Positions 1 through 39,642 of a stretch of DNA of 39,642 bases are shown here, piece after piece. Location of the stretch: IMG/VR virus record IMGVR_UViG_3300033148_007798, positions 1 through 39,642 of that record; one strand, given 5' to 3'. The stretch is from a virus. The notes beneath the pieces were generated by a model. The model saw only the letters and a program-made list of their open reading frames with translations. It had not been told where the DNA came from and did not search any database. The translations under genes were made by a program, and so were the position numbers. Numbering within the stretch: position 1 is the first letter of the stretch; the number at the start of each line of letters is the position of its first letter.

Positions 1-191
1 AACCCAGTACTAGTATCTGTAATACGAATATTACACACATAATAACTACCAGCATCTTTACGTGCCAGTATAGTCCTTCGGTTTATATTCCAGTTATCTA
101 TATATGTATAAGATAAACCAGTACTAGTTAATAAAGGACGTAACTGATCCCAATCAATATCTACTAAATGTGCTGAATTAACTAATCCCAA
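1..191 (-). CDS. Partial tail-module protein with TSTG motifs (C-terminus off the window)
   Basis: This open frame runs off the left edge. The first 63 residues are visible and begin MGLVNSAHLVDIDWDQL. The likely start is a TTG at 189-191, preceded by a GGTAGG Shine-Dalgarno that overlaps the stop codon of the upstream gene (202..525). No ATG or GTG lies before it, and the same TTG plus GGTAGG arrangement occurs at 10062-10064. Two TSTG tetrapeptides are present, at residues 22-25 and at the window edge, and both are written as ACT AGT ACT GGN. That links it to the neighbouring tail-fibre genes. The family is not recognised. Its place at the 3' end of the tail cluster suggests a tail or fibre-associated protein. 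Confidence 0.6.
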   Translation of the reverse strand, partial: MGLVNSAHLVDIDWDQLRPLLTSTGLSYTYIDNWNINRRTILARKDAGSYYVCNIRITDTSTG

Positions 192-201
192 AACAACCTA
201 C

Positions 202-525
202 CTAACTAATATCTGGAATAGGCTCGACTATCGCTCCTAATTTTAAGATCCTATCTGATCTATATTTTTCCATTTGCTTATCAATAAATTGAGCTCTTTC
301 ACTAAATTTTTTTATTCGCTTTTCATTCGAATTTTTTAAATCATAATAAATTCCCTCAGGATCATCACGATAATCCCAAATTCCACCTAGTACCTCTTTA
401 CCATTATCCTGTATAGATATTTCTAAAGCAAGTCCCAGTGGATGCAAAAATCGTCTATTTAATTCCTGCAAATATCCCTTTTCCCTAAACTCTTTAATAG
501 ACATGTATTTAATTTCTTTACTCAT
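202..525 (-). CDS. Conserved hypothetical phage protein (FLHPLGLALE / WDYRDDPEG type)
   Basis: A 107-aa soluble protein with an N-terminal YMSIKEFREKGYLQELNRRFLHPLGLALE segment, then GGIWDYRDDPEGIYYD, then a charged helical tail (about residues 65-100). I recognise the combination of an HPLGLALE strand and a WDYRDDPEG turn as a recurrent small phage protein of unknown role that is often near tail genes. That is memory of a family, not a database result. It starts with ATG at 523-525, preceded by AAGGGGG, a good ribosome binding site. It sits between two tail-like genes in the same direction with short gaps, so it is probably co-transcribed. It contains no TSTG, unlike its neighbours. The function is unknown. 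Confidence 0.75.
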   Translation of the reverse strand: MSKEIKYMSIKEFREKGYLQELNRRFLHPLGLALEISIQDNGKEVLGGIWDYRDDPEGIYYDLKNSNEKRIKKFSERAQFIDKQMEKYRSDRILKLGAIVEPIPDIS

Positions 526-542
526 AAATCCCCCTTAAAATA

Positions 543-1217
543 TTATTCTATTGCCCTTACAATTAAACCTCTACGCATTCTATTACCATTAGTATGTGCT
601 CTAGCCTTAACAACAACTTGATCATTAAATATACAAGCAGCAGGTGGCTCAAAAATAATACCCCTACTATTGGCATGAACATACACAAAACGAGGCACTT
701 GTGCCACAGTACCTTGAAATAAACCTCCAGGAGATGCATCTATATAATGATTATCTGCAAGATCTCTGATATTCAAACCATCTACCATAGCCTCCCCATC
801 TACCAAAATCTGGATATCAACATCATTATTTCTGAAAACCATTTCTAAAGTATATATTTTCCCAGGATTACCAGAAGTCGTTGAATAAACAGTTACATAA
901 GAACCATTAGTTAATGGTTGATCTTTCGTAAATTCATCATACCGAATCTTATCTCCAAAAGAAACATCAAAACCATCATTTGTTATATTAACATCAAGAG
1001 CAATACGTTCACCAGTAGATGTTGTAGTTACCTGCTTAGTCTCTTCAGCAGGATCTTTTATACTAACAGCATCCACAGTAACCTGTGTATTAATAGGACT
1101 AACTACATTAACATCCAATGCTGTATAATCACCTGTACTGGTTCCAAGAGGTTGTCCAGTACTAGTAACAGTAGCTAGTCCTATTTCGTTGTCTATGTCC
1201 GCAACAACAAAAATCAT
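543..1217 (-). CDS. Putative tail or receptor-binding virion protein with TSTG repeats
   Basis: A 224-aa, beta-rich, Thr/Val/Asp-rich protein without cysteine pairs or membrane segments, apart from a short hydrophobic start (MIFVVADI). The first half holds three TSTG motifs. Two of them lie in related phrases, TSTGDYTALDVNV and TSTGERIALDVNI, which suggests an internal duplication of a beta module. The second half (about residues 90-224) reads like a globular beta domain that ends VVKARAHTNGNRMRRGLIVRAIE. It starts with ATG at 1215-1217 without a strong Shine-Dalgarno. It lies in the tail-fibre cluster downstream of the 567-aa fibre gene. The call as a fibre-associated protein rests on composition and context only. 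Confidence 0.6.
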   Translation of the reverse strand: MIFVVADIDNEIGLATVTSTGQPLGTSTGDYTALDVNVVSPINTQVTVDAVSIKDPAEETKQVTTTSTGERIALDVNITNDGFDVSFGDKIRYDEFTKDQPLTNGSYVTVYSTTSGNPGKIYTLEMVFRNNDVDIQILVDGEAMVDGLNIRDLADNHYIDASPGGLFQGTVAQVPRFVYVHANSRGIIFEPPAACIFNDQVVVKARAHTNGNRMRRGLIVRAIE

Positions 1218-1227
1218 AAAAAATCAA

Positions 1228-1425
1228 TTACTTTCGACCAATTCCCAAACCAGGTCCTCTTCCACGACCACGTCCATCCATCGGACGATTACGCTCTTTA
1301 TTAGATGTTCCCTTAAATAAACCCATCTGTTTAAATTTTTTCATATCTGTTGCATCACAACCACCCCGCCCTCGACCGGTACGAGGTCCTTTACCCATAG
1401 GTCCTGTCTTATCAAAATTAGGCAT
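1228..1425 (-). CDS. Small Gly/Arg-rich protein of DUF5320-like type
   Basis: A 65-aa basic protein that starts MPNFDKTGPMGKGPRTGRGR and ends in a GRGRGRGPGLGIGRK tail. The N-terminus closely follows the pattern DGTGPMGKGPMTGRGxGxC that I know from small DUF5320-type bacterial and archaeal proteins of unknown function. The expected Cys is present (residue 23). A strong Shine-Dalgarno (AAAGGAG) lies about 10 bases before the ATG, so this is a genuine gene. It sits inside the tail module between two fibre-type genes, which is an unexpected place for this family. The arginine-glycine tail could bind nucleic acid or an acidic partner, but that is inference. Confidence 0.75.
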   Translation of the reverse strand: MPNFDKTGPMGKGPRTGRGRGGCDATDMKKFKQMGLFKGTSNKERNRPMDGRGRGRGPGLGIGRK

Positions 1426-1451
1426 AATCTGCTGCTCCTTTCAAAAAAATA

Positions 1452-1955
1452 TTAATAGAGAATCAATGAAGAATCTACAGAAATTACTCTACCATCAGAT
1501 CCTCTATTAATAGTTTCTGTATATTTTTCTGCAAGAATACCACTACTATCATATTGACTCGTAACAACCTGACTAACACGATTATTTGATCTAGTAAAAA
1601 TATACTCCCTAACCTTTGTAGTCTTTCCAGTACTAGTATAATAAATAATACTATTTATTCTCTGTGATACATCTCTACTTATCTCTATATAACAATTTTC
1701 TGATATTTCATGTACTAACTCATCCAATCCTCTATGATATAATTCATCTAAAGAAATTATAACATCACCAGTTCCAGCATCCACCCCATCATAAATTATA
1801 GTAGTACCATTCCCTGGTAATACTTTACGTACAACAGCCCGCCCTGTCGAACTCACATTTAAGTCAACTCTGCTGACATCACCATCTTTGATGTCAGCAG
1901 AATCAACAGTACCATCCATTAACTGATCTCCACCACGGAGACGTATTCTAGGCAT
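1452..1955 (-). CDS. Putative tail-fibre-associated protein
   Basis: A 167-aa protein that begins MPRIRLRGGDQLMDGTVDSADIKDGDVSRVDLNV, a pattern common in phage fibre proteins (an R-G-x-x-QL-x-DGTV-x-x-x-x-I-x-DG repeat, then an xRxDLNV strand). Residues 35-75 carry SSTGRAVV and a GTTIIYDGVDAGTGDVIISL beta segment. The C-terminal part has YYTSTGKTTKVREYIFTRS, whose TSTG is encoded by the same 11-mer seen at 4-14, 118-128 and 1156-1166. The start ATG at 1953-1955 has an AGGA that overlaps the stop of the fibre gene upstream, so the two are translationally linked. Probable role: accessory protein of the distal tail. The exact function is unknown. Confidence 0.65.
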   Translation of the reverse strand: MPRIRLRGGDQLMDGTVDSADIKDGDVSRVDLNVSSTGRAVVRKVLPGNGTTIIYDGVDAGTGDVIISLDELYHRGLDELVHEISENCYIEISRDVSQRINSIIYYTSTGKTTKVREYIFTRSNNRVSQVVTSQYDSSGILAEKYTETINRGSDGRVISVDSSLILY

Positions 1956-1966
1956 AAATATTAATC

Positions 1967-3670
1967 CTAATATCTATAATCTACACAAACTTGATCCCAA
2001 TGATCGGGCTGACCAGATGGTGCCTTTAAATTATAATTAAATGTAATTACACCAGTTGTATAATTAACAGTATAATCATGCGACGCACCTTCTCGCACAC
2101 GTTCACCATTTAAATAAACAGCCAACGTACCACTCTTTATAGGAATATTAGCAACTGCACCACAAGTTGGACTATTATGTGTAACAGTAACATACTCACC
2201 AATAACTTCTCTGGTAGTACCAATAACTTCAAGTTGATTACTGCCATTTACATGAATAGTAGTACCATCAACCTGAACATCCAAAGATGATCCACCACCA
2301 CCACTAAGAGCACTTCCAGCTACACTTGTATTCAAATGCGTTTCAGTTATAGCAGAATCAGCAACGTCGAAATCAATAATATCATCATCTATACCATTAA
2401 TTTCAACAACACCAGTAGTACTTCTCAAATACAATGTATCATGTATTTGATCTGCAACAGCATTATTTCCAGTTTTAGGTATAATTGTACGGAAAGCATA
2501 ACTTGTATATGTACTTCCATGATTATGATCATCTAATGTATCCAAAGCCTTCTGTACAGTATCATCAGCAGAACTTAATATAGTATCAAAATTAGTAGTA
2601 TCCGTAGGAACATCTGAAGCATTTACCTGATCAGAACCTAAACCCCAGTCAATATCAGATGCTTGTACAGCATCATCCTGAATCTCAGTAACACCAGTAG
2701 ATGTAATATGAACATCACCAGTCATTGTACGATCATACCAATTACCATCAGAACTTCTTATTAAAATATCACCTGCAGTTGCACCAGTAACATCTACATC
2801 TGTAATATCACCACTAGCTAACGAATGAGTATGTGCAGGAGGTGCTATTACATAAAGATTATTACTACCATTAATACCAATAGTAGTATTATCCACACGC
2901 ACATACATACTATTAGTAGACAAACCAATCGCACCCGTGGACAATAGATCTGCTTGAAAATCATTACCTACTTTCTTAACACCTAAACTAGCTGTATATG
3001 TACCAGCTCCTCCAAACTGTGTCCATTTGATTCCAGTAGTATCAACAGTAATCGGTTCATCTGTGATACAAACCCACGCTGTATCACTAATCGTATTACC
3101 TTCCTCTATCCATGTATACGATCCGGACAACTGCTCTGTAACACCTGGTAAAGTATAACCATCCCAGTCTTCTGCTCTAGTTAATACCCAACCACCACTA
3201 GCTCCAGTACTGGTAACAATATATATACCATTTTCAGAACTCTCGTTAACCGCAGCCCCAGTAGATGTCTCGTTTTTAACTAGAATCCTATCATCCACAT
3301 TAACAGCTATTCCATCAATATATAATTGACCAGTAGATGATCCTATAAGAGTAGCCCCTTGACCAGCACCAGACTGTGTATGTGACGGCAATGCTGCTAC
3401 AGTCGCAAGTCTCACTGATTCCTTTGGATCCAAACCTTGTGCAACACTATCAACATATACTTTAGTAGCTGCATCAGAATCCGCTGTAGGATTACGTAAA
3501 CCTGTAATGGTAGCATCTTTCGCACCATTAGTCATATCCCAATCTTTAGCAGCACCTGTAGATGTTGTTAAAAAACCAGTTGATGTATTCCCATCATAAC
3601 CCCATGTTCTGTCTAATGTCACAGACCATGGCATTATCTGAGTATTCCCTCTAATCCATGTTCGACTCAT
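1967..3670 (-). CDS. Tail fibre protein with TSTG motifs
   Basis: A 567-aa protein with clear fibre signatures. Residues 55-78 contain LRNPTADSDAATKVYVDSV, the N-P-x-x-DAATK-YVD linker common in phage fibres. Residues 86-170 form the module VRLATVAAL ... YIDGIAVNVDDRILVKNE ... ENGIYIV ... WVLTRAEDWDG found in many fibre and tail proteins. The rest is low-complexity, Thr/Asp/Ser-rich beta sequence. The C-terminus (about 490-567) is a small beta domain with YLNGERVREGASHDYTV that resembles the protein encoded at 3787..4077. Five TSTG motifs (residues 29-32, 36-39, 135-138, 153-156 and one near 325) plus STG at 112 and near 248 interrupt otherwise familiar motifs. GGGGG lies just before the ATG. 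Likely role: host recognition or a fibre shaft. Confidence 0.85.
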   Translation of the reverse strand: MSRTWIRGNTQIMPWSVTLDRTWGYDGNTSTGFLTTSTGAAKDWDMTNGAKDATITGLRNPTADSDAATKVYVDSVAQGLDPKESVRLATVAALPSHTQSGAGQGATLIGSSTGQLYIDGIAVNVDDRILVKNETSTGAAVNESSENGIYIVTSTGASGGWVLTRAEDWDGYTLPGVTEQLSGSYTWIEEGNTISDTAWVCITDEPITVDTTGIKWTQFGGAGTYTASLGVKKVGNDFQADLLSTGAIGLSTNSMYVRVDNTTIGINGSNNLYVIAPPAHTHSLASGDITDVDVTGATAGDILIRSSDGNWYDRTMTGDVHITSTGVTEIQDDAVQASDIDWGLGSDQVNASDVPTDTTNFDTILSSADDTVQKALDTLDDHNHGSTYTSYAFRTIIPKTGNNAVADQIHDTLYLRSTTGVVEINGIDDDIIDFDVADSAITETHLNTSVAGSALSGGGGSSLDVQVDGTTIHVNGSNQLEVIGTTREVIGEYVTVTHNSPTCGAVANIPIKSGTLAVYLNGERVREGASHDYTVNYTTGVITFNYNLKAPSGQPDHWDQVCVDYRY

Positions 3671-3786
3671 ACAAACCCCCAGAGATTAAAAAATATATTT
3701 TTTTCTATTATATATCTCATATTATCTTATTCTCTCAATATAAATAATAAAGATGGTTTTTATCTTTTAGGGTTAGAAAAAAGAAT
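3671..3786 (-). other. AT-rich intergenic gap with a possible weak promoter and hairpin
   Basis: A gap of 116 bases between the 96-aa gene and the tail-fibre gene on the minus strand. It contains TATAAT in minus orientation (plus 3707-3712) and a TTGAGA upstream, but the spacing is about 20 bases, too long for a convincing sigma-70 promoter. A short hairpin (arms AAAGAT and ATCTTT around a 7-base loop, about 3751-3770) could be a weak terminator for the upstream gene. There is no coding sequence. Transcription may restart here for the tail-fibre block. Confidence 0.3.
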
Positions 3787-4077
3787 TTAGGTATTTAAAG
3801 CATAATAACTAGCTACATAAGTATCACCTATATATAACTTCCATTTAGAATTAATAGAGACAATTCGATTATTAATAGTATAATCCCAATCAGAGTGGCG
3901 CACTTGCTTTAAACCATTTAAATGTATAACTAATGTATCTAATTTTGGATCTTTAGAAAGAATAAAAGTATGTGTTTGTATTATATCAACATCGACTGGA
4001 TAAATTTCTGTACAATAACCTGTACTTGTATCCTCAATAAATCTGCGAAATACATTTATCTTTTTTCCTGTAAACAT
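3787..4077 (-). CDS. Small fibre-type beta domain protein
   Basis: A 96-aa protein. Residues 48-96 (DTLVIHLNGLKQVRHSDWDYTINNRIVSINSKWKLYIGD) match in pattern the C-terminal domain of the 567-aa fibre gene: a strand, x-LNG, a basic pair, x-DYT-x-N, a strand and Gly-Asp before a last strand. I read it as a paralogous single-domain copy of that fibre module. The N-terminal third holds one TSTG (residues 17-20), written with different codons from most copies. It starts with ATG at 4075-4077 and lies 12 bases after the stop of the upstream coiled-coil gene. Likely a fibre tip, chaperone or adaptor protein. The precise role is unknown. Confidence 0.6.
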   Translation of the reverse strand: MFTGKKINVFRRFIEDTSTGYCTEIYPVDVDIIQTHTFILSKDPKLDTLVIHLNGLKQVRHSDWDYTINNRIVSINSKWKLYIGDTYVASYYALNT

Positions 4078-4089
4078 AAATTAAAATCT

Positions 4090-4530
4090 TCATACATCAT
4101 TCAATATTATCTTTCCAGTCTCTCTATCAAAACTCCATTTATCCTGCAACTTATATTTAGAGTTCAATTTTAAAATAATATCTTTATATTCCTGTGATAT
4201 TTTCTGTAATAAATTTTTATAATATTGTACATCTCTTTCAGCAGTATTTAATTCATTTCGTTTAGCTATCCGCAACATTTTTAAAGTATCTATATTATCT
4301 TTAATAAGTCGAATCTGATCCTCCACCATATTAATACATGTCTGTAAACTATTTCTACGATCAACACAATATTCTATCAACAATTTATCAGATTTTTCTA
4401 AATAAATATCTGTAGCAACAGTAGAATCATTTACTATAATATTGTCAGATGTAATAGTAGTAGAATCGTTCATTATATTAACAGAATTATCCATATGTAC
4501 ATATTTTGAAAGCTTACGTACTAACACCAT
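4090..4530 (-). CDS. Hypothetical coiled-coil protein
   Basis: A 146-aa protein without recognised family. Residues 15-45 are polar (VNIMNDSTTITSDNIIVNDS). The stretch from about 48 to 130 is a long charged helix with heptad-like hydrophobic spacing, and the C-terminus is DKWSFDRETGKIILNDV. A TTG at 4531-4533 precedes the ATG at 4528-4530. I chose the ATG because the only Shine-Dalgarno-like run (AGGA) is already very close to it. The gene sits between a large charged protein and a fibre-type domain, so a tail assembly or fibre-linker role is possible but not shown. Confidence 0.6.
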   Translation of the reverse strand: MVLVRKLSKYVHMDNSVNIMNDSTTITSDNIIVNDSTVATDIYLEKSDKLLIEYCVDRRNSLQTCINMVEDQIRLIKDNIDTLKMLRIAKRNELNTAERDVQYYKNLLQKISQEYKDIILKLNSKYKLQDKWSFDRETGKIILNDV

Positions 4531-4535
4531 CAATC

Positions 4536-5993
4536 CTACATATAACTATTTATTTGATTCAGTATTGCACCAAATACACGACTAGCTGTATCATTAGAAA
4601 TACCTTGAGCCTGCTTCCATTGCAAAAATAAATTATCTAATGTATTCGCCTCTTTAACCTTATCTACATGATTCCAAAAAGATACTACATAAACTTCTAT
4701 TGATGGCTCCTCCTTCGAGGATTTTTCAGAACTAGAAGCATCTTCTAATGATTCTATAAATTCATGTATTAATTCCCCACTAGATGTCTCCGGCAGATTA
4801 TCATTAATAAAATCAATATTTTTTCCAGAATCCTCAATAATAATACGCTCTGCATCATCTTTCCGGTCAACATTAACTAAACCAAGTATTTTAGACAGCA
4901 TATCATCAGGAGCCATAGCTGTTCTTTCTAAAGATTTAGTTAATGTACTCATTTCAACATCACCAACATCACTTTCTTTTCCCTTAGAAGGAACACCTAC
5001 TTCCATCTGCATAACTTCCTTCATAACGTCTGCAACTTTTTGATCCACATCAATCCCAGTTTTTTCTTTAATTGTAGCAGGATCTCCAGAAAGTACTATA
5101 TCTTCCACCATAGATGTCACTTTATCTCTATTTATAGTAACATCGTTTGTACGCTCATAATTTTTAAATTCCTTTCGCACTTCCTTTAACCAATGTTTAA
5201 TTCCATTATATAAATCATCTACTTCATATGAAACTTTAATCCTATTTGATTGTACTTTCGCTATACCAACAGGTTGTTCTTGTTGCAATGGTTGAATCTG
5301 TTGTTTTTCTATATTAGCATTTCCTTCCTCTGCTGTGCCAGAAACTTCATTTTTAAAGTACTCCACAATTCTCTTACTCATCTCAGTAGCAATTTCTTCT
5401 TCCGACATAACATCAGTATTAGTTGTATTTTCTGATTGTTGAGGTGCTACTGTTGGTAATATATCAACAGTACCATCTGCAATACCACCTACTCTATCCT
5501 TCATAGGCAAAAAAGGATAACGTAAACGTGATAATAACATATTAATCCTATCTGCTTTCTTAAATAAAAAATCATCTATAGCTTGCATAGCTTCCTCCTT
5601 ACGCTCCTCTTTTTCTTCCTTCTCTTCCCTTTCTTTTTTTTCTTCTGCTTTTTCTTCCTTCTTCTCTTCTTCTTCTTCCCTACTTACACTTCTTGGAACA
5701 CGTGTAGTAGGTTTCACCTCTCCACGTTCTTCTTTTGTCTTATACGTAATATGTATTTGCTCCTCATTCCGAAATGATCGATTAGTATGATATCTCAATT
5801 TATAATCATCAATCAATTGTCTAATCTGTTTCTTCGTTGTGAATTCTAGAGTATCTATTAATGCCCCATTTTCATAAATTTCTACAATATACCCAACACC
5901 TATACGAGCCCCAGGTTCCTTTTTACGTATAAAAACATCAGTACCTATACCCGTCTGCTGTGTGTTATCATATAAAATATCACTATCTGCCAT
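4536..5993 (-). CDS. Large charged hypothetical virion protein with Glu/Lys block
   Basis: A 485-aa protein without recognised family. Residues 1-95 look globular, with alternating strands (GVGYIVEIYENGALIDTLEF). Residues 106-137 are an almost pure Glu/Lys/Arg block, visible as a CTTCTT-rich run at about 5583-5690 on the plus strand. After it comes a mixed helical and low-complexity region that ends in a globular helical tail (about 430-485, VSFWNHVDKVKEANTLDNLFLQWKQAQG). There are no membrane segments or catalytic motifs. It starts with ATG at 5991-5993 with only a weak AGAAG site. Position downstream of head genes and upstream of fibre genes suggests a structural or assembly role. The Glu/Lys block is probably a single alpha helix or flexible spacer. 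Confidence 0.6.
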   Translation of the reverse strand: MADSDILYDNTQQTGIGTDVFIRKKEPGARIGVGYIVEIYENGALIDTLEFTTKKQIRQLIDDYKLRYHTNRSFRNEEQIHITYKTKEERGEVKPTTRVPRSVSREEEEEKKEEKAEEKKEREEKEEKEERKEEAMQAIDDFLFKKADRINMLLSRLRYPFLPMKDRVGGIADGTVDILPTVAPQQSENTTNTDVMSEEEIATEMSKRIVEYFKNEVSGTAEEGNANIEKQQIQPLQQEQPVGIAKVQSNRIKVSYEVDDLYNGIKHWLKEVRKEFKNYERTNDVTINRDKVTSMVEDIVLSGDPATIKEKTGIDVDQKVADVMKEVMQMEVGVPSKGKESDVGDVEMSTLTKSLERTAMAPDDMLSKILGLVNVDRKDDAERIIIEDSGKNIDFINDNLPETSSGELIHEFIESLEDASSSEKSSKEEPSIEVYVVSFWNHVDKVKEANTLDNLFLQWKQAQGISNDTASRVFGAILNQINSYM

Positions 5994-6006
5994 CTTCTAT
6001 TCAATC

Positions 6007-6390
6007 TTAAGGTATTTTTACATCACAAATTCTATATTTATAAAAAGAATTAGTGCGTTTATCTATCTCTCTTTCTTCAGGATATATCCATGTCATTGTT
6101 TCTGTACCAGCATAATCTATATTATCCATATCTGCACTAAACTCTTCAGAAATTAATGCAAAAATCTGTGCATATCCATCCTCAGTTATCAAATCCGCAG
6201 GATAATTTTCAAGTTCTAATAGTCTAGCACGAGTGATTACTTCTCCATCAATATCTACCTCAGCATATAAACGAATCATAGGAGAAATATGATATTGAAA
6301 TCGTTTCTCGCCCATCTCCAGAGGTTGTCTAACAAATTCAATAGAACTTTTATCTATATAACGTATATCAGGAGCACCAGAATGAACCAC
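6007..6390 (-). CDS. Hypothetical structural protein, possibly the C-terminal part of the preceding gene
   Basis: A 127-aa frame that begins GTG GTT CAT (MVHSGAPDIRYIDKSS). The family is not recognised. It contains RFQYHISPMIRLYAEVDIDGEVITRARLLELENYP and a C-terminal YKYRICDVKIP. The start is doubtful: no Shine-Dalgarno lies before the GTG, and no ATG, GTG or TTG occurs upstream in frame. The frame stays open for 30 further codons, back to the TAA that ends the 300-aa gene at 6481, and it is the same frame as that gene. The bridging codons read as an acidic linker (VKLPTDSNVVEPIGEETSDE and onward). So this may be the C-terminal part of a single protein of about 458 aa, split by one stop codon, or may start at a non-standard ATT. 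Confidence 0.5.
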   Translation of the reverse strand: MVHSGAPDIRYIDKSSIEFVRQPLEMGEKRFQYHISPMIRLYAEVDIDGEVITRARLLELENYPADLITEDGYAQIFALISEEFSADMDNIDYAGTETMTWIYPEEREIDKRTNSFYKYRICDVKIP

Positions 6391-6480
6391 AATAGGATAT
6401 TCTAATTCTTCTTTTTTTTCTTCATCAGAAGTTTCTTCACCAATAGGTTCAACTACATTACTATCCGTAGGTAATTTAAC

Positions 6481-7383
6481 TTAACGTGGTTCCTGATCAT
6501 TATTCTCTACAGCTCCCATAGTATATCTTGTATGATCTAAACGATAATTATCCGGTTGCTCTTCATTTTCATTTTCATTTTTTTTCTTCTTCGATTTTTG
6601 CCATCTCTTTTCTTCATAGTCACCTTTATCCATAACCATATCAACTATCAAATTTGTTAAAGCATTCTCATATATTTCCATTTGTTCAACATTTACATAT
6701 GAATTATCCCCAGATGTTTCATTATAAAAAGAAAATACCCTCACCTCTCTTTTAGGTGCATTTATCATATGTATATCCATTAAAGATAACCCACGAGACA
6801 ACTTGCCAGAATAAGAAACAAAATAAGGAGTTAGCACCTCCGTCAATCTTTCTTTAGAAATTACACCAGAAAAACAACCAAACTCAATCTCCAGATCCCA
6901 AATACCAGTAACCGAATCACGAACAATACCTAATATACAAGCTGTTTGAATTATAGCTACTTTAATATCTTTTTTTCTAATAAACTCTATAACTCTATTT
7001 CGCTTTAATGTAGTTAAAAATCTTCTTCCTGATAAAAGTTTTTCTATTTCTGCATAATCCTGCACATCCCTAACATTTCTAAAAACTTCTTCCTCTGAAA
7101 TCTCATATATTTCTTCACCTTTCCATACACTTTCAGTACCATAAGGTCTTCTAGAAGAAGCTGCACCTAGTTGAGGACCATTCATCAGAAAACTTATAGT
7201 TCTATCTGTATCCTCCATATAAACAAATAAACGAAGATACCCAGTACCCTCAGTCCCTTTTACAGGCTCAACTCTATATATACCGAAAGCAGGATATCTC
7301 TCTATCCATTGCTTAATTAATTCATAACTATTAGGAGGAACTTTCGATGATATAGCAACTGCAAACCATTTAGCATTTTTCAT
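6481..7383 (-). CDS. Hypothetical structural protein
   Basis: A 300-aa protein with a mixed alpha/beta pattern. It starts MKNAKWFAVAISSKVPPNSYELIKQWIERYPAFGIYRV and has a middle region (about 120-200) with IEFIRKKDIKVAIIQTACILGIV. The C-terminal 40 residues form a highly charged KKKKNENENEEQ segment that ends NDQEPR. No family is recognised. It starts with ATG at 7381-7383, shortly after the stop of the candidate protease gene (gap of 9 bases). The charged tail followed by TAA, with the same frame continuing open into the next gene, raises the possibility of a point mutation or stop-codon readthrough. By position a head or neck protein is likely, but nothing in the sequence proves it. Confidence 0.6.
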   Translation of the reverse strand: MKNAKWFAVAISSKVPPNSYELIKQWIERYPAFGIYRVEPVKGTEGTGYLRLFVYMEDTDRTISFLMNGPQLGAASSRRPYGTESVWKGEEIYEISEEEVFRNVRDVQDYAEIEKLLSGRRFLTTLKRNRVIEFIRKKDIKVAIIQTACILGIVRDSVTGIWDLEIEFGCFSGVISKERLTEVLTPYFVSYSGKLSRGLSLMDIHMINAPKREVRVFSFYNETSGDNSYVNVEQMEIYENALTNLIVDMVMDKGDYEEKRWQKSKKKKNENENEEQPDNYRLDHTRYTMGAVENNDQEPR

Positions 7384-7392
7384 AAAAAAATC

Positions 7393-8313
7393 CTATGTCA
7401 ATAGATTCTCTAGCTTAACAATCAGCATATCTAATTGATTTGCTAATCTTTTTTTTTCTTGTAATGTTGATGCTGTTTTTATAGAATAATATATATTTGC
7501 CATAATACGTAAAACAGGATCAGTCTGTTGTGTTTGAGCAGCAGCAACTTTTAATATTCTACCAGGCACTATATCAGATATCGCATCAATCACACGAGCA
7601 GTAGAACATGCAGGTACAGTCACAATAGACTGTTCATAAAATTCAGGTTGTTTTAATAATTCAGCTACTATAACACCATTCTTGCGCATACCTCGACTAT
7701 ACTTCAAACAATTACAAAAATCAGCTTCTTTAACCACACGCTTACCACAACAAGTGCATACCGATGCTTTAATACTACAACCCATAGATGTATATACCCT
7801 TTTAGGATAAGTCTGTAATGTCCTAGCAACACCTGGAGCTTTCATTTTATCAATAGCAAAAAGAATAACAAGATGAGTATCGTCATATTTATCAATAACA
7901 GGCTCAGCATCTAAAACTATACCAATAGCTAAATTAGGATCATGACTATTATGATTAACGTGCATTGCGGCAGCTCGAAAACTTAAATATCTAGGAATAT
8001 CAATACCCGCAATCCCACTATACTTTTCCATTAATTCATCATAGTTAAATAAATCTGAATTTTTATTAACCGCCCATTCCCAAGAACTCAACCCATTACC
8101 GAACTTCTTACCAAGAGTACCATGATAATCACCAAAATCTAATGCACGAGTAGTACCATAAATAAAACCTTCAACTGTAGGTGCTAGCCATAATTCCTCA
8201 TGTCTATTATCTATTATAGATGCTATAATATCTCTAGATTTATGATCGATCTCTGTAAATTGTATAGGTTTATCTGTAACCTTGCCTACAACCTCATTAA
8301 TTTGTCTATCCAT
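7393..8313 (-). CDS. Candidate prohead maturation protease (S78-like) with inserted Cys cluster
   Basis: A 306-aa protein. Around residues 116-180 I see MHVNHNSHDPNLAIGIVLDAEPVID, then HLVILFAIDK, then RVYTSMGCSI. A His in a strand-turn, about 55 residues before a Ser in SMG, followed by a beta strand, is the layout of HK97/S78-type prohead proteases: candidate catalytic residues His118 or His121 and Ser176. Directly after the Ser comes a Cys cluster, C186-x-C188-C189, then C200-x-C202, likely a bound zinc. The region EQSIVTVPACSTARV (228-242) fits the protease C-terminal strand, and a helical tail follows. Place: several genes downstream of the portal. Such proteases cleave scaffold and capsid precursors inside the prohead. 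The family call is from pattern only, and no major capsid gene was recognised nearby. Confidence 0.5.
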   Translation of the reverse strand: MDRQINEVVGKVTDKPIQFTEIDHKSRDIIASIIDNRHEELWLAPTVEGFIYGTTRALDFGDYHGTLGKKFGNGLSSWEWAVNKNSDLFNYDELMEKYSGIAGIDIPRYLSFRAAAMHVNHNSHDPNLAIGIVLDAEPVIDKYDDTHLVILFAIDKMKAPGVARTLQTYPKRVYTSMGCSIKASVCTCCGKRVVKEADFCNCLKYSRGMRKNGVIVAELLKQPEFYEQSIVTVPACSTARVIDAISDIVPGRILKVAAAQTQQTDPVLRIMANIYYSIKTASTLQEKKRLANQLDMLIVKLENLLT

Positions 8314-8329
8314 AATAATTACCTATTTT

Positions 8330-8923
8330 CTAAAAATATTTACCTAAAAGCTGTTTTAATATTCCTGGATTTTGAAGTATAGTACGCAATAATCCTTGAT
8401 TACCCTGTATATAATTCTGAATACCTTGAAGAGTATCGGGATCTATTTTAGATATATCAATACCAAAAGCAGTTGCTAATTGCTTCAAATCCAATTGTTT
8501 TAATTCCTTTCCACCAGCAATATAAGTTTTTACATATTGCACTAATTGTGGAAAACAAGTATCCACTATATAAACAGCAGCTCCGTAATGTATACCAAAA
8601 GCTTCACTAACATTAACACACATATCAGTAAAACCACCCTCATCTATCTTTGCATAATAACTTCTACTAAGAACTTTATCTCCACTCCTCTCCCAGAAAT
8701 CTTCAGATTCATCAACATCTGCATTTGGATTAGGTACTTGCTTATATGTATATAATGATCTTAATAAATTTGCCCATACAGGATATATTTTTTGCAAAGC
8801 GAATTCAGCCGCTTCAGAGGGTAATTCATTTCCCCAATCTAGAATATCAGATTTACCCATTGACTCATAATAAACCCCAAAATATTCCATGATATCATTA
8901 ATTAAATCACTTTCTTCATTCAT
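8330..8923 (-). CDS. Hypothetical virion protein
   Basis: A 197-aa, mostly helical protein with no recognised family. It starts MNEESDLINDIMEYFGVYYESMG and ends in a Gln/Leu-rich helical tail (about 145-197: LKQLDLKQLATAFGIDISKIDPDTLQGIQNYIQ). A moderately hydrophobic segment, FGIHYGAAVYIVDTCFPQLVQYV (about 110-132), could be a buried helix. It is the first gene after a minus-strand terminator and a candidate promoter, so it probably opens a separate transcription unit that includes the candidate protease gene. Start ATG at 8921-8923. Confidence 0.6.
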   Translation of the reverse strand: MNEESDLINDIMEYFGVYYESMGKSDILDWGNELPSEAAEFALQKIYPVWANLLRSLYTYKQVPNPNADVDESEDFWERSGDKVLSRSYYAKIDEGGFTDMCVNVSEAFGIHYGAAVYIVDTCFPQLVQYVKTYIAGGKELKQLDLKQLATAFGIDISKIDPDTLQGIQNYIQGNQGLLRTILQNPGILKQLLGKYF

Positions 8924-8952
8924 AAAAATATGACCATTATATTTTAAAAATG

Positions 8953-8981
8953 ATTTTACCTACTTTATAAAATATGATCAA
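8953..8981 (-). promoter_or_regulatory. Candidate sigma-70-type promoter for the 8330..8923 unit
   Basis: On the minus strand, TTGATC (plus 8976-8981) is followed after exactly 17 bases by TAAAAT (plus 8953-8958). That is a 4/6 and a 5/6 match to the housekeeping consensus, about 30 bases before the start codon at 8923. It lies directly downstream of a likely terminator. The surrounding DNA is very AT-rich, so chance matches are easy and the call is moderate. Confidence 0.45.
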
Positions 8982-9002
8982 AATTAAAGAAAAATTAAGG
9001 AT

Positions 9003-9034
9003 AAAAAACAAAGAGCAATGGTCGAATTGCTTTT
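9003..9034 (-). terminator. Rho-independent terminator after the 9034..9633 gene
   Basis: An inverted repeat with arms AGCAAT (9014-9019) and ATTGCT (9026-9031) and a 6-base loop, extended by T/A pairs beyond one mismatch. On the minus strand it is followed by a T-rich run (CTTTGTTTTTT, plus 9003-9013). It begins directly at the stop codon of the minus-strand gene. The T run on the other side (9031-9035) would let it act in both directions. Confidence 0.6.
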
Positions 9035-9633
9035 TATAATTTCCGATTTTGTAACAATGAATTTATTACTATTCTAGTTTGATTATATACGGCAGGATTA
9101 ATTATAGATTTTAAGGACAAATCTTCGGGAGTATAACCACTAAAACCATCTAATAATTTAATTAATAATCTAGGTTGTAAATTAACAGTACGACTTAAAA
9201 CAGTATTAAGATAATTTAATATTTCTTCTTCCTGATCATTTATTCCATCTGGATATGCCTCATAAAACAATCGCTCTGACTCTTGATCGGAAATATTAAA
9301 CCTTTTCATAATTATATCTTTAATTTCATCCTTCCCTTTATTACCGTGCTGCCATATCCATACTATAATTTCCTTTCGTCTATCCTCCGAAAAAAAAGCA
9401 TATTTATTTATCTTTTTATGTATTTCTATATCTTTAAGATGACTCTTAGCTTCCTGTTTTGTCTCATGTGAAGAAAGAATACGACTACCATCTTCTGAAA
9501 CAATACACCATGGTGCACTTTCATTTTGTGAATTCTTATGTCCCTGTATATACTTTATATAAGAAAATCTATCGAACCTGCCAGCATAAATAAACCGTAT
9601 ATATCTCTGTATAATTCTACTATAATCAAACAT
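9034..9633 (-). CDS. Hypothetical virion or assembly protein with W-C-I-V-S-E-D domain
   Basis: A 199-aa protein. Residues 41-71 (PWCIVSEDGSRILSSHETKQEAKSHLKDIE) match a small repeat-like domain seen in phage and bacterial proteins: W-C-V-x-S-x-x-x-G-x-x-L-x-x-H-x-T-x-x-x-A-x-x-x-L-x-x-I. It is followed by KINKYAFF (74-81), a motif also found twice in the 656-aa virion protein. The rest is helical and ends in LLIKLLDGFSGYTPEDLSLKSIINP. The start codon overlaps the stop of the upstream gene by one base, so the two are translationally coupled. The function is unknown. The shared KYA motif suggests a common partner or processing step with the 656-aa protein. Confidence 0.6.
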   Translation of the reverse strand: MFDYSRIIQRYIRFIYAGRFDRFSYIKYIQGHKNSQNESAPWCIVSEDGSRILSSHETKQEAKSHLKDIEIHKKINKYAFFSEDRRKEIIVWIWQHGNKGKDEIKDIIMKRFNISDQESERLFYEAYPDGINDQEEEILNYLNTVLSRTVNLQPRLLIKLLDGFSGYTPEDLSLKSIINPAVYNQTRIVINSLLQNRKL

Positions 9634-10064
9634 TACTCTGTACCACGAAATTGTATAAGACTGCCTTCTCTCGACATTCGTATAATAACTTCATCAGCTA
9701 CCTTAATATTATTATCCACAGCTATCTTACTTACAATATCCTTAATCCTCTTTGAAATCCTATCATCTAACTCCATAGAATCTATAGTTACTTCAAATTC
9801 TCTATCATTATCTATATCCCTTTCCAAAAGCTCCTTCCTCCTTCGCCTATTATCCTTACGTTTCCATTCCCTACGAATAGAAAATACCTTATCCATTGCA
9901 TGTTGCATAAAAGGTGTATTATCAAACGCCTTTTCAGTATATCTTACTAATTTATTTATTTCCTCTTCAGTAGGAAAATCTTCAAAGTTTTCTCGGCGGA
10001 TACGATTTAAAATCTTATTACAATAATTATTCCATCGAGTATCTTGATTAGCTATTCGATCCAA
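9633..10064 (-). CDS. Hypothetical protein, TTG start
   Basis: A 143-aa, highly basic and acidic helical protein (EWKRKDNRRRRKELLERDIDNDREFEV in the middle) with no recognised family. No ATG occurs near the N-terminus. The chosen start is TTG at 10062-10064, which has GGTAGG eight bases upstream overlapping the end of the preceding gene. The first residues then read MDRIANQDTRWNNYCNKIL. Its stop overlaps the next gene. A structural or scaffold-type role is possible from context, but nothing specific can be said. Confidence 0.55.
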   Translation of the reverse strand: MDRIANQDTRWNNYCNKILNRIRRENFEDFPTEEEINKLVRYTEKAFDNTPFMQHAMDKVFSIRREWKRKDNRRRRKELLERDIDNDREFEVTIDSMELDDRISKRIKDIVSKIAVDNNIKVADEVIIRMSREGSLIQFRGTE

Positions 10065-10073
10065 AACAAATGC

Positions 10074-12044
10074 CTACCAATCCAAATTAAAAAAATTAGC
10101 ATATTTATCTATCGATTCATTAAATCTAGCACCTACAGTAGTAGATGTAGTATCTGAAGTAGATTGTTCTGCTACACTACTATCATCTTCTTTACTCTTA
10201 TCTGCATCTAAAGTAACTTGCGATATAGATCCTCCACCAGCCAATTGTTTATGTGCATATTCAGAAACTTTAAGTGTAAAAGCAGTTGCAACAACTTCAG
10301 GAAATCCCATATTCTTTATCGCTTGCTTGATTGCTTGTTCTACATTACTCCAACTAGCTGTTATTTCCTTACTTTTCTCAACAGCCTGTATTATCTGTTC
10401 TTTATCTCCACTAAAATATTTATCAAGAAGTTTAGTACCCAATATTCCCACAAGCTGTCCTACTACACTAGCTGTATCACCATATTCTTTCCCACCTAAC
10501 ATTCTACCACCTATTCCCAAAAATGTTCCCAGCCACGATTCTGTATAACCAGACGCAAGACCCTGTAATATAGCTGTCCAACCACCAGCCCCTGTAAAAT
10601 AATTACCAAGAGCACTAACCAACATTTTACCCAAAAATGCCTCTTTACGCCTAAATAAAGTACTACCCCCATCTTTTGTTAATACAATATCAACAGATTC
10701 CACATTGTCAATCTGTTTATCCACCGCATATCTATATAAAATATTCTCCAAATCCTTATAATAAGATCCTTCTCTTTGCAAAAAGAAAGTATGAGAATTA
10801 ACCTTATCATATACACCTGAAAACTTATCAGTATTCCATGAACCATCTTCTACTATCGCCATATCAACAGACTTATCAGAAGATCCACTAATTGATGAAG
10901 GAAGTAAATCCATCAAAACATCAACAATTTTACTACCTACACCTGGTGGAATTCCCTTAGATATTAAATAACGCTCTAACAATGCTTTTCCTGTACCTTC
11001 TAGAAAAACTTTACTATCATTAACAGCCTTCTCTTTAACCTCTGGGCTTAAATTTCCTATAAACTCTTTAAGTTTACTACCAATTGATGAAAATGTGCCA
11101 CCATATCTATAAATATTATCAACATACTGAATAGCCTTATGCAATAAAACAACATTATCCTGATTACTTCCATCCTCAAATTCAGCAACATAACCTATTG
11201 TTGCAGGTAATAAATATGCATATTTATTTATAGAATTATACATATTTTCAGAACTATAAACATTTATTGGATTCTCTGCCTCATTAACATCATATTGTTC
11301 TACAGGTTGCTGTTGTAACTTTTTTACCTCTTCCGCAGCCTGTGGACTATATGGATTACTCGCAACAGTTCCGATATTATCAACAACGCGTTTAAGCTCC
11401 TCAATATTATTACTCATATAAGCACGATTTAACCTAACTTCATGCCAATGTATTGTTTTTTCAGGATATCCTTGCTGCTTTAAAATTGTTAAAGCTTTTT
11501 GCCCATCCCCATATATTGAATCTAATTGATTTTTCTGAACATCATCCTTACCTCCAGAAGATACTTGTGTATCCTGTTGTTTTTGTACAGTTTGCATAAC
11601 CTTAGTCGCCTGTTGTGCAGTTTGCTGCTCTTTCTGCTGAACATTCTGCATAGCCTCTTGTTTAGATTTTCCTTGAGCCACTTGTTTTTCATACTCTGCA
11701 ATCTCTTGCCCCATCGCATCAAAGCCTGTATATACTAAATTATGAAGATACCCTATAAACTCATCACGTAAACGCTCCTGTAAAACCCCTTTCCGAATCA
11801 ATAATTCTGCAATTCTTTCCTCTAACTCTCTCAAATTAACTCCAAATAAATCCTTAAAAGCCCACACTGTATTCTGTCCAGCTTCATATAACCAACTACC
11901 CATTCTACCAAGATAGCCCTTTTCCTCTACCTCTTCTCCTTCCTCCTGAGCTACCCGCAATAAAAACTCCTCCGCAAACGATGTATTTTCATCTACATGC
12001 TGAAGAACACCACCAAATAAATCTGTTAAATACATATCATTCAT
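10074..12044 (-). CDS. Large putative virion protein (656 aa)
   Basis: No family is recognised. The N-terminal 120 residues are helical and acidic (AEEFLLRVAQEEGEEVEEKGYLGRMGSWLYEAG). Residues about 125-165 are Gln-rich coiled coil. Residues about 465-520 are Gly-rich and hydrophobic (FTGAGGWTAILQGLASGYTESWLGTFLGIGG), which could be a membrane-active or channel-like segment. The C-terminus is Ser/Thr/Asp-rich and ends NESIDKYANFFNLDW. The motif SINKYAYLL (residues 271-279) and the terminal SIDKYANFF resemble KINKYAFF in the 9034..9633 product. Start ATG at 12042-12044, downstream of a small membrane-segment gene. Candidate roles: internal virion protein, scaffold or ejected protein. All are inference from size and composition. 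Confidence 0.6.
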   Translation of the reverse strand: MNDMYLTDLFGGVLQHVDENTSFAEEFLLRVAQEEGEEVEEKGYLGRMGSWLYEAGQNTVWAFKDLFGVNLRELEERIAELLIRKGVLQERLRDEFIGYLHNLVYTGFDAMGQEIAEYEKQVAQGKSKQEAMQNVQQKEQQTAQQATKVMQTVQKQQDTQVSSGGKDDVQKNQLDSIYGDGQKALTILKQQGYPEKTIHWHEVRLNRAYMSNNIEELKRVVDNIGTVASNPYSPQAAEEVKKLQQQPVEQYDVNEAENPINVYSSENMYNSINKYAYLLPATIGYVAEFEDGSNQDNVVLLHKAIQYVDNIYRYGGTFSSIGSKLKEFIGNLSPEVKEKAVNDSKVFLEGTGKALLERYLISKGIPPGVGSKIVDVLMDLLPSSISGSSDKSVDMAIVEDGSWNTDKFSGVYDKVNSHTFFLQREGSYYKDLENILYRYAVDKQIDNVESVDIVLTKDGGSTLFRRKEAFLGKMLVSALGNYFTGAGGWTAILQGLASGYTESWLGTFLGIGGRMLGGKEYGDTASVVGQLVGILGTKLLDKYFSGDKEQIIQAVEKSKEITASWSNVEQAIKQAIKNMGFPEVVATAFTLKVSEYAHKQLAGGGSISQVTLDADKSKEDDSSVAEQSTSDTTSTTVGARFNESIDKYANFFNLDW

Positions 12045-12096
12045 AATAACCTACCTATTCTATATCCAGTATATTAATTGAATCTTATCATTTTAT

Positions 12097-12606
12097 CTAA
12101 ATCAAACCTGTATTCGGCTGCGCTTTATTAGTTACTGGTTGCTTCTTTGTAGAAACCGCCTTTTGTTGAATATTTTTTGTCCCACCAGTTTCTGATTGTT
12201 TCCCTGCAGAAGCTACTTCTTGCTGCTGAACACCTTCCTGTTTCTGCCTATATAACAAAGCCATTTTATTCGCACCTTTTGCTATCGCTGTCATAACCAT
12301 ATTAACATATTGACTTTTATCATATTTAAAAACAGAAGGATCTGCATTCTTCATGACTAAATCAACCCAACGTTCAACATATTCTCTTAAGTCTGGATCA
12401 CTTGCTAAATAACTCACTAAAGCAACACCAGCAACACCCCATGTAATAGGACTCATCAACAATCCAGCCAAAATAGATCCAATACCTATTGTTATAGCAA
12501 TAGCCTCTTTATCTCTAGAAAGATTATCAAAATCCATCCCATACTTCATAGATAAATCTACCATAATTCCATTAACATCAACATTTTCATATAAGTCTTC
12601 TTTCAT
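12097..12606 (-). CDS. Small protein with two hydrophobic segments
   Basis: A 169-aa protein from ATG at 12604-12606. I reject the longer frame that starts with TTG at 12636 because this ATG has a GAGGT Shine-Dalgarno five bases upstream. Residues about 35-51 and 53-69 (AIAITIGIGSILAGLLMS, then PITWGVAGVALVSYLA) are two adjacent hydrophobic stretches able to span a membrane. A helical region and a Gln/Ser/Thr-rich low-complexity C-terminus (about 115-169) follow. It lies directly after the portal gene. It may be an internal or ejected membrane-interacting protein. The family is unknown. Confidence 0.55.
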   Translation of the reverse strand: MKEDLYENVDVNGIMVDLSMKYGMDFDNLSRDKEAIAITIGIGSILAGLLMSPITWGVAGVALVSYLASDPDLREYVERWVDLVMKNADPSVFKYDKSQYVNMVMTAIAKGANKMALLYRQKQEGVQQQEVASAGKQSETGGTKNIQQKAVSTKKQPVTNKAQPNTGLI

Positions 12607-12622
12607 AATATACCTCACAAAA

Positions 12623-15600
12623 TTACAACAACTCAAACATTTCCCTTAAATCTTTACTTAATTTATGTGGATATTCCAACCACATATATAAATTATCCCT
12701 AAATAACTGCATTGCATTACTCACAGAAGTATCAATACACTTACCATATTTATCCCAAACTTTACCAGAAGACAACTTAATATTATCAATCTCATCACAA
12801 TTCAAATTAGACGACACGACCCATCCATCAATCTCTTCAGTAGAACCAAATAATGGCTCAATATATCCAAAAATTTTATAAGTATTAATTTCATCTTCTG
12901 TTAAATCATAAGATATTCTTTTAAAATTCTTCAAGATAGTTTTACGTAGACTTTCATCTTCAAAAGGAATATATTTAATCAATGCATCTGTTATCAAATT
13001 ATCTTCCATTCCTATCCAATTACTCACATATAAAACCTTATCATCTCTATATACAGGAATCTTTCCACACTTAGCTGTAATCTCATAATTTAAACTAGCT
13101 GTAACCCACTGATGTTTCAACGAATCCTTCATATCTGGATTCTGTTCCTCATATGCCTTTTTTCGCTCCATTTGCCACCGATCATTGTACACAACATCCT
13201 TAATAAAAATTACATTATTATAGGATCTTTTTAAGTATTTACCTAATTTACTTATAAAAGTCTCAACAAACGGATAATACTCAACAGGACAATCTATTAT
13301 TTCAATATTATCTATAATCCCATTCTTATACCTATGCACAGCTTTATCTACAAAATTACCAAATTCCTCACCATCATATCCCTCAATACATGGTACCATT
13401 AATACAATTTCTCCTTCTGGAGAAATAATAGAAGATAAACTTTGTCCCTTTTTTAGTAAATCGTTTACATTATAATGTACCCCATCCAATACTAAAGAAT
13501 TAGATAATCTTATATTATAAACACCTTGCTCCTGAAAACCCTTTAGTTGCCCATAATAAAAACAACTGCTAATAGCACTGCATAAATAATCTCTGATATC
13601 ATCATCAATAGCCGCTTTCTCAATATTATCCAACCACGATTCAAATTCATTGGATAACACAATATCAGAATAATCACGTAAATTATTATCCCGTGCATAA
13701 TAATCATTATTAAGAGGCAGAAAACCTGTCTTACTATAAGAAGTTAATTTCCCTTGTAAATATAAATCAGTAAAAATCCCCAAAACAGCATCCTTATTTT
13801 CTCGAAGACCTTCCCATATATTTGAATATTTTTTACAAAACATATCCAATTTAGAACTAAACGCATCAAATAAATGTATAACCTCCATAGAAAGTTTAGG
13901 AGATCTAATCGCTGTTTTCCATTTTAAATACGAAGCAGGTAAAGCATCTTTTAATAAATCTTTCACATACTTTTCTTCTGCGCTATATATATGCTCACTT
14001 CGTGAAATAGTAGGAGCAAATTGACCATGTTTTATAAACTCCTTTGAAGAAGACGCGGTATTTTTCAAAGATTCTGATAAATCTTCATTCACTATTTTTT
14101 CTTTCGTCTCATTAAAATTCTTTTTTCCCTTTTTAAATCTATCTTTTAATCTAGCCAAAGGACCCAAACCAGGCAATCCACCAGGAGGTCCAGCAGGAGA
14201 TGTGGGTTGTAGTCTTACACCAATCATCTGCTCCAATTCTTTCTGTCTATCTTTATTATACAATTCTTCCTCGAAATTCAAACCCATTGACAATAACAAT
14301 GTAATAGCAGAAATAGGACCCTTACCCTGAGCATATACATTATTCAAAAATGTAAGATACTGTTGATCATCACGTAACATTAATTTCTTATGCCATAACA
14401 TTTTAGGTATAATCAATCTACGTCTACGCTCCTCACCTGTTTTATTAAATCTCAAATAAGGCCCGTTCGATCCTAATATTTCTCTAGCATCTCGTTTATA
14501 CCATCCATTACGTTCAGCCATTATTCGTAAAAATTTATTTTGAATCCATTGTATTTCAAATAAATCCCTCTTAGCTTTATAACGTGCTAATTGTGTTTGT
14601 AATGCCACATTTGCAGATGCATATGTAGTTTTACCCTCCATAAATTCCTGACTTACCCCCAGAGCCACCATCTTTCTCTTATTAATCTCATCCCATTCTT
14701 TCTCCAAACGCATAACTTTATCCGCAACCGTAATATATTCTACCTGTAAACCATAATGATAAATCAACGAAAAATTAGGATCCATATTAGCATGTTCCAA
14801 CATCTGAGCTATTGCCCTCTGATGTGTCTCGTCAGGAATCCATCCTTTCTGAGGATCTCCTAGTTTAAAAAGCTTCAAAGGATATATAAAATTATCCGCA
14901 ATAGTTAATTGTGCCTCTCGTAACTTATCCTCATACATTAACGTATTTGAAGTAACAAAATTACCCCCACATAACCACCAATGATCTACATCAACAGTAA
15001 GATCATAAACCCTGCCTTGATATTCAGCAATATCAATAGATTCAATTTTGACATAAAAAAAGTCATCATCTATATATCTAGAATTATCCGATCGTTTATC
15101 TGTAATATCAATATAATTCTTCAAAAGCTGAATAAAATCATTATACTCAATATATCTATAATATTGCAATAAAGATGTATAAAAAGAATAATCAATCTTA
15201 TTAATAATAGTAAATATAACACATTCGTCCATCAAATAATTTACAAAATTACTTGAAATATACAATAATGAATCATCGAACTCAGTAATAATCTTAGAAA
15301 AAATTCTATTGCGAAATAATAACCATTGTATTTGATACGCCAAATCCGTAGAAAATAAAGGTATGGTTACATCATTATTATAAGATTTACCAACTACAAC
15401 AGACAAAAAACCATCTAAAAAAGACATTTGAATATCTGTAGAAAATGATAAAAAATCAGTTAATAACTTTACAAAATCTTTTTGTAAAGAAGATATATAT
15501 TCATATAAAAAACCAATAATAAAAGAAGTATGAAATGAATCCCTTATTAAGAGTTCATATGTATATTCATAGACATTTAAATCATACTCAATATCTGGAA

Positions 15601-16843
15601 ATTCCTCTTGCAAGATATATAAAAAATCATCTTTACCACATTGATCCATTTTCAAAATCATACGTATTTGTTTATTAACATATTCAAATAAACCTTCATT
15701 CAATAAACCAACAATATAACCCAAAAATCTCGCAGTCTCATTATTTTTTATAGTAGCAGACCTGACCTTTTTATCTATGGGAATTAATAAATAATCCCCT
15801 TCATTAATTTTTTCCGCCTCAAGTGTAATAATTGAACTATTTCTACCTATTTTATATTTATGTCCAAATGTAGAACAAAGAGTACCCTCAAATTCATAAG
15901 GTTTAATAGATACCAAAGATGTATCCACATCATAAAAAACAGTATCAACTACCTTACGTAAATTACCACGAATAGAATAAACAGAATCGTTTATTTTAAC
16001 ATCTTCAATAGCCTTAACAGTACCATCCCCACATCGAACTTTTGTCCCAGGAACATAACAACGGAATATTCTATTAAGAATAGAAGTACCTCGTATATCA
16101 TAAGGATTCGATCTACGTGCAATATGTGTGACTTCGTCTGAATCTAAAACGATATTCTTACCAGTTAAAACACGTCTGATAATCTCTTTTGGTAATTTAC
16201 GTTTTAAACGTTGATCTTCTGGTCTAGTCGAATGCACAATAGATTTTAATTCTTCATCTGGCTTAATTTCAATAACACATTCAGTATCAGCAAAGGGACT
16301 AGCCGTAACTTCTACAAAATCTGGATTATGGATAATAATATGACTCCACATGCCTTTAGAACTATCCCAATGATTATATATAAAAACTTCCCCTATTTTC
16401 ATAAATTCCAGATCAATTAAGGGTAACATAGAATAAAATCTAGTTCTTTCAAAACATTCCTCTACATGTCGTTTAATTAAAGGATCATCTACAATAATCT
16501 CAGCACGAGAATGCGGTAATTCGGCATGCAACTCTAAAACGGCTCCTATCATTTCATCATGATCATGAAACCATCTACACCATCTATTTTTTTGCCTAAT
16601 ATTTCTAGGCAAAAAAATAGCAGTAGTTGTTATTTCAGGATCATAAAAACGTCTAGCAGGATTCCTATATATATTTAAAGAATTCCCACCGTATTGAGGA
16701 AAAAATGCAGCATTAAATGATGTACCTGCTAATCCTGTAAAAGTAGCAGCTTTTCTATCCAAAAATTCAGGATCAGCCTCAACAAAAATTGATCTGGGAA
16801 TCATGTTATTAAAGTTCCCAAACATCTCATCCTTTTCTGACAT
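12623..16843 (-). CDS. Portal protein precursor interrupted by an intein
   Basis: A 1406-aa frame: N-extein 1-261, intein 262-633, C-extein 634-1406 (mature 1034 aa). The N-extein holds NRWCRWFHDHDEMIGAVLELHAELPHSRAEI, RFYSMLPLIDLEFMKIGEVFIY and a DEVTHIARRSNPYDIRGTSILNRIFR segment. The C-extein resumes TLMYEDKLREAQLTIADNFIYPLKLFKLGD and VMRLEKEWDEINKRKMVALGVSQEFMEG. This is the pattern of T4/SPO1-type portal proteins, the dodecameric ring through which DNA is packaged. The portal fold should end near the Pro/Gly-rich linker TSPAGPPGGLPGLGPLARL. About 450 residues of unrecognised, partly basic sequence follow, which is unusually long. The start ATG at 16841-16843 lies 7 bases after the coiled-coil gene. 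Its final codons overlap only a rejected TTG frame of the next gene. Confidence 0.75.
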   Translation of the reverse strand: MSEKDEMFGNFNNMIPRSIFVEADPEFLDRKAATFTGLAGTSFNAAFFPQYGGNSLNIYRNPARRFYDPEITTTAIFLPRNIRQKNRWCRWFHDHDEMIGAVLELHAELPHSRAEIIVDDPLIKRHVEECFERTRFYSMLPLIDLEFMKIGEVFIYNHWDSSKGMWSHIIIHNPDFVEVTASPFADTECVIEIKPDEELKSIVHSTRPEDQRLKRKLPKEIIRRVLTGKNIVLDSDEVTHIARRSNPYDIRGTSILNRIFRCYVPGTKVRCGDGTVKAIEDVKINDSVYSIRGNLRKVVDTVFYDVDTSLVSIKPYEFEGTLCSTFGHKYKIGRNSSIITLEAEKINEGDYLLIPIDKKVRSATIKNNETARFLGYIVGLLNEGLFEYVNKQIRMILKMDQCGKDDFLYILQEEFPDIEYDLNVYEYTYELLIRDSFHTSFIIGFLYEYISSLQKDFVKLLTDFLSFSTDIQMSFLDGFLSVVVGKSYNNDVTIPLFSTDLAYQIQWLLFRNRIFSKIITEFDDSLLYISSNFVNYLMDECVIFTIINKIDYSFYTSLLQYYRYIEYNDFIQLLKNYIDITDKRSDNSRYIDDDFFYVKIESIDIAEYQGRVYDLTVDVDHWWLCGGNFVTSNTLMYEDKLREAQLTIADNFIYPLKLFKLGDPQKGWIPDETHQRAIAQMLEHANMDPNFSLIYHYGLQVEYITVADKVMRLEKEWDEINKRKMVALGVSQEFMEGKTTYASANVALQTQLARYKAKRDLFEIQWIQNKFLRIMAERNGWYKRDAREILGSNGPYLRFNKTGEERRRRLIIPKMLWHKKLMLRDDQQYLTFLNNVYAQGKGPISAITLLLSMGLNFEEELYNKDRQKELEQMIGVRLQPTSPAGPPGGLPGLGPLARLKDRFKKGKKNFNETKEKIVNEDLSESLKNTASSSKEFIKHGQFAPTISRSEHIYSAEEKYVKDLLKDALPASYLKWKTAIRSPKLSMEVIHLFDAFSSKLDMFCKKYSNIWEGLRENKDAVLGIFTDLYLQGKLTSYSKTGFLPLNNDYYARDNNLRDYSDIVLSNEFESWLDNIEKAAIDDDIRDYLCSAISSCFYYGQLKGFQEQGVYNIRLSNSLVLDGVHYNVNDLLKKGQSLSSIISPEGEIVLMVPCIEGYDGEEFGNFVDKAVHRYKNGIIDNIEIIDCPVEYYPFVETFISKLGKYLKRSYNNVIFIKDVVYNDRWQMERKKAYEEQNPDMKDSLKHQWVTASLNYEITAKCGKIPVYRDDKVLYVSNWIGMEDNLITDALIKYIPFEDESLRKTILKNFKRISYDLTEDEINTYKIFGYIEPLFGSTEEIDGWVVSSNLNCDEIDNIKLSSGKVWDKYGKCIDTSVSNAMQLFRDNLYMWLEYPHKLSKDLREMFELL
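14945..16060 (-). other. Intein in the portal protein (372 aa)
   Basis: Splicing blocks are visible. Block A is CYVPGTKVRCGDGTVKAIEDV with Cys1 at 16058-16060. Block B is LCSTFGHKYKIG (T-x-x-H form). Block F is QGRVYDLTVDVDHWWLCGGN, and block G is FVTSN with terminal Asn at 14945-14947, followed by Thr+1 of the C-extein. The penultimate residue is Ser, not the usual His. Between B and F there are remnants of a LAGLIDADG endonuclease: FLGYIVGLLNEGLF retains an acidic residue, whereas FLDGFLSVVVGKS has Val in place of the second catalytic acid. The exteins join as LNRIFR plus TLMYED, which restores a continuous portal helix. The endonuclease is probably inactive. Confidence 0.88.
16584..16620. 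repeat. Perfect 14-bp inverted repeat with 9-base loop inside the portal gene
   Basis: Arms CTATTTTTTTGCCT (16584-16597) and AGGCAAAAAAATAG (16607-16620) are exact reverse complements around a 9-base loop. It lies in the coding sequence for LPRNIRQKNRW near the portal N-terminus. It resembles a terminator hairpin with A/T-rich flanks incorporated in the stem. Its role is unknown. Confidence 0.6.
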
Positions 16844-16850
16844 AAATCAC

Positions 16851-19800
16851 CTACTTCCCAAATTTATCTTTCAACAATATATGTAACATTGCTTTTGTTT
16901 TTGTATAAAAAACTTCAAATTCCTCTACTAAATCCACTACAGATAATTCCCTATCTAACACAAGAGAATCACTAGGATTACGTAATATATCCAATATTCT
17001 TGCTGCTATATAACGTTCTTCCAATAACTTCATAACTTTAATATATTTATCACATTGATCTAATTCATATTCTTGCTCAGGTGTCAACATTTTATTTAAT
17101 CGTTTTGTTTTTTCTAGTTTATCACGAATACCATTAAGATCCTTAAAATAATTTTTCAGCTTATCTCTTATCTGTTTCCGATATACTTCTATTCTTCTTT
17201 CAATATCAATAAGTTTATTTGATCCACTAGTTTCAGTATCGTCTTTATGTTGTTGTAAACCCTTCAAAATATTCAATGCATTTATCTTCTCTATATCCTC
17301 AACATCTAAAACAGAACTATCAAAATCCCCTGTTAGAACATCAGTAGCATCAGAATATGTAGATACAGCAGTAGCAATATAACTTCGCCACATCTCCTCT
17401 ATATTAGGTTGTTGTACAATTTTTAATAAATATTCGGCCTCCCTTATATCTCTATCTTCTATATCTTTCTTAGGTAAGAATTTCATTTTAAAGAAATATT
17501 CCCATAATAAATCCCTAGCTTTCAATAAATTTTTTCTATCCTCTTCTGTAAGAAACTTATAATTATATTTTTCTTCAAAATTATGTACATATTGATTATA
17601 TAACTTAGGATCATTTTCCTTAATCTTCGAAACAAATTGTGGATCAACCTTACCCGTAGCAGAAACACCCTCTATTTTATACTTCTTTTTTATCTTAATC
17701 CAATTTTTAGGATCTAAAAATATTTCTTTAGTAAGTTTCTTTTTATTCCTCTTATCTATATTAATCTTACCTTGTATATAATTTATCTTATTACCTAAAT
17801 ATCCCTTTAAAGTTTCTATTTGTTTTTCCTTAGTCCGATCTAAAGATTCGTCATAAACAGCATTTACATCTTTAATCACATCGGAATCTAGTCTATCTAA
17901 ACCCCTACCAGTATTTATTCGATTCATTATACGCATTAACTCATCACTATAAAAATCCGCATACATCTTATCAAATTCATCAAATTCACCTTTACTCTCA
18001 CGAATACTAATATCGTTATACATATCTTGTAGTCGATTAGGGCTTTCCTTAGCCATAATAGCAGGTGAAAATTCTGACAATTTAGCAGCATACATTCCAT
18101 CAGCATTATGTAAAGATCTATTAATACTACGTAAACATTGTAAAACTTCTCCTTTCCATGCTTGTATCATAGAATACCAATTCATACTTTTTATATCTCC
18201 AGAAGCTGTCCTACTTATCAATACAGAAGGATCTTCTTCAAAAACGGAGCTTCTTAATACAGATAATCTTTTCCTCTGTGGAAACATTATATTCTTTATA
18301 GTATGTCTATATACAGATGGTATTTGTCCTTTTTCATCTACATTATCTGTAGATGTTCCAAAAAATTTCTCATTAAAAACCTTTCCAGTATCTCGCAATC
18401 TCTGTAAAGTCTGATTCATAGTACTATTCAATGTTTTTAATGGATCTATAACAAGACTCTGCGCAGCATTCTTAATAGTAGTATCATTCACCGATATAGC
18501 TACATATAATAATTCTCTTAATTCAGTCATCTCCGGTGTATCCAAAACCCAACGTAAAGATGGAACATTCCTTAAAACACCACCCACAGCTCCTATATAT
18601 TCAGCCCTATCCAATAACCCTGTCCTATCATCATGTTTAAATTTCCTTTTAGTAGTACCTAACAACTTAACTAGCTTCCGTATATCAATAAAAGAACTTT
18701 CTATAATATGATCTATAGCTCTCTTTACATACTCAATCGACTTCTTTTTATTCTCCAAAGTTCTTATATCATATTTTTTAAGATAGCCTTCAAGCTTTTC
18801 CAAAGACTTAATTGTGTTTTTTATTGTATCTAATTTTACACCAAATGTCATACCCTCTGCATACGATTCTTTAACATTTTCATAAAACATCTTCAACTGA
18901 TCCTTGACTCCATCTATATCAATCAAAACTCCTTCAGTATTGAATATATCCGATCCAAACTTTAAAAGCTCATCCACAAGATTATTCATAGTATGTATAG
19001 TTAAACCTATATCATCAGGACTCAATTTAGAATTCTCTACCAAATATTCTAAATATTTCTTATTATGTCCAGAAGGACTAAAAAACGTAATATGCCTCAA
19101 TAATAATTGAACAACATTCGATAATTCATATAAAAAGCTTTCTTGATTTCCTTTACTTAGTACACCTTTATAACTACTCTTCAAAAACGAAATAAAATCT
19201 TTATATTTCTCACCTGAACCTTCTCCGAGTTTTTCAATACTATCATGCACATTCTTTACAAATTCTATATCCTTAGTTATATTTTTACTAAGATTATTTA
19301 AAACTTCATAACTTTTTAATCTAGCTTCCTCCAATTCCTCCAAACTCTTATCTTTTTCAGTCTTTTCTGATTTTTCTGTATCTCGCTCCTTATTTAAAGC
19401 ATACTCTGGTAATTCCATACCTAATTTTCTTAATTCGCTTATAGCCTCTTGTATATTCTTTTTAGCCTCTTCATATTTATTCGACAAAGTTCCCAACTGT
19501 CCTTGTAAAATTTTAAGAATATCCTCATAAAATTTAATAAGATTCTTACGCTCTTCCTTATATTGTTCCAAACCCTGTATAATAGTCTGTTTTAATGCCT
19601 TTCTATCCTCATCAGATAATTCCTCAATAGAAATAAATTTCTCTTTTTCTTTTTCTACTGTCTCTGGAATATCTAAAGACAATTTTCTCTTAAGATATTC
19701 CGAAGAAATAGGTCCTTCATACGATCTAGCAGCAGATTCCTTCTCCATTCCTAATATTTGTTTAGCATCAAACAAACGTTTCTGCAATGTCTCATCATCA

Positions 19801-21221
19801 TCCAACGTATAATCACCAGAAGTAAGTATAGCATAAGCATTTAAAAATACGCTTAATCTATTATATACACTATTAAATCTTCTTTCATATGATTTATATT
19901 TTCTATTAAAAAAATTAACATCGTATTTAATTCGTTTTTCAAGCTGCTCATATTCAGCTATATAAAGTATACTATTTTCAATACTTTTTTTGCTAACTTC
20001 AATCCTTTTTATCTCTGCGCCTGCTTGTTCTAACATTCCTTGCGCTTCTTTAATAGAAGCTTCATACCGCATTTGTGCAGCTTGTAATTTTTCTTTCAAT
20101 TCCTCAGGCTTACCTACATCTACATTGAATTCCCTATAAAGATCATAATTAGTTGCATAAGATTCATCACTTAAAACTTTATCTATTCTACCTTTATAAT
20201 CTTGTAATGCGTATAACTCATCTTCCCACTGCCTCTTTACTATTCTTAACCCATTAAGATTTTTTTTAAGATTATTTTCTTTCATCTTTAATGCATCTAT
20301 ACTACCACCATGTGATTTAATATAATTTTGTACATCACTTAATTTTTCTTTATGATCTTTATAAGCCTCCTCACATCTTCTCTTGAGTGCATCTAAACCC
20401 TCAATAACTTCCTTAACAGATTTACTCTTTTTATCTCGTGCAACACTAGATAATTGACTAGTATCATAAGGAGCATCCATATATAATTGTTCCAACATCT
20501 TATGGATTTCTCCCCATATCACCTCTATAGCCAATTTAACTTGCTTTCTACTACTCTCCTTAGTAAGTTTATCAAACTCAGCTATTACATCTCTATTTAA
20601 AGTAGAATACAAAGCAATCTCATCCGCCTCATCTACATTCAATCCATATGCATCATGCTTTTTTATAAACCTAGCATCACCAGTTGTTTCATCCTTCACC
20701 AGAACATAACGCTGTGCAACTGTATTAATAAACTCTTGCAATTCTTCAGATCTATTTGCCTCTTTAAATTCCTCTAATTTGCTTAAAAAATCCTCACTCT
20801 CCTCTTTTAATTGCATTAATCTACTTTCTTGATTTCTAGTAAAATTATCTACATAATTCCCCAGACCTTCAATATAAGCATCTCCTCGTATAAAAAAGAT
20901 ACCTGCTTGTTTAATATCACTTTTGTCATCCAAATTACCAAACCAATAATGCAACCAATCTATCACATAAAAAGGAGTCTGCCTAGGAATATGTTGAGTA
21001 TCTGCCATTTTAATCCTATATAAATCCGTACCTTCCCGATAAAAATGTAAAGCACTATCTATGATACCATATAATTCCCTATCAGAAACATTAACACTAG
21101 ATTTATAAAGTTCTTCAGCAATAATATTAATTATAAGATCTTCTTCAAGAACTTGCATAATAGTATCTAATTCATACTCAGAAGAAGTTGTTTCTATCAA
21201 ATTATATAATTCGTTAGACAT
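16851..21221 (-). CDS. Giant coiled-coil protein (1456 aa), putative virion or tape-measure-like
   Basis: A very long, almost entirely helical protein. From the chosen start (ATG at 21219-21221, with GGGG about ten bases before it) it begins MSNELYNLIETTSSEYELDTIMQVLEEDL. The frame is open 17 codons further upstream, but those overlap the stop of the previous gene and lack a ribosome binding site. Extended heptad-type Glu/Lys/Leu stretches occupy most of residues 130-650 and 1150-1456. Short globular-looking segments lie between them. There are no catalytic motifs, membrane segments or cysteine pairs. It directly precedes the portal gene, whereas tape measures usually follow tail tube genes. 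So an internal head, scaffold or tail-length role cannot be decided from sequence. Confidence 0.65.
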   Translation of the reverse strand: MSNELYNLIETTSSEYELDTIMQVLEEDLIINIIAEELYKSSVNVSDRELYGIIDSALHFYREGTDLYRIKMADTQHIPRQTPFYVIDWLHYWFGNLDDKSDIKQAGIFFIRGDAYIEGLGNYVDNFTRNQESRLMQLKEESEDFLSKLEEFKEANRSEELQEFINTVAQRYVLVKDETTGDARFIKKHDAYGLNVDEADEIALYSTLNRDVIAEFDKLTKESSRKQVKLAIEVIWGEIHKMLEQLYMDAPYDTSQLSSVARDKKSKSVKEVIEGLDALKRRCEEAYKDHKEKLSDVQNYIKSHGGSIDALKMKENNLKKNLNGLRIVKRQWEDELYALQDYKGRIDKVLSDESYATNYDLYREFNVDVGKPEELKEKLQAAQMRYEASIKEAQGMLEQAGAEIKRIEVSKKSIENSILYIAEYEQLEKRIKYDVNFFNRKYKSYERRFNSVYNRLSVFLNAYAILTSGDYTLDDDETLQKRLFDAKQILGMEKESAARSYEGPISSEYLKRKLSLDIPETVEKEKEKFISIEELSDEDRKALKQTIIQGLEQYKEERKNLIKFYEDILKILQGQLGTLSNKYEEAKKNIQEAISELRKLGMELPEYALNKERDTEKSEKTEKDKSLEELEEARLKSYEVLNNLSKNITKDIEFVKNVHDSIEKLGEGSGEKYKDFISFLKSSYKGVLSKGNQESFLYELSNVVQLLLRHITFFSPSGHNKKYLEYLVENSKLSPDDIGLTIHTMNNLVDELLKFGSDIFNTEGVLIDIDGVKDQLKMFYENVKESYAEGMTFGVKLDTIKNTIKSLEKLEGYLKKYDIRTLENKKKSIEYVKRAIDHIIESSFIDIRKLVKLLGTTKRKFKHDDRTGLLDRAEYIGAVGGVLRNVPSLRWVLDTPEMTELRELLYVAISVNDTTIKNAAQSLVIDPLKTLNSTMNQTLQRLRDTGKVFNEKFFGTSTDNVDEKGQIPSVYRHTIKNIMFPQRKRLSVLRSSVFEEDPSVLISRTASGDIKSMNWYSMIQAWKGEVLQCLRSINRSLHNADGMYAAKLSEFSPAIMAKESPNRLQDMYNDISIRESKGEFDEFDKMYADFYSDELMRIMNRINTGRGLDRLDSDVIKDVNAVYDESLDRTKEKQIETLKGYLGNKINYIQGKINIDKRNKKKLTKEIFLDPKNWIKIKKKYKIEGVSATGKVDPQFVSKIKENDPKLYNQYVHNFEEKYNYKFLTEEDRKNLLKARDLLWEYFFKMKFLPKKDIEDRDIREAEYLLKIVQQPNIEEMWRSYIATAVSTYSDATDVLTGDFDSSVLDVEDIEKINALNILKGLQQHKDDTETSGSNKLIDIERRIEVYRKQIRDKLKNYFKDLNGIRDKLEKTKRLNKMLTPEQEYELDQCDKYIKVMKLLEERYIAARILDILRNPSDSLVLDRELSVVDLVEEFEVFYTKTKAMLHILLKDKFGK

Positions 21222-21252
21222 CTTATCTACCCCATCACACATATAAAAAATA

Positions 21253-21639
21253 TCACGAGATCTCCATACCATTATTCTTTAAATCAAGAAAAGTAGGATC
21301 TGTACTATCTTCCGAATACGCAGTAATATCACCATCTTTCTTTACAACATATACCACTGTACCCTCATTCGTCGGTTTCTTTTCTACTTTCACTACATCA
21401 CCAGAAGGAGCTAATACATCATGCTCACCATCTTCCAATGTATCAAGATAACCACCAATCTTCTCATAAAAAGAATCCAAATCTAAAAAAGAACTATGTC
21501 TACATATAACATATGCACGTCTATCCGCAACAGTAATAGAATAAGAATCTACATATTTATGTATAATATCAAAAAATGATTTATGTATTTTACATAAATC
21601 AATAGGTATACTGAATACATGAGAATTTATTCGAAGCAT
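21253..21639 (-). CDS. Hypothetical protein
   Basis: A 128-aa protein with a mixed alpha/beta pattern: MLRINSHVFSIPIDLCKIHKSFFDIIHKYVDSYSITVADRRAYVICRH, then a beta-rich acidic half (VLAPSGDVVKVEKKPTNEGTVVYVVKKDGDITAYS). It ends NNGMEIS before TGA. No family is recognised. It is the second gene after the candidate 22.34-kb promoter, with a 30-base gap to the gene before it and a 31-base gap to the chosen start of the coiled-coil gene. Probably a late virion or assembly gene by operon context. Confidence 0.6.
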   Translation of the reverse strand: MLRINSHVFSIPIDLCKIHKSFFDIIHKYVDSYSITVADRRAYVICRHSSFLDLDSFYEKIGGYLDTLEDGEHDVLAPSGDVVKVEKKPTNEGTVVYVVKKDGDITAYSEDSTDPTFLDLKNNGMEIS

Positions 21640-21669
21640 TTCTTAATATTCCACTATATTTAAAAAATA

Positions 21670-22296
21670 TTAATATTCGTCTACAAAATCTATATCTTTA
21701 TGATATCCAGATTCCTCCATCAATATATCCGGTATATTATCCTCTTTGAAATCATTTTCTGCATCACTCAAAACTCTACCTATATCCTGCAGAAAAATAT
21801 TAGCCGTTTTTTTACCTAATTCTGTATAAATTTGATACTTTTCAACATCTGTCAACCCATCTATATTTTCTTCCAAAAAATCAATAGGTAATTGCAAACC
21901 ATGCGCAGTTTTTTCTATATTCTCTTCCGCATATTCTGTATATGTAATCTTAGGAATAACCTCCTCTTTAGCCCTCACATCTCCTAAAAATGTTAATTTT
22001 GTAGGATGATGCTTATAATAATCTTCTGATACTTCAGCAGACACACGCAATACAACAGATAAACTACCATCAATATTTAAAAAACATTTTTCAGCCAATT
22101 TAACCTGCTCTGATGGATATTTATCCACATAAAACCGTGCAGCGGCTTTTTCAATAGGATGTATAGAAATAAAATCTCTCTTTATAATACCTTTCGAATC
22201 TGATTTAATCCATCTAGTTAAATCTAAATCAATAAGTTCCTCCCTAGTAAACTCTACCACACCCTTTCTCGAATTTATCTTAGTAACTTTAGGCAT
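21670..22296 (-). CDS. Hypothetical protein, first gene of the late operon
   Basis: A 208-aa protein without recognised family. It has N-terminal basic beta segments (MPKVTKINSRKGVVEFTREELIDLDLTRWIKSDSKG), a middle YPSEQVKLAEKCFLNIDGSLSVVLRVSAEVS, and an acidic helical C-terminus that ends DILMEESGYHKDIDFVDEY. A phrase NIEKTAHGL (about residues 128-136) loosely resembles the I-x-KYA motif of other virion genes here. It starts with ATG at 22294-22296 with GGGTTTGGAGT upstream. It is the first gene behind the extended -10 promoter, so probably strongly transcribed. Confidence 0.6.
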   Translation of the reverse strand: MPKVTKINSRKGVVEFTREELIDLDLTRWIKSDSKGIIKRDFISIHPIEKAAARFYVDKYPSEQVKLAEKCFLNIDGSLSVVLRVSAEVSEDYYKHHPTKLTFLGDVRAKEEVIPKITYTEYAEENIEKTAHGLQLPIDFLEENIDGLTDVEKYQIYTELGKKTANIFLQDIGRVLSDAENDFKEDNIPDILMEESGYHKDIDFVDEY

Positions 22297-22341
22297 ACTC
22301 CAAACCCTCGTTTTCTTAATTAATTAAAAATGATTCTCTTC

Positions 22342-22371
22342 ATTATAACAAGAAAATAAACCATTTGATAA
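22342..22371 (-). promoter_or_regulatory. Candidate extended -10 promoter for the late structural operon
   Basis: On the minus strand, TGTTATAAT (TATAAT at plus 22342-22347, TGn at 22348-22350) is a perfect -10 hexamer with an extended -10. An 18-base spacer separates it from TTATCA (plus 22366-22371), a 4/6 match to the -35. It lies about 45 bases before the start codon at 22296. This is the best promoter-like sequence on the minus strand and stands at the head of a long unidirectional gene block. Confidence 0.6.
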
Positions 22372-22426
22372 CCCTATTAAATAAACATAAGATCAAATTA
22401 CACATTTTCAAGGAAGGTGATTGCTA

Positions 22427-24328
22427 TTAATAAGATGTGCCATTCTTATTTAAATTCTTTAATTTCTCAATTAATTTTTCATCAATAACATCATCAGGAA
22501 TTTTATATTTTGTTTTTGATACCGTTTGTAATTTTAGTCCGCTTTTACAAGCATATTTTTTTATATTAATGTCAATGTCAAAATGTTTTTCCAGTAAATC
22601 CCAATCTTCTTTTACAGGTATTGAACCGCCAAAATCTTTACGTAACCAATGTCCGACAGTATGTTTGTATTCTTTTGGGAATAATTCAGTAAATGCTTTT
22701 TTTGTTAGATTATTTTTTGTTCTTATATAATTTAAGTAATCAGCAATTATATTTTGATTAACATTATACAAACGCTGAACTGCAAAAAATTCTTCTTCAA
22801 CAGAACTTCTTGCTCCTGGCGATGCTCCCCAATTTTTTCGTTCAACATTATTAAATTTGCCATTGTAATTTTTAGTTGTTGCATTTTTTTCAACAACTTG
22901 ATTGTTACTTATATTTTCTCCTATAATATTATCAATTTCAACAAATTCTGTTAATTCTTTTACTGAAACATATCCTTTAAATTGAAATAATTCTATGTTA
23001 TTATTGATTTCTTCAATATCATTTATAACATATTCTCTAGTTAGCGCGTTATTATCCCATAAAACTTTTACATATTTTGGTAAACCGTTGTTATGCCTTT
23101 CAATAATTTCGATTACAACGCCTTTAATCTTTTTCTTTTGGATATTATTTTCAACCTTATAGCCGATGAAATTTATATTACGATAATTGATTTCTTCTAG
23201 AGATTTATGATTAAGAGACAATGATTTATAGTTAAAATTATATTTATGTGTTTTATTGTCGTGAACGAGCATAAAAACGGGATACCATTTATTTTTTCTT
23301 ACAACTAATTTATTTCGTATTATCCAGTTTTCTATCAATGAAATATTGTATATATCATCAATGGTATAATTTTTTAAACCAATAAATAATATTTTGTCTT
23401 TTTGAAATTGTTTGATAAATTCTTTATTGGTAATTGTGTTTAATGCTTTGTAAAAATCATCACTATTTTCAAAAATATTTACTGTATTTAATTCAATTTG
23501 AACTTGTGCATTTCTCGAACAAGTTGATTTTTCAAAAACTGGTTCGGTCAAAATAGGATATTTATAATCAATATAATTAAGTTTTATTATATCAATATTA
23601 TTAAGTTTTGTTCTGTCTTTAATAATGTTAATATATTCACCATTAAATTCTATCATAATGCCTTTTGCCTTATATTCACTAAACATCGAACTGTTTTTGT
23701 CGTTTAATACTTTCAAAGTTGTTCCGCTGCCGGCAAAAGGGTCAAGCACGGTATAGTCTTTATCTATTTTTATGAAATCAAGTAGTTTATATACTAATTT
23801 TTCGGGATATACCGCTACGTGTTTATAAGGCGTAGGTTGAAGGTTTACATCGATTACATTTGAATAATTCGGATTTTCCTTAATATAATCGGTAAAAAAA
23901 TTTTCTTTATTTTTTGACAGAGCAAAAACGGGTTCATAAGAATTGACAAATCTATTTTTAACACTGGAAGGCATATGATTGGGTTTGTGCCAAATGATTG
24001 TATCGTTAATTATCCAACCGTTTTGTTGCATAAAATATGCTAATTTGTATGGTATCAAACCCAAAGGTGTTTTTCCGTATTTATTGAGATACTTATCACC
24101 TATATTTAGAAAAAACACACCTTTATCTGATAATTTTTCTTTTAATATATCAAATAAAAAAGTAAGACGGGACACAAATTCCATATATGTAGCTTCACTT
24201 CCTATTTGTTTATCGAAACCATAATTTCTTTGCGCCCAGTATGGCGGTGAAGTAACAGCTACATCAATGGAATTGTTTTCAAGATGTTTTAATGCGGCAT
24301 ATATGTCAGACTGAATAATTATATACAT
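22427..24328 (-). CDS. DNA methyltransferase, N4-cytosine/N6-adenine type, with C-terminal HTH-like domain
   Basis: A 633-aa protein. Residues 22-31 (DVAVTSPPYW) are catalytic motif IV of amino-methyltransferases. The TSPPYW form is most typical of N4-cytosine enzymes. DPFAGSGTTLKV (196-207) is the S-adenosylmethionine-binding motif I. Motif IV before motif I is the beta-group order. Between them lies GVFFLNIGDKY and IIWHKPNHMPSS. Residues about 240-480 are likely target recognition and accessory domains, including a beta-rich GVVIEIIERHNNGLPKYVKVLWDNN. The C-terminal 130 residues (RKNWGASPGARSSVEEEFF ... YLNYIRTKNNLTKKAFTELFPKEYKHTVGHWLRKDF) look like a helix-turn-helix module known with some phage methyltransferases. 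No restriction gene is adjacent, so it is an orphan methyltransferase that may protect phage DNA. The plus strand is visibly T-rich here, unlike neighbouring genes, so acquisition is plausible. Confidence 0.85.
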   Translation of the reverse strand: MYIIIQSDIYAALKHLENNSIDVAVTSPPYWAQRNYGFDKQIGSEATYMEFVSRLTFLFDILKEKLSDKGVFFLNIGDKYLNKYGKTPLGLIPYKLAYFMQQNGWIINDTIIWHKPNHMPSSVKNRFVNSYEPVFALSKNKENFFTDYIKENPNYSNVIDVNLQPTPYKHVAVYPEKLVYKLLDFIKIDKDYTVLDPFAGSGTTLKVLNDKNSSMFSEYKAKGIMIEFNGEYINIIKDRTKLNNIDIIKLNYIDYKYPILTEPVFEKSTCSRNAQVQIELNTVNIFENSDDFYKALNTITNKEFIKQFQKDKILFIGLKNYTIDDIYNISLIENWIIRNKLVVRKNKWYPVFMLVHDNKTHKYNFNYKSLSLNHKSLEEINYRNINFIGYKVENNIQKKKIKGVVIEIIERHNNGLPKYVKVLWDNNALTREYVINDIEEINNNIELFQFKGYVSVKELTEFVEIDNIIGENISNNQVVEKNATTKNYNGKFNNVERKNWGASPGARSSVEEEFFAVQRLYNVNQNIIADYLNYIRTKNNLTKKAFTELFPKEYKHTVGHWLRKDFGGSIPVKEDWDLLEKHFDIDINIKKYACKSGLKLQTVSKTKYKIPDDVIDEKLIEKLKNLNKNGTSY

Positions 24329-24508
24329 TTTCTATTAACAATTTAATAAACAAGAATTAATTACTTCAAAATAAAAAAAATAAACTTGTCAACTACAATA
24401 AAAAATAATAAAAATTATTTAAAAATTAAAAAATACTTTGACAAAAAATCTAAAAAAACTCATACTATCAATCTATCAAAATTTTTTATAAAAGAGGAAT
24501 CATAAATA
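24329..24508. promoter_or_regulatory. Divergent AT-rich control region between left and right operons
   Basis: A 180-base, extremely AT-rich stretch with long A tracts between divergent genes. It carries the plus promoter described separately, a second TTGTCA on the plus strand (24386-24391), and overlapping this a perfect TTGACA on the minus strand (plus 24387-24392), about 60 bases before the methyltransferase start. No good minus -10 element is visible at 16-18 bases from it. A tracts next to the -35 could act as UP elements. No coding sequence was seen. Confidence 0.5.
24438..24466 (+). promoter_or_regulatory. Candidate early promoter for the right operon
   Basis: A perfect TTGACA (24438-24443), a 17-base spacer and CATACT (24461-24466, 4/6 match to TATAAT) stand about 43 bases before the ATG at 24509. 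Poly-A runs upstream may enhance it. AAAGAGGA at about 24491-24498 is the ribosome binding site of the first gene. Early host-polymerase transcription of the replication genes is the likely purpose. Confidence 0.6.
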
Positions 24509-25276
24509 ATGACCACAACTACTCTTGCTATTTACAGTGATTTCCATATAGGAACCAAAGAAAATAATGATGATTTTAAGATAGATGAAAAATTATTTAT
24601 AGAATATATAAATGCATCTATAAAAAAATATGACATAGTAATATTTAATGGTGACGTTTTTGAACTATGGCAAGGAAAATCATGGAATAATGACCTAAAA
24701 ACTTTTGATAATATCAGAGAAGCCAGACCATTAATAACAAACTATATAATAAATTCTATTAAAGCATCAAAAATAGAATACATTATAGGCAATCACGATT
24801 GGATATTATATCAGAAACAAATTATCCCCCTTATAAAATCTCATTACTCATACAATTCACCAAATGGATTAATATGGATAGAACATGGACACAAACCAGA
24901 TATATTCAATAATAGGTGGAGTATATTTGGAAAATTTATAACTTGGATAACAGGCTGGATAGAACGTTGCATTTATAACGACATCGATATAAAAATAGCA
25001 AAATTACTAGATCTAAATATAACAGCGAATACCTCCAGATTACCATATATAAAATATGCGGAAAAATTAATAAAAAAAATGAATTTAAACATAATAGCAC
25101 TAGGACATACACATAGACCATATAGACAATCAATAACTGTAAATAATCAACATAAACCATGTATAGCTAGTTACATAGATACTGGTAAATGTTGTGATAG
25201 CAATCACCTCGATGAAACTATAATCAGAATAGGTGATACCAATAACACAATATATCAATACAAACGAACACTATAA
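24509..25276 (+). CDS. Metallophosphoesterase, LpxH-like
   Basis: A 255-aa calcineurin-type metallophosphoesterase with a complete metal site: D11-x-H13 (YSDFHIG), G48-D49 (IFNGDVFELW), GNHD at 94-97, H126-x-H128 (EHGHKPD) and GHTH at 199-202. The order and the EHGHKPD segment resemble UDP-2,3-diacylglucosamine hydrolase (LpxH)-like proteins, but phage members may act on other phosphoesters. Length is typical. It starts with ATG behind AAAGAGGA and is the first gene of the right operon. The next gene starts 19 bases after its stop. The coding strand carries as much or more C than G, as on the plus strand further left and unlike most later genes in this operon. The substrate is unknown. Confidence 0.85.
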   Translation: MTTTTLAIYSDFHIGTKENNDDFKIDEKLFIEYINASIKKYDIVIFNGDVFELWQGKSWNNDLKTFDNIREARPLITNYIINSIKASKIEYIIGNHDWILYQKQIIPLIKSHYSYNSPNGLIWIEHGHKPDIFNNRWSIFGKFITWITGWIERCIYNDIDIKIAKLLDLNITANTSRLPYIKYAEKLIKKMNLNIIALGHTHRPYRQSITVNNQHKPCIASYIDTGKCCDSNHLDETIIRIGDTNNTIYQYKRTL

Positions 25277-25295
25277 AATAAAAAAGAGGTGCAAA

Positions 25296-26729
25296 ATGAA
25301 CTACCAACAAGAATTTTTTGATGCTATAGCAAGGTTAACTGGTCAAAAAAATATACTCACCATACCAGTATTGTTCATTGATTTCACTGGTAATTTAGAA
25401 GCAGCCTTATTTTTAAGCCAGTTACTCTATTGGACTTCACGCAGTAATAATCAAGGATGGGTATACAAAACCTACAAAGAATGGCAAGAAGAACTACGAT
25501 TATCTGAGTATCAAATCAGAAATATCACAAAAAAATTCAAAAAACAAGGGTTTTTAGAAACAAAAGTTAAAAAGGTACATGGCAATCCAACCCTACATTA
25601 TCGCATAAAAATAGAAAACTTTTCAGAAACCTTCTTAAAATTTTTACGGGGTGGTTCCCTTAAAAATTTAAGGGACGTACCCGAAATTTCCGCAGGTTCT
25701 ATTAATACAGAAACTACTACAGAAACTACTACAGAAACTACAAAAAAAATAATAGAAAGGGAAAATCCCTTTCTAAAATTTATCCCGGTTAGGGAAACTG
25801 GAAATAAAGATATATATACAGCTTTTAATAAAAAAGAAAACTTGGAATTAATCCGTCCGGACGGATTAATTCAACAAACAGAACAGCTACAACAGTTGTG
25901 TGTATCTAAATTTAAAAAGAAAAAAGATGCCATAAGTTTTTTTAATTTTATTTATAATGTACAAGTAAATGACTATACACAATTATGTAAGTTTGCTAAA
26001 TCTATTTGTAATGAATATACTTCTGATATTCTGCTAACTGTTAGAAAAAAAATTGAAGAAGATATAAAAAAAGGCTTGATATCTCATTACAATATTCCAT
26101 ATGTGAAAACTGCCTTAGAAATAGAACAAAAGAATGCAATGGAGTATAATTATAAAAACGGTTTTAAGAAATTTTGTATAGAATATTTTAAGGATACTAA
26201 GCGTTCTAATACAGTATATAACTTTTATACAAAAATATTAACAACATCTAAAGACAGTAGAATAAAGAATAACTATCATGGATTGCATATAGATAATATA
26301 AAAGAGCGTAGGATACATAATATTAAGAGTATTATAAATACATACGGTGAAGACATATTTTTTAAAGTTATAGATATTTTTGCTGATTATAAGATACAAG
26401 GTGTGTGGCCTAAGAGCTCATTTACACTTCTCCATTTTACTAATTATGTACGTAAATGCTTTGAGGGTAAATATCAAAAACAACAAACTGAAGAAGAAAA
26501 CAAAGTTGCAGATAGAACACAGCAAGAAGAAATAAAAAATGATGTACCTAATATTATCCCAATAGTACACAAAAAGGTACGGGATACATATAAAGATAAT
26601 TTAATACAATATAATTGGAACTATAAGTGTAAATGTGGTACTATTGTTGAATTATACGAGAGTCACTGTAGTACATGTGGAAAATATTTATTATGGGATA
26701 AAGTTGATTATTCTTTGATTTTAAGCTAA
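25296..26729 (+). CDS. Replication initiator-like protein (winged-helix N-terminus, zinc ribbon C-terminus)
   Basis: A 477-aa protein from ATG at 25296, chosen because AAAGAGGT precedes it. An in-frame ATG at 25233 would overlap the previous gene and has no ribosome binding site. Residues 16-110 (TGQKNILTIPVLFIDFTGNLEAALFLSQLLYWTSR ... WVYKTYKEWQEELRLSEYQIRNITKKFKKQGFLETKVKKVHGNPTLHYRI) are the winged-helix pattern of phage replisome organisers and DnaD-like initiators. A low-complexity linker with TETTTETTTETT follows (about 138-148), then a helical region with PYVKTALEIEQKN. The C-terminus CKCGTIVELYESHCSTCGK is a zinc-ribbon-like CxC-x(12)-CxxC. Inverted and direct repeats lie inside the coding sequence (25.65-25.87 kb), as in phages whose origin is within the initiator gene. 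Neighbours are recombination nucleases. Confidence 0.7.
   Translation: MNYQQEFFDAIARLTGQKNILTIPVLFIDFTGNLEAALFLSQLLYWTSRSNNQGWVYKTYKEWQEELRLSEYQIRNITKKFKKQGFLETKVKKVHGNPTLHYRIKIENFSETFLKFLRGGSLKNLRDVPEISAGSINTETTTETTTETTKKIIERENPFLKFIPVRETGNKDIYTAFNKKENLELIRPDGLIQQTEQLQQLCVSKFKKKKDAISFFNFIYNVQVNDYTQLCKFAKSICNEYTSDILLTVRKKIEEDIKKGLISHYNIPYVKTALEIEQKNAMEYNYKNGFKKFCIEYFKDTKRSNTVYNFYTKILTTSKDSRIKNNYHGLHIDNIKERRIHNIKSIINTYGEDIFFKVIDIFADYKIQGVWPKSSFTLLHFTNYVRKCFEGKYQKQQTEEENKVADRTQQEEIKNDVPNIIPIVHKKVRDTYKDNLIQYNWNYKCKCGTIVELYESHCSTCGKYLLWDKVDYSLILS
25656..25675. repeat. Inverted repeat 1 in the initiator gene
   Basis: Nine-base arms TCCCTTAAA and TTTAAGGGA around a 2-base centre. A further outer pairing, CGGG (25647-25650) with CCCG (25680-25683) and flanking T/A runs, lengthens the potential hairpin. 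It is the first of three closely spaced inverted repeats, possibly part of an origin. Confidence 0.6.
25707..25741 (+). repeat. Tandem 12-bp repeat, three copies
   Basis: ACAGAAACTACT is repeated in direct tandem: two complete copies and a third lacking its last base. It encodes TETTTETTTETT in frame. Its place between inverted repeats 1 and 2 makes an iteron-like role possible, but a slippage-derived linker is the simpler explanation. Confidence 0.75.
25753..25775. repeat. Inverted repeat 2 in the initiator gene
   Basis: Arms TAGAAAGGG (25753-25761) and CCCTTTCTA (25767-25775) are exact reverse complements around AAAAT. It is the second of three inverted repeats within about 220 bases. Confidence 0.65.
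25845..25872. repeat. Perfect 28-bp palindrome in the initiator gene
   Basis: The arm GAATTAATCCGTCC (25845-25858) is followed with no spacer by its exact reverse complement (25859-25872). A GC-rich centre (TCCGGA) in such AT-rich DNA, and inside a coding region, is unlikely by chance. Candidate uses are a dimeric protein binding site, a cruciform or an origin element. Confidence 0.8.
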
Positions 26730-26741
26730 GGAAACCGTATC

Positions 26742-27875
26742 ATGATTTTAATTATAGCAGATGTGCATTTGGGTCATAGATTATATTCTGCACATACCCA
26801 GACAGGTATAACTACAGCAGAATATGATACTAGATATGCTTTGGAACGTGTATATGAAAGAGTTATAAAACCTGATATTGATATGATTATATGTGCGGGG
26901 GACTTCTTTAATACACATCGACCAAGTAGTGAGAATGTGAGATGGAGTATTACATGGTTCAACAGGATAAATACTTTAGGTAAACCTTTTTATATAATTC
27001 CAGGAAATCATGACATTACTACATATTCTAATTCTATGGCATTTCTAAAAGCTTTAGATTTCGAAAATGTTTATTTCTTGACAGATGATATATACAGGAT
27101 TGTATGGAAAGGGTGGAATATTTATTTTGTACCTTTTTTCAGTAGTACTACAAAAGATAAATATTCACCAACTTATGAAAAGTTGATATCTATTATGCAA
27201 ACACTTAATCCTACTGACAAAAATATAATAATTACACATATACAAGAATCAGCAGCAAAAATAGGAGCTGAGAATTTTATTTTATCTAAAGGAGTTTCTG
27301 TTTTTGAATTGGATGAATATACAGTACAATATCCATTCACGAAATTTATAGCTGGTCATATGCATTTGCAACAGGAATATAAAAAAAAGAATGGTATTCA
27401 CGTAGTTTATCCAGGATCCTTAACATATATGGATTTTGTGGATTGTGGAAAACTTAAAGGATATGTTACAATGGATGAAGAAGGTAATATTAAGTTTGCA
27501 GAAATTGACGGGCTTCGTCGTTATATACATTCTGTTTATAAAACAGAAGAAGAACTGGAAAGTTTTTTAGAAACTCTACCAAATACTGTTGATAATATTT
27601 GCATTTTTCTTACAGTACCTTCTAATCTTAAAATGTCTGAATCTGCTATACGTAAGATATTTTCTGAAAAGGGTTATGAGGTTTCTCGTATTCAATATTT
27701 TACAGATGATAAAGATAAAGTCTTTCTCCATGTAGATAATGTAAAGAGTAAAAATCCTATACAACTTCTAGAAACATGGTTACATGCATATAAAGATACT
27801 ACAGATGAATCTATAGATATCGACAAAATAATAGAAAGGGGTAAGGGTTATATAAATGCATATCAATCGTCTTGA
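26742..27875 (+). CDS. sbcD: SbcD/Mre11-type nuclease subunit (T4 gp47-like)
   Basis: A 377-aa metallophosphoesterase nuclease with all Mre11/SbcD motifs: D7-x-H9 (IADVHLGH), G53-D54 (CAGDFFNTHRP), PGNHD at 87-91, ITH at 164-166 and AGHMH at 204-208. The C-terminal part (about 260-377) corresponds to the capping and SbcC-binding region. In phages this pair processes DNA ends for recombination-dependent replication. The start ATG follows AAGGAAA. Its last 20 bases overlap the start of the SbcC gene, a typical translational coupling for this two-subunit complex. Length and motif order are normal, and all metal ligands are present. Confidence 0.9.
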   Translation: MILIIADVHLGHRLYSAHTQTGITTAEYDTRYALERVYERVIKPDIDMIICAGDFFNTHRPSSENVRWSITWFNRINTLGKPFYIIPGNHDITTYSNSMAFLKALDFENVYFLTDDIYRIVWKGWNIYFVPFFSSTTKDKYSPTYEKLISIMQTLNPTDKNIIITHIQESAAKIGAENFILSKGVSVFELDEYTVQYPFTKFIAGHMHLQQEYKKKNGIHVVYPGSLTYMDFVDCGKLKGYVTMDEEGNIKFAEIDGLRRYIHSVYKTEEELESFLETLPNTVDNICIFLTVPSNLKMSESAIRKIFSEKGYEVSRIQYFTDDKDKVFLHVDNVKSKNPIQLLETWLHAYKDTTDESIDIDKIIERGKGYINAYQSS

Positions 27876-29973
27876 ACTTAAGGGATTTATGTCATATAGG
27901 GATACTACTATTATTGAGTTTCCCGATGGTATAATTGGAATTACGGGTTGTATTGAAGATGATATAACTAGATCTAACGGTAGTGGTAAATCTAGTATTG
28001 TAATGGCAATACTATTTGCATTATACGGAACTGGTATCTTTTCTAAAAAGGATGAGGTATGGTTTGATTCATTACCTTCTGGAGAGGAGGTATATGTTAA
28101 ATTATTTTTCGAATTGAATGGCAATAATTATACAATCCAGCGAGGTGGTAAAAAGGCTACAAGTAGTTATCTAACTGTATATGAAAATGATGTTAAGTGT
28201 GGATCTTCAATAAAAGAATCCCAAGAATTTATTAATTCATTAATGTGTATGGATTCATGGTTATTTACAGCATCAGTATTTTTTTCACAAAATGATATAT
28301 CCTCATTTATAACAACTACTCCTCAAAAAAGACGAGAATATATAGATTCTGTACTAGACATAGCTATCTATGGAGATATGTATAAGATATGTAATAAAGA
28401 TCGAAAAGCAGTTGAGAACTCTATAGCAACTATGAAAGTTGATATTGATACTGATGTTGAAAAAGCTAAACAAGTGAAAGCTGATATAAATAAAATCGAC
28501 AATATAATAAAAAATAAGAATAAACTGAAGCAAGAACATGATAAAAAAATGAAAGAGTTGCTTCAAATAGAATCTGTGAAAACTATTATAAAAACTGTCA
28601 AAGAATATGAAAGTATGTTAGAAGTATCTATTACTGAAAAAACGAAGTTAGACAATAAAGAACAAGAACTAGAACAATCTATAGAAAAGACGAAAAATAT
28701 ATTGGATGGGTTACAAGAGATTGAGCAAGTATTTGAACAATATAAAGATTTTAATGAGGAACAACAACAGGCAAGTATAAAGAAACTGTCAGAAGAAATT
28801 TCTGTTTGTGAAGAAGAAATAAATAATCATACAGAAAGACGAAATATATTAGAAAAAGAGATTATTGCACTAAATATAGAAATACAAAATTTAGAAAAAG
28901 ATAAATATAAATTATCAGTAGGCATTTGTTCTCAATGCGGTAAAGAGATAAGTGAAGAAGATGTACAATTCCACCAAGCAGAAATAGAAAAAAATATAAC
29001 TAATATAAAGAAACGTAAAATAGACATAGAAAAAAATTCCGAAGTTATCTTACAAGAAATTCAGAAAAAAACAGCAACACTAACTCTCAATAAAGAAGAA
29101 ATATCAAAAATAGAACGTAGGTTCTCTGAATATGAAAGAATGAAAAATGAATATAATATGAAAATGCAATATAAAGAACGAATGACAGAAGATTTAAAAA
29201 GATATGATAAAGAATTAGGAGATATTGATCAAAGGATTAAAGAAACCACAGTATTAATTAATAAATACACTGTCGATATAGAAACTCTAAAAAATAAGAT
29301 ACCAAAGAATTTCGATTCTTCTGTGGAAGAAGTTCAACAAGAAATTGCAGAGATAGAGGAAGCATTATCTGATATAGATAAAAAAACTGGTATGGTTGAT
29401 CATATGAGAAAAATATTATTAGATATAGAATCTAATATATCTAAAAATAAGGATGAAATGAAACGTTTGTATGAAGAGGTTAATACTTTATCAATACTTG
29501 CACAGGCTTTCAAACAAATACCTGTACAGATATTTAATGAATCTATACTTGCTATAGAAATATATGCTAATGAAATTATACAAAATATATTGACACATTT
29601 CAAAGTTAAGTTATATATAGATGAAACTAAAGAAAGACAGCCTTTAAATGTTGCGTTTGAAATTAATAATGAATATCGTAATTATAATATGCTTAGCGGG
29701 GGCCAACAAGTAATATGTGCATTAGGTCTGCGTATTGGATTTAGTAAAGTAATTACACAGAGATCTAGAACTTCCATAAATTTTTTAGTACTAGATGAAA
29801 TATTTGGAGCACTTGATGAATCCAATCGAAAAGATGTTATTAGAATATTAACAGAAATATCTAATTATTTTAAACAAATTTTTGTAATAACGCATACTGA
29901 GGAAGCATCAATGTTTCCTTATAACATTAATGTTTTAATGAATTCGGAAGGAATCAGTACTTGTTCCTTTTAA
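27856..29973 (+). CDS. sbcC: SbcC/Rad50-type ATPase subunit (T4 gp46-like)
   Basis: A 705-aa SMC-like ATPase. The N-terminal LELKGFMSYRDTTIIEFPDGIIGITG leads into Walker A NGSGKSS (41-47). Long coiled coils on both sides (about 190-350 and 370-560) flank the zinc hook CSQC (C358, C361). The C-terminal lobe has the ABC signature LSGGQQ (613-618) and Walker B FLVLDE (643-648) followed by FGALDE. It forms the ATP-driven DNA-binding partner of the SbcD nuclease. It is shorter than bacterial SbcC, as phage gp46 homologues are. The start ATG at 27856 is inside the sbcD 3' end, with AAAGGGGTAAGGG upstream. Confidence 0.92.
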   Translation: MHINRLELKGFMSYRDTTIIEFPDGIIGITGCIEDDITRSNGSGKSSIVMAILFALYGTGIFSKKDEVWFDSLPSGEEVYVKLFFELNGNNYTIQRGGKKATSSYLTVYENDVKCGSSIKESQEFINSLMCMDSWLFTASVFFSQNDISSFITTTPQKRREYIDSVLDIAIYGDMYKICNKDRKAVENSIATMKVDIDTDVEKAKQVKADINKIDNIIKNKNKLKQEHDKKMKELLQIESVKTIIKTVKEYESMLEVSITEKTKLDNKEQELEQSIEKTKNILDGLQEIEQVFEQYKDFNEEQQQASIKKLSEEISVCEEEINNHTERRNILEKEIIALNIEIQNLEKDKYKLSVGICSQCGKEISEEDVQFHQAEIEKNITNIKKRKIDIEKNSEVILQEIQKKTATLTLNKEEISKIERRFSEYERMKNEYNMKMQYKERMTEDLKRYDKELGDIDQRIKETTVLINKYTVDIETLKNKIPKNFDSSVEEVQQEIAEIEEALSDIDKKTGMVDHMRKILLDIESNISKNKDEMKRLYEEVNTLSILAQAFKQIPVQIFNESILAIEIYANEIIQNILTHFKVKLYIDETKERQPLNVAFEINNEYRNYNMLSGGQQVICALGLRIGFSKVITQRSRTSINFLVLDEIFGALDESNRKDVIRILTEISNYFKQIFVITHTEEASMFPYNINVLMNSEGISTCSF

Positions 29974-30002
29974 ACTAAAAAAATATAGGATGGTGTTCTA
30001 TC

Positions 30003-31451
30003 ATGTTGTTAGAGAATGTATATAATTCTTTTGTAAAGCATACTGGTTTAACAGATGTTATCTATAGATCGGTATTTATAAATATCTCCGATATTTTAAA
30101 AAATATTTCTGATATAGATTGGATGTCCTGTTCTTATACAGATTCTGAACAAGGGGTAGAATTTTATTTTGATGATACAGAATATATTCCTTTGTTCATT
30201 ATAGAATTGATTTTTAATATTTTTGAAAATTTTTATACACTTCCTGAAGATGCAGAAATGTCTGTAAGCTTGAGATATAAAGATAAAGAATATACAATCA
30301 GACATGATAGTACTGATAATACTATTCCAACTGATCTAGAGTTTATTAGAAAAAATAAACTATTTAGGTTCTTTGTACTTGATAGACCTGTTGCTGATTT
30401 ATTTATGGAATTTGATCGGATATTTGAATTCATTAATGGATTTCAGAGAAAAATTACTTCTGTATATCAACCTCTGCAAAAACTTTTTAATAAAGAATCT
30501 GATTTGGTCATAAAAGAAAAAACACATGTGCATCAAGATATTACTATGAATAAACTGAATATAGAAAAACTGAAAGTAGATATGGATCGTGTGTTGGAAG
30601 ATATAACAAAAGTCAATGATGAGAAGATAAACCTACAGAAAGAAAGAAATGAACTAGTACAAAAATTAAACCAAAGAGAGGCTTTGTTGTCAAAGAGGGA
30701 AAAGCTCTCAATAGAATATTCTACTATATTGCAGAACAGACAGAACTATGTAGAGAACCGAACAAATATAGAGAAAATATTAGCTGATATAAATGTAACT
30801 CTTGAAGATATAGCAGCTCGAAAAACCGCTTCAGACGATGTTGTCGAAAGAGACCTTTTCATTAAGAAAAAAACAGCATTTGAAAAGAATTTGATGCATA
30901 TAGATGCGCTGTTACAAAATATAGATGCTACATTAAATGATATATTAAGCAAACGACAAAGTACTGTTTCAGAATTAGAAGTAATTGATCAGATATCTAT
31001 TAGTCATATTGAAAATATCGATAAAGAAATACAACTTAAGGAAGAGAGATACGAAAAGCTATATAATACTCTTGTAAATCTAGAATCTGAATTGAAAAAA
31101 CAAAAGCATGAAGAAGTAGTACGGGAAGCATCTGTAGAGAACGATGCTTCGTATGCTACTGCAACAATAACAGATATAGAAAAAACTTCAATTGCTTCAC
31201 ATTTATCTAGCCCACTACAACCTACAGCCGTATTAACCGTTCAAAACTATTTAAGATATTATTTTTATCATTACGCAAATCTGAAAGTTGAGCAAGATAT
31301 TACAAATATTGATTCTTCTTTGAAAAAATCAATATATAGTAGATTAATTCTTCTAGAACACTTCAATATCTCATTGAATAAATTGTTTACCATAATAGAC
31401 TATACTTATCCATCTACAATTAAAAAGATTGTAAAAATCACTAGAGAATAG
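30003..31451 (+). CDS. Hypothetical coiled-coil protein between sbcC and the reductase
   Basis: A 482-aa protein, family not recognised. Residues 1-155 appear globular with many aromatic and acidic residues (MLLENVYNSFVKHTGLTDVIYRSVFIN, VEFYFDDTEYIPLFIIELIFNIFENF). Residues about 175-375 are a long charged coiled coil. The C-terminal 90 residues form another helical domain (VQNYLRYYFYHYANLKVEQD). A ribosome binding site with AGGATGG precedes ATG 30003. Placed 29 bases after sbcC and 3 bases before the next gene, it is surely co-transcribed with the recombination genes. The architecture, a head domain plus coiled coil, could suit a scaffold or recombination partner, but it lacks any ATPase motif. 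Confidence 0.6.
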   Translation: MLLENVYNSFVKHTGLTDVIYRSVFINISDILKNISDIDWMSCSYTDSEQGVEFYFDDTEYIPLFIIELIFNIFENFYTLPEDAEMSVSLRYKDKEYTIRHDSTDNTIPTDLEFIRKNKLFRFFVLDRPVADLFMEFDRIFEFINGFQRKITSVYQPLQKLFNKESDLVIKEKTHVHQDITMNKLNIEKLKVDMDRVLEDITKVNDEKINLQKERNELVQKLNQREALLSKREKLSIEYSTILQNRQNYVENRTNIEKILADINVTLEDIAARKTASDDVVERDLFIKKKTAFEKNLMHIDALLQNIDATLNDILSKRQSTVSELEVIDQISISHIENIDKEIQLKEERYEKLYNTLVNLESELKKQKHEEVVREASVENDASYATATITDIEKTSIASHLSSPLQPTAVLTVQNYLRYYFYHYANLKVEQDITNIDSSLKKSIYSRLILLEHFNISLNKLFTIIDYTYPSTIKKIVKITRE

Positions 31452-31454
31452 ATA

Positions 31455-31850
31455 ATGCTTTTTAGACGATTTATCCCTAATAAAAAGAAATCAAGAAGAA
31501 TATTTAAGACTATGTGTGATTATGTAAATGCACATAGAACCTTTCTTATGTCAAAAGAAAACATGCTTAATAAGAAATATAAAATGTATATGCAAAATAG
31601 CGATAAGATATATATTACTTTACAAGACTTTATGAACTTTATAGAAGATGATTCTATTACTACTGAAGATATTTTAAATAGCTGTAGAACATTGGCCGAG
31701 ATACAATCTGGAAAAATCGATTATATAGATGTATGGGCTATATCGGAAGATAACCATATCATCTTATGTGCAGATAAGACTAAGTGTAAACAACATAAAG
31801 ATTCCACTATGTCTAAAATACGCATATCTACTATACAAATTAAAGAATAG
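31455..31850 (+). CDS. Hypothetical basic protein
   Basis: A 131-aa protein, family not recognised. Lys/Arg-rich N-terminus (MLFRRFIPNKKKSRRIFKTMCDYVNAHRTFLMSKENMLNKKYKMYM), then an acidic helix (TLQDFMNFIEDDSITTEDILNSCRTLAEI) and a beta-rich end with ILCADKTKCKQHK. The ATG lies just after the stop of the preceding gene, a tight operon arrangement with coupled translation. The basic N-terminus might bind nucleic acid. This is inference only. Confidence 0.55.
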   Translation: MLFRRFIPNKKKSRRIFKTMCDYVNAHRTFLMSKENMLNKKYKMYMQNSDKIYITLQDFMNFIEDDSITTEDILNSCRTLAEIQSGKIDYIDVWAISEDNHIILCADKTKCKQHKDSTMSKIRISTIQIKE

Positions 31851-31861
31851 AATTAATTATT

Positions 31862-32572
31862 ATGGTTGTTGAGACAGAATTTGGTAAATATACAAAAACT
31901 AGTAGAATATGTACAATATGTACAAGATCTGATCATATGGAAATTAATGCTCTCAGAGCTAGGGATCATTTAACATATGATGAAATAATAGCAAAAAAAC
32001 CAGATTTAACTATTGAGGCTCTAGATATTCATTTCAGAAATCACTTTATAATTTCCAAAGTAAATCGACAAATATTAAATCTGAAAGAAGAAAATAGTCA
32101 GGAATCTATTGAACTTGTATCTAGAATACTTGAAGGAGATGTGGATTTATTCGGTGCTCTACATGATATGCTAGAAGTAAATGCACAAAGATTGCATATT
32201 ATAAATGAACGTATTAAAAAAATTTCAGACGATATAGAAATAGATAATACCGATGAAATGCAACTTCAAGAGTTTGTAGCTTTAAATAGATTATCAGATT
32301 CTATAGAGAATAAAATTTTGAAAATATATGAGATGATGCATAAATATATATTCCCAAAGGATATATCTAAAGCGGTCATGCAATTTCAGTATACCACGCT
32401 CAGTAAATTTGTGAATAGTATCATAAAAGTATTGATACATTTTGAACAAAATACAGAATATTCTGGATTGGTTCAAAATATTCGAGCAATGCTTTCACAT
32501 GAAATTTCTAATATAGAGACAGCTATATTAAAATCAGGAGGTGTGCTGAAGCTACCAGACGAATCTAAATAA
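31862..32572 (+). CDS. Zinc-binding HTH-like hypothetical protein
   Basis: A 236-aa protein. Residues 15-62 (RICTICTRSDHMEINALRARDHLTYDEIIAKKPDLTIEALDIHFRNHF) follow a widespread pattern C-x2-C-x(4)-H ... I-x(n)-E-I ... x-H-x(3)-H: two Cys (17, 20) and His (25, 57, 61) that probably bind zinc, combined with a helix-turn-helix in the middle. The remainder (65-236) is helical, with a coiled-coil stretch. Proteins with this N-terminal domain include small terminase-like and regulatory proteins, so a DNA-binding role is likely, but the exact one is open. It starts with ATG at 31862 without a strong Shine-Dalgarno, 11 bases after the previous stop. Confidence 0.6.
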   Translation: MVVETEFGKYTKTSRICTICTRSDHMEINALRARDHLTYDEIIAKKPDLTIEALDIHFRNHFIISKVNRQILNLKEENSQESIELVSRILEGDVDLFGALHDMLEVNAQRLHIINERIKKISDDIEIDNTDEMQLQEFVALNRLSDSIENKILKIYEMMHKYIFPKDISKAVMQFQYTTLSKFVNSIIKVLIHFEQNTEYSGLVQNIRAMLSHEISNIETAILKSGGVLKLPDESK

Positions 32573-32593
32573 TAATCTATGTAAAAAATATCG

Positions 32594-32601
32594 AAAGGAG
32601 G
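32594..32601 (+). promoter_or_regulatory. Strong Shine-Dalgarno for the reductase gene
   Basis: AAAGGAGG lies 11 bases before the ATG at 32613. It is one of the best matches to the 16S rRNA tail in this window and supports this start for the reductase precursor. Confidence 0.75.
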
Positions 32602-32612
32602 TTGTTTGGCTC

Positions 32613-35600
32613 ATGCAAGAAAATACAACTAATAATAGTATATTTGATACACTGCTCCAGGAATTTGTATATATACGTACTTATTCTCGATGGATTGAAG
32701 AAAAAGGTAGAAGAGAGACATGGGGAGAAACAGTATTTAGATATTGTAAATACATGAAAGATAAATTCGGAGATAAAATAACTGATAAAGAATTTAAGGA
32801 TGTATATAATGCTATTTATAATTTAGAAGTTATGCCTTCCATGCGGGCTTTGTGGTCTGCTGGTATTGCTGCAGATACAGAAAATTTAGCAATTTTTAAT
32901 TGTGCATTTACTACTATTGAGAAGTTAAAAGATTTTGCTGAACTATTGTATATATTAATGAATGGTACTGGTTGTGGTTATAGTGTAGAGAGAAAATATG
33001 TAAATCAATTACCTGTCATAAAAGATGCTAATAACAATAATAAAATAGTCAAAATAGTATTTTCTGATAGTAAACTTGGATGGGCACGTGGGTTTGAGAA
33101 AGTTCTAGAATGTCTGTGGGAGGATCAGAAATTTATATGTGACTACAGTAAAATAAGACCACGGGGAGAAAGACTTAAAACATTCGGAGGAAGAGCCTGT
33201 TTGACCGATGATTGTATATTGTATGAATACATTGATGATAGATATATAGAGATTAATCTACGAGATTTAATACGAAAATTTAAAGATTCTAATCAAAAAG
33301 ATATTTACTTGAAAGCATTAGACGAAACTACAGGTAAACTAGTACCAAATTTGTTGCTAGATATTGTTGATAATGGAAAAGCACCTGTATATGAAATACA
33401 GACAAAAAAAGGTTATAAGATAAAGGCTACATATGACCATAGATTTATGCGGTCTGATGGTAAATGGCAAGTATTGTCTAAATTTAATATAGGAGACAGA
33501 ATTGCTATAGGATCTATGCGTAAACAACTTGATGGTCACTGTATTGTATGTAAATGTTCTATATCACCTGTATCTCTATACTGTACACAATGCTATAACA
33601 CATCTGTGGATATTAATGATATTATATATATTAGTAAAGATACTGTTGTTGATATAAATAATGTCGCTTACACAACATTTGATAGTATTATTTCCATTAG
33701 AAAAATGGGACTTTTATATGTATATGATTTACAAATGCAATACCCAAGGAATTGTTTCATTGTTAATAATTTTGTAAGCCATAATAGTGGTCCTGAACCA
33801 CTACGAGATTTAATTAATTTCACTTCTGATATTGTAAAAGCCAATCGAGGTTTTAGACTAAGATCAATAGATGTGCATGATATTTGCTGTAAGATTGCTG
33901 AAGTAGTAGTTGTTGGTGGTACTAGGAGATGTTTACCTGGATATACTCGAATAAATTTAAAAAACGGAATACAATATATTAAAGATGTGAATGTAGGTGA
34001 TCGTGCTGTAATAGGAAATAAAGATTATATAATTGTAGGTAAAAAATATATAGGGCTACGATCTGTTTACAAATTAAAGCATAGATATGGTGATATTGTT
34101 TGTACTCCTGAACATCGTTTACTTGTATATGATAAAGAACAACAGGAAATAAATTTCAAAGAGGCTAGACAAATTGGAAAGAATGATTCTTTGTTATTGT
34201 CTTTAAATACATATGAGGGAACTATTTGTGAGCTACCTACAATAAAATATAAAAAATTCTTTTCTACGATTGTTTATAGTCCAATAAAATATCTCAACTC
34301 GAATGATACATCATATAACTTTATGTGGTTATTAGGTTTAGTGCTTGCACGGGGATATTTTACGAAGGGACATGTAGTCCTTTCTTTAGATGGATTGTAT
34401 AGAGAAAAGCTTGATTCTGCTTTGATAAGCCGAATAATTTATATTCTTATGGATATTGGTATACCCGCTATTAAAATAAAAATAGATAAAAAAGAATCCT
34501 CAAAGTATAGGATACATATATGTTCGAAATCTTTTACAAAATGGTTAAAATCCCATACTTATAGTGGATCTGGTTTTTTTGACATACCAAAATATGTATT
34601 GAAAGCATCTGTTGAGAATCGTATTGCGTATATAGCAGGTATTATTGATTCTGCAATAGGTATTGCAATATACGATAAATATTTTACTGATATTACATTA
34701 GGAAGTACTAATGATATATATTTACATAATTTGCAGACATTGTTTCATAGTATAGGTATAATTGTAAAATATAATAGTTATTCAGAAAATTCCTTACTGA
34801 TATCTACATCAATGTTTAATGCTATGATCGATATGATCAATAAATATTCATATAAGAAGCATACAAAAATAGATACACCACTAACTTCGTATCATGAAGA
34901 AGAAAATATTACGAATATAAAGATAAATAAACATATAGGAGATACTATTGTAAGTATTTTATATACAAACAAAAAACAAATTTATCTATCACCAATACAT
35001 GATATTAGTATCTATAAGAATGTGGTACCTGTTTATGATATAGAAGTAGATACTGCAGAAATATTTGTTGCAGAAAATGTTATAGTACATAATAGTGCAT
35101 TGATTAGTCTGTCGGATTTAACAGATAATGAGATGGCTAATGCTAAAATGGGTGAATTTTGGCGTGCCTATCCACAGAGAAGTCTATCAAATAATTCGGT
35201 TGCTTATACAAGAAAACCTGACATTATATCATTTTTAGATGAATGGAAAAATTTATATAGATCAAAAAGTGGAGAACGCGGTATTTTTAGCAGACCATCA
35301 GCACAAAAAAAAGTTACAGAGAATGGAAGAAGGGATAGTTCTGCTGTTATAGGGATTAATCCATGTTTTGCTGGTTATGAAGAAATACTTACTAGTGATG
35401 GTTATAAGACTTTTGAAGAATTAGATGGAACGGAACCAATTTTAATAAATGCTGATGGGGAAATGGTTAAGGGTAAAGTTTGGAAAAACGGTACAAAAAA
35501 TACTCTTAAAATTAAATTATCTAATAAAGTAATTATCACATGTACACCAGATCATATTTTTAAATTGAATGATGATACTGAATCTACTGCGAAAAATTTA

Positions 35601-38225
35601 AAAGGTAAAAGACTTAAAGTTTATGTTAATAGGACTTTTAAAGAAAATAGTTTATTTGTTAAATTAGGTTTTATACAAGGTGGTGGTACTACTACAAGAC
35701 TCTGTAGTAAATTTCATAAAGGTTTAGAAATTAATTTTGGAAGCAATGATCATGATGTTGCTAAATTATTTAATCATATGAACTTTTTTAATGAAAATTT
35801 AAATAAAGAAAAAAGAAGAAAGTTTTATACAACTGAATATACTGAGGTTTTGAAAAAAATAGGAATAAGTATGAAGAAACTTTCAGAAAGATCTTTGCCT
35901 AAACAATTTTTTAGTTTCAAAAAAGAAGAAAGATTATCTTTTTTAAAAGGTTTATTTAGTGCTAATGGCAGTGTTATTTCTAAGTATAGAATAACTTTAA
36001 AAAGTACTTGTTGGGATTTAGTTAATAATGTTAAAGATATTCTTTATCAAGATTTAGGAATCATTTCTTATATTACAGTTAATAAATCAAAAAAAGTTTC
36101 ATTTCCTAATGGAGAATATATTTGTAAAAAAAGTTATGATTTAAATATTGGAAATTTTGAGGGTATAAAAGCTTTTTATACTTATATAGGATTTATACAA
36201 AATTATAAAATGAATAAATTGATAGATCTTATAAAAGTTAAAAGTCCTTTAGTTATGAGTATTAAAGAAAGTAATAAAATTGATGTATATGATTTCAATG
36301 AACCGAAAACTAATTGGGGTGTGGTAAATGGTTTTATTGTTCATAATTGTGGAGAAGTATTATTACGCAATAAATCTCTATGCAACTTAACAGAAGTAGT
36401 AGTACGAAATGGTGATACATTTGAAGATTTAAAACGTAAGGTAAAACTTGCTACTATGATAGGAACATGGCAATCAACTTTTACGAGCTTCAAATTTATA
36501 GATAAAAAATGGAGAATTAATTGTGAAGAAGAAAGATTGTTAGGGGTATCTTTAACAGGCTTGCGGGATCATTCTATTTTAGGAAATATTAATGATACTG
36601 CAAAAAAGTGGTTATCTGATCTTAAACATGTTGCTATTGCAACTAATATAAAAATAGCTAAACGATTGGATATTAATATTTCAGCAGCGATAACATGTGT
36701 CAAACCTAGTGGTACAGTTTCTTTACTAGTTAATAGCTCAGCAGGGGCACATACTAGAATGACATCTACAGGTTATTATATTCGTAGAGTACGTATAACA
36801 AAGAGTGATTCTCTTTATCGTTTGTTACGTGCGCATGATTTTCCTATGAAGTGTGATGTTGGACAGGATCCTAAAAATTGTAATACATGGGTATTAGAAT
36901 TCCCATGCAAAGCACCGCAAAAGACACAACTACGCGGAATACCAGCTATTAGTCAATTAGAATATTGGAAAATGTTGAAATCTTTCTGGTGTGTTACTGG
37001 AGATACAAAAATACTTACAGATCAGGGACATATACCAATTGAAACATTAGTAGGAAAAAAAATACGTGTATGGAATGGTACTTCGTTCAAAGAAACGACA
37101 CCTTTCAGAACAGGTCAACAAAATGTTTATAGGGTTAGTTTATCTAATGGTACTAATATAAAATGTACTGGAAATCATAAGTTCATAAAAGAAGATGGTT
37201 TGTGGACAAAAACAAGTGCATTGAAAAGAGGAGATACTCTATCATTATACAGAATGCCTGTTATATCAAAGATAAATACTTCAATTTTTCCGAAAGTAGA
37301 TGCATATATACAGGGATTTTATTCTGGTATGATATTCCACCATAGTAAGGAGCGTGTCTTCGACATATATCCTTCTCATTATTGTTGTTTAGATTCTTTG
37401 ATGATTTATAATGAAAATATGGATTCTGAGCAATATATAACATGGAAACCATCTGATAAGGAAGTACTTGCACGGAACTGGATACCTCCTATACATACTT
37501 CCATAACCTATCGAGCTATGTGGATAGGAGGACTTATAGACAATATAGGAATTATTATGGAGGATTGTGTTTATATAGGAGGATTAAATTATGATTTTGT
37601 AGAACGTGTTAAATTATTATTATATACATTAGGTATTTATTCAATAACAAAACATGACTGTAATGATGTTATAAAGAAAAAATTCTATGAATTAGCACAT
37701 AAAGACTATAGGTCACTTGCAGCAATACCTGTTCTTATATTATATAAAGAAGCTTTGAAACTTTTGGAAGATATGGGAATGGTATTGCATAGGATAAACG
37801 TAAAAGATATCAAATATAATAAGAAATTCGAAATAAAAGTGAATAAGGTAGAATATATAGGACCTTTAAAAACGTATTGTTTTACAGAACCCCTGACAAA
37901 TAGGGGTACATTTAATGGAGTTGTGACAGGACAATGTGAACATAATCCATCGACGACTATATATGTCAAAGAAGATGAATGGCTGGAAGTAGCAGCATGG
38001 GTATATAAAAATTTCGATGAAATAGGTGGGCTTACTTTTCTGCCAGTTTCAGATCATGTTTATAGATTGGCCCCTTATGAAGATATTAATAAAGAGGAAT
38101 ATCATAAATTATTAAAAGAATTACCAAATGTAGATTTTTCTAAATTAGTTGATTATGAAAAGAGCGATACTACTACAGGTAGTTCGGAATTGGCATGTAG
38201 TGGTACTTCTTGTGAAATATTTTAA
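32613..38225 (+). CDS. nrdJ: Class II (adenosylcobalamin) ribonucleotide reductase precursor with four inteins
   Basis: A 1870-aa precursor. Removing four inteins (residues 196-391, 440-827, 918-1245 and 1460-1774) leaves a 643-aa reductase of the monomeric RTPR type. The N-terminal FVYIRTYSRWIEEKGRRETWGETVFRYCKYM is a family hallmark. C97 (IFNCAF), C1246 (NP|CGEV) and C1257 (CNLTEV) match the Lactobacillus leichmannii C119, C408 and C419. The 11-residue spacing of the last two is exact, and E1248 matches the active-site Glu. C-terminal C1862 and C1867 (CSGTSC) match the redox pair C731/C736. Further family segments are GGRA|SGPEPL, GGTRR|SALISLSDL, FW|CEHNPSTTIYV and GGLTFLPVSDHVYRLAPYE. It makes dNTPs for phage DNA and needs a cobalamin-using or -salvaging host. 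Activity requires all four splicing reactions, as catalytic C1246 is itself a +1 splice residue. Confidence 0.95.
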   Translation: MQENTTNNSIFDTLLQEFVYIRTYSRWIEEKGRRETWGETVFRYCKYMKDKFGDKITDKEFKDVYNAIYNLEVMPSMRALWSAGIAADTENLAIFNCAFTTIEKLKDFAELLYILMNGTGCGYSVERKYVNQLPVIKDANNNNKIVKIVFSDSKLGWARGFEKVLECLWEDQKFICDYSKIRPRGERLKTFGGRACLTDDCILYEYIDDRYIEINLRDLIRKFKDSNQKDIYLKALDETTGKLVPNLLLDIVDNGKAPVYEIQTKKGYKIKATYDHRFMRSDGKWQVLSKFNIGDRIAIGSMRKQLDGHCIVCKCSISPVSLYCTQCYNTSVDINDIIYISKDTVVDINNVAYTTFDSIISIRKMGLLYVYDLQMQYPRNCFIVNNFVSHNSGPEPLRDLINFTSDIVKANRGFRLRSIDVHDICCKIAEVVVVGGTRRCLPGYTRINLKNGIQYIKDVNVGDRAVIGNKDYIIVGKKYIGLRSVYKLKHRYGDIVCTPEHRLLVYDKEQQEINFKEARQIGKNDSLLLSLNTYEGTICELPTIKYKKFFSTIVYSPIKYLNSNDTSYNFMWLLGLVLARGYFTKGHVVLSLDGLYREKLDSALISRIIYILMDIGIPAIKIKIDKKESSKYRIHICSKSFTKWLKSHTYSGSGFFDIPKYVLKASVENRIAYIAGIIDSAIGIAIYDKYFTDITLGSTNDIYLHNLQTLFHSIGIIVKYNSYSENSLLISTSMFNAMIDMINKYSYKKHTKIDTPLTSYHEEENITNIKINKHIGDTIVSILYTNKKQIYLSPIHDISIYKNVVPVYDIEVDTAEIFVAENVIVHNSALISLSDLTDNEMANAKMGEFWRAYPQRSLSNNSVAYTRKPDIISFLDEWKNLYRSKSGERGIFSRPSAQKKVTENGRRDSSAVIGINPCFAGYEEILTSDGYKTFEELDGTEPILINADGEMVKGKVWKNGTKNTLKIKLSNKVIITCTPDHIFKLNDDTESTAKNLKGKRLKVYVNRTFKENSLFVKLGFIQGGGTTTRLCSKFHKGLEINFGSNDHDVAKLFNHMNFFNENLNKEKRRKFYTTEYTEVLKKIGISMKKLSERSLPKQFFSFKKEERLSFLKGLFSANGSVISKYRITLKSTCWDLVNNVKDILYQDLGIISYITVNKSKKVSFPNGEYICKKSYDLNIGNFEGIKAFYTYIGFIQNYKMNKLIDLIKVKSPLVMSIKESNKIDVYDFNEPKTNWGVVNGFIVHNCGEVLLRNKSLCNLTEVVVRNGDTFEDLKRKVKLATMIGTWQSTFTSFKFIDKKWRINCEEERLLGVSLTGLRDHSILGNINDTAKKWLSDLKHVAIATNIKIAKRLDINISAAITCVKPSGTVSLLVNSSAGAHTRMTSTGYYIRRVRITKSDSLYRLLRAHDFPMKCDVGQDPKNCNTWVLEFPCKAPQKTQLRGIPAISQLEYWKMLKSFWCVTGDTKILTDQGHIPIETLVGKKIRVWNGTSFKETTPFRTGQQNVYRVSLSNGTNIKCTGNHKFIKEDGLWTKTSALKRGDTLSLYRMPVISKINTSIFPKVDAYIQGFYSGMIFHHSKERVFDIYPSHYCCLDSLMIYNENMDSEQYITWKPSDKEVLARNWIPPIHTSITYRAMWIGGLIDNIGIIMEDCVYIGGLNYDFVERVKLLLYTLGIYSITKHDCNDVIKKKFYELAHKDYRSLAAIPVLILYKEALKLLEDMGMVLHRINVKDIKYNKKFEIKVNKVEYIGPLKTYCFTEPLTNRGTFNGVVTGQCEHNPSTTIYVKEDEWLEVAAWVYKNFDEIGGLTFLPVSDHVYRLAPYEDINKEEYHKLLKELPNVDFSKLVDYEKSDTTTGSSELACSGTSCEIF
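33198..33785 (+). other. Reductase intein 1 (196 aa mini-intein with Cys cluster)
   Basis: Begins CLTDDCILYEYIDDRYIEINL (block A) at extein junction FGGRA|C. Block B is KATYDHRF. Block F is VYDLQMQYPRNCFIVNN and block G is FVSHN with +1 Ser (agt 33786-33788). The C-extein resumes SGPEPLRD. At 196 aa it has no LAGLIDADG domain. In that place (intein residues 115-132) stands a C-x2-C-x-C ... C-x2-C cluster, a possible zinc ribbon. Confidence 0.92.
33930..35093 (+). other. Reductase intein 2 (388 aa, degenerate LAGLIDADG)
   Basis: Junction GGTRR|CLPGYTRINLKNGIQYIKDV; block B VCTPEHRLLVYD; block F VVPVYDIEVDTAEIFVAEN; block G VIVHN followed by Ser+1 (35094-35096, SALISL). Endonuclease motif 1 is LLGLVLARGYF and motif 2 is YIAGIIDSAIGIAI. 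Neither has the acidic residue expected in the LAGLIDADG pattern, so DNA cutting is unlikely although protein splicing should work. Confidence 0.92.
35364..36347 (+). other. Reductase intein 3 (328 aa, degenerate LAGLIDADG, atypical codon use)
   Basis: Junction GINP|CFAGYEEILTSDGYKTFEEL; block B TCTPDHIFKLND; block F IDVYDFNEPKTNWGVVNG; block G FIVHN with catalytic Cys of the reductase as +1 (36348-36350). Motif 1 LGFIQGGGTTT has Gly for Asp, and motif 2 LKGLFSANGSV has Asn for Asp, so it is probably endonuclease-dead. All eight Arg codons are AGA or AGG, unlike inteins 1 and 2, which also use CGN. Confidence 0.93.
36990..37934 (+). other. Reductase intein 4 (315 aa) ending in Gln
   Basis: Junction LKSFW|CVTGDTKILTDQGHIPIETL; block B KCTGNHKFIKEDG; block F LKTYCFTEPLTNRGTFNG; C-terminal block VVTGQ followed by Cys+1 (37935-37937, CEHNPS). 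The last residue is Gln, not Asn, and His is missing from the penultimate position (Gly instead). Endonuclease remnants YIQGFYSGMIF and WIGGLIDNIGII lack the catalytic acid. The extein continuity FW|CEHNPSTTIYV strongly fixes the boundaries. Confidence 0.88.
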
Positions 38226-38249
38226 AAAAGCAAAATAAGGTGGTAAGTA

Positions 38250-38687
38250 ATGGATAATAGGAATATTACAGTTAAAGTTATAAACAAATCGGATAATCCT
38301 TTGCCTTCCTATATGCATATAGGAGATTCAGGAATGGATTTACATGCTAATGAATCAAAGTTTTTGTTTGAGAATGTACCTACTATTATTAAGACAGGTA
38401 TATATGTTGCAATTCCGGAAGGATTTGAATTACAAATTCGTAGCAGATCTGGTTTGGCATTAAATAATGGAATTTTTGTATTAAACCAACCTGGTACTAT
38501 TGATAGTGGATATAGAGATGAAATTGGTGTGATATTATATACAACAGTATCTTTATATCAAATTAATAAAGGAGATAGAATAGCTCAAGCAGTATTATGT
38601 CCTATATATAGGGTTGTGTGGGAATCTGTAGATGTATTGCCAGAATCTTCTAGAAATTTGGGGGGTTTTGGATCTACTGGCAAATAA
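38250..38687 (+). CDS. dut: dUTPase (deoxyuridine triphosphate nucleotidohydrolase)
   Basis: A 145-aa trimeric-type dUTPase with all five motifs in order: 1 GDSGMDLHAN (25-34), 2 RSRSGLA (64-70), 3 NQPGTIDSGYRDEIGV (79-94) with catalytic D85 and Tyr88, 4 KGDRIAQAV (107-115) and 5 RNLGGFGSTG (135-144). It hydrolyses dUTP to dUMP, which prevents uracil incorporation and supplies thymidylate precursor. It follows the reductase by 24 bases with AAGGTGG before ATG 38250, a logical pairing in nucleotide metabolism. Length and active-site residues are normal. Confidence 0.97.
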   Translation: MDNRNITVKVINKSDNPLPSYMHIGDSGMDLHANESKFLFENVPTIIKTGIYVAIPEGFELQIRSRSGLALNNGIFVLNQPGTIDSGYRDEIGVILYTTVSLYQINKGDRIAQAVLCPIYRVVWESVDVLPESSRNLGGFGSTGK

Positions 38688-38723
38688 TAATTTTAAATTC
38701 GAAAAAGGCGGGGTAAAAAATTT

Positions 38724-39392
38724 ATGTTAGATTTATCGGAACTACAGCCAGAACGTATTTTTATAATAGGTGAAATTCTTGGGGACCATACACAATTTAT
38801 TCGATTGTTATATGAGCAACATTTTAACTACAAAGATATTATGGTTACTACTGGAAATAATTTTGATTTTGATGATCCTAAATCAATAGAAACATTATTG
38901 TTTATAAAAAATAGTTTAAATGTTTATTCAGTGAAGGGAAAGAATGAAGTAGATTTAATAGATCAAAGTAAAACTGATCCGGAGAGTATACCAACATGGT
39001 TAAGATCATATCCCACTACCAGTGATATACTTAAATTTATTATAGAGTTACCTTTAATAATCAAAATATCAGAGTATATTTATATAGTACATGCTGGTGT
39101 TTTACCAAATAAGACAATAGATGAGCAGGATCCAAAGACTTTTTATATGATAGGTGATTTTGATAAAGATAGTGAATTTTATCAATTTGAAAATCCAGAT
39201 GAAAAATCATGGTATGATTTTGATATTTTTAAAGGCGATAAAAGAATAGAAATCTATTTTGGTGGTAAAGGTATTGGTAAGGTAAAAGTTCCTGCTGGTT
39301 ATTGTTTAGGTAGAGAAAAGGGACAAACACTTAAGGGAATTATTATTCCTTATCTTCAATCAGAAATGAGTCCTATTTATGTAGAAGTTTAA
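38724..39392 (+). CDS. Pseudo-phosphatase: PPP-family homologue with lost metal ligands
   Basis: A 222-aa protein that aligns by eye along the phage-lambda/PrpE-type phosphatase fold: FIIGEILGDHTQFIRLLYEQHFNYKDIMVTTG in place of V-GD-x-HG ... LL-x-x-x-GD; NNFDFDDPKSIETL in place of D-x-x-DRG; VYSVKGKNEVDL in place of x-V-x-GNHE; IVHAGVLP retained; and FGGKGIGKVKVPAGYCLGREKGQ in place of GHT ... iDtG. Metal-binding Asp and His of the first motif, Asp of the second, and Asn-His of GNHE are all replaced (E, L, N, K-N), so classic two-metal catalysis appears impossible. It may be a binding protein or a decoy. GGCGGGG precedes ATG 38724. The call as a homologue is moderate because identity is low. 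Confidence 0.6.
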   Translation: MLDLSELQPERIFIIGEILGDHTQFIRLLYEQHFNYKDIMVTTGNNFDFDDPKSIETLLFIKNSLNVYSVKGKNEVDLIDQSKTDPESIPTWLRSYPTTSDILKFIIELPLIIKISEYIYIVHAGVLPNKTIDEQDPKTFYMIGDFDKDSEFYQFENPDEKSWYDFDIFKGDKRIEIYFGGKGIGKVKVPAGYCLGREKGQTLKGIIIPYLQSEMSPIYVEV

Positions 39393-39410
39393 AAGAATGG
39401 CGGTGTTATT

Positions 39411-39642
39411 ATGAGACAAGTAAGAAGACATTTAAGAAGTACAATAGATTATATACCTCAGTTATATCATTCCATAAAAAAAGGAGCACCTTTATCTAGT
39501 ATTTCAATATGGATGGCAAAAAATGGATTAAGGTATTCTAATCAAAAAGTAGCACAAACTTTTAAACTAGCTGGACGGGAAGATCTAATAGATTATTTTA
39601 TCAAAGAAGAAGACATTCAAGTAGGAGATACTATAAGATCTA
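39411..39642 (+). CDS. Partial hypothetical protein (C-terminus off the window)
   Basis: ATG at 39411, preceded by GGCGGTG, opens a frame that remains open to the window end (77 codons). The visible part begins MRQVRRHLRSTIDYIPQLYHSIKKGAPLSSISIWMAKNGLRYS and contains AGREDLIDYFIKEEDIQVGD. The N-terminal half is basic with a helix-turn-helix-like ISIWMAKNGLRYSNQKVAQTFKLAGR. No family is recognised. It may be a DNA-binding protein of the early operon, but too little is visible to decide. Confidence 0.55.
   Translation, partial: MRQVRRHLRSTIDYIPQLYHSIKKGAPLSSISIWMAKNGLRYSNQKVAQTFKLAGREDLIDYFIKEEDIQVGDTIRS

Follow-up and report, generated by a model that had tools for sequence, protein, structure and literature searches.

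A probable replication origin within a phage initiator gene, and a codon-frozen motif in the linkers of related initiators

Results

A candidate origin in the interdomain linker of the initiator

The + strand gene at 25296–26729 of virus record IMGVR_UViG_3300033148_007798 very probably holds a phage replication origin embedded in the coding sequence of its own initiator. In-gene origins are of a known kind, that of phage lambda being a textbook case. The DNA analyzed here (the window) is the whole of this linear record of 39,642 bases, which is an incomplete contig. A first-pass annotation had proposed a candidate origin inside the initiator gene, pointing to lambda-type origins as a parallel, and this proposal is supported by the O-like/DnaD-like profile of the protein, by repeats that exceed synonymous-shuffle expectation and coincide with the linker of the protein, by the iterons and codon-frozen motif of most of its relatives, and by the genetics of phage 80alpha.

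The gene encodes a protein of 477 aa that matched PHROGs families 6493 (7e-28), 9773 (1e-26) and 428 (1e-15) in profile searches. The families matched bear the names DnaD-like helicase loader and replication initiation O-like, and its tblastn relatives among GenBank phages carry the annotation of replication initiation protein. There was no Pfam match, RepA_N included, and a filing of the protein under RepA_N was therefore dropped; an NCBIfam search gave no usable match and a sequence search against solved structures gave no relative. AlphaFold2 predicts a winged-helix DNA-binding domain at residues 21–120 (codons at 25356–25655, + strand), with pLDDT mostly above 85–90. This predicted domain, a generic fold, aligns to winged helices including those of the Rep initiators 4pql/4pt7/5kbj, with Z of 8.2–8.6. 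Residues 121–196 (25656–25883, + strand) form a linker predicted to be disordered, with pLDDT about 29–45, and the C-terminal part is helical with moderate AlphaFold2 confidence. The linker nucleotides, our candidate origin, coincide almost exactly with the interval 25640–25880 picked out in the first-pass annotation, and all four repeat features that it listed are placed in codons 121–196, mid-gene between the domains.

No helicase or helicase loader, including a P-like loader, was recognised near the initiator, and tRNA and Rfam searches were empty. The DnaA box TTATNCACA occurs in the window only at 2889, 9712 and 22121, and none of these sites is near the origin. The genes next after the initiator are SbcD/SbcC-like according to PHROGs/Pfam profile searches; these SbcD-like and SbcC-like genes (26742–29973, + strand) lie directly downstream of the gene holding the 28-bp palindrome described below, and three ORFs in 30003–32572 had no usable family match in the profile search. 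A possible early promoter, TTGACA-17-CATACT at 24438–24466 (+ strand), known from a consensus match only, lies in an AT-rich divergent intergenic region and points towards the origin; the number of promoter-consensus matches in that region is near that of shuffles. Elsewhere in the window, a ribonucleotide reductase ORF of 1870 aa (32613–38225, + strand) matched its family in five stretches with intein-like sequence between them, and a portal protein ORF of 1406 aa (12623–16843, − strand) showed a split family match with an intein-like insertion.

Repeats in the linker exceed coding expectation

The dyad iteron TCCCTTAAA-AA-TTTAAGGGA at 25656–25675, assigned to no strand like the other inverted repeats below, has exact 9-bp arms and a 2-nt loop, as had been annotated. 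When this dyad, TCCCTTAAAAATTTAAGGGA, was searched against the whole 39.6 kb, a joint best non-self match (15/20) lay 24 bp upstream, at 25632–25651 (+ strand), where TTCTTAAAATTTTTACGGGG is probably a degenerate iteron copy. The window has one clear iteron and one degenerate copy, and its direct iterons are weak, the upstream stretch of its own locus giving P 0.56 for direct repeats and P 0.03 for the dyad in the shuffle test. The 12-bp tandem repeat, earlier placed at 25707–25741, was recovered as a 24-match run at period 12 starting near 25704; it comprises three units of ACAGAAACTACT at 25707–25743 (+ strand), a local form of the conserved ACAGAGANTACW element. The second dyad, TAGAAAGGGA-AAA-TCCCTTTCTA, lies at 25753–25775 as had been annotated, with arms of 10 bp rather than 9 and a 3-nt loop, and has the half-site AAGGGA in common with the iteron at 25656. 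The palindrome GAATTAATCCGTCCGGACGGATTAATTC at 25845–25872 is perfect over 28 bp (14+14), as previously read, and occurs once in the record. AT content at 25707–25766 was 67–80%, compared to 70% for the genome.

The whole 39,642-base window has just 13 inverted repeats whose arms reach 9 bp or more with a loop no longer than 12 nt, and 3 of them lie within these 220 bases. With the protein sequence held fixed, none of 1000 synonymous-codon shuffles reached the best inverted-repeat score of the initiator gene, nor did any of 1000 reach the summed score of its best three; the inverted repeats hence exceed what is expected of coding sequence. The 12-bp tandem run gave P = 0.005 against 1000 such shuffles.

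A codon-frozen motif follows the winged helix in related initiators

Scans of viral contigs with the whole initiator or the SbcD-like protein as a single query revealed no close kin of the phage; the scans that succeeded in finding relatives used the N-terminal domain and alignments. A first alignment-based scan covered 80 loci whose initiator homologues had been picked up by N-terminal patterns, so that the linker was not selected for, and a second covered 80 loci with another N-terminal type; redundancy was removed by collapsing sequences with 80% identity in their first 120 residues. Of the non-redundant phage initiators, 41 have the winged helix followed by the peptide T-E-x-T-T-E, encoded as ACAGAG-NNT-ACW-ACAGAG-NNT, i.e. 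ACAGAGANTACW in tandem. The exact peptide is missing from 27 further non-redundant initiators, and the motif is thus common among initiators without being universal.

The codons of the motif are nearly invariant. Compared to the numbers expected from each locus's own usage, Thr1 is ACA in 40/41 (12.9 expected, P 1e-20), Glu1 is GAG in 39/40 (16.1 expected, P 2e-15), Thr3 is ACA in 40/41 (12.9 expected) and Glu2 is GAG in 36/36 (14.8 expected), with codons fixed across locus GC contents of 31–59%. These P values, from 1e-20 to 2e-15, are too small, the sequences being related by descent; six control Thr/Glu positions in the same, equally related genes nevertheless followed codon usage (P 0.23 to 1). 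Information drops sharply outside the motif. AT content at the motif in GC-rich relatives was 0.60, compared to a locus mean of 0.45, an excess so modest that a plain melting role is unproven.

Of the 80 viral-contig loci read with the exact 20-base motif, 79 had it within an initiator-like ORF and always in one reading frame. Among 84,980 bacterial and archaeal genomes there were 27 matches, about 23 of them in initiator-like genes (Gammaproteobacteria, Bacilli, Clostridia, Natroniella, Dehalococcoidia and Nostoc) and the remainder in Thr/Glu-rich or unrelated proteins. A search confined to open-access text found the motif or its peptide in no paper on phages or origins, the one paper listed being about ticks; the motif is possibly undescribed, and a prior description may also exist.

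Measured against ACAGAG-NNT-ACW, the units of the window conform in their Thr codons, ACA and ACT, and depart from GAG. The tandem repeat belongs to this group as a deviant member: its place and its Thr codons fit, whereas the complete motif is absent. The exact variant ACAGAAACTACT was found elsewhere in viral contigs in only three records, all in non-initiator ORFs (Thr/Glu-rich or other).

Iterons precede the motif in relatives

The 110 bases preceding the motif have direct repeats beyond synonymous shuffles in 93% of the 41 initiators (combined P 4e-34; in a few genes the Thr/Glu repeat extends into this stretch and may slightly raise the count), and inverted repeats beyond them in 54% (P 1e-15). 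The corresponding values were 2% and 2% in an N-terminal control region, and 0% and 15% downstream of the motif, where the combined P for dyads was 0.12. Iterons are spaced at 22–24 bp in the phage locus L014, in staphylococcal phages and in Bacillus phage PM1. With downstream dyads in just 15% of relatives, a downstream palindrome was rejected as a family feature, and neither the second dyad (25753–25775) nor the palindrome (25845–25872) belongs to the features of the family.

Copies on plasmids and in a CRISPR array

Three iterons and three ACAGAG units are also present in an intergenic, non-coding segment (717–880) of the small Bacillus plasmid pBSG3 (NC_014104; locus L326), about 0.5 kb upstream of the plasmid's rep gene. 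The segment showed no initiator homology in a profile search. It is 76% identical over 164 bases to the initiator gene of PM1, and the alignment contains frame-breaking one-base indels between intact iterons and motif. This copy is the clearest sign that iterons and motif form a unit at the DNA level; it may act as a decoy or as a hitch-hiking origin, or be a relic. A related stand-alone copy was also flagged for pEA19 (L327). On pAQ4 of Picosynechococcus PCC 7002 (NC_010478, 2988–3021; L328), most of a CRISPR spacer is made up of the ACAGAGATTACTACAGAGA element, so that the array of this host seems directed against a phage origin. The plasmid copy and the spacer show other elements borrowing or targeting this DNA.

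Discussion

GC skew and alternative readings

The first-pass annotation had also argued from GC skew, placing the sign change here and not at the strand switch near 24.4 kb. Our recount of G versus C in its three intervals gave 67/84, 91/100 and 66/45, where it had 67/85, 92/100 and 66/45, so that only the third was exact. The sign change is real, and the cumulative G−C minimum of the window is at 25786, not at 24.4 kb; the minimum has little depth, with values no more than 30 counts away from it spanning 23135–26616, and a mosaic segment would explain it about equally well. Third-position G:C in the initiator gene is 13:28 left of 25786 and 35:24 right of it (Fisher P 0.008), and since this shift falls within one gene, transcription direction is not its cause. 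Coding third positions from 22427 to 25786 are C-rich on both strands, compared to G-rich in the rest of the window. We give an even chance to the reading that the switch at 25.8 kb is the edge of an imported segment (about 22.4–25.8 kb) joined inside the linker, and not a trace of bidirectional replication. The methyltransferase gene at 22427–24328 on the − strand has C-rich coding third positions, like the + strand genes up to 25.8 kb, and replication skew would not produce this on both strands, a pattern that favours an imported segment with its edge in the linker; the shift from 13:28 to 35:24 within the gene, however, is also what an origin predicts. An import of this kind would affect no more than the skew argument, and the origin could still lie at this very position. 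The cumulative skew is ambiguous and forms the weak part of the argument for an origin.

Some features of the window count against an in-gene origin: its tandem units carry GAA where GAG is conserved, their exact variant recurs in viral contigs only in non-initiator proteins, direct iterons are weak beside a single clear dyad, and neither a helicase loader nor a helicase is recognised nearby in the incomplete linear contig. The tandem repeat could then be a mere Thr/Glu-rich protein linker with unrelated inverted repeats around it, the origin lying elsewhere, e.g. in the AT-rich divergent intergenic region 24329–24508 or outside the contig. The GAA units indeed show no codon bias of their own, and TTTE repeats are found in unrelated surface proteins. 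We nevertheless regard this as improbable: in relatives the codons of the motif are frozen and iterons in excess of coding constraint occur at just this place, a non-coding plasmid copy exists, and the inverted repeats of the window exceed those of all synonymous shuffles. A separate question concerns the second dyad and the palindrome only, which might be minus-strand terminators or regulatory hairpins that stop antisense transcription of the initiator gene, rather than parts of the replication apparatus. Both sites score as terminator-like on the − strand, and the dyad at 25753–25775 folds at −14.9 kcal/mol (z −3.5) and is followed by TTATTTTTTT. Two such sites compared to 1.3 expected is no excess, though, the T run is also explained by Lys codons, and no minus-strand gene is near on that side. 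Termination is a live but less likely role for these two parts.

A model for origin function and its wider reach

For the in-gene origin, we infer a mechanism in which the winged-helix domain of the initiator would bind the dyad iterons at 25632–25675. The adjacent 12-bp tandem element (25707–25743) would then be opened, or would serve as a one-strand loading site, and the C-terminal part of the initiator would recruit the helicase machinery. This phage may have further protein-binding or fork-control sites of its own in the dyad at 25753 and the palindrome at 25845.

Beyond this one phage, the analysis brings out a codon-frozen ACAGAGANTACW element in the linkers of initiators from very different phages. 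We tentatively propose, with somewhat less than even confidence, that phage replication origins widely share tandem ACAGAGANTACW as a core at the DNA level, read by a host-common factor (for instance the replicative helicase, primase or DnaA), that the iterons confer phage specificity, and that the window represents a lineage whose three units have all changed in concert. Such a core might, on the same tentative footing, span phages and prophages of Gammaproteobacteria, Bacilli, Clostridia, Chloroflexota and cyanobacteria. The complement of the motif contains TAGTAA, which resembles DnaA-trios, a likeness that we keep as an idea only. This raises the question of what factor could recognise a single short motif in several phyla. 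We know of no rule at hand for locating in-gene origins in uncultured phages; with the sequence as sole input, the signature of iterons followed by ACAGAG would locate the origin, and often the iterons too, in the genomes of many phages and prophages.

Comparison with known systems

The lambda origin lies in the middle of the initiator gene O and contains four iterons of 18–19 bp, which are imperfect inverted repeats, beside an AT-rich tract of 38 bp (PMC7466680, PMC3349717). The window is alike in having repeats in the linker of an O-like initiator with a predicted N-terminal DNA-binding domain, and differs in having one clear dyad with a degenerate copy, a 12-bp tandem repeat, a second dyad and a 28-bp palindrome, with no P-like loader recognised. 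In the RepA_N protein Rep of pSK41, an N-terminal winged helix of about 120 residues is joined to a C-terminal domain by a linker, residues 121–199, that is encoded by origin DNA (PMC5703833). The layout in the window is the same, with the linker at 121–196, whereas its protein lacks a RepA_N Pfam match and its iterons are different.

In staphylococcal phage 80alpha, whose initiator is of the same general type, supplying the initiator gene ORF20 in trans did not rescue its deletion, from which the authors inferred an origin embedded in the gene, and ORF20-21 drove autonomous plasmid replication (PMC5499656). The annotated putative origin of 80alpha (NC_009526, 3675–3900; L324) has iteron-like repeats in the linker and then ACTAATAAT-type repeats, which appear to be a second class of tract; the ACAGAG motif was not found in gp20. 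Because its linker has ACTAATAAT-type repeats without ACAGAG, 80alpha supports the layout and not the motif. The ACAGAGANTACW-motif phage origins, grouped here (L014, L016, phiMR11, PM1 and others), resemble the window in having iterons and then the 12-bp tandem motif in the initiator linker, from which the window differs by GAA in place of GAG in all three units.
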